Shown here: positions 1-64,000 of the stretch, one piece after another
Numbering within the stretch: position 1 is the stretch's first letter
Layout of the letters: each line of letters opens with the position of its first letter
From: Actinomadura sp. GC306
Lineage (GTDB): Bacteria > Actinomycetota > Actinomycetes > Streptosporangiales > Streptosporangiaceae
Length of the DNA: 64,000 nucleotides
Reading direction: 5' to 3'
Assembly (NCBI RefSeq): GCF_004348665.1
Contig: NZ_SMKM01000006.1
Span: 1 to 64,000 of the forward strand
Notes under the pieces: model-generated
What the model was told of the DNA's origin: nothing
Databases searched by the model: none
Seen by the model: only the letters and a program-made list of their open reading frames with translations
Program-made: the position numbers and the translations under genes

Positions 1-1
1 C

Positions 2-955
2 CCCGACACCGTCGAGTTCGACGACCGGACGGTCATCGACTCCGACGGCATCATCAACATGGACCGCATCCCCGAGACGATGGTCGTCGTCGGCGCCGGC
101 GTCATCGGCATCGAGTACGCCTCGATGTTCGCGGCCCTCGGCACCAAGGTCACCGTCGTCGAACGCCGCGAGCGCATGCTCGACTTCTGCGACCTGGAGA
201 TCGTCGAGGCGCTGAAGTACCACCTGCGCGACCTGGCCGTCACGTTCCGGTTCCGGGAGAGCGTCGCGTCCGTCGAGCGGATGCCGCAGGGCGCGATCAC
301 CGTCCTGGAGAGCGGCAAGCGCATCCCCGCCGACACCGTCATGTACTCCGCCGGCCGGCACGGCATGACCGACGACCTCTGCCTGGACGCCGCCGGCCTG
401 GCCGCCGACCACCGCGGGCGCATCAAGGTGGACGGCGAATACCGCACCGAGGTCCCGCACATCTACGCCGTCGGCGACGTGATCGGCTTCCCGTCCCTCG
501 CCGCGACGTCCATGGAGCAGGGCCGCCTCGCCGCCCACCACGCCTGCGGCGAACCCGTCTCCGAGATGCACGGGACCCAGCCGATCGGCATCTACACGAT
601 CCCCGAGATCAGCTTCGTCGGCCGCACCGAGGACGCCCTCACCGAAGCCAAGATCCCCTTCGAGGTGGGCGTCTCCCGCTACCGCGAACTCGCCCGCGGC
701 CAGATCATCGGGGACTCCTACGGGATGCTGAAACTCCTCGTCTCACCCGAGGACCGCCGCCTCCTGGGCGTCCACGTGTTCGGCACGGGCGCCACGGAGC
801 TCGTCCACATCGGGCAGACGGTCATGGGCTGCGGCGGCACCGTGGACTACCTGGTCAACGCGGTCTTCAACTACCCCACTTTGGCCGAGTCCTACAAGGT
901 CGCCGCCCTGGACGCGACGAACAAGATGCGCCACATCGCGCGCCTCACCGAGTGA
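2..955 (+). CDS. sthA: Soluble NAD(P)+ transhydrogenase, 3' part
   Basis: C-terminal two thirds of a flavoprotein of the pyridine nucleotide-disulfide oxidoreductase family. The frame is open to the window edge, so the start lies upstream. It shows the second Rossmann motif ([16 protein letters not shown]), the FAD-binding '[22 protein letters not shown]' type stretch and the C-terminal dimerisation domain. The family moves hydride between NADPH and NAD+ in the cytosol. The absence of a redox-active CxxxxC cannot be judged because the N-terminus is cut off; the assignment to SthA rather than lipoamide dehydrogenase rests on the 'ID(S/T)DGI' and '[10 protein letters not shown]' context typical of transhydrogenases. 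It is convergent with ssgB with a single base between the stop codons. Confidence 0.85.
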
Positions 956-956
956 C

Positions 957-1370
957 CTACGACGGCCAGAGCAGGTTCTCCAGCTCGGCGTCGATGTCGA
1001 TGAACTCGCACTCCTCGCCCGCGGGCACCGCCTGGTACGTCCGGTGCAGGAAGTCGGCGAGCGCCGGCAGCGGCACCTCGAACAACGCGTCCCCGAACGG
1101 GGACGAGAGCGCGATGTGCAGGGTGCCGTCATCGGCCCCCGGCCAGACCTCCACGTCCCCCTCCCCGACCCTGCGCACGATGCCGACCGTCAGGAGCTCC
1201 CGAGCGAAGATCCACTCCACCGGCTCGTCGTCGCCCACGTAGAACGCCATCCGGATCGCGTACGGGTCGTCGGCCGCGTACTCCAGCCCGGCCAGCAGGG
1301 GCACGGTCGTGCGGTCGGGGACGACGAGACGAAGGCCCAGCTCTGCTGAGACGGTCGTGCTGCTGTTCAT
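957..1370 (-). CDS. ssgB: SsgA-like sporulation and cell-division protein (SsgB type)
   Basis: A protein of 137 residues matching SALP proteins: N-terminal TVSAELGLRLVVP, then LEYAADDPYAIRMAF, PVEWIFARELL and a C-terminal LADFLHRTYQAVPAGEE block. SsgB proteins mark division sites and recruit FtsZ in sporulation septation of actinomycetes, so this is the best taxonomic pointer in the window. ATG at 1370 is chosen because AGAGGG lies 7 bases upstream; the in-frame ATG at 1376 is too close to that site. The upstream 1371-1646 region is divergent with the next gene and must hold both promoters; I see no clear consensus there. Confidence 0.85.
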   Translation of the reverse strand: MNSSTTVSAELGLRLVVPDRTTVPLLAGLEYAADDPYAIRMAFYVGDDEPVEWIFARELLTVGIVRRVGEGDVEVWPGADDGTLHIALSSPFGDALFEVPLPALADFLHRTYQAVPAGEECEFIDIDAELENLLWPS

Positions 1371-1646
1371 GGCCATTCCCTCTAACGTCGGTCCCGCTGC
1401 CTCGCGGGGAGGCCGGTGGTGCTTCTCCCTGTACCGGGACATCCCCGCGATCTATGACGCCTAACTGCCTGATCTCGGCCGAACATTCCTGCGTCCCCGG
1501 CGACTGTGATCCATCTCACCGTAGCAAAACCGCCGCCTGACCTGCGCAAAGGTGGATCTTCCCCCCACGGGGCCACCGTCGCGTGGGAGGATCGGCACGG
1601 TAATCTAACGTCCCGGGCGGCCGGACCACTGGCTTGGGGTAAAACC

Positions 1647-2060
1647 GTGACGATCAAACAGGAAAACAATGCGCGGGGGCGTCACCACAGGTTCCGCGAG
1701 CGGATCCGGCGCAACCCCCTCCTGCACACCGCCTGGCGCGCGGGCGTCTTCACCGGCGGCTCCACCGTCCTCGCCTGCGGCCTGGTCATGATGGTCACCC
1801 CCGGCCCCGGCCTCCTCGGCATCGTCGTCGGCCTCGCGATTCTCTCCACCGAGTTCGCCTGGGCCCAGCGCGCCCTCCACCGCGCCAAGGCCGCCGCCGA
1901 CCGCGCCAAGCAACAGGCCTTCAACCCCCGCCGTCGCCGCCGCAACATCATCCTCGGCACGGTGACCACCATCCTCGTCGCCGCCGCCGCGACCGCCTAC
2001 CTCGCCCTCTACGGCCTCAAGGTCCCCTGGCATATAGAGAACCCAGCCTTCTGGACCTGA
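1647..2060 (+). CDS. PGPGW-family small membrane protein
   Basis: About 137 residues with two hydrophobic spans. The first (about residues 28-60) carries the family signature MMVTPGPGLLGIVVGLAIL followed by STEFAWAQR; the second is the C-terminal ILGTVTTILVAAAATAYLALYG. Between them sits a basic, alanine-rich linker. This is the PGPGW / TIGR02611 type of actinobacterial membrane protein of unknown function. GTG at 1647 is favoured over the upstream ATG at 1506 because GGGGT sits 6 bases before it and the intervening translation looks non-coding. It is followed 67 bases later by tRNA-Val. Confidence 0.75.
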   Translation: MTIKQENNARGRHHRFRERIRRNPLLHTAWRAGVFTGGSTVLACGLVMMVTPGPGLLGIVVGLAILSTEFAWAQRALHRAKAAADRAKQQAFNPRRRRRNIILGTVTTILVAAAATAYLALYGLKVPWHIENPAFWT

Positions 2061-2127
2061 CGTGCGCGATGCACACGCGACCCGCAACATGCGCTAGAGT
2101 TTCCGACGTCGGGCCCCGGGCCCGCCC

Positions 2128-2199
2128 GGGCGATTAGCTCAGTGGGAGAGCGCTTCGTTCACACCGAAGAGGTCACTGGTTCGAACCCAGTATCGCCCA
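2128..2199 (+). tRNA. tRNA-Val (anticodon CAC)
   Basis: A complete cloverleaf of 72 nt: acceptor arm GGGCGAT pairs with ATCGCCC, the D-arm TAGCTCAGTGGGAGA and T-arm GGTTCGAACC are canonical, and the anticodon stem CTTCG/CGAAG encloses the loop TTCACAC, giving anticodon CAC. The discriminator base is A and CCA is not encoded in full (CCC follows). Its 3' 44 bases are repeated at 20873-20916, so it is the attachment site of the adjoining island. Integration from the 3' side has kept the gene intact. Confidence 0.95.
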
Positions 2200-2201
2200 C
2201 C
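2158..2201 (+). repeat. attL: 44-bp direct repeat in tRNA-Val 3' half
   Basis: Starts at TTCACACCGAAGAGG in the anticodon loop and runs to two bases past the discriminator (ATCGCCCACC). It is identical to 20873-20916 over 44 bases, and both flanks diverge at once. The integrase stop codon lies only 186 bases away, as is usual for tRNA-targeting actinomycete elements. Confidence 0.93.
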
Positions 2202-2386
2202 CTTACTACACAGGCCCTCCCGCACATCGGCGGCAGGGCCTGAGTGATCAACTGGGAGGATTCTGGGAGATCATCTTCCTCCCACCCGAACGAGGTCACC
2301 GGAAGCCTCCCGGTCACTGTCACAGTCCGTAGTCGCGGAAACGGGGATGGACGGCGACCGCCCACCCCCGTATCGATGCTTCCGTT

Positions 2387-3808
2387 CTATGCGCTGGCGA
2401 GGTGCCCGCGGGCAGTGCCCTTCGTCCGGGCGGCTTCCAACAGCCGGTTCAGCACCGGCACTGGCGATGTCGCTCCGTACTCGCGCCGCTGCGCCAGCGA
2501 TTTCTCCCACCGCCGCTGGAGTTTGACCTTGAGTCCGTCCCGCATGGTGTCGGAGACGTGGGAGTACACGCCTCGGATGCCCGGAAGCGTGTGCCCGAGC
2601 CGTTCGGCCTGAAGCACTTCCGGAACGCCGTCTTCGAGCATCCAGGTCTTGTGGCTGTGCCGCAGCCCATGCGGGGTGAGCCCTTCGACCAGCGGCAGCC
2701 ACACCGCAGGGGAGGAGTCCTCGTCCACGACGCGGATTCCCTTACCACGAGGCGGGACGAACGGCTGCCCGGGCACGGCGTCGGGCCAGGGTGGGATCGG
2801 CACCCCAGGCCATGCGGTCGTCTCGACCAGGATGCGCTTGCCGGCCTGCCGGGTCCCGCCGGGGTAGCGGCCGTCGGCCGCCGGTTGGAAGATCCGGCGG
2901 GCGTAGTTGGACCGCCGATGGTGCCCGCCGTCGGGGCTGAGGAACAGGAACTGCCCGCGACCCCCGCACGCAGGCGTCCGCCCCGGGCAGCCGCAGCGGC
3001 CTCGTGTCCGCGTGCTCTGGGCGGACACCAGGGCCGTCAGAAAAGGTGGCAGGTCCACGGGCCGGTGCGAGTCGTCCTTGGGCGGCACCATCTCCAGCCG
3101 TCCGGCCAGTTCGCGCAACTGCCAGTCGATCTGGATGCGGTCCAGTCGGCACGCGGGCCGCTCCAGCCCGTGGGCCTCGCCCCAACGCATGCCGGTGTAA
3201 GCGGTGAGGATGATCAGGACGAAGTCGTCATCGCGTCCCGAAAGCAACGCGCACCGCTCAGCGAGCAGCAGGGCCTGCAGGGACGTAGCCCACACCTTCT
3301 CCGGCCCGCGTACGGCGATGGTCCGCCGGGTGCGCTTACGTCCGCGCCCCCGCCGCTTCACCGCGACGTTGGACGCGACCATGCCCCGTTCTTTGGCATC
3401 GCCCAGGATCGTGCCAAGCAGCGATCGGGCGTCGGCTGCCGTACGGTGCGAGAACCCACGGGTCCGAGTGCGTTTCTCCCATGCGACGATCTCTTCTGGG
3501 CTGGTGAAGGTGCTGACGGGACGGTTCCCGAAGGCGGGGACGATGTGGTGGTCGATCAGGTACCGGTACTTGGCTTCGGTGGTGGCCTCTAGGTCCTGCC
3601 CGGCCCACCACAGCTCGACCCAGTCGGCCAGTAACGCCGCTCCGGCACGGGGATCGTTCCACATATGTCGCCGGATACCGGCTTCCTGTTCTTCTCCCCA
3701 GTGCAGGGCGGCCTGCTTGGTGTCGAAGCCCGACTGCGACGCGGTGCTCCCGTCCGGCCGCACGTACCGGACCCGCCACTTGTTGCCGCGCTTTTCGGCA
3801 TACGCCAT
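2387..3808 (-). CDS. int: Tyrosine-type site-specific integrase
   Basis: A phage-type integrase of 473 residues. Residues 1-45 (KRGNKWRVRYVRPDG ... GFDTKQAALHWGEEQEA) form the AP2-like arm-binding domain, followed by a SAM-like core-binding domain, then the catalytic domain with the first Arg in YTGMRWGEAHGL, HGLRHSHKTW (HxxR), LGHTLPGIRGVYSHV (second His and the Tyr nucleophile). A cysteine cluster (RCGCPGRTPACGG, around residue 275) interrupts the catalytic domain, as in many streptomycete integrases. It would catalyse recombination between the 44-bp attL and attR. It follows xis by 27 bases and reads toward the tRNA. All catalytic residues appear present. Confidence 0.95.
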   Translation of the reverse strand: MAYAEKRGNKWRVRYVRPDGSTASQSGFDTKQAALHWGEEQEAGIRRHMWNDPRAGAALLADWVELWWAGQDLEATTEAKYRYLIDHHIVPAFGNRPVSTFTSPEEIVAWEKRTRTRGFSHRTAADARSLLGTILGDAKERGMVASNVAVKRRGRGRKRTRRTIAVRGPEKVWATSLQALLLAERCALLSGRDDDFVLIILTAYTGMRWGEAHGLERPACRLDRIQIDWQLRELAGRLEMVPPKDDSHRPVDLPPFLTALVSAQSTRTRGRCGCPGRTPACGGRGQFLFLSPDGGHHRRSNYARRIFQPAADGRYPGGTRQAGKRILVETTAWPGVPIPPWPDAVPGQPFVPPRGKGIRVVDEDSSPAVWLPLVEGLTPHGLRHSHKTWMLEDGVPEVLQAERLGHTLPGIRGVYSHVSDTMRDGLKVKLQRRWEKSLAQRREYGATSPVPVLNRLLEAARTKGTARGHLASA

Positions 3809-3835
3809 GACACACTCCTTCTCGGTAATCGAAGA

Positions 3836-4087
3836 TCAGGCCCGGCCGCGCCGCCGCTGGACGATCGGCCGCTTGGCGCCGGCCGCGATGATCGCGTCGA
3901 TGTCCTGGTCGCTGAACCGCAGGTGCTTGCCGATGAACGTGCACGGGACGGCCCGCGCGCTGGCCTTCTTCCTCAGCCAGGACTCCCGGACCTGCAGGAC
4001 GTCCGCCGCTTCGGCGGGTGTGTAGAGCCGGACGCCCTCGGCTCTGCGCTCATTACGATGTGGGACCCGGTCGTTCCGCAAGGGCAT
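3836..4087 (-). CDS. xis: Excisionase / MerR-like helix-turn-helix protein
   Basis: A small basic protein of about 83 residues with a single winged helix-turn-helix: RLYTPAEAADVLQVRESWLR, then CTFIGKHLRFSDQDIDAII, the standard excisionase/AlpA layout with the recognition helix followed by a wing ending in 'hLRF'. ATG at 4087 is preferred (GAGG 6 bases upstream); a TTG at 4102 would add five residues. It sits directly upstream of int in the same direction, so the two are probably co-transcribed. The likely role is directing the integrase toward excision. Confidence 0.85.
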   Translation of the reverse strand: MPLRNDRVPHRNERRAEGVRLYTPAEAADVLQVRESWLRKKASARAVPCTFIGKHLRFSDQDIDAIIAAGAKRPIVQRRRGRA

Positions 4088-4542
4088 ACCTCGCCTCGTC
4101 AACGTGCCGCCGGACGCGCCGCCATGCAGGCTCGCCCGTGCAGCTCTCTTCGTGGGCCGGACAGCGCCCTTTCACGAGAGTTTGACGACCTTGCCCAGGA
4201 CTTTACACAGAGAGTAGTTGGAACGCTACTGTCGAACGCGTGTCGGTTGATCAACGTCAGCCACGCGCCGACCGTTCAGCCTCGTCCTCTTCGCGCTCAC
4301 GAGGCTGTCGCCGCCCGACTCGCCGTGGGCTGTGGCGGCACGGGGCAAGTAATGGTGTAAGTGACATATACGGGTTTCGGGCCGAGCGCGGTCCGAAGCT
4401 GCGTCCGCAGGTCCACTGTTCAGGCGATGACGTGGCAGGTTGGCGCTGAGGGGCGTGAAGGCTCAGGTCTAGGAACTCGTGGGCGGGTCTATGTGGGGCA
4501 GGACGGCGAGGGGCCAACTGGAGCCGCATGTCATCGTCGAGA
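4088..4542. other. Intergenic region upstream of xis
   Basis: No credible gene on either strand. It should hold the xis-int promoter. Composition is mixed, with an AT-richer patch around 4190-4260 and 4340-4370. In a complete AICE this position would carry replication and transfer genes; none are seen. Confidence 0.5.
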
Positions 4543-5030
4543 TCATGCCGGCTGCTGCACGCGGGTGCGATTGCTTCCACCGGTTCGCCGTAGGACCCCC
4601 GACGACCGCAACCACATCGGTGCCCTCCACCTCTGCCGGCGCCGTTCGCGGACCTCCCCGGCCCGGCGCAGCAGCCGGTACATGGTCGAGATCGAGGACA
4701 AGTAGGTGCCCTCGTCGAGCAGTACCGCCCACACCTGGGCGGGGGACCTGTTGACGAAACCGTCCGAGCGCAGGACGGCCAGCACCGGCTCCTGCTCGGC
4801 CGCCGTCAGCGACGGCCGGATGGGGCGCCGGCCGGCGGTGCGGCCCCAGCGGCCGCGCAACGGGGTTGCGCCGGCGGTGACGAGAAGACCCGGGACGCCG
4901 GGGACGTGCTCGCCGGCCAGTACCCACGCCCGCGCGCGTGCGGACGAGCGGGCCTCGCGGATCGCCCGTAACGCTCGCGGTCCGGCCTGGGCTAAACGCC
5001 TGCGCCTGCGGGGCTCCTCGACCGCCGCAT
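4543..5030 (-). pseudogene. Truncated IS3-family transposase (OrfB 5' part)
   Basis: The reverse strand reads the N-terminal part of an IS3-type OrfB: LTAAEQEPVLAVLRSDGF, RSPAQVWAVLLDEGTYLS, then STMYRLLRRAGEVRERR, which in intact transposases leads straight into the DDE catalytic core. Here the frame degenerates after ERRRQ and the DDE core is missing. The upstream part (about 4861-5030) stays open and arginine/alanine-rich but is not recognisable. No terminal inverted repeats were found. This is a dead insertion-sequence fragment inside the island. Confidence 0.6.
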
Positions 5031-5644
5031 GCCTGGCACGGGGCGGCAGACGGCTCCGGCTCCGGCTGGCCCGCTACTGGACCTGGAGCGGCCTGATCGC
5101 CGCCGCGATCACCCGGCTGTAGATGCTCCCGGCGCCCTGACCAGCACGAGCCGTCCCATCAACACCAGGAAGGAGAAAACCGGGGCCCGTGGAACCCCGC
5201 CCACCCGACGCGACAGGCGGGCCCAACCGGTGACCCGCCACCGAGAACCAATAAACGGTTGGGTCGCTCCGCGACCCAACCAACCTCACGAAATATCGAG
5301 GCTGAGCGCGTGGCGATCCAACGAAATGCTCGCTCCCCCCGCACTGGTGATCACATATTGTCGTGCTGTTTTTACCTGGCGGACTGCATGGGCGGACTCG
5401 TTTGTCAACAACGTAGGATGCTCACTTTTTGATAAAAACTGGTAAGGCTGCTGTTCGTGGCTGTTTGTGATCATTCCGTTTCCTAGACGATCTTGCGTGG
5501 CGTTCATGGGTCGGCCTACTCTCCATGTGTTCGAAGCGACGTATGAGCTGGCGGGCACGGATTGGGGTGTTCGAAACCCTGTGCCATGCGTGTCTCCGGC
5601 GTCGACGGTGTGTTGATGCGAGTCGGTGTCGGAGGCGATTTTCT
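5031..5644. other. AT-richer leader region before the RHS gene
   Basis: No gene supported. It contains a strong hairpin (5257-5281, listed separately) and a clearly AT-rich stretch at about 5330-5520 (TTTTTGATAAAAACTGG near 5428) that probably carries the promoter of the RHS gene. Open frames here (for example ATG at 5525, in frame with the RHS gene) lack a ribosome-binding site. Confidence 0.5.
5257..5281. terminator. Perfect 11-bp hairpin with 3-nt loop
   Basis: GGTTGGGTCGC, loop TCC, then GCGACCCAACC. The stem is perfect and GC-rich. There is no T-run, so it is either a factor-independent terminator of the actinomycete type or an insulating hairpin upstream of the RHS gene. Confidence 0.55.
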
Positions 5645-8600
5645 GTGCGCGGCGTTCGTTTCTTCGAGCGGTTGTCGAACCGGACGACGGCGCGTTTCAC
5701 CGCCGTTGTTGTCGCCGCTTCTCTGGTCCTCTCGCTTGGGGCCAGCGGAAATGTTGTTCCACCCGGAGCTATGTCGGCGGCGAACGTCGAAACGCCTGTG
5801 CAGCGTACGGGCTCGGCCAAGGGCAAGTCCCACCGCGTGACGACAGGGCAGACTGCCGCTGGCAACGACCGGACAAAGCGGATGCCCCGTCGGCCCAAGG
5901 GTGCACCGGGCCTGGAGAAGCCGCACACGCCCAAGGTCGTGAAGGACGTCAAGGGCAAGCGGGCGAAGCCCCCGCAGACGCGGCGGATATCCGAGCCGGA
6001 GCCGGTCGAAGTCACGGGGTTCGATCCGAAGAAGAGCGTTGAAAGTCCGGCGCGGAGAACGCGCTTCGGCACGCAGTACAAGAATCCTGACGGTACCTGG
6101 ACCGCGAAGTACAACACGCGTCCGGTCAACTACCAGGCTTCTGATGGGTCGTGGCAGCCGATCGACTCCACCCTGACGCCATCAGGCAACGGGCGCTTTC
6201 GAAACAAGGCGGACGGGAGCCGTGTAGACCTCTCGGCGCGTGCGGCCGGTACGGACTTGGCGTCCATCGAACTGGGGCAGGGAAAACGGTTCGGGTTCGG
6301 AGTGGAGGGTGCCGGCGATGTGACCGGTCAGGTCAAGGGCGACTCCATCCTCTACCAAAGAGTGCGGCCGGACGCGGATCTCAAGCTACAGGTCCTGAAT
6401 GGCGCCAGTGTCAAGGAGGAGATCGTCCTCCACTCCCGGGATGCGCCCTCCGAGTGGGTGTTCCCGCTGCGCACCGAAGGGGTGGCGCCACGGCTGGCGG
6501 CCGACGGCAGTGTCGAGCTCCTGGATGGTGCCGGGATCGTTGTCGCGCACATTCCGCACGGGTTCATGGTCGACTCCAAGATTCACCCCAAGTCCGGTGA
6601 TGCGGCCCGCTCGGACGAGGTGAACTACGCGCTGGAGCAGCGTGGCGGCAGCTGGGCCCTGAAGGTGTCCGCTGACCGCGAGTGGTTGGAGGACCCGGAC
6701 CGGGTGTACCCCGTGACGGTTGACCCGACCGCCGTGTGGAACTACGGAGCCACGCACGACACCTATGTGCAGACCGGTTATGGTTCTAGCCCTTACGCGG
6801 AGGCCGAACTCAAAGCGGGAACCTACAACGGTGGTTCCACAAAGGCAGCGACCTACCTGGCGTTCACTCAGGTCGACAATGAGCTTGCCTACAGCAAGGT
6901 CTACGACGTCAACCTGAACATCTACAACTGGTGGTCGTATTCATGTACGAAGACCCCGGTGACCGTGCACGGGGTAACCCAGCGGTGGGCGCAGTCCGAA
7001 CTGGCGGCCTATCCGGGCCCCAACTACGGATCGGCGCTCACCTCCAAGAGCTTTGCGAACGGGTTCATCGCGGAGGGGGCCGGGAGCAGTGCGTGCCCGG
7101 CCAAGTGGCAGAGCATCGACCTTGGGTCTGCTGGTGACAGTCTTGTCCAGGGGTGGGTCAACAAGACCAAGCCCAACTACGGCCTGACGGTGCGTGCATC
7201 GACGAAGAGTAGTTACGGATGGAAGAAGTTCGGAAGCCGCGAGTCGGCGAACGGCCCCTACCTGGTCATCACCTACAGCCCGTACAACGCGGCCTACGCG
7301 TTCGCCGAGAACCCGCCCAAGGTAGACCCGCCTGTACTGAACAACCAAGCCGGCTATGTGAAGGTAAAGGTCAAGAATAAGGGCCATGACGCCTGGACGG
7401 CCTCCGCCGGCTACCGGTTGACCTACGGTGTATTCGACAAATCGGGTAGACAGATTTACCACAGGCCCGCCGAGACGCCGGTCCCCCAGACCGTGTCCAA
7501 CGGCGAGACCGTGACGATAAATACAAAGATCAATCCGCTGCCGCCGGGTACGTGGACGATCAAGTTCGACATGCTGAACACCAGCTCGGGCGTGCTGTTC
7601 TCGCAATGGGGAGTCCCGCGCACCGCGGCGCTGTCGGTGACGGTCCCGGACATCCCATCGAAACTGAAGGAGATGTTCCCCAAGAACAATCACCGAGTCG
7701 GGACCCTGCGCCCTGAGCTGTTCGCCGAGGCCGAATCGGTAGACGCCTGGCCCTCGGCGAACGTCAATTATCAGTTCACTATATGCGCCCCGCCGTGGAT
7801 CGACTGGGAATGGTGTGAAAGTTCTCCCTGGCAGGACACTCCGAAATGGACCGTCCCGGCGGGAAAGCTGCAATGGGGCAAGGAATACTACTGGATGGTG
7901 CGGGTCAGCGACAGTGGCGGAACCGCTACTGACAGCCCCTTGTACAAGCTGCTCACCGCTGTGGAGCAACCCGCCATAACCTCGCATCTGGCGAGCCCGG
8001 CGTCGGATCAGCAGGAGTTCGACCATCAGGCTGGCAACTACACCACCACGGTCACCGATGCCGCAGTCGCGAACGTGGGTCCGCCTCTATCGGTGGTGCG
8101 GACCTACAACAGCCTTGACCCACGGACTTCGCACGCTTTCGGTGCCGGATGGACGACCCGGTTCGACATGAAGGTCGTCCCGGACGCCGACGGGACCGGC
8201 AACGTGGTCGTGACTTATCCGGACGGCCAGGAGGTCCGGTTCGCCAAGAACACCGACGGCACGTTCACCCCGCCGCCCGCCCGGCAGGCGACATTCGCCG
8301 CGGTGACGGGCGGCGGATGGAAACTGATGGACAAGGGCTCGACCAGTTACCTCTTCGATGACGCCGGGAAGCTGACCCGGATCACCGACCACAGGGGTCG
8401 TAGCCAGAACCTGCAGTACGGGACCGATGGGAAGCTGTCCAAGGTCACGGTCCCCAGCGGACGGTCACTGTCCTTCACTTGGACGGGAGGCCATGTAACC
8501 GCCGTCAGCACCGATCCCGTCAACGGTGAAGCGCTGACATGGACCTATGGCTATACCGATGACACCTTGACGAAGGTGTGCCCACCTACCTCGGCGACCG

Positions 8601-11600
8601 AGTGCACAACCTACGAGTACGAGGACGGCTCTCACTATCGAAGTACGGTTCTCGACGACAATCCGACCTCCTACTGGCGGTTGAACGAGTCCAGTGGCCG
8701 GGTGATCTCCAGTGCCGTCGCGGGGAACCTGGGCACTGACAATGGTGGAGCCACCAGCCTCACCCTGGGGCGGCCCGGTGCCCTGGCCGGGACCTCGGAC
8801 AGAGCGGTGGGATTTAACGGATCCGACAGCCGTGTACGGATGCCGGACCGCTACATCAGCCGGGAAGGCGGTTATCTTGCTGTCGAGGCCTGGTTCAGGA
8901 CCACCGGACAGGGCGTGATCCTGTCATACCAGAACGCCATGTACGGGTCTCAGGCCAACAAGTACACCCCGGCTCTTTACGTCGGTGCAGACGGCAAGTT
9001 GCGTGGTCAGTTCTGGAACGGCAGCAATACCAACGTGCTCACCTCCGCCGGTGCGGTCAACAACGGGCAATGGCATCATGCAGTCCTGTCGGGTCAGGGA
9101 AGTTCGCAGACCCTCTACCTGGATGGCCAGAAGGTCGGCACCCTCAACGGGACGATCGACCACCTTAATGAGCCTTATGTTTATATAGGAAGTGGATACA
9201 CCACCAAGGGGTGGGCTCAGACACCGCCCACTTCTGGCTGGTTCGACTTCGCCGGTGATCTGGACGAAGTAGCCATCTACGACAGGCCGCTGGGGCTGCC
9301 GGCCGTTCGCGCGCACTACGATGCCCGGCACACAACAAAGCAATTGACCAAGGTGACCAAACCGAGTGGCCGCGTCCAGGCCGTGAACGCCTACGACGTC
9401 GACACCGACCGGTTGGTCGAGCATGTCGATGCGAACGGAGGCACCTGGGAGATCCGTGCTCCGGTCTACTCCGGGAAGGTCGACGACCTCGAGCGGACCA
9501 TCGAGGTCAAGGACCCGCGGAACGGGATGCTCAAGTATGTGTACGAGCCGTTGCGCGGGAACAGGCTCATCTCCGAAACCGACCAGCTGGGCAAGACCAC
9601 AACGTACGCCTACGACACCAACGGCCAACTCGGCAAGATCACCGATGCCAACGGGAACGAAACGAACCTGTGGTTCGACGAGCGCGGCAACAAACGGTAC
9701 GAACAGCGCTGCGCCGATGTCGATACCTGCCATGCCCAGTACTGGAACTACTACCTCAATCCGGACGACGCGTTCGATCCGCGGAATGACCAGCTGACCC
9801 AGCGCGCAGACGGCCGTACCGTCAACCCGTATGCGAGCCCGTACACCACCGTCTGGGAGTACGACGTCCACGGTCAGCAGACCGCGGAGCTCTGGCCGGC
9901 GACGGACGACTATCCCTTCCGAGGCATCGCCTACAGCTACACCGACGGCACCGAAGCCGCGGAAGGCGGCGGCACCCAGCCCGCCGGGCTCCTGAAGCGC
10001 CGCAGCAAGGCCAATGGCGGGACGGCCCAAACCTATGCCTACAGCTCCGCCGGAGACCTGCTCTCGACGACCGACGCGGCCGGCAAGGTCACCAGGTTCG
10101 GATACGACGCGATCGGCAGGGTGATCAGCAGCACCGAGATCACGGATGCACATCCCCAGGGCGTCACCACGACCTATGGATACGACGGACGTGGCCACCT
10201 CCTGCGGGTGACCAAACCCGCGGTGGAGAACGAGGTCAGCGGCGCCACCCACACCCCTGACACTCGCTTCTCCTACGACGCCGACGGCAACAAGCTCACC
10301 GAGACGTTGAGCGACCTCACCGGCGGGGATCCCGAACGCCGCACCACCTACGGCTACAACGCCCACGGCCAGGTCGAGACCATCACTGACCCGGAAGGCG
10401 GCACGGAGGGCTATGAGTATGACGCCACGGGCGCGCGCACGAAACTGACTGACAAGAGCGGTACGCGATATGCCTTCGCCTACGACTTGCGCGGTCAACT
10501 GACCACCCGGACCTTGCAGGAATGGGTGGGGAACCCGGACGACCCGAGCCCGGCCACCGATGTGATCCTGGACTCCTACGCCTACGATCCCGGCGGCCGC
10601 CTGGGCTCCCACACCGACGCTATGGGACGTACGAAGGCCTACACCTACTACGGCGACGACCGGCTCGCCCAGGTCATCGCCACCGGGGTCAAGGTCAACG
10701 ACTCTGCCACTCCCAGGGACGTGGTGGTAGAAAGCCGCTCCTATGACGGTGCCGGTCATCTTGTGTCCCACGTGACGGGCGGAGGCAAGCACCGTACCGA
10801 CTACGAGTACGACCAGGTCGGGCAACTCATCGCCGAAACCGTCGACCCGGACGGGGCCGCCCGCCGTACCGACTACGACCTTGACCCCGACAACAACGTG
10901 ATCAGGACGGTCCGGAGCGGTGCGGACTCCGAACGCCAGGAGACCGCAGATTACGGGTACGACCCGATGGACCGGCCCGTCCGGCAGTCCATCGAGAATG
11001 GCGACGACAGCGTCGTCACGTCCCTCACCCGAGATCAGCGAGGGCTGGTCACCCAGATCGTCGACCCGCGAGGCAACGCGGTTGGAGTCGATCCCACCAC
11101 GTACACCACCACAATGCGGTACGACGCCGCCGGGCAACTGAAGGAGCGCCTCGAACCCGCTGTCCAGGTCGAACGCAACGGAGAACCGGGCGTCACCACC
11201 CGTCCTGCAACCCGGTACGGATACAACACCGCGGGCGAGCAGACTCACGTGACTGACCCCGAGGGCCGCACCGTCACCAACTCCTATGACAAGGCCGGCC
11301 GCCCAGTCTCGACACACCAGCCCTCGTACGACCCGCCTGTGGGTTCGACGATCATTCCCACCATCACCATGGAGTATGACGCGGCCGGTCGGCTTACCGA
11401 GCAGACCGACGCCCGAGGCGGTACGACCCGCCTCTACTATGACGCGCTGGGACGACAGACCCGACTCGAAGAGCCCCAGTTGGCCAACGAGAACCGTCCC
11501 GGCGAATGGAAGTTCGAGTACGACCTGGCTGGCGAACAGCTGTCGGCGACCGGCCCCACCGGGATCCGGACCGAGGCGACTTACGACGACCTCGGCAGGC

Positions 11601-14600
11601 AGATCACCCATACGGAAATCGACCGATACCCCGTACCGGCCGCCTACACCACCGAGCTCGCCTATGACGACGCCGGGAACCTCACCTCACGCACCCGCCC
11701 GGCCGGGGACAGCACCGAATACACCGTCAGCGGAGCCGGGGACATCACCGCGGTCACCAACTCCCGCGGCCACACGACCGAACTCGCCTACGACCTGGCC
11801 GGACGACTGACCAAGGTCACCGATCCTCTGGGCGTCAGCGTCATCGCGGAATTCGACCACGCCGGACGACAGATCAAAACACGCGACGTCGACGCGGCCG
11901 GAAACACCATTCGCACCTACGGATACGAGTACGACGCAGCCGGCAACCGGATCAGTGAGACGAGCCCCGAAGGCCACACCACTTACCGGGCTTACGACGC
12001 CCTCGACCGGCTCACGACACTCACGGAACCGGTCTCGGCGACCGGCACCATCGAAACCGGCTTCGGCTACGACGCCACGGGGCAGCGCACCCGCCTGACC
12101 GATGGCCGGGGCAACTCCACCATCACCACCTACAACACCCTCGGCCTCCCGGAAAAGACGATCGAACCGTCCACCGCCGCGCACGGAGACAACGCCGATC
12201 GCACGTGGACCACCAGCTACGACGCCACGGGCAACCCTGTCCACGAGGCCAAGCCGGGCGGCGTCACCGTCACCCGCACCTTCGACCAGCTGAACCGGCT
12301 CACCGAGCAGACCGGCACCGGAGCCGAGGCACCGACACTGGAGAAGCGGTTCGGCTACGACCTGGCCGGACGCCGGTTGCGCATCTCCGGCCCCGTCGCA
12401 GATCTCTTGTTCACCTACAACGACCGCGGACAACTGCTCAGCAGCATCAGCCCTGGAGGCAAGACCGCCCATTTCGCCTATGACGCCAACGGCCGCCTCC
12501 AGCAGCGCACCGATCCCGCGGGCCAGACCTCTCTGACCTGGAACGGTGAGGACCAGATCGTCACCACCAGCGACGCCATTACCGGGGGCTTCTCCACACG
12601 CACCTATGATGACGCCGGTCGCCTCAACGCCATCAGCACACAGAACGGCGGAAACACCGGAACCCGGACGTACGGCTACGACGATCTCGACCGGATCACC
12701 TCCGACGAACTGACGTCCTCCACCGGGACGCCCCTGGCGACCACCTCCTACGGCTACGACCTCGACGACAGGCTCACCGAGAAGACCACCACCGGAACCA
12801 TCGGAGCGGGCACGAACACCTACGCCTACGACCGGGCGGGCCGCCTCACCCAATGGGTCGCCCCGTCCGGGACGGAGACCGACTACGAATGGGACGCCTC
12901 CGGTAACCGCACCAAAGCGGGTGCCACCACCTACACCTACGACGAACGCAACCGCCTGACCTCCGACGGAACGAGCGGCTACACCTACACCGGCCGCGGC
13001 ACGCTGAAGACGATCGGCGGCACTGGCCAGAAGTTCGACGCCTTCGACCGGCTGATACAGGAAGGCACGGTCGACTACCGCTACGACGCACTGGACCGCA
13101 TCGCCACACGAACCGGTGACTCCGGCGCGACGAACTTCGTCTATGCCACACAGGAGAACGACGTCACCGCGGTCACCGATGACACCGGGATGGTCACGTC
13201 CGGATACCAGCGAACTCCCGATGGCGAACTACTCAGCGTGAAACAGGATGGCCAGGCTTACCACGCGCTGTCGGATCGCCACCAGGACCTCACCGCGCTG
13301 TACGACCCGGCCATCACCGCTCTCGCCGGCTCCACCGCCTATGACCCCTACGGCGGAACGATCGCACAGGCCGGCACGGGCACCCTTCTCGGATACCAGG
13401 GCGAATACACCGACCCTGCCAGCGGCCGCGTCAACATGCACGCCCGCTGGTACACCCCCGGCACCGGTAGCTTCGCCAGCCGCGACGACTGGACCCTCGA
13501 GCCCGACCCCAGCGTCCAAGCCAACCGCTACACCTACGCCAATGCCGCTCCGCTCAACTACACCGACCCAACGGGACATGCAGCCGCCCTCGCCTTCGTG
13601 GGCCTTGCGGTCGCCCTCGCCGGGGCACTGGCCGTCTCCCAGGCCTACCAGCAGAATCCGCCGACTTACACCTGGCCGTCCTGGGACTGGAGTTGGAGGT
13701 GGCCATGGAGTAGGAGTGCCGAGACTCCTTACAGCGTGTGGGACGTTCCCACCTTCCCCCCGTACTCTCCGGTAACTCCATGGCGCGGCACAGGAGGCGG
13801 CGGTGGAGGTGGAGGCGGCACCGTCGGCGCACTTGCGCGGCCGGGCATGGCACGGCCTGGAATAGCCCGTCCGCGACCGCCGAGGCCGTCACCCGCACAG
13901 ATCCAGCGGACCCTCGCTCGCAAGGCCAGGGACACCTACGCCCCTCGCCCCCCGTCCCGCCCCGGAGTCGGACAGAAGGTCATCGACAAGATCCGCGACA
14001 ACGCGGAGAAGGTCGTCAAGGTCGCCACCGGCGCCCAGAACACCGCCGGAACGCTCAGGGACGTGCAAAACGCACTCGAACCCCAGAACGCACGACCGGA
14101 CACCCCCTCAACAGATGGGCCCAGCACCACCACGGATGGCGATGACGACGGCTGTGTACACAAAAAGGACTACGGGAGGTTCATCGGTGACGGGGGTTAC
14201 CATACGCCAGCCCACGCTATCTACTGCAAGCCTACTGATGTCGATAAGGGCAGTCCGGCAGAGACCACCATTTTTCCTCCAGGGTGGCCGCAGGACGAAC
14301 ATGGACGCCCAACCAATTCTCCGATGGACCCGTTCAGGGGAAAGGCGTACAAGTATGCTCGCTGCCATCTGATCGCCGCCAGGCTCGGGGGGAGCGGTAA
14401 AGATCCGAATAATCTCGTGACCTGCGTGCACAATCCGACTAATAATTCTGGAATGAAAAGACTTGAAAGTCAAGTAAGAAAGGCAGTTAAGGGGGGGCAG
14501 ATCGTCGACTACACCGTAATTCCAATCTATCGAAGGGGTGACATTACTCCCGACGCGTTTCGTATGATCGCCAGAGGGAGGAGTCGCGATGGTGCTCCGG

Positions 14601-14683
14601 GGATTAGCTTCGATAAATGTGTATGGAATAGTCCGTCTCCGATAAATGGAAGAGTGGCTGATGGTGTCCATTGTAGACCTTGA
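5645..14683 (+). CDS. RHS-repeat polymorphic toxin with C-terminal nuclease domain
   Basis: A secreted giant of about 3012 residues. The GTG at 5645 has GGAGG 9 bases upstream and leads into FERLSNRTTARF then a hydrophobic span, a signal peptide; ATG at 5525 is a longer alternative. Domains in order: a DNRLRE-type domain (about 358-548, PTAVWNYGATHDTYVQTGYG), a DUF6531-like RHS opening (about 815), a LamG/concanavalin-like insert (about 1000-1220), tens of YD repeats (about 1230-2585), the RHS core end RYTYANAAPLNYTDPTGH (about 2640), one hydrophobic span, a polyglycine linker, and a tip (about 2835-3012) with RCHLIAARLGGSG and NNLVTC, resembling Endonuclea_NS_2 DNA/RNA non-specific nucleases. 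The RHS shell encloses and delivers the tip. The tip is much AT-richer than the shell. A SUKH immunity gene overlaps its 3' end. Confidence 0.9.
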   Translation: MRGVRFFERLSNRTTARFTAVVVAASLVLSLGASGNVVPPGAMSAANVETPVQRTGSAKGKSHRVTTGQTAAGNDRTKRMPRRPKGAPGLEKPHTPKVVKDVKGKRAKPPQTRRISEPEPVEVTGFDPKKSVESPARRTRFGTQYKNPDGTWTAKYNTRPVNYQASDGSWQPIDSTLTPSGNGRFRNKADGSRVDLSARAAGTDLASIELGQGKRFGFGVEGAGDVTGQVKGDSILYQRVRPDADLKLQVLNGASVKEEIVLHSRDAPSEWVFPLRTEGVAPRLAADGSVELLDGAGIVVAHIPHGFMVDSKIHPKSGDAARSDEVNYALEQRGGSWALKVSADREWLEDPDRVYPVTVDPTAVWNYGATHDTYVQTGYGSSPYAEAELKAGTYNGGSTKAATYLAFTQVDNELAYSKVYDVNLNIYNWWSYSCTKTPVTVHGVTQRWAQSELAAYPGPNYGSALTSKSFANGFIAEGAGSSACPAKWQSIDLGSAGDSLVQGWVNKTKPNYGLTVRASTKSSYGWKKFGSRESANGPYLVITYSPYNAAYAFAENPPKVDPPVLNNQAGYVKVKVKNKGHDAWTASAGYRLTYGVFDKSGRQIYHRPAETPVPQTVSNGETVTINTKINPLPPGTWTIKFDMLNTSSGVLFSQWGVPRTAALSVTVPDIPSKLKEMFPKNNHRVGTLRPELFAEAESVDAWPSANVNYQFTICAPPWIDWEWCESSPWQDTPKWTVPAGKLQWGKEYYWMVRVSDSGGTATDSPLYKLLTAVEQPAITSHLASPASDQQEFDHQAGNYTTTVTDAAVANVGPPLSVVRTYNSLDPRTSHAFGAGWTTRFDMKVVPDADGTGNVVVTYPDGQEVRFAKNTDGTFTPPPARQATFAAVTGGGWKLMDKGSTSYLFDDAGKLTRITDHRGRSQNLQYGTDGKLSKVTVPSGRSLSFTWTGGHVTAVSTDPVNGEALTWTYGYTDDTLTKVCPPTSATECTTYEYEDGSHYRSTVLDDNPTSYWRLNESSGRVISSAVAGNLGTDNGGATSLTLGRPGALAGTSDRAVGFNGSDSRVRMPDRYISREGGYLAVEAWFRTTGQGVILSYQNAMYGSQANKYTPALYVGADGKLRGQFWNGSNTNVLTSAGAVNNGQWHHAVLSGQGSSQTLYLDGQKVGTLNGTIDHLNEPYVYIGSGYTTKGWAQTPPTSGWFDFAGDLDEVAIYDRPLGLPAVRAHYDARHTTKQLTKVTKPSGRVQAVNAYDVDTDRLVEHVDANGGTWEIRAPVYSGKVDDLERTIEVKDPRNGMLKYVYEPLRGNRLISETDQLGKTTTYAYDTNGQLGKITDANGNETNLWFDERGNKRYEQRCADVDTCHAQYWNYYLNPDDAFDPRNDQLTQRADGRTVNPYASPYTTVWEYDVHGQQTAELWPATDDYPFRGIAYSYTDGTEAAEGGGTQPAGLLKRRSKANGGTAQTYAYSSAGDLLSTTDAAGKVTRFGYDAIGRVISSTEITDAHPQGVTTTYGYDGRGHLLRVTKPAVENEVSGATHTPDTRFSYDADGNKLTETLSDLTGGDPERRTTYGYNAHGQVETITDPEGGTEGYEYDATGARTKLTDKSGTRYAFAYDLRGQLTTRTLQEWVGNPDDPSPATDVILDSYAYDPGGRLGSHTDAMGRTKAYTYYGDDRLAQVIATGVKVNDSATPRDVVVESRSYDGAGHLVSHVTGGGKHRTDYEYDQVGQLIAETVDPDGAARRTDYDLDPDNNVIRTVRSGADSERQETADYGYDPMDRPVRQSIENGDDSVVTSLTRDQRGLVTQIVDPRGNAVGVDPTTYTTTMRYDAAGQLKERLEPAVQVERNGEPGVTTRPATRYGYNTAGEQTHVTDPEGRTVTNSYDKAGRPVSTHQPSYDPPVGSTIIPTITMEYDAAGRLTEQTDARGGTTRLYYDALGRQTRLEEPQLANENRPGEWKFEYDLAGEQLSATGPTGIRTEATYDDLGRQITHTEIDRYPVPAAYTTELAYDDAGNLTSRTRPAGDSTEYTVSGAGDITAVTNSRGHTTELAYDLAGRLTKVTDPLGVSVIAEFDHAGRQIKTRDVDAAGNTIRTYGYEYDAAGNRISETSPEGHTTYRAYDALDRLTTLTEPVSATGTIETGFGYDATGQRTRLTDGRGNSTITTYNTLGLPEKTIEPSTAAHGDNADRTWTTSYDATGNPVHEAKPGGVTVTRTFDQLNRLTEQTGTGAEAPTLEKRFGYDLAGRRLRISGPVADLLFTYNDRGQLLSSISPGGKTAHFAYDANGRLQQRTDPAGQTSLTWNGEDQIVTTSDAITGGFSTRTYDDAGRLNAISTQNGGNTGTRTYGYDDLDRITSDELTSSTGTPLATTSYGYDLDDRLTEKTTTGTIGAGTNTYAYDRAGRLTQWVAPSGTETDYEWDASGNRTKAGATTYTYDERNRLTSDGTSGYTYTGRGTLKTIGGTGQKFDAFDRLIQEGTVDYRYDALDRIATRTGDSGATNFVYATQENDVTAVTDDTGMVTSGYQRTPDGELLSVKQDGQAYHALSDRHQDLTALYDPAITALAGSTAYDPYGGTIAQAGTGTLLGYQGEYTDPASGRVNMHARWYTPGTGSFASRDDWTLEPDPSVQANRYTYANAAPLNYTDPTGHAAALAFVGLAVALAGALAVSQAYQQNPPTYTWPSWDWSWRWPWSRSAETPYSVWDVPTFPPYSPVTPWRGTGGGGGGGGGTVGALARPGMARPGIARPRPPRPSPAQIQRTLARKARDTYAPRPPSRPGVGQKVIDKIRDNAEKVVKVATGAQNTAGTLRDVQNALEPQNARPDTPSTDGPSTTTDGDDDGCVHKKDYGRFIGDGGYHTPAHAIYCKPTDVDKGSPAETTIFPPGWPQDEHGRPTNSPMDPFRGKAYKYARCHLIAARLGGSGKDPNNLVTCVHNPTNNSGMKRLESQVRKAVKGGQIVDYTVIPIYRRGDITPDAFRMIARGRSRDGAPGISFDKCVWNSPSPINGRVADGVHCRP

Positions 14684-15215
14684 GCGCCTGGTTGGTCCGC
14701 CGAGCCAACCGCCGATCAGAGTCGACTGGCCTGCTTTTGAAGCGGCCTTGGGTCTGCAACTCCCCAGTGATTACAAGGATGTGTTTGACGTCTATCGAAC
14801 TCTAGAGTTCGGTCAATTTGTTGGTGTCTTTCATCCTGGATCGGATGCTGAGGAGAACCGACATGACACGGTGGCGACGCTGAGTCCTTTAAAGTACATG
14901 ATCGACGAAATGGGTGGACTGGAGGACGTTGCCGCCGTCGACGGAGAGGAAGAAAGAGTTCGGTTCGCCGTCTACCCTGAGCCTGGTGGTCTCTTGTTGT
15001 GGGGGAGTACTTGGAATGGAGATCTTTGTCTTTGGCATACAATCGGCGAGGATCCAAATTTGTGGCCGACGGTCATCACGGATAGCATCGTCTTTTGGGA
15101 ATATCCGAAAGGTATGACGGAATTTCTGGTGGGAGTCATGGATCAGACGATTCGGTGTCCAATCTTTCCTGACGACTTCCCGAGTAGCCATCGTGTGCGT
15201 CAAATAGCTGACTAG
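14661..15215 (+). CDS. SUKH (SMI1/KNR4) family immunity protein
   Basis: About 184 residues, starting inside the 3' end of the RHS gene. WPAFEAALGLQLPSDYKDVF is the SUKH N-terminal signature (helix then 'LPxDYk'), followed by a YPEPGGLLLWGSTWNGDLCLW strand region. SUKH proteins bind and block nuclease tips of polymorphic toxins, so the expected role is protection against the adjoining nuclease in the cytosol. ATG at 14661 has GGAAGAG 6 bases upstream; ATG at 14646 would add five residues. Base composition is distinctly AT-rich, like the toxin tip and unlike the shell, suggesting that tip and immunity gene arrived together. Confidence 0.82.
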   Translation: MVSIVDLERLVGPPSQPPIRVDWPAFEAALGLQLPSDYKDVFDVYRTLEFGQFVGVFHPGSDAEENRHDTVATLSPLKYMIDEMGGLEDVAAVDGEEERVRFAVYPEPGGLLLWGSTWNGDLCLWHTIGEDPNLWPTVITDSIVFWEYPKGMTEFLVGVMDQTIRCPIFPDDFPSSHRVRQIAD

Positions 15216-15543
15216 GGCTCCAGCCGGAGACGCCTGAGATCAGGAGGGCGTGTCTGGTGAGAAACTGCTCTGAAGAAGGTCCGACCACAGAACGGTAGTG
15301 GCTCCGCCTGCGGAGCGCGGGGCCGGTGACGGTTTGTGTCGATCAGGGGTGTTCGCGGGCGGTGCGCGTCGTCGGTTGGCGGGACGGTGCCGGGGCTGAC
15401 GTGCGTCGTGTCCCCGCCCAGTCGGCGTTCCCTCACGCCTCCCCGCTGGTCGCCGTTCGCCCGTCCGACTGGTGCCGGTGCGTTGATGGGGCCGGCCTGC
15501 ATCGACCGAGTCGTGTCGCAGGATTTCTACCCCGAGAAGCGCC
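15216..15543. other. Convergent intergenic region
   Basis: 328 bases between the immunity gene and the membrane-protein gene on the opposite strand. No supported gene. GGAGGGCGTGTCTGGTGAGAA near 15242 looks like the end of an insertion sequence of the kind seen in Streptomyces, but no partner end or transposase is visible, so this is only a suggestion. CCGCCTGCGGAGCGCGG around 15306 can fold as a small hairpin. Confidence 0.35.
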
Positions 15544-17553
15544 TCACTTGGACTCCACCGGGTGGGGACCGGACTCTGCCCGGTCGCTCAGGCGTTGGCG
15601 TTCTCGCGCGATCCACTTCTTGCCTTCCGCGGCGATTCCTTCCATGAGGGTCAAGGCGTGGCGGAGGTTGGCGGCGTCCCGCGTCACTTCTGACACGACG
15701 CCGCTTGGCTCATCCTGGAGTCTCTCCGCTTCCGGAGCCATTGCCTCGACGTGGATCTCCTCACCGTTGACGAGGGTGAGTCTGAAGTCGTGTTCATCAT
15801 CGTCGGTCTGGCGTACCCGTACGGCGGCGACCGCCTCGTAGCGGTAGTTGGTCCGGTACCGATCGTGGAAGGTGCCTTGCGCGAAATCGAGTTCGGCGTT
15901 GAGTTGCCGTACGCCGTCTGTGGTGAGGAGGAAGAGGAGCAGCTTGTAGCGCTCGTAGCGCCAGGGGCCTTTGCGTACGCGTGCGCTTCTGCCGGGGAAG
16001 GCGCGCGTCTCGATGAACGCGTGGGAGATCAGGCCGCTCATCGTTAACCGGTAGTGGCGTAGTGCCTCGTCCAGGACCATCTTCCGGTCGCAGTCCAGCC
16101 AGGTGGCCATCTGGCGGTCGTCGGGTTTGTCGGCGAGCTTCGCCTTCCAGCGCTCGAAGGCCGCTTCGCAGTCCTTCAGCGTCCGTGCCTGCTCGGCAAG
16201 GTCGGCCGCATATCGCCTGCGTCTCAGGACGATGCGCAGCCAGGCGTGGGCGGCGATCACGCCGGCCGGCAGTGCGAAGGCGGCCGTGCGGACCGCGCTC
16301 AGTGGGTCGCTCCGTACCGCGGCCTCCAGCGTCCACGTGATCCCCGGGACGAGGAGGGCGAGACCGAGGACCGTCAGCAGTATGGAGGCCGGGGGAGTGG
16401 CGAGTTCCTGCCGGTAGTTCCACAGCGTGCCGTTCTCCCACCGTGTCCTGACGTCGCTGACCCGGTAGCGGATCAGCCAGGCGATCCGTTCGACGCCGAT
16501 CCGCTGCTCCCGGTAGACGTCCACGATTTCGTCGCGCAGGCACCCGCGGATCCCCGCCGTCTCGGCCAACCAGACGGACCTGCTGGTGTCACGTGGAACG
16601 TATCTGGCGAAGTAGTGGTCTAAACGGCGGCCCACGTTGTCGGCGAAGCCGCCGGAGGGGGCGCTTCGCGTGCGCGTCCTCGGCGCATATTGCGCATCCT
16701 TCCTCCGGCGTCGCTCGATGCGGAAGCGCCACTCCACGCCGCCCTTTGCGGCGCAGTAGCCGCCACCGACGCTCAGCAGGTACGCGAGCAGAGCGACCGC
16801 CTGAAGTTCTCGCGCCAGAAGGTAGGCGATGTGGATCGCCGCCGCGATCAGAACTGCGGTCGACACTAAAGCCTGAACCCAGGTGCCGGTTGTGAGGTCC
16901 GGTGGTCGCGGCTCCCGGACCCGCGGCCGGGCTGGTTTCGGCTCGAAGAACTTCCAGACACGGTCGGCTCGGCCGTTCGCCATCTGGTTCTGCTGGGCGC
17001 TGTCCAGGGCGCGGCGCCACATCCCGTCTTCGAGTGGCCCGTCCAGGAACAGCTGCAGGTGCCGAAGGATCATGGAGCGTTGCGGGTCGGCAAGCCCGTC
17101 GAGGTCCTTGAGCAGGGGACGCAGGTCCTCGTCGGGTTGCTGTGCGGACTGCAGCAGCCGGCATAGGGTCCGCACTCCGTCTGCCCAAGCGTCGTCACCG
17201 GTGACGTTGCAGGTCCCCGGTGCCCGATGCAGCATCGTGAGGTGCTCCTGCGGTAGCTCGTGCCGGGTTCGGCCGCTGACGAGGGCGAGCTGCCAGTGGA
17301 AGCAGACCCGGCTGCCGGTGAGACCGCCGTCCATGACGGCTCGGCCGATGAGCTCTCGCGCCTTACCCGGTATGCCGCCCGCGAGCAGCCGGACGCCGAT
17401 TTCGAATAACTCCGCGGACGATGCGCCTGCGGGGGTCTCGTAGACCTGAACGTCGCCGTGCACGACTCCCGCCTGGACCCCGACGTAGGCGGAATCTCCG
17501 GCGTAGTTCGTCGTGGTGCCTTCCGGTGCGGGGGTGGTGGCCTGCGCGGTCAT
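15544..17553 (-). CDS. Membrane protein with N-terminal VQAG/VHG motif (putative effector)
   Basis: 669 residues, not matched to a family I can name. Residues 16-37 carry an NYAG ... VGVQAGVVHGDVQVY motif, then a helical soluble region (to about 215), two membrane spans (about 223-271), a basic loop of about 115 residues, two more spans (about 388-408 and 420-440), a charged coiled-coil-like region (about 445-500) and a C-terminal cytosolic region ending in a small beta-rich part (YEAVAAVRVRQTDDDEHDF). ATG overlaps the stop of the upstream nucleosidase gene by ATGA, so the two are translationally coupled. Context and topology suggest a membrane-acting effector triggered by the upstream protein; the function itself is inference. 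Confidence 0.7.
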   Translation of the reverse strand: MTAQATTPAPEGTTTNYAGDSAYVGVQAGVVHGDVQVYETPAGASSAELFEIGVRLLAGGIPGKARELIGRAVMDGGLTGSRVCFHWQLALVSGRTRHELPQEHLTMLHRAPGTCNVTGDDAWADGVRTLCRLLQSAQQPDEDLRPLLKDLDGLADPQRSMILRHLQLFLDGPLEDGMWRRALDSAQQNQMANGRADRVWKFFEPKPARPRVREPRPPDLTTGTWVQALVSTAVLIAAAIHIAYLLARELQAVALLAYLLSVGGGYCAAKGGVEWRFRIERRRRKDAQYAPRTRTRSAPSGGFADNVGRRLDHYFARYVPRDTSRSVWLAETAGIRGCLRDEIVDVYREQRIGVERIAWLIRYRVSDVRTRWENGTLWNYRQELATPPASILLTVLGLALLVPGITWTLEAAVRSDPLSAVRTAAFALPAGVIAAHAWLRIVLRRRRYAADLAEQARTLKDCEAAFERWKAKLADKPDDRQMATWLDCDRKMVLDEALRHYRLTMSGLISHAFIETRAFPGRSARVRKGPWRYERYKLLLFLLTTDGVRQLNAELDFAQGTFHDRYRTNYRYEAVAAVRVRQTDDDEHDFRLTLVNGEEIHVEAMAPEAERLQDEPSGVVSEVTRDAANLRHALTLMEGIAAEGKKWIARERQRLSDRAESGPHPVESK

Positions 17554-18698
17554 GACAGGCCTTGAACCAGGGCGATGACGCTCGCCACTTCCGCGGAAAG
17601 GGCGGCCACGTCCCCGACCAGCCCGCGCACCTTCTTCAGGGCCAGCGTTACCGCACCGACGTCCTGCGGATCGGTCGTCTGCAGTGTCTCGCGGGCGGCG
17701 GCGAGTTCTGCCTCGGCCGCGCGGTAGGTGTCATCATCCAGGTGTCCCGCCGTCCGAGCCTGCCGAAGCCGGAGGGCGAGTTCGGCGATCACCGCGGCGG
17801 GATCGGTGGGGGCTCCGTGCTCACCGGACACCCGGATGCCTCCGTGCACGTGCCCCGCCTGCACGACCACCCGTGCGTTGTCCTTGGCGACGTTGCGGAC
17901 GGTCTCGCTCATCATCGGTGTCCCTTTCGTGTCGGCTGGTTCGCGCTGTTGCGGTTCCTCGGCGGACAGGGTTTCGGCCAGTGCGGTGGTGAACGCCGCA
18001 GCGTTCGCCACCGCCCGTGCCTGCCAGTGCTCGCGGTCGGTGGTCTCCTTGGTGCCGTCGGCGTGGTCGCTGACGCCTCGGATCACGACCACCGGCAGGG
18101 ACCTGTTGAGGTGCGCGGCCTGAGCCACGCCGGCGCCTTCCATCTCGATGGCGCGTGCGTCGTTGTAGTTCTGCCGGATCCAGTGCGCGTGCGGCGAAGT
18201 CGTCGAGTTCAGGACGACTTCGCCTGCTGCGATCGGCCCGAAGTGCACCGTGGGCTCTTGGCCATCGAGATCGTCCGCCCATGCGCGGTTACGAGCCACA
18301 TGCCGGGCGATCTGGTCGGCGCCGTGCGACACCTCCCAGACACGGGGGCGGCTCTTGAACCCGTCGTCCTCGCTCGTCCCGCCGTGGAAGGCATAAATGT
18401 GGGTGGCCACCACCACGTCCCCGAGGGCGATGTCGGAGTGCAGGGCCCCGGCGACCCCTGCGAACAGCAGCGCCGCCGGGGAGAACTCGTTGATGGCGCG
18501 TTCGGCCAGTACCGCTGCGGACTGGTTGCCCTTCCCGACGAGGCCCAGTGCGATGCGTGCCCGGCCGTGCGCCAGCCGGCCCACCTCGAATCGGGTGCCC
18601 TGCGGGTGGCGATACAGCCGCGGCTTGCCCAGCTTCGCGCGGACGGATTCGTACTCCACGTCCAGCGCCGTGAGAACGACGATCGGATTGCCGCTCAT
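17550..18698 (-). CDS. MTAN/PNP-type nucleosidase fused to a VQAG-motif helical tail
   Basis: 382 residues. Residues 1-245 form a phosphorylase-superfamily domain: PIVVLTALDVEYESVR, GLVGKGNQSAA, FAGVAGALHSDIALGDVVVA, AIEMEGAGVAQAA (substrate-binding Met-Glu) and VIRGVSDHAD (catalytic Asp), so it may cleave or only sense a nucleoside such as a methylthioadenosine or ADP-ribose derivative. Residues 270-290 hold NARVVVQAGHVHGGIRV, nearly the same motif as in the downstream membrane protein. A helical domain of about 80 residues follows (AELALRLRQARTAGHLDDDT ...). The ATG at 18698 overlaps the NUDIX stop (ATGA); the open frame continues upstream but that part is the NUDIX gene in another frame. 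It looks like a sensor in a nucleotide-centred conflict system. Confidence 0.82.
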   Translation of the reverse strand: MSGNPIVVLTALDVEYESVRAKLGKPRLYRHPQGTRFEVGRLAHGRARIALGLVGKGNQSAAVLAERAINEFSPAALLFAGVAGALHSDIALGDVVVATHIYAFHGGTSEDDGFKSRPRVWEVSHGADQIARHVARNRAWADDLDGQEPTVHFGPIAAGEVVLNSTTSPHAHWIRQNYNDARAIEMEGAGVAQAAHLNRSLPVVVIRGVSDHADGTKETTDREHWQARAVANAAAFTTALAETLSAEEPQQREPADTKGTPMMSETVRNVAKDNARVVVQAGHVHGGIRVSGEHGAPTDPAAVIAELALRLRQARTAGHLDDDTYRAAEAELAAARETLQTTDPQDVGAVTLALKKVRGLVGDVAALSAEVASVIALVQGLS

Positions 18699-19429
18699 TG
18701 TCCCGATCCCTTCGTGATCGACGGTTCGACCGGCCGGACCATCGGCGGATTCAGGGCCTTCTGCGGACCGGCTTTGAAGACTCGGGCCGGCCGGCCGGTC
18801 GTGCCCTTGCGTTCCGGGCCGGCCGCGACGATGAATCCGCTGGTCTTCTGGACCTTGCGATAGAAATTGCGGGGGTCGAGAGAGATCCCCCATACCGCCT
18901 CGTAGACCCGCTGCAGGTCGGTGATCGTGAATGTCGGGCCGCAGAACGCCGTGGCGAGCGCGGAGTGCTCGAGCTTGGCGCGGGCGTTCTCGACGCCGTC
19001 CTCGACGATCCGCCGGTGGTCGAAGGCGAGCTCCAGGTCGCCGGAGAGCACCTGATCTGCTCGCTGCCACCGGGCCCCGGCCGCGTCCGTTCCGGCAGCC
19101 GGTTCCGGGAGCCGCGGTGCGATCGCCAGGAAGGCGACCGACACCACCCGTCCGCGCGGGTCTCGGCCAGGGGCACCGTAGACGCCCAGGTGCTCAAGGT
19201 GCAGCGTATCGACGTCCATGTCTGTCTCCTCCGCCAGTTCGCGGTGGGCAGCGGCAGTGATGTCCTCCTCGGCGTGCTGCAGGAAGCCGCCCGGAAGCGC
19301 CAGAGCCCCCTTATAGGGCTCGATGCCGCGTTCGATCAGCAGCACATGAAGGAGAGACTTGCGCAGTGTCAAGATCACCAGGTCGACGGCGAGCATGACT
19401 TCGGGGGGAGTCCAGCGGTCCTCGGCCAT
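18695..19429 (-). CDS. NUDIX-winged-helix protein, NrtR-like regulator
   Basis: 244 residues. The N-terminal half is a NUDIX fold (AVDLVILTLRKSLLHVLLI; ALPGGFLQHAEEDITAAAH then RELAEETDM). The NUDIX box has one extra residue between the first Glu and RE compared with GX5EX7RE, and the usual Gly after EET is Asp, so catalysis is doubtful. The C-terminal half (about 150-215: FTITDLQRVYEAVWGISLDP, then RNFYRKVQKTSGFIV) is the winged helix seen in NrtR-type regulators, which bind ADP-ribose or related nucleotides. It is first in a three-gene coupled operon. A perfect inverted repeat lies 13 bases before its start, pointing to autoregulation. Confidence 0.85.
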   Translation of the reverse strand: MAEDRWTPPEVMLAVDLVILTLRKSLLHVLLIERGIEPYKGALALPGGFLQHAEEDITAAAHRELAEETDMDVDTLHLEHLGVYGAPGRDPRGRVVSVAFLAIAPRLPEPAAGTDAAGARWQRADQVLSGDLELAFDHRRIVEDGVENARAKLEHSALATAFCGPTFTITDLQRVYEAVWGISLDPRNFYRKVQKTSGFIVAAGPERKGTTGRPARVFKAGPQKALNPPMVRPVEPSITKGSGQ

Positions 19430-19442
19430 GCGCTGACCCTAG

Positions 19443-19465
19443 CTTTTTGTCAGTCTGACAAAAAG
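19443..19465. promoter_or_regulatory. Perfect inverted repeat, likely operator of the NUDIX regulator
   Basis: CTTTTTGTCAG, one base, CTGACAAAAAG: an 11-bp arm on each side with no mismatch. It starts 13 bases upstream of the NUDIX-wHTH ATG and sits in the divergent region shared with the AbiEii-type pair. The symmetry and position suit binding by the NrtR-like protein itself. Confidence 0.75.
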
Positions 19466-19627
19466 TAGTTTCAGGATGCCGTCCTGGCCATCGCCTTGTC
19501 ACCCGTTGGCAAGACCGTTGGCCGCAGGCCAGCCTCACTTGCGCTCCGGCCGTGGCGGGTCTGTTCCTGGGCCCGCACGTCCCATGAAGAAGGTCCTCCC
19601 GGTGGTGGATAGGGCACACTGGTGTGT

Positions 19628-19957
19628 ATGGAGGGACACAGTGGAGCGCCGTTCAGTTACGCCGAGACCAGGCCATACGAGGTGGCCGGGTCACTGAGTG
19701 AACTGCAGGGACCCGAGCATGGCGTCGTGGTGCTTCCGCTGGAGTTGGCGTGGGGTGGGCGAACCGAGTTCGACCTCGATGAGGACTACGATCGGTCGGC
19801 CGTATACAAGATCGTGTTGGAGGAGGGCGGTGCGGAGCATCAGCGGCGCCTGATCAACGGTCGGCTGCTGGTGGAGCACTGGGACGAGATCCTCCCGGCA
19901 CGTCCAGTCCGAGCCCTGTGGGAACGGCGCTTCCCTCAGCTTCGGCATGCCGCCTGA
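19628..19957 (+). CDS. Small partner (putative antitoxin) of AbiEii-like protein
   Basis: About 109 acidic residues (EFDLDEDYDRSAVYKIVLEE; ending WERRFPQLRHAA), no family recognised. Its TGA overlaps the ATG of the nucleotidyltransferase gene by one base (TGATG), the usual arrangement of an antitoxin translated just before its toxin. GTG at 19622 is an alternative start two codons earlier; no strong ribosome-binding site is visible, so initiation may be close to leaderless. The central stretch VVLPLELAWGGRTEFDL is beta-rich; no helix-turn-helix is evident, unlike AbiEi antitoxins. Confidence 0.6.
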   Translation: MEGHSGAPFSYAETRPYEVAGSLSELQGPEHGVVVLPLELAWGGRTEFDLDEDYDRSAVYKIVLEEGGAEHQRRLINGRLLVEHWDEILPARPVRALWERRFPQLRHAA

Positions 19958-20589
19958 TGGATCGGTTCCAGTTCCGGTTGGTCGGCATAGCGCTGGATGT
20001 CGTCGGTGACCGGGGTTTCGTGCTGGGCGGTGGGCACGCCGTCCAGATGCACGGCATGGGCGCTCGTCCTTCAGAGGACATCGACCTGTTCTCTTCTCGA
20101 CGAGGAAGCCCGGAGCAGGTCGCCGACGACGTCATCGCCGCCTATGCGAGCCAGGGACTGCGACCTGAAGTGGCCCGGCGCACCCCGGACCTCGTCCAGA
20201 TGACGGTCACTGACTCAGATGGCAATGCCTGCAAAGTGGATCTCGGGGTGTTCTGGCGGGCGCACGCTCCGGTGATTCTGGAGGTCGGCCCGGTACTGCA
20301 CCCTGACGATGCCGTGGCCGGCAAAATGGACGCTTTGTTCAACCGGTGGGCACCGCGCGACTTCCTGGACATCGATGCGGTCTTGGCCAGCGGACGTTAT
20401 GACCATGACCGCCTCTTGGCCGTGGTCGCGGAGCACAACCCGGGCTTCGACATTGCCTTGTTCGCCGAGTCGCTCTCCTATCTGCACCGCATCCCTGACC
20501 GGGACTTCACGGCCTACGGCGTGCCCGTTGCGCAGATCGCAGTGATGAGAGACCGGTTTGCCGCCTGGGAACGAATGCTTGCACCGTAG
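19957..20589 (+). CDS. AbiEii/AbiGii-type nucleotidyltransferase (putative toxin)
   Basis: 210 residues with the nucleotidyltransferase fold: FVLGGGHAVQMHGMGARPSE, then DIDLF (metal-binding Asp pair), KVDLGVF (third acidic position), and AGKMDALFNRWAPRDFLDIDAV, the conserved 'K.dAl..R...RDflDl' helix of the AbiEii/AbiGii toxin family. Such proteins transfer nucleotides to tRNA or other targets and cause abortive infection or growth arrest. The start at 19957 overlaps the stop of the upstream small gene. It is the last gene before the right end of the island. Confidence 0.8.
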   Translation: MDRFQFRLVGIALDVVGDRGFVLGGGHAVQMHGMGARPSEDIDLFSSRRGSPEQVADDVIAAYASQGLRPEVARRTPDLVQMTVTDSDGNACKVDLGVFWRAHAPVILEVGPVLHPDDAVAGKMDALFNRWAPRDFLDIDAVLASGRYDHDRLLAVVAEHNPGFDIALFAESLSYLHRIPDRDFTAYGVPVAQIAVMRDRFAAWERMLAP

Positions 20590-20872
20590 GCAGTGACGCG
20601 AGCCGCTGCTTGCCGCGCCGACTTGGCGTTAGAAGCGGGCATTCCATACCCCGTATGGGCGGTATGTGACTTCTATGCCTCGGATGGCTGGAATGGGCAT
20701 GTTAAGTGGCGACGGTCACCCACGGTATTTGGTGGTGAAGGGCGGGGAGTGTGAATCGTGGGAGATCAGAAGTGACTTGATCTTCCTTGAACTGGTGTCA
20801 CCGGAGCGGAAGACAGGCTTCTGACCTGGGGTGATGTCTGAACGGCCTGTGCTGCCGGGTTGTTCGATCGTT
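20590..20872. other. Right-end non-coding segment of the island
   Basis: No gene. It holds CCATAC-CCC-GTATGG (20644-20658, a perfect short palindrome) and AGATCA/TGATCT separated by 9 bases (20763-20783). TGGGAGATCA at 20759-20768 also occurs near the left end at 2264-2273, so these may be integrase arm sites or excisionase sites. Confidence 0.45.
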
Positions 20873-20916
20873 TTCACACCGAAGAGGTCACTGGTTCGAA
20901 CCCAGTATCGCCCACC
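20873..20916 (+). repeat. attR: 44-bp copy of the tRNA-Val 3' half
   Basis: Identical to 2158-2201. It lacks the acceptor 5' strand and D-arm, so it is not a functional tRNA. It defines the right boundary of the island; sequence to its right (20917-21200) has no recognisable gene. Confidence 0.93.
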
Positions 20917-21200
20917 TCAAGTTTTCGCAGGTCAGAGTGTCGCCTGCAGTGCGACCACGCTTGCCTCGTTGACCGCTTCGTAGCCTTGGGGGCCAACGGG
21001 GGAGCTTCGGGGACCCTGAAGAGATCACCGAGCCTCGCTCGGCACTCAGATGCGGTTTGTGACGGACCTTGTCGACTTGGTCGGCGTGGCGTTCCGATTC
21101 TGGCCGGCCATCCGGGCGGGCATTTTCAACCTGGTCAGGAGCGTCACCGAGAGTGGCGGCCCTTCGGGGTGAGCGGTTGGCGGCGCTAGGCCTTCTTCGC

Positions 21201-23384
21201 CTAGTGAGATCGGCCGCGCTGCCGGGAGCCGCGACTTGGGAGACGTCCATCGGCGATGGCGCGTTCTCTGAGAGAGCGTAGGCTGACGCGCTGGCCCATA
21301 GGATCAACGATGTGCCAAGCAGCCATGCCGGAGCAGTTACTGGTCCCCTTTACCACTGCGCCGGCATCATCGACCTTATCGAACGGGGTTCCCCCGACGG
21401 CTCGGAGGATGATGCCGCCTTCAGCGTCGATCTCGGCCCAGTGATCAGCGCCCTGGTGGGTCATCACAATGGAAGTGCCGGGTGCGATGACGCCCGCGTC
21501 GACCATTTTCGCGACGTGGGTCGTGCGGCGACGCCGCGGTGGTGTGCCTGAGGTCTCACTGGGGGGCCGGTCGAGGGCCTTAGGGTCCCAGATGAGGGCG
21601 CACAGCGTGAGCATCAGCCGCTGGCGGGTCTCCACGATCGTCATCATCTTGGCGTTCACCGCGAAGCGGTGCATGAGCTTTTGCAGATGATGCCTCTTGA
21701 TAAACGTTTGAAGCTCGGGCTTGCGTTCTCCGTAGCCGGGGGCTAGGACTCCAAGCAGCGCGTTATGGCTGGAATAGTGGGGCAACTTCTCGGCGAGTGG
21801 CAGGTCATTGAGGCTGGAGTTGGTGCGTTTAGGAAGGAGTCCCAGCGCACCGAGTTGGTTGCGGCGAGCCCGGAAGGCGACCGGGTCGGGAATCTCAGCG
21901 GCAACGCGGCCGTGGTGCTTGGCCCAGAGGTGCTCGATATCGTATTTGTCGCTGCTCAACAGCTCAACGGTGTCGCAAGGATGTCCGATTCCGGTTTCGA
22001 CGAACGCTGTGAGCCGCGCCAGGACGTAGCGGACCTGATGCGTGTTATTGGGGCGCAGTCCGAACGTCGAGGACTCCGAGAGCTCCAGCGGATCACCGGC
22101 CATCATTTCGGCCAGGCGCCCCATCAGCTCCTTGGAGGTCTGAACGCCGCGCAAGGAAGGAACAAGGTTGCCGTAGACAAGGTCGCCGACCTCGGACGGA
22201 CTGACAGGCCGGTCCCGGAGTATCTGAAGGACATACCATCGGTCAATGAAGTCGCAAATCGCGCGCCCTTTTTCAGCGGCTTCCGAAAGGGTATCGGTCG
22301 GCTGGATGACCGCAAGAACAGCTGCAAGCTGCTCGGATAGGCCGTTGCGCTCGTTGAAATAGACTGTCTCATACCCTTCCTTCAGCGAGGTTCTGGCGAC
22401 AAGGAAGGGCTTTGCCCGAGTGGCGATGTCCAGCAAGTTCTCCACGAATTCAAAGTAGTCGTGTTCCTTGCGTAGACCGAGGCGTTCGCTGTTCTTTCTC
22501 GCCCATACGTTGAGATTGGCTTCGATGTGCGACGTCTCGTCCTGGTCAGCGTAACGGGCAAGTAGTACGCACTTGATGAACTGGCTCGCGGTATCGGTGT
22601 CGGAACGGTCGATCGTCAGCTCGGCCAGCATCTGCCGCCAGCGGCGGTTCAACTCATCTGCGTTCTCCCCGACGTGCGAGAGTAGATGGCTCTTGAGAAG
22701 GTCCACCGGGGTCAGACGGGCACCCCGATCATTCATCGTCTCGAACATGCGGTAACCATGGTCGGCATCAGTCGCCTGGATCCCGGCGAGCATCACATAC
22801 TTCAGAAGCCATGGCACGAAGTCCTCGTACTGATCGCTTTCGAACAGCTCATGAAGATGCTCGGTGATCTGACGGCTTCGCCGGACCAGGTTGCGAACTG
22901 ACAGGGAGTCTCTGGGGGCGATATCCCAGTCGCGTCCGTCACCGAGGACGCGAAGCACCGGCGCAAGCTCGGCGATGCCGATGGTCAGCGTACGATCGCG
23001 ACTGAAGACCGCACGGTCCAGTTCTGGCAGGCTGCGCCGCAGCTGCAGTTCTTTGGCGATGTTGCGCAGCTGCAGTAACAGTAGATGCAGGGTGATGAAC
23101 CGCTGTTGCCCGTCGACAAGAAACCGCCTTTTCCCGCGTGCTCGCGGATCCTCCTCGTAGTACACGAACGGTCCAAGGAAGTAGGACGAAGCAGGAGACG
23201 GCCGCCGACGTCGCTGACGATCGGACTCGTAGTCGCGGAACGCCTCACGCAGATCCATGACTAGCGTACGGACCTCCTCCGCACCCCAGGTGTACTCACG
23301 CTGGTAGTAGTCGATCTCGTAGGAGACGTTGTCGAAGAGTTGCTCCAGACTGAACACGTCCGCGCTGACCCCGTGACCGCGCAT
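21201..23384 (-). CDS. DUF262/DUF1524 protein with C-terminal RAMA-like domain
   Basis: 727 residues. The N-terminal DUF262 domain (ParB/GmrS-like) shows YEIDYYQREYTWGAEEV, SSYFLGPFVYYEE and FLVDGQQRFITLHLL. The DUF1524 HNH-like region (about 480-600) shows YDIEHLWAKHH and RNQLGALGLLPKRTNSSLND. After about residue 625 comes HVAKMVDAGVIAPGTSIVM ... GGTPFDK ... CSGMAAWHIV, which reads like a RAMA domain, the modified-DNA reader attached to restriction and methylase proteins. Together this suggests a type IV modification-dependent nuclease acting on foreign DNA. It lies just outside attR, so it belongs to an older accessory block. A CTAGGC/GCCTAG hairpin (21186-21204) overlaps its stop. Confidence 0.8.
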   Translation of the reverse strand: MRGHGVSADVFSLEQLFDNVSYEIDYYQREYTWGAEEVRTLVMDLREAFRDYESDRQRRRRPSPASSYFLGPFVYYEEDPRARGKRRFLVDGQQRFITLHLLLLQLRNIAKELQLRRSLPELDRAVFSRDRTLTIGIAELAPVLRVLGDGRDWDIAPRDSLSVRNLVRRSRQITEHLHELFESDQYEDFVPWLLKYVMLAGIQATDADHGYRMFETMNDRGARLTPVDLLKSHLLSHVGENADELNRRWRQMLAELTIDRSDTDTASQFIKCVLLARYADQDETSHIEANLNVWARKNSERLGLRKEHDYFEFVENLLDIATRAKPFLVARTSLKEGYETVYFNERNGLSEQLAAVLAVIQPTDTLSEAAEKGRAICDFIDRWYVLQILRDRPVSPSEVGDLVYGNLVPSLRGVQTSKELMGRLAEMMAGDPLELSESSTFGLRPNNTHQVRYVLARLTAFVETGIGHPCDTVELLSSDKYDIEHLWAKHHGRVAAEIPDPVAFRARRNQLGALGLLPKRTNSSLNDLPLAEKLPHYSSHNALLGVLAPGYGERKPELQTFIKRHHLQKLMHRFAVNAKMMTIVETRQRLMLTLCALIWDPKALDRPPSETSGTPPRRRRTTHVAKMVDAGVIAPGTSIVMTHQGADHWAEIDAEGGIILRAVGGTPFDKVDDAGAVVKGTSNCSGMAAWHIVDPMGQRVSLRSLRERAIADGRLPSRGSRQRGRSH

Positions 23385-23650
23385 GCCACCGTCCGATCTT
23401 GATGTCCAGACCCGGCAACTCTATTTAAGCGCGGACGCCAGAGATTTTCGATGGCCGTCACCGATTCGGAAGTTGGGTGGGTTCGGCTGGCCAGCCCGTC
23501 TCCCCGGCCGCGGGTGATCCATGATCCGGGCAAGGTCGTCGCGACCTGGCGGTGACGCTGGTGCTGGGCAGCGCGCAGTTGCGCATGCTGGGGAGTTCTG
23601 GAGCGCCCCGGCTTTGATGGAGAGGCCCTGATACCTGAAGGTGAAGGGCT

Positions 23651-24585
23651 ATGACAGCCCCGAGGAAGTACTCCACAGAGCTGCGTGAACGCGCGGTCCG
23701 GATGGTGTTTGAGCTGCGTGAGCAGACCGATGTGAGGACCGGCTCGATCGCCCGGGTGGCCGACCAGCTCGGGACCTGGGGCCGGTATGCCGACGTCGAT
23801 GGCGGGCAGCGCCCCGGGACCATGACCAGCGACGCACAAGGATCGCCGAACTGGAGCGGGAGAACCGTGAGTTGCGGCGGGCGAACGAGATCCTGAAGGC
23901 CGCCAGCGCTTATTTCACCCGGCAACCCGACCCGAAACTGCCGAGCTGGTCGAGTTCATCGATACTCACCGGGAGCAGTTCGGTGTCGAGCCGGTCTGCA
24001 CGGTGCTGGAGTGTGCGCCCTCGACGTATTGGGCGGCCAGGAAACGCGAGCTGGAACCATCTGCTCGTGCGGTGCGTGCGAATCATCGAAGGATGATTCT
24101 GCGGGTGTCGGTAGGTCCCGGCCAGCGGGTTTATGGTGCGTGGAAGGTGTGGACGCAGCTGAAGCGTGAACTGGGCATCGCCGGGGCGAGCGCTGCCCGC
24201 AAGCGGCCCCGTACCCACCTCGGCGGGACCGATCGGCCAGGTGACCTGCTGGAACCCGACTTCACCGCGGACGCGCCCAACCGGCGGTGGGTCGCCGACA
24301 TCATCTATGTCGACACCGCCGCCGGGTGGGCGTACACCGCGTTCGTCCAGGACCTGTTCTCCCGGGTCATTGCGGGGTGGCAGGTCGTCGCCCATTTGGG
24401 TGCCGAGCCGGATTTGGACGCGTTGGAGATGGCGATCTGGTCCCGCGGCGGCATCGGTGACGGACTGGTCCACCATTTCGATCGCGGCACGCAATACACC
24501 TGTAGTCGGTACGCCGAACGCTTTGATCAGATCGGCGCTGCCCGTTCGGTCGGCGACAAGAACGACTCCTTTGTGACGAGCTCCG
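23651..24585 (+). pseudogene. Degenerate IS3-family transposase (OrfA and OrfB)
   Basis: OrfA begins at 23651 (RKYSTELRERAVRMVFELRE, the IS3 HTH) and loses frame after about 23790; ELRRANEILKAASAYF continues near 23865 in another frame. OrfB follows from about 23946: VEFIDTHREQFGVEPVC, PNRRWVADIIYVDTAAGWAY (first Asp), GDGLVHHFDRGTQYT (second Asp), then GDKNDSF and an abrupt switch to unrelated sequence before the catalytic Glu. Several frame breaks and a missing C-terminus show it is dead. No terminal repeats were found. It separates the DUF262 gene from the steroid cluster. Confidence 0.8.
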
Positions 24586-24737
24586 ACAGTTGCGGGCTTG
24601 GAGTCCGTCGAGCGGTATTTGCATGCGTCTTCTGCATACCCAGGCCGAGTCGGAGGCGCGGCCGAACTGGCAGCCCGGCCCGCCGCCGAAGCCCCTCCGA
24701 TCGACATGCCTGAGCCCGACTCCTTGGCCTTCCCGGG

Positions 24738-25952
24738 TCACCAGGTGATGGGTAGGTCGGTCATGCCGCCGGTGAGGACGCCGTCCAGGTAGACCGGTTC
24801 GCCGGCGAGTTTCAGTTCGGGCAGTCGGCGGAAGAGGGTGGCGATGCCGACCTGGAGCTCCAGGCGGGCGAGTGGTGCGCCGAGGCAGTGGTGGATTCCA
24901 TGGCTGAGGGTCAGGTGCGGGTTGCGGGCCCGTGTCACGTCGAATGCGTCGGAGCCGGTGAAGACGTCGTCGTCGTGGTTGGCGGTCGCCAGGTCGACGG
25001 CGACCGCGTCGCCGGCTTTGATAAGGACGCCGTCGAGTTCGACGTCCTCGGAGGCGACGAAGGGGACGAGGCCAGCAGAGCCGGTCATCTCGCGTCCGAG
25101 GGCGAAGCCGCCGTGTCGAAGAATCTCTTCGACCGCGGTCGGGATGACGCCGTCGATGTCGGCCATCAGGGCGGCGTGCTGGGCGGGATCGGCCAGCAGC
25201 GCCTGAACGCCGAGTTCGATGAAGTTCGCCGTGTTGTCGAATCCGCCGCCGACCAGCAGCATCGCGATCTGGATGATCTCGTCGTCGGTGAGTTGGTCGT
25301 CGGCGTCGCGGGCGGCGACGAGGGCGCTGAGCAGATCATCCTGCGGGTCGGTCCGCTTTCGCGTCATGAGTTCCTGCAGGTAGAGGTAGAGCGAGGTCAT
25401 CGCGTCGGTGACCTCCTCCTCCGTCATGCCGGACGTGGCCAGCATCGCGTGACTCCACTGGACGAAGTTCGCCCGGCCCTCTTCCGGTACCCCGAGCATG
25501 TCGCCGATGACGCGGATGGGCAGCCGGAGGGCGAAGGAGTCGACCAGGTTGGCGGGCGGTCCCGTGTCGACCATCGCGTCGACCAGTTCGTCGGCGACCT
25601 CCTGCACCTTGCCGCGCAGCCGCTCGACGCGCCGCAGCGTGAACGCCTTGGAGACCAGACGCCGGAACCGCGTGTGGTCGGGCGGGTCCATGAACTGCAG
25701 CGTCTGCGTGAGGAAGGCGGGGAACTCGAAGGCGTAGGGGACCGGACGGCCTTCGGTGAAGGGCTTGCGTACGAAGCGGCGGTCCTCGAGAACGGCCCGG
25801 CATGTCTCGTGCCGATGGACCATCCAGCAGTCACCGCCGATGGGGAAGGAGACCTTCGTCATCGGGCGGTCGGTGCGGATCGCCCGCATGATCTGCAGGG
25901 CTTCTGCGGGAGGGACCGGGCCGAAGGGGAAGTCGGCTTTGGTGACGCTCAT
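24738..25952 (-). CDS. Cytochrome P450 monooxygenase
   Basis: 404 residues with the complete P450 landmarks: I-helix LLVGGGFDNTANFI (Asn instead of the usual Thr in 'DTT'), ExxR in VEEILRHGG, and the haem loop LSHGIHHCLGAPLARLEL with the Cys ligand. The ATG at 25952 follows AGGAGA by about 10 bases; the longer ORF start is not supported. It lies 31 bases downstream of a ferredoxin gene and near a Baeyer-Villiger-type enzyme, so it probably hydroxylates a steroid or terpenoid. Substrate cannot be told from the sequence. Confidence 0.93.
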   Translation of the reverse strand: MSVTKADFPFGPVPPAEALQIMRAIRTDRPMTKVSFPIGGDCWMVHRHETCRAVLEDRRFVRKPFTEGRPVPYAFEFPAFLTQTLQFMDPPDHTRFRRLVSKAFTLRRVERLRGKVQEVADELVDAMVDTGPPANLVDSFALRLPIRVIGDMLGVPEEGRANFVQWSHAMLATSGMTEEEVTDAMTSLYLYLQELMTRKRTDPQDDLLSALVAARDADDQLTDDEIIQIAMLLVGGGFDNTANFIELGVQALLADPAQHAALMADIDGVIPTAVEEILRHGGFALGREMTGSAGLVPFVASEDVELDGVLIKAGDAVAVDLATANHDDDVFTGSDAFDVTRARNPHLTLSHGIHHCLGAPLARLELQVGIATLFRRLPELKLAGEPVYLDGVLTGGMTDLPITW

Positions 25953-25983
25953 GGTGGTGCTTTCTCCTGGTCTGGTGCGCGGG

Positions 25984-26208
25984 TCAGCTGGGCTCGATGG
26001 GAGTGCCGGTCTCGTCACGGATGGTGATGGCCGAGGTCGGACACAGCTCAAGGGCTTCGACGACGTCCTCGGAAGGAGCGATCGACTCGGTGGCCGGCCG
26101 GGACTTGCCCCCGTCGAGGACGAAGTGGTCAGCGGCGACGTTCACGCACATCTGGTTGCCGATGCAGCGTTGCCGATCGACCTCGATGGTCCACCGTGGC
26201 CCGCTCAT
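25984..26208 (-). CDS. P450-type [3Fe-4S]/[4Fe-4S] ferredoxin
   Basis: 74 residues with the single-cluster pattern RCIGNQMC ... ELCPTSAI, i.e. Cys-x5-Cys and a later Cys-Pro, typical of small ferredoxins that feed actinobacterial P450s. The ATG overlaps the stop of the preceding monooxygenase (ATGA), and the P450 follows in the same direction. It would pass electrons from a ferredoxin reductase to the P450. In the raw frame it appears fused to the monooxygenase, but this is caused by the frameshift there. Confidence 0.88.
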   Translation of the reverse strand: MSGPRWTIEVDRQRCIGNQMCVNVAADHFVLDGGKSRPATESIAPSEDVVEALELCPTSAITIRDETGTPIEPS

Positions 26209-28164
26209 GACGGCTCCTCGGTCGTGTCGAAGAAGATGTGGTCTTCGGGGACGGGGGAGCGGAGCATCGTCCAGTAGTCCACGAGTCGCCATGGGCAACT
26301 GATCCACGCGCGGCCGGACTCGTTGCGGTAGTAGCCGTGCCGCCGTGCCGCCGTGCCGCCAGACCGTCTTGTCGAGTGCCTCGTCGACTCTGCGGTTGTA
26401 CTCGTCCGTCACGTCGCGCCTGGGCTCCATGGCGGAACGGGAGTTCTCGATGAGGTACTGCAGGCACTCGATGACGTAATGGACGTGCCCTTCGCTGACG
26501 GAGTTGTGCCCGCCGCCGTGGTTCGGGGCGGAGTTCGGGCCCGCCGTGACGAAGAAGTTAGGGAAACCGGGGACGGTGATGCCGAGATGGGCGCGCGGGT
26601 CGTTTCCGGCCCACTCGTCGGCGAGCTTCCGCCCGTCCCGGCCGATCACATCCATGAACGAAAGGAATTCGAGCTTGAATCCGGTCGCGAAGACGATGAC
26701 GTCCGCCTTGATGAACTCGTTCTCGGTGGTCGTCACGCCGTTCGGTTCGATGCGCAGGAACGAGGCGCGGTGCAGGGAGACGTTGGCGCGGGCCAGGGCC
26801 GCGAGGAAGCCCGGGTCTTTGACGATGCGCTTGGCGTACGGCGGGAAGTCGGGAGTGAGGGCCGCTCGGATGTCCGGCCGGTCGGGGAAGGTGCGCTCCA
26901 GGTGGTCCAGGCATGCACGCAGGACGATGTCGTTGGCGGCGGAGACGGACGGACGATCCGCGCCCCATTCGGGATCGATACGCGGTTTGTCCCAGCCCTT
27001 GTCACCGGCGTACCAGTACGTCTTCACACGGAACCACTGCTGGTAGTAGGGGATGTTGGCCATGGCCCAGCGCGCGGCCTCGGGTACGGCCTTGTCCACC
27101 ATGGGTTCGGCCACCATCCAGTGGGGCTGGCGGAACACGACGTGGAGGTCTCCGACCTTGTCGGCCAGACTCGCAGCGACCTGGACGGCCGTGCAGCCGG
27201 TGCCCAGCATGACGACCCGCTTGCCCGTCAGGTCCACGTCCGGATCCCACTCGGCCGTGTGCATGACAGTGCCCTCAAAGGAGTCCCGGCCTTCGATGTC
27301 GGGCTCCGAGGGCGCGTTGAGCATGCCCGTGGCGGTCACGACCGCGTTCGCTTCGTACACCTGGACGGAGTCGTCGGCGGCCTGGACCGTTACCCGCCAG
27401 CGGCAGGACTCCCCGTCCCATTCGCAGCTCAGGACCTTCGTCCGGAACGCGATGTTGCGGCGGAGGCCGTACTTGTCGACGACGTGCCGCATGTAGTCCA
27501 GGTACTCGGGTCCGGTCGGGTAGTACATCGACCAGTCCGGGTTCAGTTCGAAGGAGTAGGAGTAGAAATGGCTGGGGGTGTCGACGGCCGCGCCGGGGTA
27601 GACGTTGCGCGACCAGGTGCCGCCGATGTCGTCGCGCTCTTCGAAGATCAAGTAGTCGAAACCGGCCTCGGCCAGTTTCACGCCGGCGTTCAGCCCGACC
27701 ATTCCCGCGCCGATGACGATGACGCGGAAGCCCTCCGGCGGGGTCTTCGTGACGGGCACGTGCCGCCGGGCAGGCTCGAAGCCGCACATTTCTCGCAGGT
27801 GCGCAGCGAACTCCTCCCCTACGGCGTCGTCCACGCACACTTCGGCCATGCGCCGGAAGAGGTCGTCGTCGGGCACGGTCAGCCGAGGCGCCATTCCGCC
27901 TTCCAGGAGCGCGAGCGCCCGTTCGCGGACCGCGGCCGCGACCGCCTCCGGGTACCGGCCGGCGACGGCCGGAGTCTCGCCGCGCTCGGTGTCGAGCATG
28001 GCCTGGAACTCCGGCAGCAGTGAGGTGTCGCCGGTGGTGTGGACCAGGGCCATCAAAAGCGGGCCGGGTTCGGCGGCGGCCACGGCCTCCCGCAGGCGAT
28101 CGCGATCCACGTCCGGCACCGGCCCCACGACGTAGGTGGGTTCGGTCGGTGAGACAACGGTCAT
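26205..28164 (-). pseudogene. Flavin-containing / Baeyer-Villiger monooxygenase, frameshifted near 3' end
   Basis: Would be about 650 residues. FAD motif VIVIGAGMVGLNAGVKL, the BVMO fingerprint variant FEGTVMHTAEWD, and the NADPH motif MLGTGCTAVQVAASLA are all intact. At 26340-26343 one extra base in a GGCGGCAC repeat shifts the frame after KTVWRHGGTA; the proper end (GYYRNESGRAWISC, then WRLVDYWTM, PEDHIFFDT) is readable in the neighbouring frame to a TGA at 26205. The unshifted frame runs on into the ferredoxin. ATG at 28164 has AAGGAA about 9 bases upstream. If functional it would insert oxygen into a ketone. The break may be real decay or a sequencing indel. Confidence 0.8.
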
Positions 28165-28393
28165 GGGCACCGGTTCCTTCATTATTCGGCGAGCGCGCGT
28201 GCGCCACCGGCGTCGCGGTATGCGCTGGGGCGCTGACCATCAGGAAAACGCTTGCGAGCGCACCTGTGCAGCACTGTCGCCCAGTGAGTGGAACACTTCG
28301 TCCGGGCGCTCCCCGAAAGGCTTCTATCCCTTGGTGAATTGCACAAGAAATCCCATTCCCAGATTTGCCCCGGGGCTGGAAGCCCTGCTCGGA

Positions 28394-28807
28394 TCAGACG
28401 AGCACGCGTCGGCGGGCCAGGCGCCAGCCCGCGCCTTCCCGATGCAGGTCGTCGTGGTACTGCCCGAATGCGAGCAGCCGGCCGGCGCCGTCCTCGCCCC
28501 TGCCGATCAGGGTCCAGTAGCAGCGGGACCGTGCCGAATCGGGCCCGTCGAAGTCGACCTCGACGTTCGTGATCACGTGCCGGGTCCCGGATGCGGGCCC
28601 GGCCAGGCCCTTCTCGCGGTAGCCGGTCAGCGCCCGGGTGATCTCCGCCGGTCCCTGGAAGGTGCTGTCATGGGTCTCCCACGTGCCGTCCGTGGTGAAC
28701 AGCGCTCCCGCCTCGGCGGGGTCCCCCTCGTCGGCGAGGAAGGCGAAGCGGGACAGCAGGTCGGAGATCTCGGTGTGGTCGTCGGCGCGGCCGGTTCGGT
28801 TCGGCAC
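28394..28807 (-). CDS. SnoaL-like / NTF2-fold protein
   Basis: 137 residues of the SnoaL-like polyketide-cyclase fold: ISDLLSRFAFLADEGDPAEAGALFT, GTWETHDSTFQGPAEI, HVITNVEVDF and a C-terminal YHDDLHREGAGWRLARRRVL. Family members isomerise or dehydrate steroids and polyketides, or serve as accessory folds. GTG at 28807 is set by GGAGA about 9 bases upstream and lies 5 bases after the hydrolase stop, so the two are co-transcribed. The catalytic Asp/His pattern of ketosteroid isomerase cannot be assigned with confidence. Confidence 0.75.
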   Translation of the reverse strand: MPNRTGRADDHTEISDLLSRFAFLADEGDPAEAGALFTTDGTWETHDSTFQGPAEITRALTGYREKGLAGPASGTRHVITNVEVDFDGPDSARSRCYWTLIGRGEDGAGRLLAFGQYHDDLHREGAGWRLARRRVLV

Positions 28808-28812
28808 TGTGC

Positions 28813-29971
28813 TCAGTTCTCCTTCTTGAGGTCGGCGGCGACCGCTCGGACCGCTTCGGCGATGGGGACGAACGGGTGCCCGGACGGCTCGAACGGGCCC
28901 TCGTGCATGCGGTTGTGGCAGATCGACACGGCGAGGCCGGTGTCGAGTTCCGCCCAGGAGATCGACCCGCCCGCTCCGGGGTGGTGCAGGATGCGCGGGT
29001 CCGGGCCGACGGCGGGGTTCGCCGCCGGGCTGGAGCCGCCCAGCCAGTAGCCGAACGCGCTCACGTGCGCGACGCCGCCGAGGTACCGGTCGGGGACGCC
29101 GGCCTCGTCGCGCGGTTCGGTGAAACCGTCCACCCGGTCCGCGGGCAGGAGCCGGACGCCGTCCAGCTCGCCGTGCCCGGCGAGCATCGCGAAGAACCGG
29201 GCGAAGGACCGCGCGTCGCCGATCGCGCCGGCACCCGGGTTGACCGTCCGCCGCGCCAGTTCGGTGCCGTAGACCGTCGAGCCGGGGAAGACCTGGCGCG
29301 GCATGCCGCGCAGGTTCGGCCGGCGCGTCGGGCCCCGGATCGCCGCCGATCAGGCGGGCGACCCGTGCGTCCTCCGACGCCGGCAGCGGCAGGAAGAGGT
29401 CGGTGATGCCGAGGGGTTCGGTGATCTCCTCGCGGATCAGCGCGTCGATGGTCCGGTCCGCCGGGTCGGCGCGCCGCGCGATCTCCCCGACGATCCAGCC
29501 CCAGATCAGCGCGTGGTAGGCGTTGGTGCGGCCGGGCTCGAACGCCGGCTCCAGGTCGGCGATGGCGCGGACCATCCAGTCCCAGTCGGCCTGCCTCTCG
29601 GGCGTGACCGCTTCGGGCATCCACGGGATGCCCGCGCGATGGCTGAGCACGTCCCGGACGGTGGTGGCCTCCTTGCCGTTGCGGGCGAACTCCGGCCAGT
29701 ACCGCCCGACCGGCGAGCGGTACTCGACCAGTCCGCGTGCGGCCAGGATGTGCAGCGCCGTCGCGGTGACGGCCTTGGTCACCGAGAAGACGTTGAACAG
29801 GGTCGAACCGTCGACCTCGCGACCGGTCTCAGGGTCGGCGGACCCGGCCCACGCGTCGACGATCAGCTCGCCGTCCAGGTAGGCGGCGACCTGGACACCC
29901 TCCTCACCGAGTTCGCGCGCCCGGTCGAGGGCCTTGGCGATCCTCGGATCCTGTGCTGGTGCGGCACCCAT
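28813..29971 (-). pseudogene. Beta-lactamase-family serine hydrolase, frameshifted
   Basis: The 5' part reads a class C-like hydrolase: DGELIVDAWAGSAD, TLFNVFSVTKAVTATALHIL with the SxxK nucleophile motif (SVTK), and NAYHALIWGWIVGEI. At about 29317-29325 one extra base in a CGGCCGGC tract breaks the frame; the correct continuation (NLRGMPRQVFPGSTVYG ... LHHPGAGGSISWAELD) is in the next frame to the stop at 28813. ATG at 29971 follows AAAGGGG. Esterases of this family sit in many actinobacterial steroid clusters. Whether the break is real needs reads. Confidence 0.78.
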
Positions 29972-30031
29972 GCTGTGCCCCTTTCTCAGTGGAGGACGGC
30001 GGCGGGCGGGCAGGAGCACGCCCGCCAAAGG

Positions 30032-30904
30032 TCAGGTGGTGCGATCGGCCGTCAGGACGTCGAACATCTCCCGCGGGTCCTGCGGCTCGGTGCGCCGCGT
30101 GAGATGGTCCGCGCGCGCTCGCAGCGCGTCCGCTCCGCGCGCGTCGTCGGAGAACACCCAGAAGTGGCCGGCCGCGATCTGGTCGAGCATGTGCCGGGCG
30201 GCGGCGACCGGGTCGAGCCCGCTCGCGACGTTGGCCTCCTGCATCCAGGTGAAGAGGCGCTCCGAGTCGGGGTCCCCGGCCGGCGCCGCCTGCTGTGCGT
30301 CGACGAAGATGCGGCTGCGCACCGAGTGCGGCAGGACGGCGCAGACCTGGACGGGCGCTTCGGCCACCCGCAGTTCCTGATGCAGGCATTCGGTCATCGC
30401 GAGGACGGCGTGCTTGCTGACGATGTAGGGGGCCTGGAACGGCACGGTCCGCACCCCGCCCACCGACGACAGGTTGGCCACGACGGCCGGGCGTCCGGCG
30501 GCGAGCATGCGCGGGACGAACGAACGCACGCAGTGGTACACCCCGTCGACGTTGACGGACATGACCTGCCGCCAGCGCGCGACGGGGACGTCCCACAGGC
30601 GCCCGGCCGTCTCGATCCCGGCGTTGTTGATCAGCAGTTCCAGAGAGCCGAACTCGGCGAAGACGTGCGCCGCCATCCGCTCGACGGCCTCGTCGTCGGT
30701 GACGTCCACCTCGTAGGGGACGGCATGGCCGCCCGCGTCGCAGAGGTCGTCCGCGACGGCCTCGGCCCGGGAGCGGTCGACGTCCGCGACGACGACCCGC
30801 GTTCCGAGCGCGGCCAGATGGCGGACGAAGCCCTCTCCGATGCCGGCGCCGCCGCCCGTCACCAGCGCCGTTCCGTTCCCGAACCGCTCGGCTGCACTCG
30901 CCAT
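30032..30904 (-). CDS. Short-chain dehydrogenase/reductase
   Basis: 290 residues. Cofactor motif TALVTGGGAGIGEGF with Asp after VVVADVD (NAD-type), NNAGIE, ANLSSVGG, and the catalytic YIVSK. The last ~60 residues (LDQIAAGHFWVFSDD ...) are typical of SDRs acting on larger hydroxy or keto compounds. ATG at 30904 has AGGAGG 5 bases upstream. It is divergent from the TetR gene and upstream of the frameshifted hydrolase on the same strand, separated by 60 bases. Confidence 0.88.
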   Translation of the reverse strand: MASAAERFGNGTALVTGGGAGIGEGFVRHLAALGTRVVVADVDRSRAEAVADDLCDAGGHAVPYEVDVTDDEAVERMAAHVFAEFGSLELLINNAGIETAGRLWDVPVARWRQVMSVNVDGVYHCVRSFVPRMLAAGRPAVVANLSSVGGVRTVPFQAPYIVSKHAVLAMTECLHQELRVAEAPVQVCAVLPHSVRSRIFVDAQQAAPAGDPDSERLFTWMQEANVASGLDPVAAARHMLDQIAAGHFWVFSDDARGADALRARADHLTRRTEPQDPREMFDVLTADRTT

Positions 30905-31124
30905 ACGTCCTCCTGCGGGCTTTCCGGTGTCGCGGCGCCCGGATCACCCGGCCGCGCACCGGCCCACCGTGGCCGATCGCACCGGACGGTGTGGAGCGCG
31001 TCTCCCACTGGGCGGACGGTTCATCCCGATGTTCCGGTCGGTGGACACCGCCTGCGCGGCGATTACGCTGGTTACCTAAGCTCGGATCCGCGTTCACGAT
31101 GCACGACAGGAGAGGGGACCCGGT

Positions 31125-31739
31125 GTGAAGACCCCGGTGCGGCGGACGCTGACCGAGCGCCGGTCCGATGAGCTGCGGATGTCCGTGGCGGTGGCGGCGC
31201 GGGACCTGTTCGTGCTCGACGGCGGGACCGGGCCCACGGTCGACGACATATGCCGGCGGGCCGGAATCTCCCAGCGGACCTTCTACCGGCACTTCGCCGT
31301 CAAGGAGGACGTCGTCGTGCCGCTGTTCGAGCGCGCGGCAGAGCTGATCACCGAGGCGCTGGAGGCGGCGCCCGACGGCGGCGACGTCGTCACCGACCTG
31401 GCCCGGGCGTTCTGCTGGGGCGTGTTCGAGGAGAGCGGCCCCGGCGAGACATGGAGCGGGTTCCTCTCCGTGCTGATGGACTCGTCGGAGTACCGGCTCC
31501 GCTGGCACGCGATCGACGAACCGCTGACGAAACCGGTCTCCGCGTTCCTGCGGCGCCGCGGACTGGGCAGTGATGGGCAGTTCGAGTGCGTCCTGCAGGC
31601 GGGGCTCATCCTGCAGGGCGTCCGGCTCGCCTACCACCACTGGATCCGCACGGACACCTCCCAGGATCTGGACAAGCTGCTGGAACAGGCGCTGACGACC
31701 GTGGTGTCGGCCTGGGACGGGATCGATCAGCCGCGCTGA
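31125..31739 (+). CDS. TetR-family transcriptional regulator
   Basis: 204 residues. N-terminal HTH: LRMSVAVAARDLFVLDGG, TVDDICRRAGISQRTFYRHF, KEDVVVPLF. GTG start at 31125 follows AGGAGAGGGG. The C-terminal ligand domain is typical in length. It is divergent from the SDR at 30904 (220-bp shared promoter region) and probably controls it. Its 3' end overlaps the IclR gene on the other strand by 13 bases. Confidence 0.9.
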   Translation: MKTPVRRTLTERRSDELRMSVAVAARDLFVLDGGTGPTVDDICRRAGISQRTFYRHFAVKEDVVVPLFERAAELITEALEAAPDGGDVVTDLARAFCWGVFEESGPGETWSGFLSVLMDSSEYRLRWHAIDEPLTKPVSAFLRRRGLGSDGQFECVLQAGLILQGVRLAYHHWIRTDTSQDLDKLLEQALTTVVSAWDGIDQPR

Positions 31740-32545
31740 GAGGCGTCCGCGGATCGCGGGGCCCCCACCCGGAGGACGGTCCTGGAGCGGCTCCCGCCTC
31801 GGCCCCCGACCGCGGCCGCCCAGATGTCGGCCGCGGTGCCGCGGAGGGAGCCACCGAGCCGCTCCGGTTTCAGCACGCTGATCGGTCCGGTGATCGACAG
31901 CGCCGCCGTGGCGCGGTCGGTCGGGCCGATCGCGGCGGCGATCGAGGCGAATCCGGGGACCGTGCCGTGCGCGTCCACGGCGACGCCGTAGTCGCGGATC
32001 TTGTCCAACTCCCGTTCGAGTTCGGCGAGGGACCGCGGCCCGTAGGCGGTGGGCGGGGCCGCCAACTCGGTGTCGGGCCGGTCCACCGGAGCGAGTCCGG
32101 CGAGCAGGCTGCGGCCGGCCGCCGTGTGCTGGGCGGGCTGGCGGGCGCCGACCTGCCAGCACTCGCGATCGTCCGGACGCCCGCCGATCCGCTCGATGTG
32201 CAGGATGTCGGCCTCGCGCAGGACGCTCAGGTGAATCAGGAGGCCCGTGCGCAGGTGCAGTTCCTGCATGAAGGGGACGGCGACGCGGCGGATCCCGTCC
32301 CCCCGGACGACCAGCGAGCCGAGTTCGAAGATGCGCAGCCCGAGCCCGTACTCGTATCCGTGTCGCTCCACCCAGCCCAGCTCGACGAGCCGCTGCAGGA
32401 TCCGGTGCGCCGACGATCGAGGCAGGCTCGACCTCCGGGAGATCTGGGCCAGCGTCAGCCGCCGCGAGCCGTCGAACACCCCGAGGAGCGACGAGACGCG
32501 GTCGATCATCGCCGCCGGCGCCTGTTCCGCCCGCGATGAGGTCAT
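31727..32545 (-). CDS. IclR-family transcriptional regulator
   Basis: 272 residues. N-terminal winged helix: MIDRVSSLLGVFDGSRRLTL, ISRRSSLPRSSAHRILQRL, then ELGSLVVRGDGIRRVAVPFM and a GAF-like effector domain (CWQVGARQPAQHTAAGRSLL, DAHGTVPGFASIAAAI). ATG at 32545 has GGGAGG close upstream; the longer start at 32602 is unlikely. Two 12-bp repeats upstream may be its operators. It probably controls the kshB region on the opposite strand. Confidence 0.9.
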   Translation of the reverse strand: MTSSRAEQAPAAMIDRVSSLLGVFDGSRRLTLAQISRRSSLPRSSAHRILQRLVELGWVERHGYEYGLGLRIFELGSLVVRGDGIRRVAVPFMQELHLRTGLLIHLSVLREADILHIERIGGRPDDRECWQVGARQPAQHTAAGRSLLAGLAPVDRPDTELAAPPTAYGPRSLAELERELDKIRDYGVAVDAHGTVPGFASIAAAIGPTDRATAALSITGPISVLKPERLGGSLRGTAADIWAAAVGGRGGSRSRTVLRVGAPRSADASQRG

Positions 32546-32568
32546 GGCACCTCCCAGCGCGCATGCTT

Positions 32569-32598
32569 TGGCAGTTTCTGCTGACATGGCAGATTCTG
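32569..32598. promoter_or_regulatory. Paired 12-bp repeats, candidate IclR operator
   Basis: TGGCAGTTTCTG (32569-32580) and TGGCAGATTCTG (32587-32598) differ at one base and start 18 bases apart. The second half is embedded in a longer TGACA ... TGTCA inverted repeat. They lie 24-53 bases before the IclR start, suiting autoregulation or control of the divergent kshB side. Confidence 0.55.
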
Positions 32599-32763
32599 TC
32601 ATGAGGGAGTGATGTTATTCACTGTTCACACAGCTGTAAAGGGCATGCGAGCACGCGATGTCGCCTGGTGGCCCGGGCACTGGCCCGGCCGACGAGCGGT
32701 TCTCCCGTCCCGCGGTCGGCGCGGTGCTTCCGGGGCTCCTCGGCGGCGAATGCCTCCGGCCAC

Positions 32764-32790
32764 GGAACCTCCCGCCCACTGGGAGGTTCC
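32764..32790. promoter_or_regulatory. Perfect 10-bp inverted repeat upstream of kshB
   Basis: GGAACCTCCC, 7-nt spacer GCCCACT, GGGAGGTTCC. It lies in the 369-bp divergent region between the IclR gene and the kshA-remnant/kshB transcript. It could be an operator or a transcript hairpin; no T-run follows. Confidence 0.55.
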
Positions 32791-32914
32791 ATGGCCGCCC
32801 GCCCCGCCGCGACCTAGCGTCGTTCTCCAGGAGATGCACGTGACGACCGGACGGTGCTCGCACCGCATTCCCGCCCTGTCCGGCTCCGCCGGGCCCTGAT
32901 CCTGGAGTTCTCCC

Positions 32915-33010
32915 GTGACCACATCCCGGCAAACCCCGGACGACGAGGTCCGCGTGATCGAGGCGGCCGCGCCGCCGACCAGGCACGTGCGCGGCCGGCT
33001 GGCGCTGTGA
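32915..33010 (+). pseudogene. Short remnant of a kshA-like oxygenase gene
   Basis: A 31-codon ORF with its own ribosome-binding site (GGAG, 7 bases before GTG) whose TGA overlaps the kshB GTG (GTGA). Its sequence VRVIEAAAPPTRHVRG resembles the start of KshA, the Rieske oxygenase of 3-ketosteroid 9-alpha-hydroxylase, which in mycobacteria reads 'VREIDAG..PTRYARG' before WHCLG. Here the Rieske and mononuclear-iron parts are absent and a stop follows after RLAL. It looks like a kshA gene with nearly all of its body deleted while start and stop remain. The family resemblance is short, so treat it as a good suggestion. Confidence 0.55.
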
Positions 33011-34047
33011 CCGATATCGGGGCCTGCACGGTGACGGTCCTCGACGTCATCGAGGAGACCCGGGACGCCCGGTCGCTGGTGCTCGAAGCGCCCGAGGATG
33101 TGCGCGACCGGTTCGGCTACCGGCCGGGCCAGTTTCTGACGTTGCGGATACCGGCCGCCGGAGGTTCCGGAACCGCCCGCTGCTACTCGCTGTCCAGCGC
33201 ACCGGGCGTGGATCCGCACATGAAGATCACGGTGAAGCGGGTCTCCGGCGGCACCGGGTCGAACTGGATCTGCGACCACGTCCGCCCGGGCGACACCCTC
33301 CAGGTGCTGCCCCCGGCGGGCCTGTTCACGCCGGAGCGGCTGGACGGCCGCCTCTTCCTCTTCGCCGGCGGCAGCGGCATCACCCCGGTGATGTCCATCA
33401 TCAAGGCCGTGCTGGCGCGCCCCGAGGGGAGCGCGGTGCTGTGCTACGCCAACCGCGACGAGTCGTCGGTGATCTTCGCCGCCGAACTGCGCCGGCTGGT
33501 GGAGCGCCATCCCGGGCGGCTCCAGGTCGTCCACTGGCTGGAAAGCGTCCAAGGGCTGCCCACTGCCGCCGCCCTGGCCGCTCTCGCCGCCCCGCACGCG
33601 GACCGGGACGCCGCGCTCGTCTGCGGTCCGGAACCGTTCATGGACGCGGTCGCGGACGCGATGCGAGACGTCGGCCTGCCACGGGAAAGAGTGATCGTGG
33701 AGCGCTTCCATTCGCTCACCGGCGACCCGTTCGCCGAGCCCGAGCCGCTTCCCGCGGCGTCCGGCGGCGATGCCGGAGCACGGGTCACGGTCACTCTCGA
33801 CGGCGAGCGGCACTCCCTCCCCTGGCCGTCCGGGACTCCGTTGCTCGACGTCCTGCTGGCCAATGGCATCAGGGCGCCGTTCTCCTGCCGGGAGGGCGCC
33901 TGCAGCGCCTGCGCCTGCCAGGTCGTGTCCGGCGAGGTGAAGATGCTGCGCAACGACGTCCTCGAAGAAGAGGACCTCGCGGAGGGCTGGGTCCTGGGCT
34001 GCCAGTCGCTGCCGGTGACCGAGGACGTCGAAGTCACCTACGACTGA
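33007..34047 (+). CDS. kshB: 3-ketosteroid 9-alpha-hydroxylase reductase component
   Basis: 346 residues of the ferredoxin-NAD reductase class with three domains in order: FAD-binding barrel (RPGQFLTLRIP, RCYSLSSAP), NAD-binding domain (FAGGSGITPVMSII, LVCGPEPFMDAV) and a C-terminal plant-type [2Fe-2S] domain (CREGACSACACQV ... LGCQSLPV, four Cys ligands). KshB passes electrons from NADH to KshA for 9-alpha-hydroxylation of 4-androstenedione-type steroids. The GTG start overlaps the upstream remnant ORF. The partner kshA is not seen intact in the window. Confidence 0.88.
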   Translation: MTDIGACTVTVLDVIEETRDARSLVLEAPEDVRDRFGYRPGQFLTLRIPAAGGSGTARCYSLSSAPGVDPHMKITVKRVSGGTGSNWICDHVRPGDTLQVLPPAGLFTPERLDGRLFLFAGGSGITPVMSIIKAVLARPEGSAVLCYANRDESSVIFAAELRRLVERHPGRLQVVHWLESVQGLPTAAALAALAAPHADRDAALVCGPEPFMDAVADAMRDVGLPRERVIVERFHSLTGDPFAEPEPLPAASGGDAGARVTVTLDGERHSLPWPSGTPLLDVLLANGIRAPFSCREGACSACACQVVSGEVKMLRNDVLEEEDLAEGWVLGCQSLPVTEDVEVTYD

Positions 34048-34084
34048 ACGGGGCCGGCCGGCCCTGCCGGGGAAATCCGAACAA

Positions 34085-34110
34085 GGGCTCGGCGGCATGC
34101 CGCCGAGCCC
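34085..34110. terminator. Bidirectional terminator between kshB and kstD
   Basis: GGGCTCGGCGGC followed directly by its reverse complement GCCGCCGAGCCC after AT, a perfect 26-bp palindrome, then TTCTTCC. It lies between two converging genes and can serve both. Confidence 0.85.
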
Positions 34111-34131
34111 TTCTTCCAGGGGAGCGGTCCG

Positions 34132-35805
34132 CTACCGCGTCGGGACGGGCCGGGCCGCGGCGTGGCGGGCCGCGACGTAACCGAAGGCGATCGCGGGACC
34201 GATCGTCGCGCCGGCTCCGGCGTACTCGTTGCCCATCACCGAGGCGGAAGCGTTGCCGGTGGTGTAGAGACCTTCGACGGCACTGCCGTCGGCGCGCACG
34301 ACGCGGGCGTGCTCGTCGGTGACGAGGCCGCCCTTGGTGCCCAGGTCGCCGGCCTCGATGCGGACCGCGTAGTAGGGGCCGCCGCCGATCTCGTCGAGGT
34401 TCGGGTTCGGCAGCGTCGGGTCGCCGTAGTAGTGGTCGTAGGCGCTGTCGCCGCGGCCGAAGTCCTCGTCGCGGCCGTTGCGGGCGAAACCGTTGAAGCG
34501 CCGCACCGTGGCCTTAAGCGCGTCCGCCGGCACGCCGATGCGGCGGGCGAGTTCGCCGAGGTCGCCGGCCTTGGTGACCAGGCCGCTGGTGTACCAGTCA
34601 CGAGGGAACGGCCGCCCCGGCATGATTCCGGCGAAGTGGTAGCGGCTGCGCGCCTTCGCGTCGAAGATCTCGTACGCGGGGACGTGGCCCCCCTCCAGCT
34701 GCGTGTGCACGAAGTTCACGTAGGGCGCCGCCTCGTTCGTGAACCGCTCGCCCTTCTGGTCCACGATCACCATCCGGGGGATGCAGCGTTCGGTGACCAG
34801 TGGGAAGACCGAGCCGCCGGGCAGTCGGACGGAGGGCATCCACCACGCGTCCTCCATGAGGTCCAGCGCGGCTCCGGCCCGATGGCCGATGCGGATGCCG
34901 TCACCGACGTTGCTGCGCGCCCCCGCGCTGAAGTCCTCCCGGCCGAGTTCCGGGAGATGCTCCTTGCGCAGCTCGGAGTCGTGGTCGAAGCCGCCGGTGG
35001 CGATGACGACACCGCACCTGGCCCGCACGCGCAGGGGGCGGCCCTCGCGTTCGATCACGGCGCCGATCACGCGGCCGTCCTCGACGACCAGGTCGTTGAG
35101 CGGCGTGTTCAGCCACAGGGGGATCCGCAGGTCCTGCATCGTCAGCCGCAGCCGGACGACGAGCGAGGCGCCGAGGGTCTTCATGTGGCGGCGCCGCACG
35201 AGATTGCTCAGCACCCGCCAGGCGGCGACGCGCAGCATCCACTTGCCGGACCAGGTGCGCCGGAACATCAGCAGCTGCCGCCCCTCGTATCCGGTGAACC
35301 ACAGGCCCATCGGGGACGGCAGCTCCGCCTCCAGCAGGAACTCCTCGTCGGCGCCGAGCCGCCGCGCGTCGATCGGCCGCGGCTCGATGGTCCGTCCGAG
35401 GGGCTGCCCGCCCGGCGCCTCCGGGTGGTAGTCGGAGTAGCCGGGACACCAGCTGAAGTCCATGTGCCGGCTGACCCGGTGGAGCATCTCCATCGCCGCG
35501 GGGCCCTGGGCCACGTAGGCGTCCAGCCGGGCGGCGGGCACGCGGTCCCCGATGATCGCCCGCAGGTACCGGCGGACCTCCTCGGGGTCGTCCTCGCGGC
35601 CCAGCCGCTTCAGCGTGGGGTTGTTAGGGATCCAGATCCCGCCGCCGGACAGGGCGGTCGATCCGCCGTAGCGGGGCGCCTTCTCGATGACGAGCGCGGA
35701 CAGTCCCGCGTCGTGGGCGGCGATGGCGCCGGCCATCCCGCCGGCGCCGCTGCCGGCCAGCAGGATGTCGACCTCGTGGTCCCAGCCCGGGGGACTGGAC
35801 GTCAT
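34132..35805 (-). CDS. kstD: 3-ketosteroid delta-1-dehydrogenase
   Basis: 557 residues, FAD-dependent, fumarate-reductase-like. FAD motif DILLAGSGAGGMAGAI, YGGSTALSGGGIWIP, VIATGGFDHD, and a C-terminal YTTGNASASVMGNEYAGAGA segment, where the Tyr and the Gly a few residues on match the active-site Tyr/Gly of KstD. It introduces the 1,2 double bond into ring A, which together with 9-alpha-hydroxylation opens ring B. ATG at 35805 follows GGAGG by 6 bases. It converges on kshB with a shared terminator. Confidence 0.87.
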   Translation of the reverse strand: MTSSPPGWDHEVDILLAGSGAGGMAGAIAAHDAGLSALVIEKAPRYGGSTALSGGGIWIPNNPTLKRLGREDDPEEVRRYLRAIIGDRVPAARLDAYVAQGPAAMEMLHRVSRHMDFSWCPGYSDYHPEAPGGQPLGRTIEPRPIDARRLGADEEFLLEAELPSPMGLWFTGYEGRQLLMFRRTWSGKWMLRVAAWRVLSNLVRRRHMKTLGASLVVRLRLTMQDLRIPLWLNTPLNDLVVEDGRVIGAVIEREGRPLRVRARCGVVIATGGFDHDSELRKEHLPELGREDFSAGARSNVGDGIRIGHRAGAALDLMEDAWWMPSVRLPGGSVFPLVTERCIPRMVIVDQKGERFTNEAAPYVNFVHTQLEGGHVPAYEIFDAKARSRYHFAGIMPGRPFPRDWYTSGLVTKAGDLGELARRIGVPADALKATVRRFNGFARNGRDEDFGRGDSAYDHYYGDPTLPNPNLDEIGGGPYYAVRIEAGDLGTKGGLVTDEHARVVRADGSAVEGLYTTGNASASVMGNEYAGAGATIGPAIAFGYVAARHAAARPVPTR

Positions 35806-35906
35806 GGGGTGCCTCCGATCGGGCATCGCGAAGAATCCGGCTCACCATCGATTCTTCGCAGGTGGGAAAGCTCGGACGATGCGCTCTCCCGACCATTGGA
35901 ACGCCG

Positions 35907-36815
35907 TCAGAACCAGTCGGTCAGCCGTGGCCAGGTGGCCCACGCGTCCAGCGCTCCGCTCGGCCAGCCGCCGGCGCCGGCGCGCTCGGCGGTGCGCGGG
36001 CGGTCCTGCACCGGAGGGGCGCCGGCCGCACGCCAGATCCGTTGCGCCGCGTGCTGCACCGCCGGGGTGAGCCGGCCGAAGTCCAGCCGGCGGATCGGTC
36101 CGCACACCGACAGCGCCGCCACCGGAGCACCGGGCCCGCGCACGGCCGCGGCGACGCAGCCCACACCCCGGACCGCCTCCTCCCGGTCGAAGGCCGCCCC
36201 GCTCTCGCGCACCCGCCGCAATTCGCGCCGGAACCTTCCCGGATCGGTGACCGTGAACGGTGTCCGCGCCCGCAGTCCGGCGTCGACGACCCGCTGCACG
36301 GCATCGTCGTCGGCGTACGCGAGCAGCGCCTTCCCGACGGCGGTGCAGTAGGCCGGGGCGCGGCCGCCCGTCCGCGAGGGCAGGTCCGTGCCGCGCGGAG
36401 CGCCGATCTTCTCCAGGTAGACGATCTCCGTGCCGTCCAGGACGGCGAGGTGCACGACGCTGCGGCTGGCGGTGGCCAGCTGATGCATGAAGGGCGTCGC
36501 GGCGTCGCGGATCCGGTCCTGCTGGAGTACCAGCGACCCGAGTTCGAGCATGCGGAGCCCGAGCCGGTACCGGTTCCCCTCCCGGACCAGCCAGCGGACG
36601 GCCACCAGCCGCTCGAGGATGCGGTGGACGGATGAGCGCGGCAGGGCGGTCCGCCGCACCACCTCGGCGAGCGACAGGTGGGCCGGGCCGTCGAAGGCGT
36701 CGATGACGCGCACCACACGGTCGATCATGGACGCCGGAGTCGCGCTGCCGGTTCTCATCCGGTCCGCCCCCTCATCCCTCGCCGTGCCGCGCACCGTCCC
36801 GTTCGCGGCGGCCAT
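35907..36815 (-). CDS. IclR-family transcriptional regulator
   Basis: About 302 residues: wHTH (MIDRVVRVIDAFDGPAHLSL, VVRRTALPRSSVHRILERL), ELGSLVLQQDRIRDAATPFM and a GAF-like effector domain (LPSRTGGRAPAYCTAVGKAL). It closely resembles the IclR protein at 31727-32545 in layout and motif, suggesting duplication. ATG at 36815 overlaps the stop of the thiolase gene (TGATG), so it is translated with the SDR-thiolase operon; starts at 36758 are possible. It may sense a steroid-ring CoA ester or ketone. Confidence 0.87.
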   Translation of the reverse strand: MAAANGTVRGTARDEGADRMRTGSATPASMIDRVVRVIDAFDGPAHLSLAEVVRRTALPRSSVHRILERLVAVRWLVREGNRYRLGLRMLELGSLVLQQDRIRDAATPFMHQLATASRSVVHLAVLDGTEIVYLEKIGAPRGTDLPSRTGGRAPAYCTAVGKALLAYADDDAVQRVVDAGLRARTPFTVTDPGRFRRELRRVRESGAAFDREEAVRGVGCVAAAVRGPGAPVAALSVCGPIRRLDFGRLTPAVQHAAQRIWRAAGAPPVQDRPRTAERAGAGGWPSGALDAWATWPRLTDWF

Positions 36816-38035
36816 CAGGACATCCGCTGCAGGATCAGTGCCATGCCCTGGCCGCCCGCCGCGCACATGGTGACGGCGCCGAACTCCCCGTCGCGTCGGC
36901 GCAGCCCGTTGACCAGCGTGGTGATCATGCGTGCCCCGGTCATGCCGAACGGATGGCCGAGCGCGATCGCACCGCCGTGCGGGTTGACCGCGTCCAGGTC
37001 CAGGCCGAGGTCGTCGCAGACGGGGAGCACCTGCGCGGCGAACGCCTCGTTGATCTCGACGAGATCGAGGTCGGACGCGTGCAAGGCGGCGTGGCCGAAC
37101 GCCCGGTGCATCGCCTCCACCGGGCCGAGTCCCATGATCTCCGGGGAGAGGGCCGACACGCCCGTGGACACGATCCGGGCGAGCGGTGCCAGGCCGAGGT
37201 CGCGGGCCCGCTCGGCGGACATGATCACGAGCGCGGCGGCACCGTCGTTCAGCGGGCAGCAGTTCGCCGCGGTGACCGTTCCGTCCGGGCGGAACACCGG
37301 GGCGAGCTTCGCCACCGACTCGACGGTGACTCCCGGACGCGGGCAGTCGTCACGGGCGACGACCGTGCCGCCGGGAAGGGTGACGGGCGTGATGTCGGTG
37401 TCGAAGAAACCGTCGGCGATCGCCTTCTCGGCCAGGTTCTGGCTGCGGACGGCGAATTCGTCCTGACGCTCACGGCTCACACCGCGCAGCTCCGCGACGT
37501 TCTCCGCCGTCTGCCCCATGGCGATGTAGGGGTCGGGGAGTTCGCCGCTGCCGCGCGGATCCGTCCACGGCGGTGCGCCGGCCGCGGACCGGGCCTCGGT
37601 CCGGGCCGCCGCGTCGGCGTACCGGGGGTTGCGGGTGCCGTCCATCCCGTCCGCCTTGCCCCGGCCGAACCGGGAGACGCACTCCACGCCGGCGGCCACG
37701 AAGGCGTGCCCCTCGCGCGACCTGATCGCGTGCAGGGCCATCCGCGTCGCCTGCAAGCTCGATGCGCAGTACCGCTGCACGACGGCGCCGGGGACCTCGT
37801 CGAGCCCCGCGCCGACGGCGGCCTGCCGGGCGATGTTGTACCCCTGTTCACCGGCCGGCTGAGCACATCCGACCACCAGGTCGTCGAGGGACGCGGGATC
37901 CAAGGCCGGGATCTGGGCGAGTGCGGCGGCGAGCATCTGGCCAAGAAGATCGTCGGCCCGCATGTCCTTCAGCGAACCCTTGACCGCCCGGCCTATCGGC
38001 GACCGGGCCATGGCGACGATGACGGCGTCGGACAT
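36815..38035 (-). CDS. Acetyl-CoA C-acyltransferase (thiolase)
   Basis: 406 residues: catalytic Cys in VQRYCASSLQATRMAL, NEAFAAQVLPV, HGGAIALGHPFGMTGAR and the second Cys in VTMCAAGGQGMAL. It cleaves a 3-ketoacyl-CoA, probably in side-chain or ring degradation. It is not especially close to FadA5, so the substrate is open. AAGGAGG lies 5 bases before ATG 38035; the ORF extends upstream only as an unrelated frame. The upstream SDR stop is 2 bases away. Confidence 0.9.
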   Translation of the reverse strand: MSDAVIVAMARSPIGRAVKGSLKDMRADDLLGQMLAAALAQIPALDPASLDDLVVGCAQPAGEQGYNIARQAAVGAGLDEVPGAVVQRYCASSLQATRMALHAIRSREGHAFVAAGVECVSRFGRGKADGMDGTRNPRYADAAARTEARSAAGAPPWTDPRGSGELPDPYIAMGQTAENVAELRGVSRERQDEFAVRSQNLAEKAIADGFFDTDITPVTLPGGTVVARDDCPRPGVTVESVAKLAPVFRPDGTVTAANCCPLNDGAAALVIMSAERARDLGLAPLARIVSTGVSALSPEIMGLGPVEAMHRAFGHAALHASDLDLVEINEAFAAQVLPVCDDLGLDLDAVNPHGGAIALGHPFGMTGARMITTLVNGLRRRDGEFGAVTMCAAGGQGMALILQRMS

Positions 38036-38037
38036 GA

Positions 38038-38982
38038 CTACCTCCTTGGAAGAACTTGCGAGGGCCCAACGGGGCTTCCGGCGCCGTAGACGGGCTCCGG
38101 GTCGGGGGAGCGGTCGATGAGGCCGCGCAGCGCGGCCCCGACACCGGCGGCGTCCCACCGGTGGTCGAGTGCGGCGGCCGGACCGTGCCGCCAGCCGTCC
38201 TCCAGGCAGATCCGGCCGCCCTCGACCTCGATCACCCGGCCGGTCACGTCCGCGGACTCCTCCGCCGCGAGCCAGGCCACGACCGGTGAGACGTTCTCGG
38301 GGGCCATGGCATCGAACCCGGTGCCGGACGCGGCCATCTTCTCGGCGAACGCGGTCTCGGTCATCCGGGTGCGCGCCGACGGGGCGAGCGCGTTGGCGGT
38401 GACGCCGTACCGGCCGAGTTCCTCCGCCGCGACCAGGGTGAGCGCGGCGATCCCGGCCTTGGCCGCACTGTAGGCCGCCTGGCCGACACTGCCCTGCAGA
38501 CCCGCGCCGGACGTTGTGGCGATGACGCGCGCGCTGCGGGCCCTCCCGGCCTTGGACTCGGTACGCCAGTACTCGGCCGCGTGCCGCAGGGTGGCGAAGT
38601 GCCCCTTGAGGTGCACGCGGACGACGGCGTCCCACTCCTCCTCGGAGGTGTTGACCAGCATCCGGTCGCGCAGGAAGCCGGCGTTGGCGACGAGAACGTC
38701 CAGCCCGCCGAATGTGTCGATCGCCTGCCGGACGAGCCGGCGGGCGCCGCCGAAGTCGGCGACGTCCTCACCGTTGGCGACCGCCTCCCCGCCCAGTGCC
38801 CGGATCTCCTGAACGACCTCCAGGGCGGGACCCGTCGAGCGCCCGCCGCCGTCGAGCTCGGCCCCCAGGTCGTTGACGACCACCCGGGCGCCCTGCCGGG
38901 CGAGTTCGAGCGCGTGCGCCCGTCCCAGCCCGCGACCGGCGCCCGTGACGACGGCGATCCTGCCGGTGCATATTCCGCTCAC
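38038..38982 (-). CDS. SDR, Rv3548c-like hydroxyacyl-CoA dehydrogenase
   Basis: 314 residues of the MFE-2/17-beta-HSD4-like SDR type: VVTGAGRGLGRAHALELARQ, NDLGAELDGGG, VANAGFLRDRMLVNTSEEEW, VHLKGHFATLRHAA, SSGAGLQGSVGQ-like block (TTSGAGLQGSVGQAAYSAAK) and APSARTRMTET. The layout and motifs match mycobacterial Rv3548c, which lies beside echA20 in the KstR2 region, as here. GTG at 38982 follows AGGAG by 6 bases. It is divergent from echA20 with a KstR2-type operator between them. Confidence 0.85.
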   Translation of the reverse strand: MSGICTGRIAVVTGAGRGLGRAHALELARQGARVVVNDLGAELDGGGRSTGPALEVVQEIRALGGEAVANGEDVADFGGARRLVRQAIDTFGGLDVLVANAGFLRDRMLVNTSEEEWDAVVRVHLKGHFATLRHAAEYWRTESKAGRARSARVIATTSGAGLQGSVGQAAYSAAKAGIAALTLVAAEELGRYGVTANALAPSARTRMTETAFAEKMAASGTGFDAMAPENVSPVVAWLAAEESADVTGRVIEVEGGRICLEDGWRHGPAAALDHRWDAAGVGAALRGLIDRSPDPEPVYGAGSPVGPSQVLPRR

Positions 38983-39060
38983 GATCTCTCCTCATCAGGG
39001 GGCGCGCCGGCGATCGCTCGCGTGCCCGGGTGGTGGGTACACCGCGATGCTAAGTTACCT

Positions 39061-39074
39061 AACAAACATTTGGC
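39061..39074. promoter_or_regulatory. KstR2-type operator, site 1
   Basis: AACAAACATTTGGC, a near-match to AACAAA-N2-TTTGTT with the last two bases changed. It lies 44 bases before the echA20 ATG and about 80 bases before the SDR start on the other strand, so it could control both. Confidence 0.65.
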
Positions 39075-39117
39075 CAACAAGCGTGCCCGCAGGTCGGCGC
39101 ACAGAGAGGGGCGGAAC

Positions 39118-39888
39118 ATGACCATCACGTCGGTCGCGCAGGGCGGCATCCGCGTCATCACGATGGACTTCCCGCCGGTCAACGCACTGCCGGTGGCGGG
39201 CTGGCGCGACCTGGCCGCCGCCGTGGCCGAGGCGGGCCGAGCCGAGGACGCACGGGTCGTCGTGCTCCGGGCCGAGGGGCGCGGATTCAACGCCGGGGTG
39301 GATATCAAGGAACTGCAGCGGACGCCCGGTTTCGAGGCGCTCGTGGGAGTCAACCGGCAGTGCTACGCGGCGTTCAAGGCCATCTACGAGTGCGCGGTCC
39401 CGGTCGTCGCCGCGGTCCACGGCTTCTGCCTCGGCGGCGGCGTCGGCCTGGTCGGCAACGCCGACACCATCGTCGCCTCCGAGGACGCCTACTTCGGGGT
39501 GCCCGAGGTCGACCGCGGAGCGCTGGGCGCCGCCACGCACCTCGCCCGGCTGGTGCCCGTCCACCTGCTGCGCACGCTGTACTACACGAGCCGGACGATC
39601 CCGGCCCGCCAGCTTCTGCAGTACGGGTCGGTCCTGGACGTGGTGCCGCGCGACCGGCTCGACGACACGGCCATCGCGGTGGCCGAGGAGATCGCCGCGA
39701 AGGACACGACCGTCGTCCGGGCGGCGAAAGAGGCGCTGAACGGCATCGACCCCGTGGACGTCAACCGCTCCTACCGGTTCGAGCAGGGCTTCACGTTCGA
39801 GCTCTCCCTCGCCGGTGTGGCCGACCGGCACCGGGACGCCTTCGTCTCCACCGGCGAGCCGCTGAAGGGCGACCAAGCGCACTCCTGA
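39118..39888 (+). CDS. echA20: EchA20-type crotonase of steroid C/D ring opening
   Basis: 256 residues of the crotonase family. VLRAEGRGFNAGVDIKELQ (oxyanion loop), VHGFCLGGGVGLVGNADTIV, FGVPEVDRGALGAATHLARL and RSYRFEQGFTFELSLAGVAD closely follow mycobacterial EchA20, which hydrolyses ring D of the HIP-derived CoA thioester. ATG at 39118 follows AGAGAGGGGCGG. Only part of the longer frame upstream is real. A KstR2-type operator sits just upstream. Confidence 0.85.
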   Translation: MTITSVAQGGIRVITMDFPPVNALPVAGWRDLAAAVAEAGRAEDARVVVLRAEGRGFNAGVDIKELQRTPGFEALVGVNRQCYAAFKAIYECAVPVVAAVHGFCLGGGVGLVGNADTIVASEDAYFGVPEVDRGALGAATHLARLVPVHLLRTLYYTSRTIPARQLLQYGSVLDVVPRDRLDDTAIAVAEEIAAKDTTVVRAAKEALNGIDPVDVNRSYRFEQGFTFELSLAGVADRHRDAFVSTGEPLKGDQAHS

Positions 39889-39972
39889 CGCGGGAGCGGG
39901 CTCCGCTGCGGAGGGCAGGGCCCGGTACTCCCCTTGACGATGTGATCCGGATCATCCTAGCCTGCCAAGGCT

Positions 39973-39986
39973 AACAAATGTTTGTT
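39973..39986. promoter_or_regulatory. KstR2-type operator, site 2
   Basis: AACAAATGTTTGTT, near-perfect palindrome, 29 bases upstream of the truncated SDR start at 40015. Confidence 0.8.
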
Positions 39987-40014
39987 TTAGCGGAGCGGTG
40001 GGAGAGGACGAAAG

Positions 40015-40173
40015 TTGGCGTTGACGATCGATCTCGCAGGCCGCATCGTCCTGGTCACGGGCGGCACGCGCGGAGTGGGGGCGGGAATCGCCCGGACCTT
40101 CATGCAGGCCGGGGCGACCGTGGAGGTCCAGTACGCGCCGGGGGTCGAGATGCTCCGCGGAACGGCGCCCTGA
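40015..40173 (+). pseudogene. N-terminal remnant of a short-chain dehydrogenase
   Basis: A 52-codon ORF starting with TTG at 40015 (GGAGAGG 7 bases upstream). It reads LAGRIVLVTGGTRGVGAGIA then RTFMQAGATVEV, the complete first strand and TGxxxGxG nucleotide loop of an SDR, but then ends (APGVEMLRGTAP, stop) before any NNAG or YxxxK part. Promoter operator, ribosome-binding site and start are intact, so the body was lost by internal deletion. An SDR in this position next to echA20 recalls Rv3549c. TTG at 40021 is another possible start. Confidence 0.7.
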
Positions 40174-40199
40174 GGACCGGCGCGGTCCGGGCGCGGGCC

Positions 40200-41840
40200 T
40201 CAGCCGTCGGCCGGCCGGCCGACGTCCCGGCCCGCGGCGGCCCGCAGTTCCGACTTGAGGATCTTGCCGGCCGCATTGCGCGGCAGGCTCCCGGTGAGGA
40301 CGATCTCGCGGGGCGCCTTGAAGCCGGCGAGCCGGGACCGGCAGTGCGCGATGAGTTCGCCGGGATCGGGCGCCGACCCCGGACGAGCCACGACGTGCGC
40401 GACCGCGACGGACCCCATGCGCGCGTCGGGGCGGCCCACGACGGCGGCCTCCGCGACGTCGGGATGCGCGGCCAGCACGCCCTCCACCTCGGCCGGGTAG
40501 ACGTTGAACCCGCCGACCGTGAACATGTCCTTCAGCCGGTCGGTGATCTTGAGGCAGCCGTGCTCGTCCAGGCGCCCGACGTCGCCGGTGCGCAGCCAGC
40601 CGTCCTCGTCGACCGCGGCGCGGGTGGCCTCCTCGTCCTCGAAGTAGCCGAGCATGGTGTTGCGCCCGCGGACCAGGATCTCGCCGTCCTCCCCGCGCGG
40701 CACCTCGGCGCCGTCACCGCCCACCAGGCGGAGCTCCACCCCCGGGACCGGCGGGCCGGTCGTCTCGGCGACGTGCCGCGGGTCCTCGTTCGGCCGGGAC
40801 TGGGTGACCATCATGCACTCCGTCAGCCCGTAGGCCTGCGCCACCTGGGCGAACCCGAGCTCCTCTCGCATCCGGGTGAAGAGGGTCTCCGGGACGGTGG
40901 CCGCGCCGGCGGTGGCGAAGCGCAGCGAGGAGAGGTCGTGGTCCTTGAGGCGGGGATGCGCCAGCAGGGACAGGAACAGGGTCGGCGTCCCGGGCAGCAC
41001 GGTGATGCGCTCCCGCTCGATCAGTTCCAGCAGGCGGTCGCCGTCGAAGACGGGCACGGGGTGGACGGCCGCGCCGGCGGTGAGGGACGTGATCACCCCG
41101 GCCTTGTACCCGAACCCGTGGAAGAAGGGGTTGACCACCGCGTAGCGGTCGTCGGGGGACAGGCCAGCGCCTGCGGCCCAGATTCGGGCGACGTCGACCG
41201 TCTGGCGGTGGGCGCTCATCACGCCCTTCGGCCGGCCGGTCGTGCCCGAGGTGTACAGGATGTCGCACAGGTCGTCCGGCCCCACCCGGTCGGCGGCCTC
41301 CCGGGCGTCCTCCGCCGGGACCTCGTCCCCGCCGGCAAGGAAGTCCGACCAGGACAGCGCACCGGCGGGCACCTGGCCGGCGGGCACGTCGATGACGGTG
41401 CGCAGGTGCGGCAGACCGGGGACGGCTCCCGCGCCGCGCGGGACGTCGGCTTCGGCGGCCGCCCTCCGCAGCATGCCGATGAGGTCGAGGTCCAGGAAGC
41501 CGTTCGAGACGACCAGTGCGCAGGCGCGGGACCGTGCCAGGATCGCGGTGGCCTCATGGCCTCGGTAGCGTGTGTTCATCGGCACGACGACCGCGCCGAT
41601 GGACTGCGCGCCGAGCATCGCGACGATGAACTCGTACCGGTTCGGCATCCAGACGGCCACGCGGTCGCCCGGCCGTACACCGAGCCGCAGGAAGGCGCGG
41701 GCGGCGCGTTCGGCGAGCCCGGCGAGGTCCTGGTAGCTCAACCGGACGTCTCCGTCCGCGACGGCAAGGCGGGCACCATGGTCGCGCACGGCATCGCGCA
41801 GCATTCCGGGCATGGTCGTCGACGGGGGCAGGGCGTGCAT
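40200..41840 (-). CDS. fadD3: HIP-CoA ligase (FadD3-type acyl-CoA synthetase)
   Basis: 546 residues, ANL superfamily: LYTSGTTGRPKGVMSAHRQT (P-loop), AYGLTECMMVTQSRP, GYFEDEEATRAAVDEDGWLRT-type hinge (DGWLRTGDVG) and the C-terminal Lys in PRNAAGKILKSELR. Position next to kstR2 and the ipd genes marks it as FadD3, which activates HIP, the two-ring propionate left after ring A/B removal, to its CoA ester. The ATG at 41840 has TGGAG about 4 bases upstream. It is divergent from kstR2 with operator site 3 between them. Confidence 0.85.
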   Translation of the reverse strand: MHALPPSTTMPGMLRDAVRDHGARLAVADGDVRLSYQDLAGLAERAARAFLRLGVRPGDRVAVWMPNRYEFIVAMLGAQSIGAVVVPMNTRYRGHEATAILARSRACALVVSNGFLDLDLIGMLRRAAAEADVPRGAGAVPGLPHLRTVIDVPAGQVPAGALSWSDFLAGGDEVPAEDAREAADRVGPDDLCDILYTSGTTGRPKGVMSAHRQTVDVARIWAAGAGLSPDDRYAVVNPFFHGFGYKAGVITSLTAGAAVHPVPVFDGDRLLELIERERITVLPGTPTLFLSLLAHPRLKDHDLSSLRFATAGAATVPETLFTRMREELGFAQVAQAYGLTECMMVTQSRPNEDPRHVAETTGPPVPGVELRLVGGDGAEVPRGEDGEILVRGRNTMLGYFEDEEATRAAVDEDGWLRTGDVGRLDEHGCLKITDRLKDMFTVGGFNVYPAEVEGVLAAHPDVAEAAVVGRPDARMGSVAVAHVVARPGSAPDPGELIAHCRSRLAGFKAPREIVLTGSLPRNAAGKILKSELRAAAGRDVGRPADG

Positions 41841-41908
41841 GTCACTCCAGGGAACGGGGCGGGTTCGGAGTCGGCACGAGCCGTGCGCGACACTGGACGG
41901 GGCAAGCG

Positions 41909-41922
41909 AACAAACAGTTGGT
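41909..41922. promoter_or_regulatory. KstR2-type operator, site 3
   Basis: AACAAACAGTTGGT, a weaker copy of the palindrome, between fadD3 and kstR2. It would give autoregulation plus control of fadD3. Confidence 0.65.
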
Positions 41923-41940
41923 CAAGTTGAGGAGACGGAC

Positions 41941-42567
41941 ATGGCAGTGGCGAGGGCCGGCGGCCGACCACCGAAGAAGGAGGCGGTCCGGGCGGACGGC
42001 GTCGGCAGGCGCGCGCGCCTGCTGGCCGTTGCGGCCGAGCTCTTCGCCACACAGGGGTACGCCGGGACGACGGTCCGCGACATCGCCGACAAGTCCGGGA
42101 TACTGCCCGGGAGCATCTACCACCACTTCAGCTCCAAGGAGGACATGCTCGACGTGATCCTCCGGGACTTCCTCACCCGCCTGTACGAGGGGTTCTCGGA
42201 GATCGAACGGCAGGGCGACGACCCGCGCGAGGCGCTCAGCAAGCTGATCCGCGTGTCCTTCGCCTGGATCGCCGAGGCGCCTCACGCGGTGGCCGTGTAC
42301 CAGAACGAGAGCGACAACCTGATCGGGCAGGAGGGGTTCGAGTACGTCGCCGACTACAGCCTGAAGGTCGAGCAGATCTGGCTGCGGGTGCTCACCGCGG
42401 GCCAGACGTCCGGCGTCTTCCGGCCGGACCTCGACATCAAAGTGTCCTACCTGTTCGTCCGCGACTCCATCTGGTCCGCCGTGCGCTGGTACCGGACCGG
42501 AGGGCAGCTGACGCCCGAGAGCGTCGCCGACGAGTTCCTCGCGCTGGCGTTCCACGGGCTGCTCTAG
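41941..42567 (+). CDS. kstR2: TetR-family repressor KstR2
   Basis: 208 residues. HTH: RLLAVAAELFATQGYAGTTV, RDIADKSGILPGSIYHHFSS, KEDMLDVIL; C-terminal FVRDSIWSAVRWYRTGGQLT, which matches the 'FIRDTTWVSVRWYRPGGPLT' segment of mycobacterial KstR2. KstR2 represses HIP-degradation genes and is released by HIP-CoA. ATG at 41941 has GAGGAG 6 bases upstream. It converges with ipdB (19-base gap). The five AACAAA-N2-TTTGTT sites are the probable targets. Confidence 0.88.
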   Translation: MAVARAGGRPPKKEAVRADGVGRRARLLAVAAELFATQGYAGTTVRDIADKSGILPGSIYHHFSSKEDMLDVILRDFLTRLYEGFSEIERQGDDPREALSKLIRVSFAWIAEAPHAVAVYQNESDNLIGQEGFEYVADYSLKVEQIWLRVLTAGQTSGVFRPDLDIKVSYLFVRDSIWSAVRWYRTGGQLTPESVADEFLALAFHGLL

Positions 42568-42586
42568 GGACGTCCGCCGCCCCCGC

Positions 42587-43342
42587 TCAACCGGCGACTT
42601 CGCGGGTACGCACCGACGAAGGGTCGATCACTTCGCGGATCAGCCGCAGCTCCTCCGGCGTGGGCGAGCGGGTCTCGGCCGCGTCCGTCCCGTCGATGGC
42701 GAAGCCGGTGCTCCGCTGGACCTCTTCGACGGTGACGCCCGGGTGGACCGACCTGATGCGCAGCGTCCCGTCGAGCGCGTAGTCCAGTACGGCGAGGTCG
42801 GTGATGACGACGCCGAGATCGTGGAACCTCAGTGCCGCGCCCCCGGCCTCCCGGGCGCGGTCGTTGCCCACTCCGGACACGATGTCGACGCGCTCGACGA
42901 AGACCTTGGGGGAGTGGCGGGCCACCCAGTAGTTCGTCCGGTGGTTCACGGTGTTGCCGGGCGCCCCGCGCACGCCGATCAGCTGCCGCTTCGGCCGGCG
43001 CCAGTCGCCGATCGCCGAGATGTTCTGGTTGCCGTACCGGTCGAGCTGGCTGGCCCCCATCATGCTCTGGCGGCGGCCCGACTGCAGGACGTCGAAGACA
43101 CCGCGGAACGGCACCCACGCCTCGATGACGCCGCCGGCCGCGGCGGTCCGCCCGAGGGGCGGGGGCTCGGCCATGAAGAACGCCTCCCCGTCGGACAGCA
43201 CCAGGTCCGGGGAGTGGGTCAGCCGGGCGAGGCGGGCGCCGAGGACGGGCACGGTGCCCACCGCATGCGCCAGCACCTCCCCGGCGTCGCGCCAGGAGTC
43301 GGACGCGGCGGCGACGCACACCTCGGCTCGGGTGAACTCCAT
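42587..43342 (-). CDS. ipdB: COCHEA-CoA hydrolase subunit IpdB
   Basis: 251 residues of the CoA-transferase beta type: GARLARLTHSPDLVLSDGEA, MMGASQLDRYGNQNISAIGD, GVRGAPGNTVNHRTNYWV, VERVDIVSGVGND, closing with TPEELRLIREVIDPSSVR. These stretches align closely with mycobacterial IpdB. With IpdA it hydrolyses the last ring of the HIP-derived CoA ester. It starts 2 bases after the ipdA stop and has GAGGAG upstream, so the two are one translation unit. Confidence 0.88.
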   Translation of the reverse strand: MEFTRAEVCVAAASDSWRDAGEVLAHAVGTVPVLGARLARLTHSPDLVLSDGEAFFMAEPPPLGRTAAAGGVIEAWVPFRGVFDVLQSGRRQSMMGASQLDRYGNQNISAIGDWRRPKRQLIGVRGAPGNTVNHRTNYWVARHSPKVFVERVDIVSGVGNDRAREAGGAALRFHDLGVVITDLAVLDYALDGTLRIRSVHPGVTVEEVQRSTGFAIDGTDAAETRSPTPEELRLIREVIDPSSVRTREVAG

Positions 43343-43344
43343 GG

Positions 43345-44238
43345 TCAGGCACTCCTCTCGTCGGCGCCGGCCGTCGCTCGGCCGGCGATCGCGGCGCGGT
43401 AGCCGGCCTCATCGCCGCGCAGGTAGGTCTCCTCGAACCTCCGCCAGGCGTCCGGGTCCTTAGCGGCCGTGGCGTACTCCTTCTGGAACGCCTCGTCGCG
43501 CTCGTAGCCCGGGACGCAGGACGTGAAGTGGGCGCCGCGCGGCGCCTCGATCACGCCCGTGACGTACATGCGGCTGACCAGCAGCGACTGAATCGGAGCG
43601 CTGCGTCCGTCCTCGCCGGGCGCGAGCAGCCGCTCGGTGGGAACGACCTCCTCGCAGCTCAGGAAACAGCGGTCCGCGCCCATGGCGTAGAGGTCGTCGA
43701 AATAGGGGTCTGGGCCGAGATACTGTCCGTTGCCCGCGGCGTCCGCCCGGTTGAGGTGGATCAGCGCGACGTCCGTCCGCAAGGCGGGCATCGCGACGTA
43801 CTCCTCGTCGCTGTACGGAGAGGCGACGGTCCGCAGATCCGGGTTCATGGCGAGGACGTCCGAGGCCAGGCCCGCCCGGGTCGGCAGGAAGTCCAGCCGC
43901 TGCGCCGCGGCCCGCAGCCCGGCCACGTACATGCCCTCGTCGTACTCGGCGATCTCCACCGCGCCGCTCTCGCGGGCCGCGCGGAAGTGCGGGTCGAGGG
44001 GGATGCTGTCCAGCGATACGAAGCCGTAGACCAGTTTGCGCACCTTCCCCGCCGCACAGAGCAGCCCGACGTCCGGACCGCCGAGGCTCACGACCGTGAG
44101 GTCGCGCACATCCGTCCGCAGCAGCGCGCGGACGAGCGCCATGGGCTTGCGGCGGGAGCCCCAGCCGCCGATGCCGATGGTCATCCCCGACTCGATCGTC
44201 CCGGCGAAGTCCTCCAGGGACATCGTCTTGTCCTTCAA
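43345..44238 (-). CDS. ipdA: COCHEA-CoA hydrolase subunit IpdA
   Basis: 297 residues of the CoA-transferase alpha type: SGMTIGIGGWGSRRKPMALV, VVSLGGPDVGLLCAAGKVRK, YGFVSLDSIPLDP, YFDDLYAMGADRCFLS, IEAPRGAHFTSCVPGY. Matches mycobacterial IpdA throughout. TTG at 44238 is chosen: AGGAGG lies upstream and the resulting N-terminus lines up with IpdA; ATG at 44223 is five codons later. Forms a complex with IpdB. It is divergent from ipdC with a perfect operator between. Confidence 0.87.
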   Translation of the reverse strand: MKDKTMSLEDFAGTIESGMTIGIGGWGSRRKPMALVRALLRTDVRDLTVVSLGGPDVGLLCAAGKVRKLVYGFVSLDSIPLDPHFRAARESGAVEIAEYDEGMYVAGLRAAAQRLDFLPTRAGLASDVLAMNPDLRTVASPYSDEEYVAMPALRTDVALIHLNRADAAGNGQYLGPDPYFDDLYAMGADRCFLSCEEVVPTERLLAPGEDGRSAPIQSLLVSRMYVTGVIEAPRGAHFTSCVPGYERDEAFQKEYATAAKDPDAWRRFEETYLRGDEAGYRAAIAGRATAGADERSA

Positions 44239-44318
44239 CGCGGTCGTTCCTCCTCGTGTCCGCGGCGCCGCGCCCTTGCCGGTGGGCGCCGTCTCACGCA
44301 TACTCGTCGAGCCAGTAA

Positions 44319-44332
44319 AACAAACATTTGTT
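44319..44332. promoter_or_regulatory. KstR2-type operator, site 4
   Basis: AACAAACATTTGTT, full palindrome, between divergent ipdA and ipdC, 17 bases before the ipdC ATG. Confidence 0.8.
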
Positions 44333-44348
44333 AGAGAAGGAAGTCCGC

Positions 44349-45473
44349 ATGGCACAGCAGCCCGACCCGACCGCCCCGGCGTCCGGTGCGGACGCCGCGG
44401 AGAAGCGGCGCCACCCCGCACTGAGGACCCGGGCGACCGAGCTGTTCGGCGTCGAGTACCCGATCGTCCAGACCGGGATGGGATACGTCTCGGACGCCCG
44501 CCTCACCGCGGCGACCGCCGAGGCCGGAGGGCTCGGGATCCTCAGCGCCGGGCTGCTGTCCTACGAGGAGCTCTCCCAGGCCGTCGACACCGTGCGGTCG
44601 CTCACCGACCGGCCGTTCGGGGTCAACGTCCGCGCGGACCAGCCGGACGTGGTGAAGCGCGTCGACCTGCTGATCCGCAAGAAGGTGAAGGTCGCCTCCT
44701 TCGCGCTGGCCCCCCGCGAGGACCTGATCAAACGGTGCAAGGACGGCGGGCTGGTGGTGATGCCGTCCACCGGCGCGCGCCGGCACGTGGAGAAGGTGGC
44801 CGCCTGGGGCGCCGACGCCGTCATCGTGCAGGGCGGCGAGGGCGGCGGGCACACCGGCCAGGTTCCGACCAGCCTGCTGCTGCCCCAGGCCCGCGACGCC
44901 GCCGACATCGTCGTCCTCGGTGCGGGCGGCTACTTCGACGGCCGCGGGCTGGTGTCGGCGCTCGCCTACGGAGCCGACGGCATCGCGATGGGCACCCGCT
45001 TCCTGCTCACGACCGACTCCCCGGTGGCGCAGGAGGTCAAGGAGGAGTATCTCCGCCGCGGCGTCGACGACACGGTGCTCACCCTGCAGATCGACGGAGT
45101 GCCGCAGCGGGTCGTCCGCGGGCGCACCATCGACCGGCTGGAGCGCGGCACCGCCCCCGGCCGCCTGCTGCGGGCGGCCGGGAACGCCGTCGCCTTCCAG
45201 CGCATGTCCAGGACCTCCTGGAAGGACATCGTGCGCGAGGGGCTCGCCATGAAGCGCCATCACGGCCTGACCTGGAGCCAGGTCGTGATGGCGGCGAACG
45301 CGCCCATGCTCTACCGGACGGCGTTGCTGGACGGTCGTCCCGACATCGGTGTCATGGCCACGGGGCAGGTCGTCGGGCTCATCGACGACCTGCCGAGTTG
45401 CCGCGAGCTGATCACGCGCATCGTCGACGAGGCCGTCGACGTCCTGGAGCGGCTGGAGGGCGGCGGACGCTAG
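44349..45473 (+). CDS. ipdC: IpdC-type carboxyacyl-CoA reductase (NMO family)
   Basis: 374 residues of the nitronate-monooxygenase/enoyl reductase FMN barrel: YPIVQTGMGYVSDARLTAAT, PFGVNVRAD, VVMPSTGARRHVEKVAAWGA, GGEGGGHTGQVPTSLLLPQ, GAGGYFDGRGLVSALAYGAD. Position beside ipdA/ipdB and under a KstR2-type operator supports IpdC, the flavin reductase that acts after ring D opening. ATG at 44349 follows AGAAGGAAG. Its end overlaps that of fadE33 on the other strand by 4 bases. Confidence 0.85.
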   Translation: MAQQPDPTAPASGADAAEKRRHPALRTRATELFGVEYPIVQTGMGYVSDARLTAATAEAGGLGILSAGLLSYEELSQAVDTVRSLTDRPFGVNVRADQPDVVKRVDLLIRKKVKVASFALAPREDLIKRCKDGGLVVMPSTGARRHVEKVAAWGADAVIVQGGEGGGHTGQVPTSLLLPQARDAADIVVLGAGGYFDGRGLVSALAYGADGIAMGTRFLLTTDSPVAQEVKEEYLRRGVDDTVLTLQIDGVPQRVVRGRTIDRLERGTAPGRLLRAAGNAVAFQRMSRTSWKDIVREGLAMKRHHGLTWSQVVMAANAPMLYRTALLDGRPDIGVMATGQVVGLIDDLPSCRELITRIVDEAVDVLERLEGGGR

Positions 45474-46624
45474 GACGGCGCTGGGGCGGCGGCCCCGGCG
45501 CCCGCGCGCGGCGTCCCCCGGTCCGCCGCCAGGAGCCGCCGGCGCTGCTCGTGCGGCTGCCCGAACAGCTGCGACGTGGCGTGTGCGCGTTTGAACAGCA
45601 GTTGCGCGTCGTGCTCCCAGGTGATGGCGATGCCGCCGTGCAACTGGACCGTCTCGGCGGCCACCGCGTTCAGCGCGTCGGAGCACCACGCCTTGGCCAT
45701 CGCCGCCTTCTCGGCGAAGTCGGCCGCGCCGTGAGCCGCGGACCAGGCCGCCGCCCAGGACAGCGTCCGTGACGTCTCGACCTGCACGAGCATGTCGGCC
45801 ATGCGGTGCTTGAGCGCCTGGAACGAGCCGATCGGGCGGCCGAACTGCTCGCGATCCTTGGCGTACGCCACCGTCATGTCCAGGCCCCGTTGGGCCGCCC
45901 CGACCTGCAGTGCGGTCACGGCGACGGCCGCGATGTCCCGTAGCTCGGCGAGCGGCACGCCGGCGTCCTCGCACAGCGGGCGTGCGGGCGCGGCCCGGAA
46001 GTCGATCCGCGCGAACCGCAGGGTGAGGTCCAGGCCGGTCATGGGGGTGCGGCGGACCCCACTCGCCTCGGGATCGACCTCGTACAGGCCGACCAGCCCG
46101 TCCTCCCGCACGGCCACGACGAGCAGGATGTCGGCGTCGGCGCCGTCGAGGACCAGATGGGCCGATCCGGTCAGCATGGTCCCGTCTCCCGCGCCGGCGG
46201 CGCGCACACCGGAGCGGTCCGGATGCCAGTGCCCGTCGGGGGAGGCCCAGGCCAGCGCGGCCACGGCCGTTCCCGCCGCGATGTCCGGAAGCAGGCGCGA
46301 GCAGGCATCGGCGTCGCCCGCCCGCAGGACCGCCTGCGCGCCGAGGACCGCCGAGCCGAGCAGCGGGGACGGCGTGAGCGCGTAACCCAGCCGTTCCAGC
46401 ACCACGTGGGTTTCGAACAGGGAGAACCCCGCGCCTCCGTACTGCTCCGGGATCGCCAGGGCGGCGGCGCCGATCTGCTCGCATAGCGTCGACCACAGGT
46501 CTGGATCGTGGCCGCGCGGGCCCTGTATCGCCCGGCGTACGGCCTCGCCATCGCTGTTCCGATCCAAGAGGGATCGGACGGTGGCGTCGAGCGCGGCCTG
46601 CTCCTCACTTAGCGCAAAGTACAC
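45470..46624 (-). CDS. fadE33: Acyl-CoA dehydrogenase, FadE33-like
   Basis: 384 residues of the acyl-CoA dehydrogenase fold. DPDLWSTLCEQIGAAALAIP, VGAAQRGLDMTVAYAKDREQ, FGRPIGSFQALKHRMADMLV and LHGGIAITWEHDAQLLFKRA align closely with mycobacterial FadE33 of the HIP pathway. Such subunits pair with a partner (FadE32) in an alpha2-beta2 enzyme; no FadE32 is seen in the window. GTG at 46624 is set by GAGGAGGG 5 bases upstream. A 59-residue ORF lies just upstream. Confidence 0.82.
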   Translation of the reverse strand: MYFALSEEQAALDATVRSLLDRNSDGEAVRRAIQGPRGHDPDLWSTLCEQIGAAALAIPEQYGGAGFSLFETHVVLERLGYALTPSPLLGSAVLGAQAVLRAGDADACSRLLPDIAAGTAVAALAWASPDGHWHPDRSGVRAAGAGDGTMLTGSAHLVLDGADADILLVVAVREDGLVGLYEVDPEASGVRRTPMTGLDLTLRFARIDFRAAPARPLCEDAGVPLAELRDIAAVAVTALQVGAAQRGLDMTVAYAKDREQFGRPIGSFQALKHRMADMLVQVETSRTLSWAAAWSAAHGAADFAEKAAMAKAWCSDALNAVAAETVQLHGGIAITWEHDAQLLFKRAHATSQLFGQPHEQRRRLLAADRGTPRAGAGAAAPAPS

Positions 46625-46635
46625 AGAATCCCTCC

Positions 46636-46815
46636 TCAGGCGGGCTTCGCGTGCGCCGGCGACGCGGCGGTGATGGCGGCCAGTACCCGGGAGCGGTGGA
46701 ACCGGGCCGTGCCCCAGGCGGAGACGAGAGCGCGGATCTTCGTGATCCACAGGCCCAGGTCGAACTCCTCGGTGCGGCCGGTGGCGCCGTGCGCCCGCAG
46801 CGCGGTGCGGTTCAC
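46636..46815 (-). CDS. Small protein of unknown function or gene remnant
   Basis: 59 residues, not recognised (ALRAHGATGRTEEFDLG; ITKIRALVSAWG; FHRSRVLAAI). GTG at 46815 overlaps the TGA of the upstream crotonase gene (GTGA), and the stop is 11 bases before fadE33, so it is placed like a real coupled gene. Composition and phrase structure recall acyl-CoA dehydrogenase C-termini. As three neighbouring genes survive only as start-plus-stop remnants, it may be another such remnant. Confidence 0.45.
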   Translation of the reverse strand: MNRTALRAHGATGRTEEFDLGLWITKIRALVSAWGTARFHRSRVLAAITAASPAHAKPA

Positions 46816-47696
46816 CGGCCGTTCCCCGCGTTCGAGTCGCGCATCGCGCGGGCGTCCATGCCGGCCAGCGAGTCGACGCCCACCTCGGCGTTGTGCGCGT
46901 GCGCGGCGTGGTGGAGCCCGAAGACCGAGTCCATCCCCGACCGCATGCCCTGGAGGTCCTCGGCCTGGTTGATCGCCTTCTTCGTCAGCGCCAGCCCGAA
47001 CGACGGCATCTGGCTGATCCGCTCGGCGATCGCCAGGGTCTCCGCCTCCAGTTCGGCGCGGGGCACCACGTGGTTGACCATGCCGAGGTCGCGGGCGCGT
47101 TCGGCCGTGAAGCGGTCGCCCGTGTAGAGGAACTCCTTCGCGGCCCGCGGATTCATCACCCACGGGTGGGCGAAGAACTCGACGCCCGGGATGCCCATGC
47201 GGACCACGGGGTCCGCGAAGAAGGCGTCGTCGGCGGCCACGATGAAGTCGCAGCTCCAGGCCAGCATGAGCCCGCCGGCGATGCACGCCCCCTGCACCAT
47301 CGCGATCATCGGCTTGGGGATCTCCCGCCACCGGCGGCACATGCCGAGGTAGACCTCGGCCTCCCGGGCGAGCCGCCGGTCGACGCCCTGCTTGCGCGTG
47401 TGGTCCCACCAGATCACGGCCTTGCGCTCGAAGGACTCGTCGACGTCCCGGCCGGGCGTGCCGATGTCGTGCCCGGCGCAGAAGTGCCGCCCGTTCCCGG
47501 CGAGGACGATGACCTTCACCTCGTCGTCGTCGACGGCGCGGGTGAAGGCGGCGTCGAGGGCGTAGGTGACCTTCGAGTTCTGGGCGTTGCGGTACTCGGG
47601 GCGGTTGAGGGTGACGACCGCCACCGTCCCGCGTCGCTCATAGGTGACGACCTCCTCGTCGGGCCGGTCCACGGCGGCCGTGTCCGCGTTGCTCAT
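46812..47696 (-). CDS. Enoyl-CoA hydratase/isomerase family protein
   Basis: 294 residues, crotonase fold: VVTLNRPEYRNAQNSK, VIVLAGNGRHFCAGHDIGTP (oxyanion hole), MVQGACIAGGLMLAWSCDFI, ADPVVRMGIPGVEFFAHPWV. Hydrates an enoyl-CoA, probably in HIP or side-chain degradation. ATG at 47696 has AGGAGA 6 bases upstream. It heads the minus-strand operon with fadE33 and is divergent from fadE30 with operator site 5 between them. Confidence 0.88.
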   Translation of the reverse strand: MSNADTAAVDRPDEEVVTYERRGTVAVVTLNRPEYRNAQNSKVTYALDAAFTRAVDDDEVKVIVLAGNGRHFCAGHDIGTPGRDVDESFERKAVIWWDHTRKQGVDRRLAREAEVYLGMCRRWREIPKPMIAMVQGACIAGGLMLAWSCDFIVAADDAFFADPVVRMGIPGVEFFAHPWVMNPRAAKEFLYTGDRFTAERARDLGMVNHVVPRAELEAETLAIAERISQMPSFGLALTKKAINQAEDLQGMRSGMDSVFGLHHAAHAHNAEVGVDSLAGMDARAMRDSNAGNGR

Positions 47697-47751
47697 ATCG
47701 GTCTCCTGACGGTGTCCAGTGAGTGGCACGCGCTCTTGCGCACGCTTGCCT

Positions 47752-47765
47752 AACAAATGTTTGAT
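47752..47765. promoter_or_regulatory. KstR2-type operator, site 5
   Basis: AACAAATGTTTGAT, one base from the full palindrome, in the divergent region between the crotonase gene and fadE30. Confidence 0.75.
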
Positions 47766-47837
47766 TTCCCTTGCTATGGTGCAGTCCGCCGCGGGCGGCC
47801 GCAACCCCGGACAACGAAGCGCAGGCGGAGGGCGGAC

Positions 47838-49012
<1,175 letters not shown>

Positions 49013-49016
<4 letters not shown>

Positions 49017-49087
49017 CCGCAGCCGAGACCGGACAGCCCGTCCCGCCCACCGGCGAGGTGGTGTCGGTGAGCAGCCGGCACCCCTGA
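49013..49087 (+). pseudogene. Internal-deletion remnant of ipdF
   Basis: A 24-codon ORF with GTG overlapping the fadE30 stop. Its last residues, TGEVVSVSSRHP, match the C-terminus of mycobacterial IpdF (ending TGEVISVSCQHP), the SDR that normally lies directly beside fadE30. The first ~12 codons read like an N-terminus (TAAETGQPVPP). The whole Rossmann body is missing, yet start, frame and stop are kept. The identity rests on a 12-residue match plus synteny. It is 34 bases before fadA6. Confidence 0.65.
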
Positions 49088-49121
49088 TCCCGCCGTCCCC
49101 CGACTTCTGAGGAAGGTTCAC

Positions 49122-50273
49122 ATGGCCGAGGCCTACATCATCGAGGCGGTCCGCACGCCGGTCGGACGCCGCGGCGGCGCACTCTCCGGCGTCCACTCCG
49201 CGGACCTGGGCGCCCACGCCCTCTCCGCGCTCGTGGACCGCAGCGGCATCGACCCGGGACGTGTCGACGACGTGATCCTCGGCTGCACCGAGACCATCGG
49301 CTCGCAGGCCGGCGACATCGCCCGGACCGCCTGGCTGGTCGCCGGCCTGCCCGACCACGTGCCGGGCGTGACCATCGACCGGCAGTGCGGCTCCAGCCAG
49401 CAGGCGGTGCACTTCGCCGCGCAGGGCGTCATGTCCGGCACGGCCGACCTCATCGTCGCGGGCGGCGTGCAGAACATGTCGGCGATCCCCATCTCGGCCG
49501 CGATGACGGTGGGGGAGCAGTACGGCTTCACCACACCGTTCGCGGAGTCCCCGGGATGGCGCGCCCGCTACGGGGACCAGGAGGTGTCCCAGTTCCGCGC
49601 GGCCGAAATGATCGCCGAGAAGTGGGAGATCTCCCGCTCGGAGATGGAGGAGTTCGCGCTCCGCAGCCATCACCGGGCCGTCGCCGCGACCGACGAGGGA
49701 CGGTTCGCCAAGGAGATCGCACCGATCGGCGGCGTCTCGGCCGACGAGGGACCGCGCCGCGACACCGGCCTGGAGAAGATGGCGGCCCTCCGGACGCTGC
49801 GCGAGGGCGGGCGGATCACCGCCGCCGTCGCCAGCCAGATCAGCGACGCCGCGTCCGCGGTCCTGATCGCCTCCGAACGAGCCGTCAGCGACCTCGGGCT
49901 GAAGCCGCGGGCGCGCATCCACCACATCTCCGTCCGCGGCGACGACCCCGTCTGGATGCTGACCGGCCCGATCCCGGCGACCCGGCACGCACTCCAGAAG
50001 ACCGGCATGTCGATCGGCGACTTCGACCTCATCGAGATCAACGAGGCGTTCGCGTCGGTCGTTCTCGCCTGGGCGAAGGAGACCGGCGCCGACCTGGACC
50101 GGATCAACGTCAACGGCGGCGCGATCGCACTGGGGCATCCGATCGGGGCAACCGGGACCAGGCTGCTGACGACCATGCTGCACGAACTCGAACGCCGCGG
50201 CGGACGGTACGCACTCCAGACCATGTGCGAGGGCGGCGGCCAGGCCAACGTCACCATCATCGAACGGCTCTGA
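49122..50273 (+). CDS. fadA6: Acetyl-CoA acyltransferase FadA6
   Basis: 383 residues: VTIDRQCGSSQQAVHFAAQG (catalytic Cys), NEAFASVVLAW, NGGAIALGHPIGATGTRLL, TMCEGGGQANVTII (second Cys). Thiolase closing the HIP pathway, by position after fadE30/ipdF and resemblance to FadA5/FadA6 types. GAGGAAGG lies before ATG 49122. It continues the plus-strand operon begun at fadE30. Confidence 0.87.
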   Translation: MAEAYIIEAVRTPVGRRGGALSGVHSADLGAHALSALVDRSGIDPGRVDDVILGCTETIGSQAGDIARTAWLVAGLPDHVPGVTIDRQCGSSQQAVHFAAQGVMSGTADLIVAGGVQNMSAIPISAAMTVGEQYGFTTPFAESPGWRARYGDQEVSQFRAAEMIAEKWEISRSEMEEFALRSHHRAVAATDEGRFAKEIAPIGGVSADEGPRRDTGLEKMAALRTLREGGRITAAVASQISDAASAVLIASERAVSDLGLKPRARIHHISVRGDDPVWMLTGPIPATRHALQKTGMSIGDFDLIEINEAFASVVLAWAKETGADLDRINVNGGAIALGHPIGATGTRLLTTMLHELERRGGRYALQTMCEGGGQANVTIIERL

Positions 50274-50323
50274 CCCCGGGCAGGCCGCCTGGCCTGCACG
50301 AACGTCTACACAGGGAGCAACGA

Positions 50324-51676
50324 ATGAACGATACCGGGCGTCAGATGCACCTCGCGGTCTTCGCCCGAGGGCTGGGTACGGCGCACTCGGTGTGGCGGTC
50401 CCCGCGGACCGAACCCGAGAAGGTCCACACCCTGGAGCACTGGACGCGCGTCGCCCAGGTCGCCGAGCAGGGCAGGTTCGACGCGGTGTTCATCGCCGAG
50501 GCCCTGAACCTCAGCCCGTCGATCGGCACCGACGCCACCGAGTGGCCGGACGCCGTGAGCCTGGTCGCCGCGCTGTCGGCGGTGACCTCGCGCATCGGCC
50601 TGGTGGGGACCGCTTCGACGACGTACAGCCACCCCTTCACCGTGGCCCGGCAGTTCGCCACCATCGACCACCTGAGCGGCGGCCGGGCCGGCTGGAACAT
50701 CGTCACCACCGCGATCGCTGCGGCTGCGGGCAACTACGGCTCCGCCGACCTGCCCGAGCACGAGGCCCGCTACGAGCGCGCCGACGAGTTCGTCGACGTG
50801 GTCACCCGGCTCTGGGACGGCTGGCGGGACGACGCGATCGTGCTGGACCGGGAGGCGGGCGTGTACGCCGACCCCGGCCGGATCCGGCGCCTAGACCACG
50901 AGGGCGACCACTTCACCGTCCGCGGCCCGCTGACGATGCCCCGGTCCCCGCAGGGCCGGCCGGCGCTGGTGCAGGCCGGGTCCTCGCCGACCGGCATGAA
51001 CCTGGCGGCCCGGTACGCGGACATGGTGTTCACCACGCAGTTCGACCTCAAGGCCGCCAAGGCGTTCGTCGACCGGATGCGGGAACTGGTGACCGCCAAG
51101 GGGCGCGACCCGCAAGCGGTCGCCGTCATGCCGGGGCTCACCCCGATCATCGGCAGGACCGTCCAGGAGGCCCGGGACCTGGCACGGGAACTCGGCGGCT
51201 TCGTGCAGATCGACGCGACCCTCGCCTTCATGCAGCAGATGTTCGGCGGGATCGACTTCACCGGCTACGAGCTGGACGAGCCGTTCCCCGACGTCAGCGG
51301 CCTGCTTCCGGCGCACGCCGGCGTCTCACGCCCCCGGCTGTTCATGGACATGGCGAAGGAGGAGGGGCTGACCCTGCGCCAGGTGGCGCAGCGGATCGGC
51401 CTCAGCATCGGTCACCGCTCGTTCGTCGGGACTCCCGACCAGGTCGCGGACGAGATGGCCGCCTGGTTCACCGAGGGGGCGGCCGACGGCTTCAACGTCC
51501 TTCCCGCCGACCTGCCCCGCGGGCTGGAGGACTTCGTGGAGGAGGTCGTGCCGCGCCTGCAGGACCGCGGGCTCTTCCGCAAGGAGTACACGGGGACCAC
51601 GCTTCGCGAGCACCTCGGCGCACCCGCGCCCGCCCCCGCGCCCGGGGACGGCCCCACGTTGAAGGAGGCCCGGTGA
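50324..51676 (+). CDS. LLM-class FMN-dependent monooxygenase (NtaA/SnaA/DszA family)
   Basis: 450 residues. Family landmarks: GRFDAVFIAEALNLSP, SRIGLVGTASTTYSHPFTVA, HLSGGRAGWNIVTT, NYGSADLPEHEARYERADEF, VQAGSSPTGMNLAARYADMV and FNVLPADLPRGLEDF. Two-component monooxygenases of this family need reduced FMN; the next gene encodes a flavin reductase and overlaps by GTGA. Substrate unknown; the cluster points to a steroid-derived ketone or ring fragment. AGGGAG precedes ATG 50324. Confidence 0.9.
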   Translation: MNDTGRQMHLAVFARGLGTAHSVWRSPRTEPEKVHTLEHWTRVAQVAEQGRFDAVFIAEALNLSPSIGTDATEWPDAVSLVAALSAVTSRIGLVGTASTTYSHPFTVARQFATIDHLSGGRAGWNIVTTAIAAAAGNYGSADLPEHEARYERADEFVDVVTRLWDGWRDDAIVLDREAGVYADPGRIRRLDHEGDHFTVRGPLTMPRSPQGRPALVQAGSSPTGMNLAARYADMVFTTQFDLKAAKAFVDRMRELVTAKGRDPQAVAVMPGLTPIIGRTVQEARDLARELGGFVQIDATLAFMQQMFGGIDFTGYELDEPFPDVSGLLPAHAGVSRPRLFMDMAKEEGLTLRQVAQRIGLSIGHRSFVGTPDQVADEMAAWFTEGAADGFNVLPADLPRGLEDFVEEVVPRLQDRGLFRKEYTGTTLREHLGAPAPAPAPGDGPTLKEAR

Positions 51677-52863
51677 GCGACTCGCCCGCGCCGTTCGACG
51701 GGCGGCGGTTCCGGGACGTCCTCGGCCACTACCCCACGGGCGTGGTCGTCGTCACCGGCATCTGCGACACGGGGGAGCCCACCGGAATGGTGGTCGGCTC
51801 GTTCTCCTCCGTGTCGCTCGACCCGCCGCTGGTCTCCTTCCTGCCGAGCAGGACGTCGAGCACGTTCGCGCGGCTGCGCACCGCCTCGTCCTTCTGCGTC
51901 AACGTGCTCGCCGCCGACCAAGAGCAGGTCTGCCGGCAGTTCGCCGCGAAGAGCGGCGACAAGTTCGCCGGCGTCCCGTGGCGGCCCGGCCCGTCCGGCG
52001 CGCCGCTGCTCGAAGAGGCCGTCGCCTGGATCGACTGCGGGTTCGAGGCCGTCCACGAGGCCGGCGACCATCTGATCGTCCTCGGCAGGGTGCGGGACCT
52101 CGGAGTGCTCGAACCCAAGTCACCGCTGCTGTTCTTCCAGGGCGGGTACGGCGCGTTCTCGCCCGGTGCGCTCGTCGCCCCCTACGAGAGGGACCTGCTG
52201 GGCCATATCCGGGTGGCGGACATCGCCCGCGACCACATGGAGGCGGTGTCGGCCGACCTCGGACTCGAATGCTACGCGCAGTGCGTCGTCGCGGACGAGA
52301 TCGTGATCATCGCCGGCTCCGCGGGTTCCCGGCAGAGCACGGTGCACGGGCACATCGGCCGCCGGATGCCGTTCGCGCCGCCCTACGGCGCACTGTTCGT
52401 CGCCGGACGTGAGGACGGGGCGATCGATGCCTGGCTCGCACGGCGCAACCTCCCGCTGACCGGGGAGGACAGGGACCATTACCGGCGGGCGCTGCGGCGG
52501 GTGTCGTCGCGCGGCTGGTCCCTCGCCCTGTGCGCCCCCGAGCACGACGAGGTCTGGGACGAGATCGACGGGTTCTCCACCGCGCAGCGCACTCCTGAGC
52601 TGGAACGCCGGGTCGGTGCTCTGCTCGAACGCCTCAAGGAGCACTACGAGCCCGACGACCTGGACCCCGGGGGCCGGTACGACGTCCGGCTGCTGGGCGC
52701 GCCCGTCTACGGCCCGGACGGTGACGTCGTGCAGGTGCTCGCCCTTTTCCAGATGCCGCCGCGGGCGAGCGCCGAGCGGATCGCCGGTTGGCGGGACCGG
52801 CTGGTCCGCGCGGCGGACACGGTCACCACCGCGATCGGCGGACGCCCCCCGCGGACCCGCTGA
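51673..52863 (+). CDS. Flavin reductase fused to an IclR-type effector domain
   Basis: 396 residues. Residues 1-165 are an HsaB/HpaC-like flavin reductase: FRDVLGHYPTGVVVVTG, GSFSSVSLDPPLVSFLPSRT, FCVNVLAADQE, FAAKSGDKFAGVPWRP, HEAGDHLIVLGRVRDL. After about residue 185 comes a GAF-like domain of the kind seen at the C-terminus of IclR regulators (SRQSTVHGHIGRRMPFAPPY, GRRGW-like end, no DNA-binding domain). It would make reduced flavin for the preceding monooxygenase and perhaps for HsaA, since no separate hsaB is seen. GTG 51673 with AAGGAGG. Confidence 0.85.
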   Translation: MSDSPAPFDGRRFRDVLGHYPTGVVVVTGICDTGEPTGMVVGSFSSVSLDPPLVSFLPSRTSSTFARLRTASSFCVNVLAADQEQVCRQFAAKSGDKFAGVPWRPGPSGAPLLEEAVAWIDCGFEAVHEAGDHLIVLGRVRDLGVLEPKSPLLFFQGGYGAFSPGALVAPYERDLLGHIRVADIARDHMEAVSADLGLECYAQCVVADEIVIIAGSAGSRQSTVHGHIGRRMPFAPPYGALFVAGREDGAIDAWLARRNLPLTGEDRDHYRRALRRVSSRGWSLALCAPEHDEVWDEIDGFSTAQRTPELERRVGALLERLKEHYEPDDLDPGGRYDVRLLGAPVYGPDGDVVQVLALFQMPPRASAERIAGWRDRLVRAADTVTTAIGGRPPRTR

Positions 52864-52921
52864 AAACCGAGCGGGGGCCTGCTCGACGCGGAGCCCGCAC
52901 ATAGACGAGGGAGATGAACCC

Positions 52922-53692
52922 ATGCCCGGAGAACACGTGCCGAGTGAGCACGTGCCGAGTGAGCACGTGCCGAGTGAGCACGCGGTCGTCACCGGCGGCA
53001 GCAGCGGCATCGGACTGGCGGTCGTACGCCGGCTGATGAAGCGGGGCCTGACCGTGACCGTCCTGGACATGCAGGCGCCGCCGGACGACGTGCCGCGGGC
53101 GTACCGGATCGACGTGACCGACGAGGCGAAGGTGCGGGAGGCACTGGCCGAGACGGCGCGGGCGGCCGGGACCCCGACCCGGCTCGTGACCTGCCACGGC
53201 GTTCGCGGCGAATTCAAACCCGCCTTGGAGCTGGACCTCGACACCTACCGGAGGGTGCTCGACGTCCACCTGGTCGGAACGCTCGTCACCGCGCGTTCGC
53301 TCGTCGCGGGAATGCTGGAGGCCGGACTCGGCGGCGGGTCGATCGTGACGATCTCCTCGACGACCGCCTACGGCGGGTGGCGGGACCAGGCCGACTACGG
53401 TGTCGCCAAGGCCGCGATCGAGCAGCTCACGCAGAACCTCGCGATCGAGTGGGCTCCGCACGGGGTCCGCGTCAACGCGGTGGCACCGGGCCACACCCTC
53501 ACGCCGATGGTCCAGGAGATGGTCGACAAGGAGGGCTACGACCTGTCGGCCACCGAGGCGCGGATGCCGCTCGGCCGGCTGTGCACCCCGGACGAGATGG
53601 CCGCGGCGATCGAGTTCATGCTGCTCGACGCCACCTTCTCCACGGGCGTCCGGATGCCGGTGGACGGCGGGTGGACCGTGGTCGGCAAATGA
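52922..53692 (+). CDS. SDR with repetitive N-terminus
   Basis: 256 residues: AVVTGGSSGIGLAVVRRLMK, VTVLDMQ, CHGVRGEF (Asn-Asn-Ala-Gly replaced), ISSTTAYGGW, catalytic YGVAK and NAVAPGHTLTPM. The first 20 residues are a repeated EHVPS unit encoded by a 15-bp tandem repeat. GAGGGAG precedes ATG 52922. Its stop overlaps the next gene (ATGA). It may oxidise a hydroxy-steroid. Confidence 0.87.
   Translation: MPGEHVPSEHVPSEHVPSEHAVVTGGSSGIGLAVVRRLMKRGLTVTVLDMQAPPDDVPRAYRIDVTDEAKVREALAETARAAGTPTRLVTCHGVRGEFKPALELDLDTYRRVLDVHLVGTLVTARSLVAGMLEAGLGGGSIVTISSTTAYGGWRDQADYGVAKAAIEQLTQNLAIEWAPHGVRVNAVAPGHTLTPMVQEMVDKEGYDLSATEARMPLGRLCTPDEMAAAIEFMLLDATFSTGVRMPVDGGWTVVGK
52931..52975 (+). repeat. 15-bp tandem repeat, 3 copies
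   Basis: Copies GAACACGTGCCGAGT, GAGCACGTGCCGAGT, GAGCACGTGCCGAGT, followed by a partial fourth (GAGCACG). Each encodes E-H-V-P-S at the SDR N-terminus and holds a CACGTG palindrome. The unit is a multiple of three, so copy number can change without frame loss. Confidence 0.92.
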
Positions 53693-54561
53693 CGGGCGTC
53701 GCCCGCCGGCGGCTCGGGGACCTGCGGGTGTCCGCGATCGGCCTGGGAGCGATGACCCTGACCCAGGTGCCGGGCTACGACGAGGAGCGCGGCATCCGTA
53801 CGGTGCACGCGGCGCTGGACGCGGGTGTCACCCTCCTCGACACCGCCGACGTGTACGGACCGGCGGGCGGCGACTACGGCGCCAACGAACTCGCGGTCGC
53901 CAAGGCGCTCCGGCTGTATCCCGGCTCCACAGACCATGTCGTGGTCGCCACCAAGGGCGGCCACGTCCGCTACTTCGACACCGACACGTGGTGGATCGAC
54001 GGCCGTCCGGAGTGGCTGCGCCGCGCCTGCGAGGCGTCCCTGCGCCGGCTCGGCCTGGACGTGCTGCCCCTTTACATGCACCACCGCCCGGATCCCCGGA
54101 CCCCGTACGAGGAGAGCATGGGCGGCCTGAAGGAACTGCACGACAGAGGTCTCGTGCAGCGCGTCGGAGTCTCGAACGCGAGCGTCGAGCAGGTCCGTGT
54201 CGCCCACGAGATTCTCGGCGACGTCCTGGTCGCCGTGGAGAACGAGTACTCGCCGCGCGCCAGGGCCTCCGAACCCGTGATCGATCTGTGCGAGCGGCTC
54301 GGCCTGGCCTTCCTGTCCTGGGGGCCGCTCGGCGGGATGCGTGCCGCCAAGGACTTCGGGTCCGAGTTCGCCGCCTTCGACGCCGTGGCGAGGGCCCGCG
54401 GCGTCAGCCCGCAGCGGATCGCGCTCGCGTGGCAGCTGCACAGGTCTCCGGCGGTCATCCCGATTCCCGGGGCGAGCCGGCCGGAGTCCGTGCTGGACTC
54501 GCTGGCCGCCGCCGGCCTCGCCCTCACCCCCGCCGAACTCGAACGACTGAACCGGAAATGA
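53689..54561 (+). CDS. Aldo/keto reductase
   Basis: 290 residues, TIM-barrel AKR: VSAIGLGAMTLTQVPGYDEE, VTLLDTADVYGPAGGDYGAN (Asp and Tyr), VVVATKGGHV (Lys), LYMHHRPDPRTPYEES (His), and the C-terminal VIPIPGASRPESV cofactor clamp. Reduces a carbonyl with NADPH. ATG overlaps the SDR stop by ATGA; the KstD-like gene follows 10 bases later, so it is in the same operon. Confidence 0.9.
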   Translation: MTGVARRRLGDLRVSAIGLGAMTLTQVPGYDEERGIRTVHAALDAGVTLLDTADVYGPAGGDYGANELAVAKALRLYPGSTDHVVVATKGGHVRYFDTDTWWIDGRPEWLRRACEASLRRLGLDVLPLYMHHRPDPRTPYEESMGGLKELHDRGLVQRVGVSNASVEQVRVAHEILGDVLVAVENEYSPRARASEPVIDLCERLGLAFLSWGPLGGMRAAKDFGSEFAAFDAVARARGVSPQRIALAWQLHRSPAVIPIPGASRPESVLDSLAAAGLALTPAELERLNRK

Positions 54562-54571
54562 GAAGGACCCA

Positions 54572-56119
54572 GTGACCTCAGTACAGGAGCATCCGGCCGA
54601 GAGCACGGACGTCATCGTCGTCGGCTCCGGAGGCGCGGCCCTGGCCGCCGCCTACACCGCCGCGGCGAACGGGCTGCGCACCATCGTGCTGGAGAAGACG
54701 GAGTACTTCGGCGGCACCAGCGCGTACTCCGGGTCGGGCATCTGGCTCCCGGGCAACCAGGCGCAGCGGCGTGCGGGCGTGCCCGACAGCGTCGAACTCG
54801 GCACGGAGTACTTCACCGCCCTGGTCGGGGACCGCACGCCGGCGGAACTGCAGCGGGCGTACCTGTCCACCGGCCCGGAGCTGGTCGAGTTCCTCGAACG
54901 CGACCCCGCCCTCCGGTTCCAGTACATGCCCTTCCCCGACTACTTCGAGGCTCCCGGCCGCATCGAGAACGGCCGGGACATCTTCCCCGTGCCCGTCTCG
55001 GCCGCCGAACTCGGCGACCGCCTCGCCCGCATCCGCCCCGTCATCGCGCTCGACCAGCACGGCATCGAGCAGGACCGGGAGACGCTCACCGGCGGCCAGG
55101 CGCTCATCGGCCGGTTCCTGCTCGCGCTGGACAAGACCGGTAACGCCGATCTCCGGACCGGCACGCGCATGCGGTCCCTGATCATCGAAAACGGGCGGGT
55201 GACCGGCGTCGTCGCCGACGGTCCGGCGGGAACCGTGCGGCTGCGGGCGGGCCGGGGCGTCGTGCTCGCCGCAGGCGGCTTCGAGCGCGACCACGAGTCG
55301 CGCGCCCGGCACCACGGGCTGCCGGGCGGTGGCTGGACGTCGACCGCCACCGGAACCAACACCGGCGACGCACTCGCCGCGCTCCGGGCCGCCGGCGCGT
55401 CCGTCGACCTGATGGACGAGGCGTGGTGGTGCCCGGCGACGCTCTTCCCGAACGGGCGCGCCGAGTTCACCCTCGGGCTGCGCGGCGGGATCTTCGTCAA
55501 CTCCGCGGGGGAGCGGTTCGCCAACGAGTCCCTGCCCTACGACCGGATGGGCCACGAGATCCGCCGCGGTCACGCCACCGGGGTCTCCCACCTGCCGGTC
55601 TGGTTCGTGTTCGACGACAGGTTCGACAACGTGCCGGCACTGTGCGAGCCGCGTCCGGATCCCGCCGCGTTCCGCGAGGCGGGCCTGTGGCGCACCGCCG
55701 GCACCGTCGCGGACCTCGCCGAGCTGATCGGCGTTCCCGCCGAGGCGCTGCAGCGCACGGTCGACCGGTTCAACGGATTCGCCGCCGGCGGGACGGACTC
55801 GGACTTCCGGCGGGGCGAGGACCCGTTCGACCGCTTCTTCGCGGCGGGCGACGGCCCGAACCCCTGCCTGGTTCCCATCGACCGCGGGCCGTTCCACGCT
55901 GTCCAGATCGTCCTCGGCGACCTCGGTACCAAGGGCGGGGCGCGCATCGACCCGGACGCCCGGGTGCTGGACGAGTCCGGCGACCCGATCCCGGGCCTGT
56001 ACGCGGCGGGCAACTCGGCCGCGTCCGTCGCCGGGCACGTGTACCCCGGGCCCGGCGTCCCCCTCGGTTCCGGGATGGTCTTCGGGTACCGCGCCGTGCG
56101 CCACATCCTGGCCGGCTGA
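54572..56119 (+). CDS. FAD-dependent KstD-like 3-ketosteroid dehydrogenase
   Basis: 515 residues. FAD motif VIVVGSGGAALAAAYTAAAN, YFGGTSAYSGSGIWLPGNQ, VVLAAGGFERDH, GIFVNSAGERFANES, and C-terminal AGHVYPGPGVPLGSGMVFGY where Tyr and Gly match the KstD active-site pair. A second delta-1 (or delta-4) ketosteroid dehydrogenase beside the one at 34132, possibly with a different ring-substituent preference. GTG at 54572 follows GAAGGA. Last gene of the plus-strand operon. Confidence 0.82.
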   Translation: MTSVQEHPAESTDVIVVGSGGAALAAAYTAAANGLRTIVLEKTEYFGGTSAYSGSGIWLPGNQAQRRAGVPDSVELGTEYFTALVGDRTPAELQRAYLSTGPELVEFLERDPALRFQYMPFPDYFEAPGRIENGRDIFPVPVSAAELGDRLARIRPVIALDQHGIEQDRETLTGGQALIGRFLLALDKTGNADLRTGTRMRSLIIENGRVTGVVADGPAGTVRLRAGRGVVLAAGGFERDHESRARHHGLPGGGWTSTATGTNTGDALAALRAAGASVDLMDEAWWCPATLFPNGRAEFTLGLRGGIFVNSAGERFANESLPYDRMGHEIRRGHATGVSHLPVWFVFDDRFDNVPALCEPRPDPAAFREAGLWRTAGTVADLAELIGVPAEALQRTVDRFNGFAAGGTDSDFRRGEDPFDRFFAAGDGPNPCLVPIDRGPFHAVQIVLGDLGTKGGARIDPDARVLDESGDPIPGLYAAGNSAASVAGHVYPGPGVPLGSGMVFGYRAVRHILAG

Positions 56120-56204
56120 TCGCCCCGGACGGCCGCGGGCCGGTGTCGCGGAGGCGCCGCCTCTCCGACACCGGCCCGCTGCTTCCGGCCCGGACGGCGT
56201 CACG

Positions 56205-57122
56205 TCACGTGCCGGGCGGAGTGAACGCGGCCAGCGGTTCGGAGCCCGACCAGTCGTGGCCCCAGTAGCTGTCGGCGGTGATCTCCTCGGCGGTGTAGTG
56301 GCTCTCGTCGACGAGCATCCCCTCGGTGCCGTACTCGATGTCCCAGCCGCCGGGGGCGCGCACGTAGAACGACACCATCTTGTCGTTGGTGTGCCGGCCG
56401 AGCGTGGAGGAGATCGAGAAGCCGAGCCGGTTGACGTTGTCGAGCGCCCGGCCGACCGCGTCCAGGCTGTCGACCTCCACCATCAGGTGCACCAGCCCGG
56501 GGTCGCCGTCGTGCGGGGCCGGGGCGACGGCGAGGCTGTGGTGGCGCCGGTTGACGCCCATGAACCGGACGCGGACCGGGCCGGCCGGGGTGTCGGCCAC
56601 CTTCATCGCGCCGCGCGGAAGGAACCCCAGCACCTGGGCGTACCAGGCCACCACGTCCTCGGCGGCCGGAACGGGCAGGACCACGTGCCCCATCCCCTCG
56701 GCGCCGGTGACGAACCTCTGGTCGAGGCCGAGCCGCAGCGGGCCGTGGTCGAGCACGGGACCGAAGAAGACCTCGACGGGAGTGCCGCCCGGATCGGTGA
56801 AGGCGATCGCGGCCTCCACATCGCGCTCGGCGGCCTCCTCGTGCGAGAGGACGGAGACCTCTATACCGGCCTTCTCCACGGCCTCCCGGACGGCGGCCAG
56901 CCCGAACTGGTCGCGGACCTCCCAGCCCACGGCCAGTACCCGGTCGACGCCGCCCGGCAGGACCGCGAGGCGGTACCGGCGCTCGTCCATGCGCAGGTAC
57001 AGGCCGCCGGAGACCGGACCGGTCCCTTCGCCGAAGCCGAGACCGTCGATGGCGAGTTCGCGCCAGCGCTCCAGGTCCCGTGCCTGCACCCGCAGGTACC
57101 CGAGCCCTCGTATGTGTGTCAC
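56205..57122 (-). CDS. hsaC: Extradiol dioxygenase HsaC
   Basis: 305 residues, type I extradiol (vicinal oxygen chelate) dioxygenase. Fe(II) ligands appear in EGMGHVVLPV (His), GLVHLMVEVDS (His) and WDIEYGTEGML (Glu); C-terminal YWGHDWSG. Cleaves the catecholic ring A of 3,4-DHSA. GTG at 57122 has AGGAGG 5 bases upstream; the ATG at 57161 has no such site. Order hsaD-hsaA-hsaC in transcription. Confidence 0.9.
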   Translation of the reverse strand: MTHIRGLGYLRVQARDLERWRELAIDGLGFGEGTGPVSGGLYLRMDERRYRLAVLPGGVDRVLAVGWEVRDQFGLAAVREAVEKAGIEVSVLSHEEAAERDVEAAIAFTDPGGTPVEVFFGPVLDHGPLRLGLDQRFVTGAEGMGHVVLPVPAAEDVVAWYAQVLGFLPRGAMKVADTPAGPVRVRFMGVNRRHHSLAVAPAPHDGDPGLVHLMVEVDSLDAVGRALDNVNRLGFSISSTLGRHTNDKMVSFYVRAPGGWDIEYGTEGMLVDESHYTAEEITADSYWGHDWSGSEPLAAFTPPGT

Positions 57123-57183
57123 TGGTGCCTCCTGTTGAGCGATGGTCCCCGGCGGGGACATCCCGATCAGTGGGAAACGCGCG

Positions 57184-58383
57184 TCAGATCATCGAGCGCA
57201 TCGGGCCCTCCGGCGGCTCGATGTCCAGGTCGGTCAGCGCGGACACGTGGTAAACGGCGCCGGGGACGTGGATGGCATGCGCGAGGCCGACATGGACGTC
57301 GCGCCAGAACCGCTGGATCGGGTTGTCGACGCGCATGGCGTTGCCGCCGGAGCGGATCACGAGTTCGTTCACCGCGCGGGCCGCCCGCCACGCCGACCGG
57401 ACCTGGAGCCTGCGCCCGGCCGCCCGCTCGCCGAACGAGATCTCCTCGCCCGCGGCGGCCTTGTCGTACATGCGGGAGGCGAAGTCGAGGAGCCGGGTGC
57501 GGGACGCGGCGATCTCCTCGGCCGCCTCGCTCATCGCGTACAGGACGTACGGGTCGTCCTTGACCCTGGTGCCGACGATCTGCACCCGGTCGCGCTGGTA
57601 GGCCATGTGGTGCGCGAGGACGCCCTCGGCCATGCCGATCACGGCGGAGGTGATGCCGAGGGGGAACGCGCAGGAGAACGGCACCAGGTAGGTGGGGTTG
57701 GTCAGCCCGGCCTCGCGCGGCGCGGTGCCGTCGACGACCTTGGCGAACCTCAGGACGCGGTAGTCGGGGACGAAGGCGTCCCTGACGATGACGTCCTTGC
57801 TCCCGGTGCCCTTCAGCCCGGCGACCTCCCAGGAGCCCTCCACGATCTCGTAGTCCGAGCGCGGCAGGACCAGGTGCAGGCCCTGGAACGGCTCGACGGG
57901 CCTGCCGTCCTCGTCGCCTAGGAGGCCGCCGAGAAAGATCCAGTCGCAGTGGTCGGTGCCGGAGGAGAACTGCCAGCGGCCGCTGAAGACGTAACCGCCG
58001 TCCACGGGACGCGCCACGCCCATGGGCGCGTACGGGGACGCGATCCACGTGTCGGGGTCGCCGCCCCAGATCTCCTCCTGCACCTTCGGGTCGGCCATCG
58101 CCATCTCCCACGGGTGCAGGCCGACGATCCCGGCGACCCAGCCGGTCGACCCGTCCAGCGCCGCGATGCCCATGACGGCCTCGGCGAACTCCCGCGGATG
58201 CGCTTCCATGCCCCCGTGCGCCTCCGGCTGCAGCATCCTGATCACACCGGAGTCGCGCAGCACCTTGGCCGCCTTGTCGTCGAGCCTGCCGAGGCGCTCG
58301 TTGACGGGGCCGAGTTCGCGGATCTCCTCCGCCCGTTCCATGATCGTGTCGAGCACGCGGTTGGTCATCGCCTGTTTCTCCAT
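57184..58383 (-). CDS. hsaA: 3-HSA hydroxylase oxygenase component HsaA
   Basis: 399 residues of the flavin-dependent acyl-CoA-dehydrogenase-like hydroxylase class. DGSTGWVAGIVGLHPWEMAM, SPYAPMGVARPVDGGY, SGRWQFSSGTDHCDWIF, VAGLKGTGSKDVIVRD, FVPDYRVL and NPIQRFWRDVHVGLAHA match HsaA. It hydroxylates 3-HSA to the catechol using reduced FMN; its usual partner HsaB is not adjacent. ATG at 58383 or, with GGAG 9 bases upstream, ATG at 58368 may be used. Confidence 0.87.
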   Translation of the reverse strand: MEKQAMTNRVLDTIMERAEEIRELGPVNERLGRLDDKAAKVLRDSGVIRMLQPEAHGGMEAHPREFAEAVMGIAALDGSTGWVAGIVGLHPWEMAMADPKVQEEIWGGDPDTWIASPYAPMGVARPVDGGYVFSGRWQFSSGTDHCDWIFLGGLLGDEDGRPVEPFQGLHLVLPRSDYEIVEGSWEVAGLKGTGSKDVIVRDAFVPDYRVLRFAKVVDGTAPREAGLTNPTYLVPFSCAFPLGITSAVIGMAEGVLAHHMAYQRDRVQIVGTRVKDDPYVLYAMSEAAEEIAASRTRLLDFASRMYDKAAAGEEISFGERAAGRRLQVRSAWRAARAVNELVIRSGGNAMRVDNPIQRFWRDVHVGLAHAIHVPGAVYHVSALTDLDIEPPEGPMRSMI

Positions 58384-58461
58384 TGCTCTGTCATGCCGGC
58401 CGTGGGACGGCCGGAAGCCGGTTGGGCCGGGGTGGGAAGGGGGCGCCGAGGCCGGCCGCGG

Positions 58462-59346
58462 CTAGGCGTCGTCCGCACGGGTGAGGAAGGCGAGCACGGC
58501 GCTCTCCCAGGCGTGCTTCTGCTCGACCATCACCCAGTGCCCGCAGTCGGGGAAGATGTGGACTTCGACGTCGGGAATGGTCCGCATGGGCAGCAGGGCC
58601 ATGTCGACGGGACTGACCCGGTCGTCCCGGCCCCAGGTGATCAGCGTCCTGGCCTTCAGTCTGTGCAGCGTCGCCCAGTAGGGCGGCGCGTCGCTCGCGG
58701 CGGCCGCCGACGCGGCGGCCGCGAACGCGGCCTTGCCGTACATGCGCCGCGCACTGGCCAGAGTGTCGGGATCCGTGGCCTGCCGCCAGCGCTCCTCAAT
58801 GAGCTCCTCGGTGACCAGCGACGGGTCGTACACCATCGAGTGCAGCCACTGGACCAGGCGTTCGCGAGTGGGGTGCTCGGTGAACTCCATCAGCAGCCTG
58901 ATGCCCTCGCCGGGCGCCGGGCTGAAGATGCCGCGGCCGATCCCCCCGATGGTGACGAGCCGCCGCACCCGGTCCGGATGGGCCAGCGCCGCCTGGGCGC
59001 CGACGATGCCGCCCATCGAGTTGCCGATCACGTCGACCCGGTCCAGGCCGAGGCCGTCCAGGAACCGGGTCACCGCGCCCGAGGCCGCCATCATGGGGTG
59101 CTGGTCGGTGGGGTCGCTGACGCCGAAGCCGGGGAACTCCAGGATCAGGCAGCGGAACCGCGCCGCGAAGACCGGCAGGTTCCCGCGGAAGTTCCGCAAG
59201 CCGGTGACGCCCGGACCCGAACCGTGCAAGAGCAGCAGCGGAGGGCCTTCTCCCGCCTCGTGATAGCGCAGTACTCCCTGGTCGGTGGCGAGCTCTCGCA
59301 GCGTGTTCCCGTACGTCAGCGGCTCGTGGGTCGTCTCCGCGGTCAT
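58462..59346 (-). CDS. hsaD: 4,9-DSHA hydrolase HsaD (alpha/beta hydrolase)
   Basis: 294 residues, meta-cleavage-product hydrolase. PPLLLLHGSGPGVTGLRNFR (oxyanion region), nucleophile elbow VIGNSMGGIVGAQAALAHP (Ser), WGRDDRVSPVD (Asp), FPDCGHWVMVEQ (His). Hydrolyses the C-C bond of the ring-opened product, giving HIP (DOHNAA) plus a hydroxyhexadienoate. ATG at 59346 is set by GAGG/AGGG sites; the longer frame has no support. Confidence 0.88.
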   Translation of the reverse strand: MTAETTHEPLTYGNTLRELATDQGVLRYHEAGEGPPLLLLHGSGPGVTGLRNFRGNLPVFAARFRCLILEFPGFGVSDPTDQHPMMAASGAVTRFLDGLGLDRVDVIGNSMGGIVGAQAALAHPDRVRRLVTIGGIGRGIFSPAPGEGIRLLMEFTEHPTRERLVQWLHSMVYDPSLVTEELIEERWRQATDPDTLASARRMYGKAAFAAAASAAAASDAPPYWATLHRLKARTLITWGRDDRVSPVDMALLPMRTIPDVEVHIFPDCGHWVMVEQKHAWESAVLAFLTRADDA

Positions 59347-59432
59347 GTCCCTCAGTTCCTCGGGTGGCTTACCCGGAACGTAGGCGCGGCCACGGCTCCA
59401 CCGCCCCATACCCTCCCAATCAGCGGGAGGGC

Positions 59433-60191
59433 TCAGGAAGTGGTCGTGCCGCCGTTGAGGCCGATGGTCTGCCCGGTCATCCAGGACGCCTCTTCGGAGG
59501 CCAGGTAGGCGACGAGGTGGGCCGCGTCCTCGGGTGTCCCGAGCCGCCCCACCGGGATGGGGTCGGCAAGCTTCCTGACCAGCTCGGGGTCCTTGACGTT
59601 GCGGAGGACGAGTCCCAGCGCCACGGTGTTGGCGGTGATGCCGGCCCGCGCGTTCTCCTTGGCGATGTGGCGCATGAACCCGATCGCGCCCGCCTTGGCC
59701 GCCGCGTAGGTGGACACGCCGATGTCCAGGCCGACCGTTCCGGCGCCGGACGAGATGGTGACGATCCGGCCCCAGCCCTTCTCGACCATCGGGTCGAGCG
59801 CGGCCTTGCAGCAGTTGAGCACGCCGTAGAGGTTGACGTCGATGATCTGCGACCAGTAGCCGACCGGCATCTCCCGGAACTGGTGCATCTCCATCGTCCG
59901 CTCCGGACCGCCCGTCCCGGCGTTGTTGACCAGGATGTCCACCGGTCCCGTGCGGTCGGCGACCTCCGCGAATCCGGCGGTCACGGCATCGAGGTCGGTG
60001 ACGTCGAAGGGCACCGCGAACGCGCTGCCCCCGTCCGCGGCGATCTCCTCGGCGACCCGCCGGGCGCGGTCCGGGTGGTAGTCGTTCACCGCCACCGCGG
60101 CGCCCTGCCGCGCCAGGGTGCGGGCGATCCCCTCGCCGACGTTCTGGCCTGCGCCCGTGACCAGCGCGACCTTGCCTCCGAGGTTGAACAT
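59433..60191 (-). CDS. Short-chain dehydrogenase/reductase
   Basis: 252 residues: VALVTGAGQNVGEGIARTLA, AVNDYHPDRA (Asp, NAD type), ILVNNAGTGGPERTM, TISSGAGTVGLDIG, catalytic YAAAK, and C-terminal WMTGQTIGLNGGTTTS. Likely a hydroxysteroid or hydroxyacyl-CoA dehydrogenase. CAGGAGA precedes the ATG. Second gene of the operon that ends in hsaC. Confidence 0.88.
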   Translation of the reverse strand: MFNLGGKVALVTGAGQNVGEGIARTLARQGAAVAVNDYHPDRARRVAEEIAADGGSAFAVPFDVTDLDAVTAGFAEVADRTGPVDILVNNAGTGGPERTMEMHQFREMPVGYWSQIIDVNLYGVLNCCKAALDPMVEKGWGRIVTISSGAGTVGLDIGVSTYAAAKAGAIGFMRHIAKENARAGITANTVALGLVLRNVKDPELVRKLADPIPVGRLGTPEDAAHLVAYLASEEASWMTGQTIGLNGGTTTS

Positions 60192-60237
60192 GGCTGTCTC
60201 CTGCCTGTTGGAATGCCGGTCCGGGCGGCCCGGCCGG

Positions 60238-61170
60238 TCAGGCCGGCTGCCCGAACTTGGCGCGGGCGAGCGCCCCGATCTCTGTGAAGGCCGCGCGGGC
60301 GCGGCGGAGGCGGGCCGCCTGCGACAGGAAGCCGTGGCACACTCCCGGATAGCGCAGCAGCGCGGTCGGGACCGCGGCGTCCCGCAGCCGCCGGCCGTAC
60401 TCCTCGGCCGCGTCGCGAAGCGGGTCGGCCTCCGCCGTGACGACGATGGCGTCCGGCAGGTCCGACAGGTCGCGGGCCAGTGCGGGCACCCCGTACTCGG
60501 TGTCCGCCGACTCGTCCGGGCCCAGGTACTGCTCCTTCATCCAGATCACGTCCGGGCGGGTCAGCACCGGGCCGTCGGCGAACTCGATCATCGACGGACG
60601 GTCCACGGCGCGTTCGAGTCCCGGGTAGAAGAGCATCTGGACGGCGATCGGGGGACCGTTCTCGTCGCGGGAGCGCAGGGCGGCCCCCGCCGCCAGCGAG
60701 CCGCCGGCGCTGTCGCCGGCGACGGCGATTCGCGCCGGGTCGATGCCGAGCCCGGCCGCGTTGGCGTGGGCCCAGGCGACCGCGGCGTACGCCTCGTCGC
60801 TCGCCACCGGATATCGATGCTCGGGCGCCAGCCGGTACTCGATGCTCAGCACCACCGCCGCGCAGGAGGCGGCCAGGTTGCGGGCCAGGCCGTCGAAGGA
60901 GTCGAGGGTGCCCATGACCATGCCGCCGCCGTGCAGGTAGACGATCGCCGGGCCGACGCCGGCACGCGGGCGGTAGAGCCGGACCGGCACGGTGCCGTGC
61001 GGTCCTTCGAACGCCAGGTCTTCGACCTCCGCCATCTCCGGTGCGGGAGCCGGGGGAAGGGACTCCAAGCGCGACCGGATGCCTTCGATGCCGGTCTCCC
61101 GGAAGGTCTTCACCCCCGCGGCCGTCGCGGCGTCCACGAGGGCCTGGGCGTCCGGGTCCAGAAGCACCAT
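60238..61170 (-). CDS. Hormone-sensitive-lipase-type alpha/beta hydrolase
   Basis: 310 residues, HSL family: IVYLHGGGMVMGTLDSFDGL (HGGG oxyanion motif), IAVAGDSAGGSLAAGAALRS (nucleophile Ser), AEADPLRDAAEEYG (Asp), YPGVCHGFLS (His). Hydrolyses ester or lactone substrates, possibly steroid esters or the lactone expected from a Baeyer-Villiger step. First gene of the minus-strand hsa operon; GGAGACC precedes ATG 61170. Confidence 0.9.
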   Translation of the reverse strand: MVLLDPDAQALVDAATAAGVKTFRETGIEGIRSRLESLPPAPAPEMAEVEDLAFEGPHGTVPVRLYRPRAGVGPAIVYLHGGGMVMGTLDSFDGLARNLAASCAAVVLSIEYRLAPEHRYPVASDEAYAAVAWAHANAAGLGIDPARIAVAGDSAGGSLAAGAALRSRDENGPPIAVQMLFYPGLERAVDRPSMIEFADGPVLTRPDVIWMKEQYLGPDESADTEYGVPALARDLSDLPDAIVVTAEADPLRDAAEEYGRRLRDAAVPTALLRYPGVCHGFLSQAARLRRARAAFTEIGALARAKFGQPA

Positions 61171-61260
61171 CGCCTGGTCTCCTTTCTCCTGCCGGACGCG
61201 CCGGGCCGGTACGGGCGGTGATCGGGGTCACCCATTGAACGGTGCCGCCGAGAGCTTGTC

Positions 61261-61309
61261 AACAATCCTGTTCTTCAAGATAGGATCCAATCTGGATCGT
61301 CCGTCGGAC
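61261..61309. promoter_or_regulatory. Cluster of three palindromes in a divergent promoter
   Basis: AACA-ATCC-TGTT (61261-61272), GATCCA-ATC-TGGATC (61284-61298) and GTCCG-T-CGGAC (61299-61309) lie between the hydrolase and acyl-CoA dehydrogenase genes. They do not fit the KstR2 palindrome; an IclR or TetR regulator or KstR may bind here. A TTGTCA at about 61256 could be a -35 element. Confidence 0.5.
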
Positions 61310-61327
61310 GTGAGGAAGAGCGGTCAC

Positions 61328-62476
61328 GTGGCACTGAGCATCACAGCGGTCGACGAGCCGCCCGGGGCGCTGGGCGAACTGCGACGCGAGGTCGCGGAGT
61401 TCCTGGAGCGGGAGATCGCCGCCGGCGGATTCGCGCCGGAGGCCGACGCCTGGATGTCGGGCGTCGACCCCGCCTTCAGCAGGCGGCTGGCCGACCGCGG
61501 CTGGGTGGGCATGACGGTTCCGGTGCGGTACGGAGGGCACGGACGCTCGGCTCTACAGCGATACGTGGTGACCGAGGAACTCCTGGTCGCGGGGGCGCCG
61601 GTGGCCGCGCACTGGATCGCCGACCGCCAGATGGCGCCCGGGATCCTGCGCAACGGCACCGAGGAGCAGAAGCGCCGCTACCTGCCCGGGATCGCGCGCG
61701 CCGAGCAGTTCATGGCGATCGGGATGTCCGAGCCGGACTCGGGGTCCGACCTGGCGTCCGTCCGGACACGGGCGGTCGAGGCCGGCGGGGGCTGGCGGCT
61801 CACCGGGACCAAGGTATGGACGAGCGGTGCGCACGTCGCCACGGCCATCATCGTGCTCGCCCGGACCGGCGACGGCGGCGGCGACCGGCACGCGGGGCTG
61901 TCGCAGTTCATCGTGGACCTGCCGCATCCCGCGGTGACCGTCTCGCCGATCATCACCATCGACGGGGCGCACCACTTCAACGAGGTCGTCTTCGACGACG
62001 CGGTCGTTCCGCCGTCTGCGCTGCTGGGGCGCCGCGGTGACGGCTGGCGCCAGGTCACCGCCGAACTGGGCAACGAGCGATCGGGTCCGGAACGCGTTCT
62101 CAGCACGATGCCGCTGCTGCTGGCCTGGGCGCGGACCGGCGCCTTCGACGCCGACCCCGTCGCGCGCGCCGATCTCGGCAGGCTCGTCTCCCGGCTGACG
62201 GCGCTGCGGCAGCTGTCCCTCGGGGTGGCGGGGCGCCTCGCCGCAGGAGAGGACCCCGCGCTCGAAGCAGCCCTGGTCAAGGACCTGGGCACCGCATTCG
62301 AGGGAGAGGTGGTGGAGGTCGTGCGGCGGCACGCCGATCCGGCGTCCGGCACGGTGCCGGAGGGACTCGCGGCCATGCTCGCGAAGGCGGTCCTGCACGT
62401 ACCGGCGTTCACGCTCCGCGGCGGCACCAGCGAAGTACTGCGGAGCATCGTGGCGAAGGGGCTGGCTCGCCGATGA
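61328..62476 (+). CDS. Acyl-CoA dehydrogenase, alpha-type subunit
   Basis: 382 residues: WVGMTVPVRYGGHGRSALQR, GTEEQKRRYLPGIARAEQF, IGMSEPDSGSDLASVRTRAV, WTSGAHVATA, TLRGGTSEVLRSIVAKG. The FAD-binding and acyl-CoA-binding signatures fit FadE-type steroid enzymes that work as heteromers. GTG at 61328 follows GAGGAAGAG by about 8 bases. Its stop overlaps the next gene (ATGA), also an acyl-CoA dehydrogenase, so the pair probably forms an alpha2-beta2 enzyme on side-chain CoA esters. Confidence 0.85.
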   Translation: MALSITAVDEPPGALGELRREVAEFLEREIAAGGFAPEADAWMSGVDPAFSRRLADRGWVGMTVPVRYGGHGRSALQRYVVTEELLVAGAPVAAHWIADRQMAPGILRNGTEEQKRRYLPGIARAEQFMAIGMSEPDSGSDLASVRTRAVEAGGGWRLTGTKVWTSGAHVATAIIVLARTGDGGGDRHAGLSQFIVDLPHPAVTVSPIITIDGAHHFNEVVFDDAVVPPSALLGRRGDGWRQVTAELGNERSGPERVLSTMPLLLAWARTGAFDADPVARADLGRLVSRLTALRQLSLGVAGRLAAGEDPALEAALVKDLGTAFEGEVVEVVRRHADPASGTVPEGLAAMLAKAVLHVPAFTLRGGTSEVLRSIVAKGLARR

Positions 62477-63564
62477 CCGACCACCTGACCGACCTCGCCG
62501 AGGCCGCCCGCGGAGTCCTGGCGTCGCGGCGGGCCGCCGGCGCCTCCGCGCCGCCCGGCGTCGACACCGCCCTGTGGGCCGAACTCGAACGGCTGGGATT
62601 CATCTCCATCGCCGTCCCCGAATCCCTGGGCGGCGGGGGCGGCACGCTCCGCGACGCGGCCGTGCTCGTCCGGGAGGCGGCCGGTGCGGGTGCCGCGGCC
62701 CCGGTCGCGGAGGCCGCGTTCATCGCCGGACCGCTGCTCGCGGCCGCCGGAGCGCCGCCCCCGGACGGCCCGTTCACCGCGGCGCACGGCGAGCTGTCCG
62801 CCGAACCCGGACCCGGCGGCGCGTGGCGTGTGCGCGGCTCGCTGCCCGGTGCGGCCTGGATGCGGGGCGCGGAGCAGCTCGTCGCGCTCGCCGGGACCCC
62901 GGACGGTCCCGCCGCGGTGATCATCCCGCTCGCCCATCCGGCGGTGCGACTCGTCGAGTGCCCGGATATCGCGGGCGAGCACCGCGCCGGCGCGGTCCTC
63001 GACGGCGTCGAGACCGGCCGGGTGTTCCCGCTTCCCGAGGGGACGCGGCGCCACGACGCCGAACTGCTCGGCGCCGCCGCCCGGTCCGTTCAGCTGGCCG
63101 GCGCCGCACGGGAGGTACTCGATGCGACGCTGCGCCATGCGGGGGAGCGGGAGCAGTTCGGCCGCCCGCTGGCGAGGTTCCAGGCGGTGCAGCACCGGCT
63201 GGCGGCCCTGGCCGCCGATGTCGTGACGATGGAGGTGGCGGCCGACGCGGCCGTCCTCGCGCTCGCGCGGTCGAGCGGTGACCGCGAGCTCATGGTGGCC
63301 TCCGCCAAGGCGGAGACGTCGGCGCTCGCCGGGTCGGTGGCGGCCGCCGGCCACCAGCTGCACGGCGCGATCGGCTTCACGATGGAGCACCGCCTGGGCG
63401 CGTTCACCCGAAGGCTGTGGGCCTGGCGGGACGATTACGGCAACGAGCTGTACTGGCACCGCCGGCTCGCCGACCTGGTGGACGGGCACGGCGGTGATGT
63501 GTGGGCGCTCGTGGCTGGGAGCGGCCGCGCGCGGGAAGGAGCACGGGAAGATGCCGATGTCTGA
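62473..63564 (+). CDS. Acyl-CoA dehydrogenase, beta-type subunit
   Basis: 363 residues, shorter and divergent: FISIAVPESLGGGGGTLRDA, AGAAREVLDATLRHAGEREQ, FGRPLARFQAVQHRLAALAA, HQLHGAIGFTMEHRLGAFTR. The middle domain is poorly conserved and the FAD-binding region reduced, as in the non-catalytic half of FadE26/27- or FadE28/29-like heteromers. ATG overlaps the previous stop. Followed by a CoA-transferase gene in the same direction. Confidence 0.84.
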   Translation: MTDHLTDLAEAARGVLASRRAAGASAPPGVDTALWAELERLGFISIAVPESLGGGGGTLRDAAVLVREAAGAGAAAPVAEAAFIAGPLLAAAGAPPPDGPFTAAHGELSAEPGPGGAWRVRGSLPGAAWMRGAEQLVALAGTPDGPAAVIIPLAHPAVRLVECPDIAGEHRAGAVLDGVETGRVFPLPEGTRRHDAELLGAAARSVQLAGAAREVLDATLRHAGEREQFGRPLARFQAVQHRLAALAADVVTMEVAADAAVLALARSSGDRELMVASAKAETSALAGSVAAAGHQLHGAIGFTMEHRLGAFTRRLWAWRDDYGNELYWHRRLADLVDGHGGDVWALVAGSGRAREGAREDADV

Positions 63565-64000
63565 ACCGGCGGCCGGGGCGCACGCCGCCTGGGCCGTCCC
63601 GGAGACGCCGACCGGGGTCCTGCACGGGCTGCGCGTCCTCGACCTCAGCCGGGTCCTCGCCGGGCCGTACTGCGCCCAGATGCTCTCCGACCACGGTGCC
63701 AGCGTCATCAAGGTCGAGGGCCCGGCCGGCGACGAGACGCGCGGGTGGGGGCCGCCGTTCCACCCGGACGGGACGAGCGCGTACTACCACGGGCTGAACC
63801 GCAACAAGCGCAACATAGAACTGGACCTGTCGGCCGGCGCCGGCCGCGAGGTGCTCGCCCGGCTCATCGCCGAGGCCGATGTCGTGGTGGAGAACTTCAA
63901 GACGGGCACCATGGCGCGCTGGGGCCTCGGCTACGAGGAGACCCTCGCCGAGCGCCACCCCCACCTGATCTACTGCCGGATCAGCGGGTTCGGCTCGGGC
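63557..64000 (+). CDS. CaiB/BaiF family CoA-transferase, 5' part
   Basis: The frame is open to the window edge. LHGLRVLDLSRVLAGPYCAQ, VIKVEGPAGDETRGWGPPF, YYHGLNRNKRNIELDLSAG, VVVENFKTGTMARWGLGYE are typical type III CoA-transferase N-terminal sequence. These enzymes move CoA between carboxylic acids, in bile-acid and steroid breakdown among others. ATG at 63557 has GGGAAG 6 bases upstream; ATG 63551 adds two residues. The catalytic Asp lies beyond the end. Start overlaps the acyl-CoA dehydrogenase stop by 8 bases. Confidence 0.9.
   Translation, partial: MSEPAAGAHAAWAVPETPTGVLHGLRVLDLSRVLAGPYCAQMLSDHGASVIKVEGPAGDETRGWGPPFHPDGTSAYYHGLNRNKRNIELDLSAGAGREVLARLIAEADVVVENFKTGTMARWGLGYEETLAERHPHLIYCRISGFGSG

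Follow-up and report, generated by a model that had tools for sequence, protein, structure and literature searches.

Does a RAMA domain at the end of a DUF262–DUF1524 protein read a modified base, or does it serve the enzyme in another way? The question is raised by a gene on the reverse strand of Actinomadura sp. GC306 (contig NZ_SMKM01000006.1), at positions 21201–23384 of the 64,000-nucleotide stretch of DNA analysed here, which we call the window. The role of RAMA as a reader of adenine methylation is disputed. RAMA fused to other nucleases has been noted (PMC11037411), an author note refers to work on RAMA–HNH fusions (PMC12707154), and a RAMA–DUF3780 fusion has been described in BREX-related systems (PMC12839542). 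For the combination DUF262–DUF1524–RAMA, or its link to type I systems, we found no description in the open-access literature, preprints excluded.

The open reading frame is intact, starts with ATG and is present as a single copy in its genome. Its parts are laid out as follows.

21201–23384, reverse strand: whole gene of the putative DUF262–DUF1524–RAMA nuclease, 727 amino acids; stop codon at 21201–21203
22680–23348, reverse strand: DUF262/GmrSD_N NTPase domain, amino acids 13–235 (Pfam and motif counts)
22680–23348, reverse strand: motifs in the DUF262 domain, QR at 28–29, DGQQR at 91–95 and FxxxN at 214–218
22068–22679, reverse strand: alpha-helical linker, amino acids 236–439 (AlphaFold2 secondary structure)
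21759–22067, reverse strand: DUF1524/GmrSD_C HNH (His-Me finger) region, amino acids 440–542, with H485, N509 and N522 (Pfam and structure)
21525–21572, reverse strand: basic linker of low confidence, amino acids 605–620 (pLDDT below 50 at 605–618; charge)
21246–21524, reverse strand: RAMA domain, amino acids 621–713 (Pfam, structure matches and profile to CcrM)
21369–21377, reverse strand: codons of K670-V671-D672, at the positions of the CcrM phosphate contacts S315 and H317
21324–21326, reverse strand: codon of M687, at the position of CcrM W332 and MPND W135

Pfam places PF03235 (GmrSD_N/DUF262) on amino acids 13–235 (E = 1.2e-25; 91.3 bits against a cut-off of 33.2), PF07510 (GmrSD_C/DUF1524) on 440–542 (E = 0.0038; 17.6 bits, below the cut-off of 23) and PF18755 (RAMA) on 610–708 (E = 1.1e-8). 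The last search had been proposed in an earlier note on this DNA; its score of 35.5 bits is 0.3 bits above the cut-off of 35.2, and in a genome-wide search the protein scores 39.3 bits. Across a family alignment (E ≤ 0.01), DUF262 and DUF1524 were matched in 23/23 members and RAMA in 21/23, the other two being relatives that end near residue 604; DUF4357 was matched weakly in two of the 23 (best E = 0.0053). The AlphaFold2 model of the full protein has a mean pLDDT of 83, which is low at the linker 605–618. That a DUF262–DUF1524 body and a RAMA domain share one chain, as the earlier note had claimed, is thus confirmed by Pfam, by AlphaFold2 fold matches and by the intact 727-residue frame.

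The body of the protein carries the features of the GmrSD family, a DUF262 domain with QR, DGQQR and FxxxN motifs and a DUF1524 HNH domain. Q28, R29, D91-G-Q-Q-R95, H485 and N522 are invariant in all 54 distinct sequences of our alignment; N509 is kept in 50 of them and is Asp in four, and the FxxxN motif is kept throughout except for one Tyr. When the AlphaFold2 model of the body was compared with the PDB, the matches covered residues 8–602 and were led by DndI (Z 20.9 over 508 residues) and SspE (Z 20.5), ahead of BrxU (Z 11.3). In TgvAB, which are relatives of GmrSD, mutation of the DUF262 and His-Me motifs abolishes protection (PMC11411939). Because the same motifs are intact here, nuclease activity of the 727-residue protein is likely by analogy. 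The earlier suggestion that such a body points to a nuclease against modified DNA holds in part: this is one known mode of DUF262–DUF1524 enzymes, but the nearest folds, DndI and SspE, sense the host's own phosphorothioate mark.

Modelled alone, the RAMA part (AlphaFold2, pLDDT 86) aligned with MPND (Z 12.2, 84 residues, 2.0 Å) and CcrM (Z 12.2, 86 residues, 2.2 Å) in VIA-align, and the next family was SAND at Z 6.0. Residues 621–713 of the full model gave similar values against the PDB (MPND, Z 12.7, 1.7 Å; CcrM, Z 12.5, 2.2 Å), and a profile of 19 RAMA parts retrieved one PDB sequence only, CcrM residues 274–360 (E = 3.4e-9). The window gene is the sole RAMA match in its own genome. Among 14 control genomes the RAMA model matched only Caulobacter, through CcrM, so the model is not promiscuous; structure, family profile and control genomes together rule out a chance match. 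The earlier note had placed RAMA at residues 625–727 and named the lack of a RAMA fold match as the result that would speak against it. The fold is there, with a structural span of about 621–713, near to that placement.

What a RAMA domain touches is known from two solved DNA complexes, in both of which it meets phosphates and not bases. In CcrM, Ser315, His317, Asn330, Trp332 and Arg350 contact phosphates of the non-target strand; W332A is inactive and S315A loses DNA binding (PMC6787082). In MPND, Ser113, Ser115 and Trp135 lie on the backbone and base contacts are absent; alanine mutants nearly abolish binding, and binding is unaffected by 6mA, in contrast to an earlier pull-down report cited by the same authors (PMC9963953). 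We number CcrM by our own count, the PDB chain number minus 8, which places Ser and Trp at 315 and 332. The positions of S315, H317, N330, W332 and R350 are then occupied in the 727-residue protein by K670, D672, S685, M687 and R706, so that R350 alone is kept among the CcrM phosphate contacts. Such contacts characterise the solved examples and form no part of how Pfam defines RAMA. The description of this RAMA as a direct reader of base modification exceeds the evidence and is not borne out as stated, since both known RAMA domains bind the backbone and K670, D672 and M687 replace the contacts here.

To place this exchange in its family, we turn to the relatives. Scanning the genome collection yielded 30 loci. 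Matches occurred in 12 of 392 Streptomyces-type genomes (the genus of G023; E ≤ 1e-60), in 17 of 296 genomes of the family of Streptosporangium canum (G871, locus L016), where two of the 17 end near residue 619 without RAMA, in 6 of 396 genomes of a phylum sample (E ≤ 1e-20) and in 6 of 99 relatives of the Actinomadura genome, the last two counts including that genome itself and RAMA-less forms. Plasmid records of four Streptomyces carry a relative at about 49% identity. A phage origin was rejected: no relative was found in phage records or in viral contigs, the latter scanned with six short exact patterns that detect close relatives only. From 57 full-length sequences three identical copies were dropped, leaving 54 in the tree; L027, L028, L031, L036, L037, L038, L040, L041, L051 and L054 had been left out as short, broken or without flanks. 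Several loci represent the same genes (L034 and L043 = L056, L039 = L058, L040 = L061, L037 = L062, and other short copies likewise).

RAMA is borne by 47 of the 54 distinct sequences, which are set apart from the rest by a branch supported at 100/99, and a body-only tree of 29 sequences agrees with this group. By sequence, the window gene thus belongs to a RAMA-bearing actinomycete subfamily of 47 members. Within it, 25 sequences make up the clade of the window gene, supported at 100/100 in either tree, and the other 22 make up a second set. We call the second set the sister grade, with some reserve: it is probably a grade rather than a clade, since a single clade sister to that of the window gene is disfavoured in the body-only tree by an AU p of 0.032, a weak value that depends on long branches.

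The two groups differ at the RAMA contact surface. At the positions of S315, H317 and W332, the clade of the window gene has Lys or Arg (25/25), Asp (25/25) and Met (25/25), and the sister grade has Ser (17/22), Ser (21/22) and Trp (22/22). The Lys-or-Arg/Asp/Met set persists in L088 and L089, which are the clade's most distant members; because D672 and M687 are kept even there, the exchange looks like a switch under selection and not like decay. Phosphate binding is still conceivable with a Lys or Arg in place of the Ser, and a "changed specificity" may be an overstatement. A simple compensation of the lost contacts by net charge was ruled out, as the RAMA core is less basic in the clade of the window gene (mean charge −0.8; −3 in the 727-residue protein) than in the grade (+1.0) and the basic linkers are similar.

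The neighbourhoods divide along the same line. GmrSD-like genes inside type I loci are already known from TgvAB; what is new is that the sister grade, with its Trp kept throughout, adjoins type I hsdM and hsdS in 13 of 21 loci (12 of 21 flanks, plus one further stretch, L092), as against 0 of 28 in the clade of the window gene. We therefore discarded a dedicated methyltransferase partner for that clade, as none lies in the 28 flanks. Among genes that lack RAMA, hsdM/hsdS accompanied 0 of 5 near relatives and 2 of 32 other GmrSD_N genes of Streptomyces. Counts are by locus with identical copies included, so that 28 loci stand for 25 distinct sequences in the clade, and the 22 grade sequences sit in 21 loci. 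The HsdM and HsdS queries were taken from neighbours of grade genes, a choice that tilts the test towards the grade; the two of 32 controls were still detected. Fisher p-values for the grade linkage are 1.7e-5 against the controls and 7.7e-7 against the clade of the window gene, and are not readable as probabilities because the rows are related. For nine representatives, the HsdM, HsdS and HsdR assignments were borne out by Pfam. The background is low: 11 genomes from the second set, about 105 Mb in all, hold 52 N6_Mtase rows, which corresponds to an expectation of about one per cent in any 20 kb.

Seven grade genes lie within about 350 bases of hsd genes. The order is hsdR–hsdS–hsdM–RAMA gene in L017 and L025, and hsdM–hsdS–RAMA gene in L022 (Streptomyces antibioticus) and L056; in L057, the sole case inside an operon, it is hsdM–hsdS–RAMA gene–hsdR with an ATGA overlap with hsdR, and in L018 and L020 the RAMA gene is convergent with the hsd genes. 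Judged by sequence identity, the hsdM/hsdS partners are swapped among effectors and the HsdM classes are several and unrelated. The effectors of L018, L020 and L025 are 84–85% identical, and the M protein of L025 is 24–25% identical to those of the other two; L025 and L017 share 66% identity in their M proteins and 45% in their effectors; between L086 and L087, effectors share 94%, M proteins 95% and S proteins 31%. The target sequence would thus vary while the effector stays, and what the grade loci have in common is the presence of an adenine methyltransferase and not a single sequence specificity. The linkage alone is no proof that RAMA reads 6mA, since RAMA-less genes of the GmrSD-like kind are found within type I loci as well, in TgvAB and in a Campylobacter case, where they are read as complementary defence (PMC11411939).

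Several other features of the RAMA-bearing loci were observed. In the type I loci L086, L087, L057 and L092, hsdM is preceded by the gene of a second, weakly HsdM-like protein of about 726–775 amino acids. Genes that resemble serine/threonine kinases, on visual inspection of their first 80 residues, lie near RAMA–GmrSD and HsdR in L055 and L057. In L015, L019, L023 (downstream of the RAMA gene) and L081, a DUF262-only protein of about 543 amino acids (442 open in L081) adjoins RAMA–GmrSD in a TgvA/TgvB-like layout. Streptosporangium subroseum (L015) has two RAMA–GmrSD paralogues, at 3666–5849 and 9980–12181, about 4 kb apart. In L022 and L034/L056 the protein reaches about 843 amino acids, with about 120 additional residues beyond RAMA.

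The gene of the window itself stands alone. A search of 22.5 kb of the window found no hsdM or hsdS near it; six N6_Mtase matches lie elsewhere in its genome. Host phosphorothioation was set aside, as dndC (TIGR03183) had no match in any of the 13 searched genomes of the clade, the Actinomadura genome included. Upstream of the gene there is an IS3-like remnant that carries an rve domain. A 44-bp direct repeat of the 3' half of tRNA-Val, at 2158–2201 and 20873–20916, looks like the attL and attR of an element of about 18.7 kb. The 3' end of the gene lies about 285 bases beyond the second repeat copy, so the gene is not cargo of the element as now delimited. In five single-contig Streptomyces-type genomes of the clade (G589, G674, G730, G861 and G630) the gene lies at most about 600 kb from a contig end, as is expected of accessory genes.

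Between the 44-bp repeats, the window holds a tyrosine integrase (2387–3808, reverse strand), an HTH_17 gene (3836–4087, reverse strand), an Rhs protein and other conflict genes. The Rhs protein (5525–15215, forward strand) has 3052 amino acids and a C-terminal end that matches PF13930 (DNA/RNA non-specific endonuclease); the gene after it has weak SUKH-type matches, and the pair is likely an interbacterial toxin with its immunity gene. At 15544–18692 (reverse strand), a gene of the PF01048 phosphorylase superfamily adjoins a 669-amino-acid gene with hydrophobic stretches and no Pfam match. The two share a similar short motif, "VVQAGHVHGGI" and "GVQAGVVHGDV" respectively, and may be the two parts of one conflict system in which this motif serves as a common adaptor. 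An AbiEii-type nucleotidyltransferase gene (PF08843) lies at 19918–20589 (forward strand), overlapped just upstream by a 111-amino-acid open reading frame with no Pfam match.

Our preferred reading, to which we assign a probability of roughly 0.55, is that the gene product is a single-chain, NTP-gated DUF262–DUF1524 defence nuclease or nickase whose RAMA docks on the backbone of duplex DNA with an altered specificity and is not a direct reader of 6mA. It builds on the domain order, the RAMA fold, the intact NTPase and HNH motifs and the subfamily with its split; by analogy with its relatives, the protein would be gated by NTP, cut DNA and serve in defence. The DUF262 domain would bind and hydrolyse NTP and thereby control the HNH domain, and the C-terminal RAMA would dock the enzyme on duplex DNA and help to choose the DNA to cut. 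The gate could be of the DndI kind, in which sensing of a host mark stimulates the ATPase and frees the enzyme from self DNA (PMC11662687), or of the BrxU kind, with action on DNA carrying modified cytosines (PMC12707154, PMC8565348). As far as the sequences suggest, enzymes of the Trp-bearing grade act alongside adenine methyltransferases of type I systems, and the specificity of RAMA would have changed along with its contact surface as the enzyme of the window gene's clade turned stand-alone.

The alternative that survives best, possible if less probable than the docking nuclease just described, is layered defence and nothing more. The enzymes would be ordinary type IV enzymes, co-located with type I systems against modified phages as are TgvAB, HEC-06 and BrxU, and RAMA would be a generic DNA-binding tail. 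There are published precedents (PMC11411939, PMC8565348), the window gene is stand-alone, and its best PADLOC model is HEC-06 (E = 5.5e-34); left unexplained is a coherent change of RAMA contacts exactly in the methyltransferase-free clade.

A DndI-like self-sensing is rather unlikely. The grade enzyme would read the 6mA written by HsdMS as "self", hydrolyse NTP and release, and would cut unmarked DNA, and the window enzyme would be a partner-free offshoot. DndI and SspE, closest to the body by fold, are both gated by a mark that the host itself makes; the linkage is to hsdM/hsdS of unrelated classes, with the effector constant while M and S vary; and the L057 gene lies between hsdS and hsdR, overlapping the latter. 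However, RAMA-less GmrSD-like genes are also embedded in type I loci (TgvAB; 2 of 32 controls), TgvAB acts from its type I locus on hypermodified phages (PMC11411939), and 8 of 21 grade loci show no hsdM/hsdS. An extended form, which we regard as doubtful, would make the grade enzymes exchangeable methylation-gated type I effectors: HsdMS of any class would write 6mA, RAMA would sense the marked or hemimethylated duplex through its backbone, and NTP hydrolysis would free the enzyme from self; DNA lacking the mark would be cut, either in addition to HsdR or in its place. The clade of the window gene would have left the methyltransferases, swapped Ser/Ser/Trp for Lys-or-Arg/Asp/Met and gained a new specificity.

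Equally improbable, in our view, is a type IV enzyme that licenses the cutting of invading DNA through direct recognition of a modified base, be it 6mA or a modified cytosine, by its RAMA domain. RAMA and GmrSD domains are both present, the sister grade adjoins adenine methyltransferases, and RAMA has been proposed as a 6mA reader, with RAMA–Mrr–NTPase and GIY-YIG–RAMA fusions noted (PMC11037411). Against this, solved RAMA domains bind the backbone without base contacts, MPND binding is not raised by 6mA, the clade of the window gene is without the contact residues, and a 6mA-cutting enzyme would endanger a host that makes 6mA, as the six N6_Mtase matches suggest for this genome. Far less probable still is a phosphorothioate-sensing effector like DndI or SspE: Tyr27 aligns, by our own count, with DndI Tyr25, for which a role is described (PMC11662687), and is Tyr in 54/54 sequences, but it belongs to the general YQR motif and so does not discriminate, and dndC has no match in the 13 searched genomes.

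The subfamily offers RAMA on a nuclease in two states, with canonical contacts and methyltransferase neighbours, and with exchanged contacts and no such neighbour. A comparison of one enzyme per group would directly test the role of RAMA, and if methylation-gated reading is true, the two groups are a natural experiment on what RAMA reads. If the clade of the window gene restricts phages, the defence repertoire of Streptomyces-type chromosome arms and plasmids would gain a new enzyme.

Among known systems, GmrSD, BrxU and TgvAB share the domain order and the QR, DGQQR, FxxxN and H-N-N motifs with the 727-residue protein (BrxU fold, Z 11.3), which differs from them by its added C-terminal RAMA. 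The embedding of TgvAB in type I loci is matched by the sister grade and differs from the window gene, which is alone. In PADLOC, HEC-06 is the best model, with the matched stretches in the body; RAMA is not matched by it. DndI and SspE have the closest body fold (Z 20.9 over 508 residues and 20.5), but an rmsd of 11–16 Å over the whole chain shows that domain placement differs; RAMA is an addition here, and the clade is without dndC in its searched genomes. The CcrM C-terminal domain and MPND RAMA have the same fold as the C-terminal domain of the window protein (Z about 12; profile E = 3.4e-9 to CcrM), with the positions of Trp335 and Arg350 kept; CcrM is a methyltransferase and differs at Ser315, His317, Asn330 and Trp332 (here K670, D672, S685 and M687). 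The same architectural principle is known from GmrSD proteins with an added C-terminal DUF4268, DUF4357 or DNA_binding_1 domain (PMC4619093), to which, RAMA not being among those named in the available text, the present subfamily adds RAMA.

Follow-up and report, generated by a model that had tools for sequence, protein, structure and literature searches.

The kshB gene in the 64,000-nucleotide stretch of Actinomadura sp. GC306 DNA analyzed here (the window) is overlapped at its start by an open reading frame of only 31 codons, which raises the question of whether this frame is what remains of kshA and, if so, what it still contributes. The elements concerned are the following.

32904-32907 (+): GGAG ribosome-binding site of the kshA stub; the same GGAG and spacing precede the intact kshA of genome G063
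32915-33010 (+): kshA remnant of 31 codons with a GTG start; KshA codons 1-27, then RLAL and TGA
approx. 32992-32999 (+): 4-nt insertion (CGGC) relative to G063, from comparison of the junction
33006-33007 (+): deletion joint; about 1,092-1,096 bp of G063 kshA missing here
33007-34047 (+): kshB, reductase of 3-ketosteroid 9-alpha-hydroxylase; intact and constrained, as judged from its domains and a pN/pS of 0.16 versus G063

Read from the GTG at 32915, the stub encodes VTTSRQTPDDEVRVIEAAAPPTRHVRGRLAL and ends at the TGA at 33008-33010, and the GTGA at 33007-33010 is common to the stop of the stub and the start of kshB. The predicted duplex of its GGAG site is equal in the window and G063 (-5.9 kcal/mol). 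The short frame, its ribosome-binding site, and the overlap with kshB were thus found as the original prediction had described them.

The locus was compared with four kshB loci of the same genus, namely those of G063 (Actinomadura sp. WMMA1423, NZ_CP041244.1), which is the nearest complete genome, of the draft genomes G036 (Actinomadura sp. CNU-125, NZ_MKJY01000022.1) and G022, and of G024. Identity to the window is about 93-94% of the DNA for G063 and 86%, 84%, and 64% of residues for G036, G022, and G024, respectively. A full kshA precedes kshB in all four relatives, and the kshB of G022 is itself truncated internally. In G063, this place is occupied by an intact kshA of 392 codons, whose product begins VTTSQHALDDEVRVIEAAAPPTRYARG. 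The stub and its upstream DNA align to the promoter and start of this gene (264 bp, 89%) as well as to those of G036 and G022, revealing homology to KshA at the matching locus of the relatives. The proposal that the frame is the start of KshA is supported by the match of its residues to KshA N termini over the first 27 positions, and similarity to KshA is clear in the alignment to all four genomes. The clean open reading frame with its ribosome-binding site might also be read as a short gene unrelated to kshA or, as the frame of kshB is open upstream as far as 32854, as the N-terminal part of KshB. We regard both as extremely improbable, since residues 1-27 of the stub align without a gap to KshA residues 1-27 at the kshA locus, and the kshB of G063 uses the same start codon, so that a longer kshB frame would run into kshA in that genome. 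Within the genome under study, the region has a single further match, 37 bp on contig C65, which lies inside an unrelated YdcF-like gene and was dismissed as chance.

Window positions 32999 and 33007 correspond to positions 45588 and 46685, respectively, of the reverse-complemented G063 locus, which puts the missing DNA at 1,096 bp; counting the 8 nt TGGCGCTG that precede the joint as kshA codons 28-30 (TGGCACTG in G063) reduces the deletion to ~1,092 bp. The sequence shared across the joint is at most 1 nt. The window retains the upstream region, the ribosome-binding site, the start, and the first 27 codons, after which it resumes at the kshB start codon. The claim that the body of kshA was lost with start and stop kept therefore held, and the ~1.1 kb estimated for the missing part lies close to the 1.09 kb or so missing relative to G063. 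In KshA, residue 28 is the first of the Rieske domain, and the catalytic domain follows from residue 130, so that the stub ends before both and nothing functional of the enzyme is left in it. It has no Pfam match, lacks the Rieske ligands and the mononuclear iron site, and thus contains neither the Rieske [2Fe-2S] nor the KshA_C domain of a functional KshA.

In 15 of 16 loci from several actinobacterial genera, kshA and kshB are separated by a small open reading frame of about 80 codons, the exception being G063.

L035, 8951-9185; also L111-L118, L142, L154, L172, L174, L178, L182, and L183: small open reading frame between kshA and kshB

It is conserved and carries Cys motifs (CHLCGSC, SLAHTEVQW), and no family was found for it in Pfam or NCBIfam. 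A similar small frame follows kshA on contig C533 of the genome under study. As G063 and the window both lack this frame, its loss probably preceded the kshA deletion, judging from the sequences compared. An earlier version of the event, a 1.4 kb deletion also taking the small frame, had been derived from G036 and G022 and was replaced because the nearer relative G063 already lacks it.

The same form of loss is found at three other places in the steroid cluster of the window.

40015-40173 (+): SDR scar; about 52 of 261 codons kept (the first 38 and last 15 of the G063 gene), in frame
46636-46809 (-): fadE scar; in-frame fusion of the start of one fadE with the final 57 codons of the following fadE
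49013-49087 (+): ipdF scar VTAAETGQPVPPTGEVVSVSSRHP; 24 of 267 codons of G063 ipdF kept, in frame

The parallel that had been drawn with ipdF, in which start and stop are kept and the body is lost, is accordingly sound. This gene is intact in G022 and G063, and G036 has an independent deletion of its body with other breakpoints. At the fadE scar, about 2 kb are missing relative to G063, and the conserved HGAIGYTEE has become HGATGRTEE. G036 (contig C22) and G022 (contig C17) show apparent sharp deletions of their own in kshB, kstD, SDR, enoyl-CoA hydratase, and fadE genes (L042-L051), which may be real decay or errors of the draft assemblies. As most of these are out of frame, a general rule of in-frame deletions across the three genomes was rejected.

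The missing kshA body could in principle reflect a false join in the assembly, the organism itself carrying an intact kshA. With 554 contigs, the assembly is a draft; G036 and G022, also drafts, show many sharp deletions in the cluster as well, whereas hardly any segment of the window, if any, is missing from the complete G063. However, genome completeness is 99.8%, and the missing DNA is absent elsewhere in the assembly; outside this locus, the paralogues on contigs C443 (78%) and C533 (73%) match best. Moreover, the missing segment has a G+C content of 0.67, and 99% of windows of the same length in the cluster lie above this value, which makes dropout of high-G+C DNA unlikely, and such dropout was rejected as the cause of a false join at kshA.

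The state of the remaining sequence also bears on this point. The pN/pS versus G063 is 0.58 for the stub (26 codons, too short for more than a weak test alone) and 0.45 for the fadE scar (57 codons), compared with 0.10-0.26 for nearly all intact genes, the highest of which reach 0.34 and 0.38. All 22 distinct KshA sequences have Y or F at position 24 and A at position 25, whereas the stub has H and V (Y24H, A25V), although the stub is short and the KshA N terminus is partly variable. With changes polarized by G036 and G022, and on small numbers, 7 of 76 residues in the stub and fadE scar changed on the window branch; the corresponding figure for intact genes is 184 of 9093 (p about 0.001), and that for the stub alone is 3 of 26 (p 0.016). 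None of the 76 changed on the G063 branch. Constraint on the stub thus appears relaxed, within the limits of these small numbers, and Y24H, A25V, and the 4-nt insertion are as expected once constraint is lost. Such decay argues against an assembly error, as a false join predicts none of it, and we consider a false join improbable. The deletion looks real and not recent on this comparison of sequences. Overall, it is highly probable that 32915-33010 is the leftover of a real kshA after an internal deletion of ~1.09 kb; beyond this, we infer a shared KshB and reinitiation at kshB, as set out below.

The retained kshB starts with GTG at 33007 and encodes 346 aa with FAD_binding_6, NAD_binding_1, and Fer2 (plant-type 2Fe-2S) domains; changes on the window branch are limited to 4 of 344 residues. 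The original prediction held that the oxygenase partner of KshB is missing. No kshA body is present within the window, so this part stands, but a search of the genome found two intact kshA genes elsewhere, on C443 (389 aa) and C533 (383 aa). Their products are 76% and 55% identical, respectively, to the lost KshA type as found in G063, and both genes are constrained versus their G063 orthologues (pN/pS of 0.13 and 0.25). As G063 has all three kshA types, the genome under study lost only one. A second kshB is present on contig C529 (60%), which counts against the use of this KshB by the other KshA proteins. In rhodococci, kshA genes number three to seven and kshB genes are few, and a single KshB works in vitro with each of five KshA homologues of R. 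rhodochrous (PMC4064121). Since the kshB of the window is still constrained, its use in trans is the natural reading, and the remaining KshB would supply electrons to the KshA proteins of C443 and C533. The loss of kshA would then be an ordinary event, tolerable through the two other intact copies. Beside the second kshA of G063 lies a P450 gene of about 1.2 kb that is missing, at gene borders, from the genome under study (L197 at ~15649, C443 about 55649).

As for the stub itself, translation from the kept kshA site probably carries ribosomes to the GTGA overlap, where kshB would be started by termination-reinitiation because the deletion took the upstream sequence of kshB and, with it, apparently its good ribosome-binding site. 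The best duplex of the region upstream of kshB with the 16S tail is -4.1 kcal/mol, and it contains no GGAG, compared with -7.4 kcal/mol in G063 and -8.7 kcal/mol in G036 and G022; the values of other genes in the window vary widely. Furthermore, the kshB start is predicted to lie within an 80-nt stretch of strong structure (-35.4 kcal/mol), which a ribosome reading the stub would open, after which it could restart at GTGA. Together, the overlap and the seemingly weak site of kshB point to translational coupling of the two frames, and a literature search on coupling and pseudogenes returned nothing direct. The peptide itself is presumably without function, and the stub most likely now acts only as a translated leader. 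Its frame ends at the TGA of GTGA only with the ~4 extra nucleotides (CGGC), without which it would be out of frame; with a chance of 1 in 3, this agreement could be fortuitous.

A stronger version holds that the short frame is a functional leader under selection, its start, stop, and frame having been kept because translation downstream needs it. The seemingly weak ribosome-binding site of kshB and the GTGA overlap agree with this, as do the four scars of the cluster (kshA, SDR, fadE, and ipdF), all of which keep start and stop in frame. If each joint were random, four in frame of four would be expected about once in 80 cases, which is suggestive only, and the in-frame cases were noticed owing to their likeness. 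Set against the mostly out-of-frame deletions of G036 and G022, this reading seems to us rather unlikely. It is an extension of the best explanation, a kshA remnant that is translated as a leader, and does not contradict it. The corresponding claim for the cluster, that the losses of kshA, SDR, the fadE-fadE pair, and ipdF were filtered for in-frame joints because the mini-frames are needed as leaders for overlapping downstream genes, is likewise doubtful.

Several observations concern the surroundings. The steroid cluster (24735-64000 in the window and about 52700-60000 on C443) is 91-95% identical to G063, whereas contigs C65 and C508 are only 77-87% identical, and the cluster may, from these identities, have been exchanged between lineages. 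A fragment of an integrase-core (IS3-like) transposase at 24003-24735 adjoins the start of similarity to G063, G036, and G022, and the first 24.7 kb of the window are not collinear with these genomes. This part contains a 3052-codon open reading frame (5525-14683, +) with many YD (RHS-like) repeats and a nuclease-like C-terminal part, next to which an integrase-like frame lies on the opposite strand (2387-3808).

A steroid-degrading Actinomadura has thus very probably lost the kshA paired with this kshB and kept the reductase, which is consistent with a KshB common to several KshA paralogues. An annotation pipeline would overlook such a stub or label it a hypothetical protein. Taken by itself, the stub is an unremarkable remnant of a gene in a redundant system. 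What merits a further look is only the recurrence of in-frame scars: with four in one cluster, they offer a natural case of gene loss, small but testable, in which avoidance of polarity may have acted. If true, selection would have yielded the same design as the nonpolar knockouts of geneticists.

In an in-frame, nonpolar operon deletion, the start and stop of a gene are kept, its body is removed, and the next gene is left intact. The locus resembles this construct of bacterial genetics in that kshA start and stop are kept, the body is gone, and kshB is intact; it differs in that the stub is natural, decayed, and free of an engineering scar and regained its frame with the help of the 4-nt insertion. 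Compared with KshA itself (Pfam Rieske PF00355 and KshA_C PF19298; related solved structures PDB 4qdc and 2zyl), the stub shares the first 27 residues, the place before kshB, the upstream region, and the ribosome-binding site but lacks the Rieske and catalytic domains. Although here the kshA adjoining its kshB was deleted, the Actinomadura case is like the shared KshB of Rhodococcus (PMC4064121) in its surplus of kshA genes per reductase and in a reductase presumably usable by several oxygenases.
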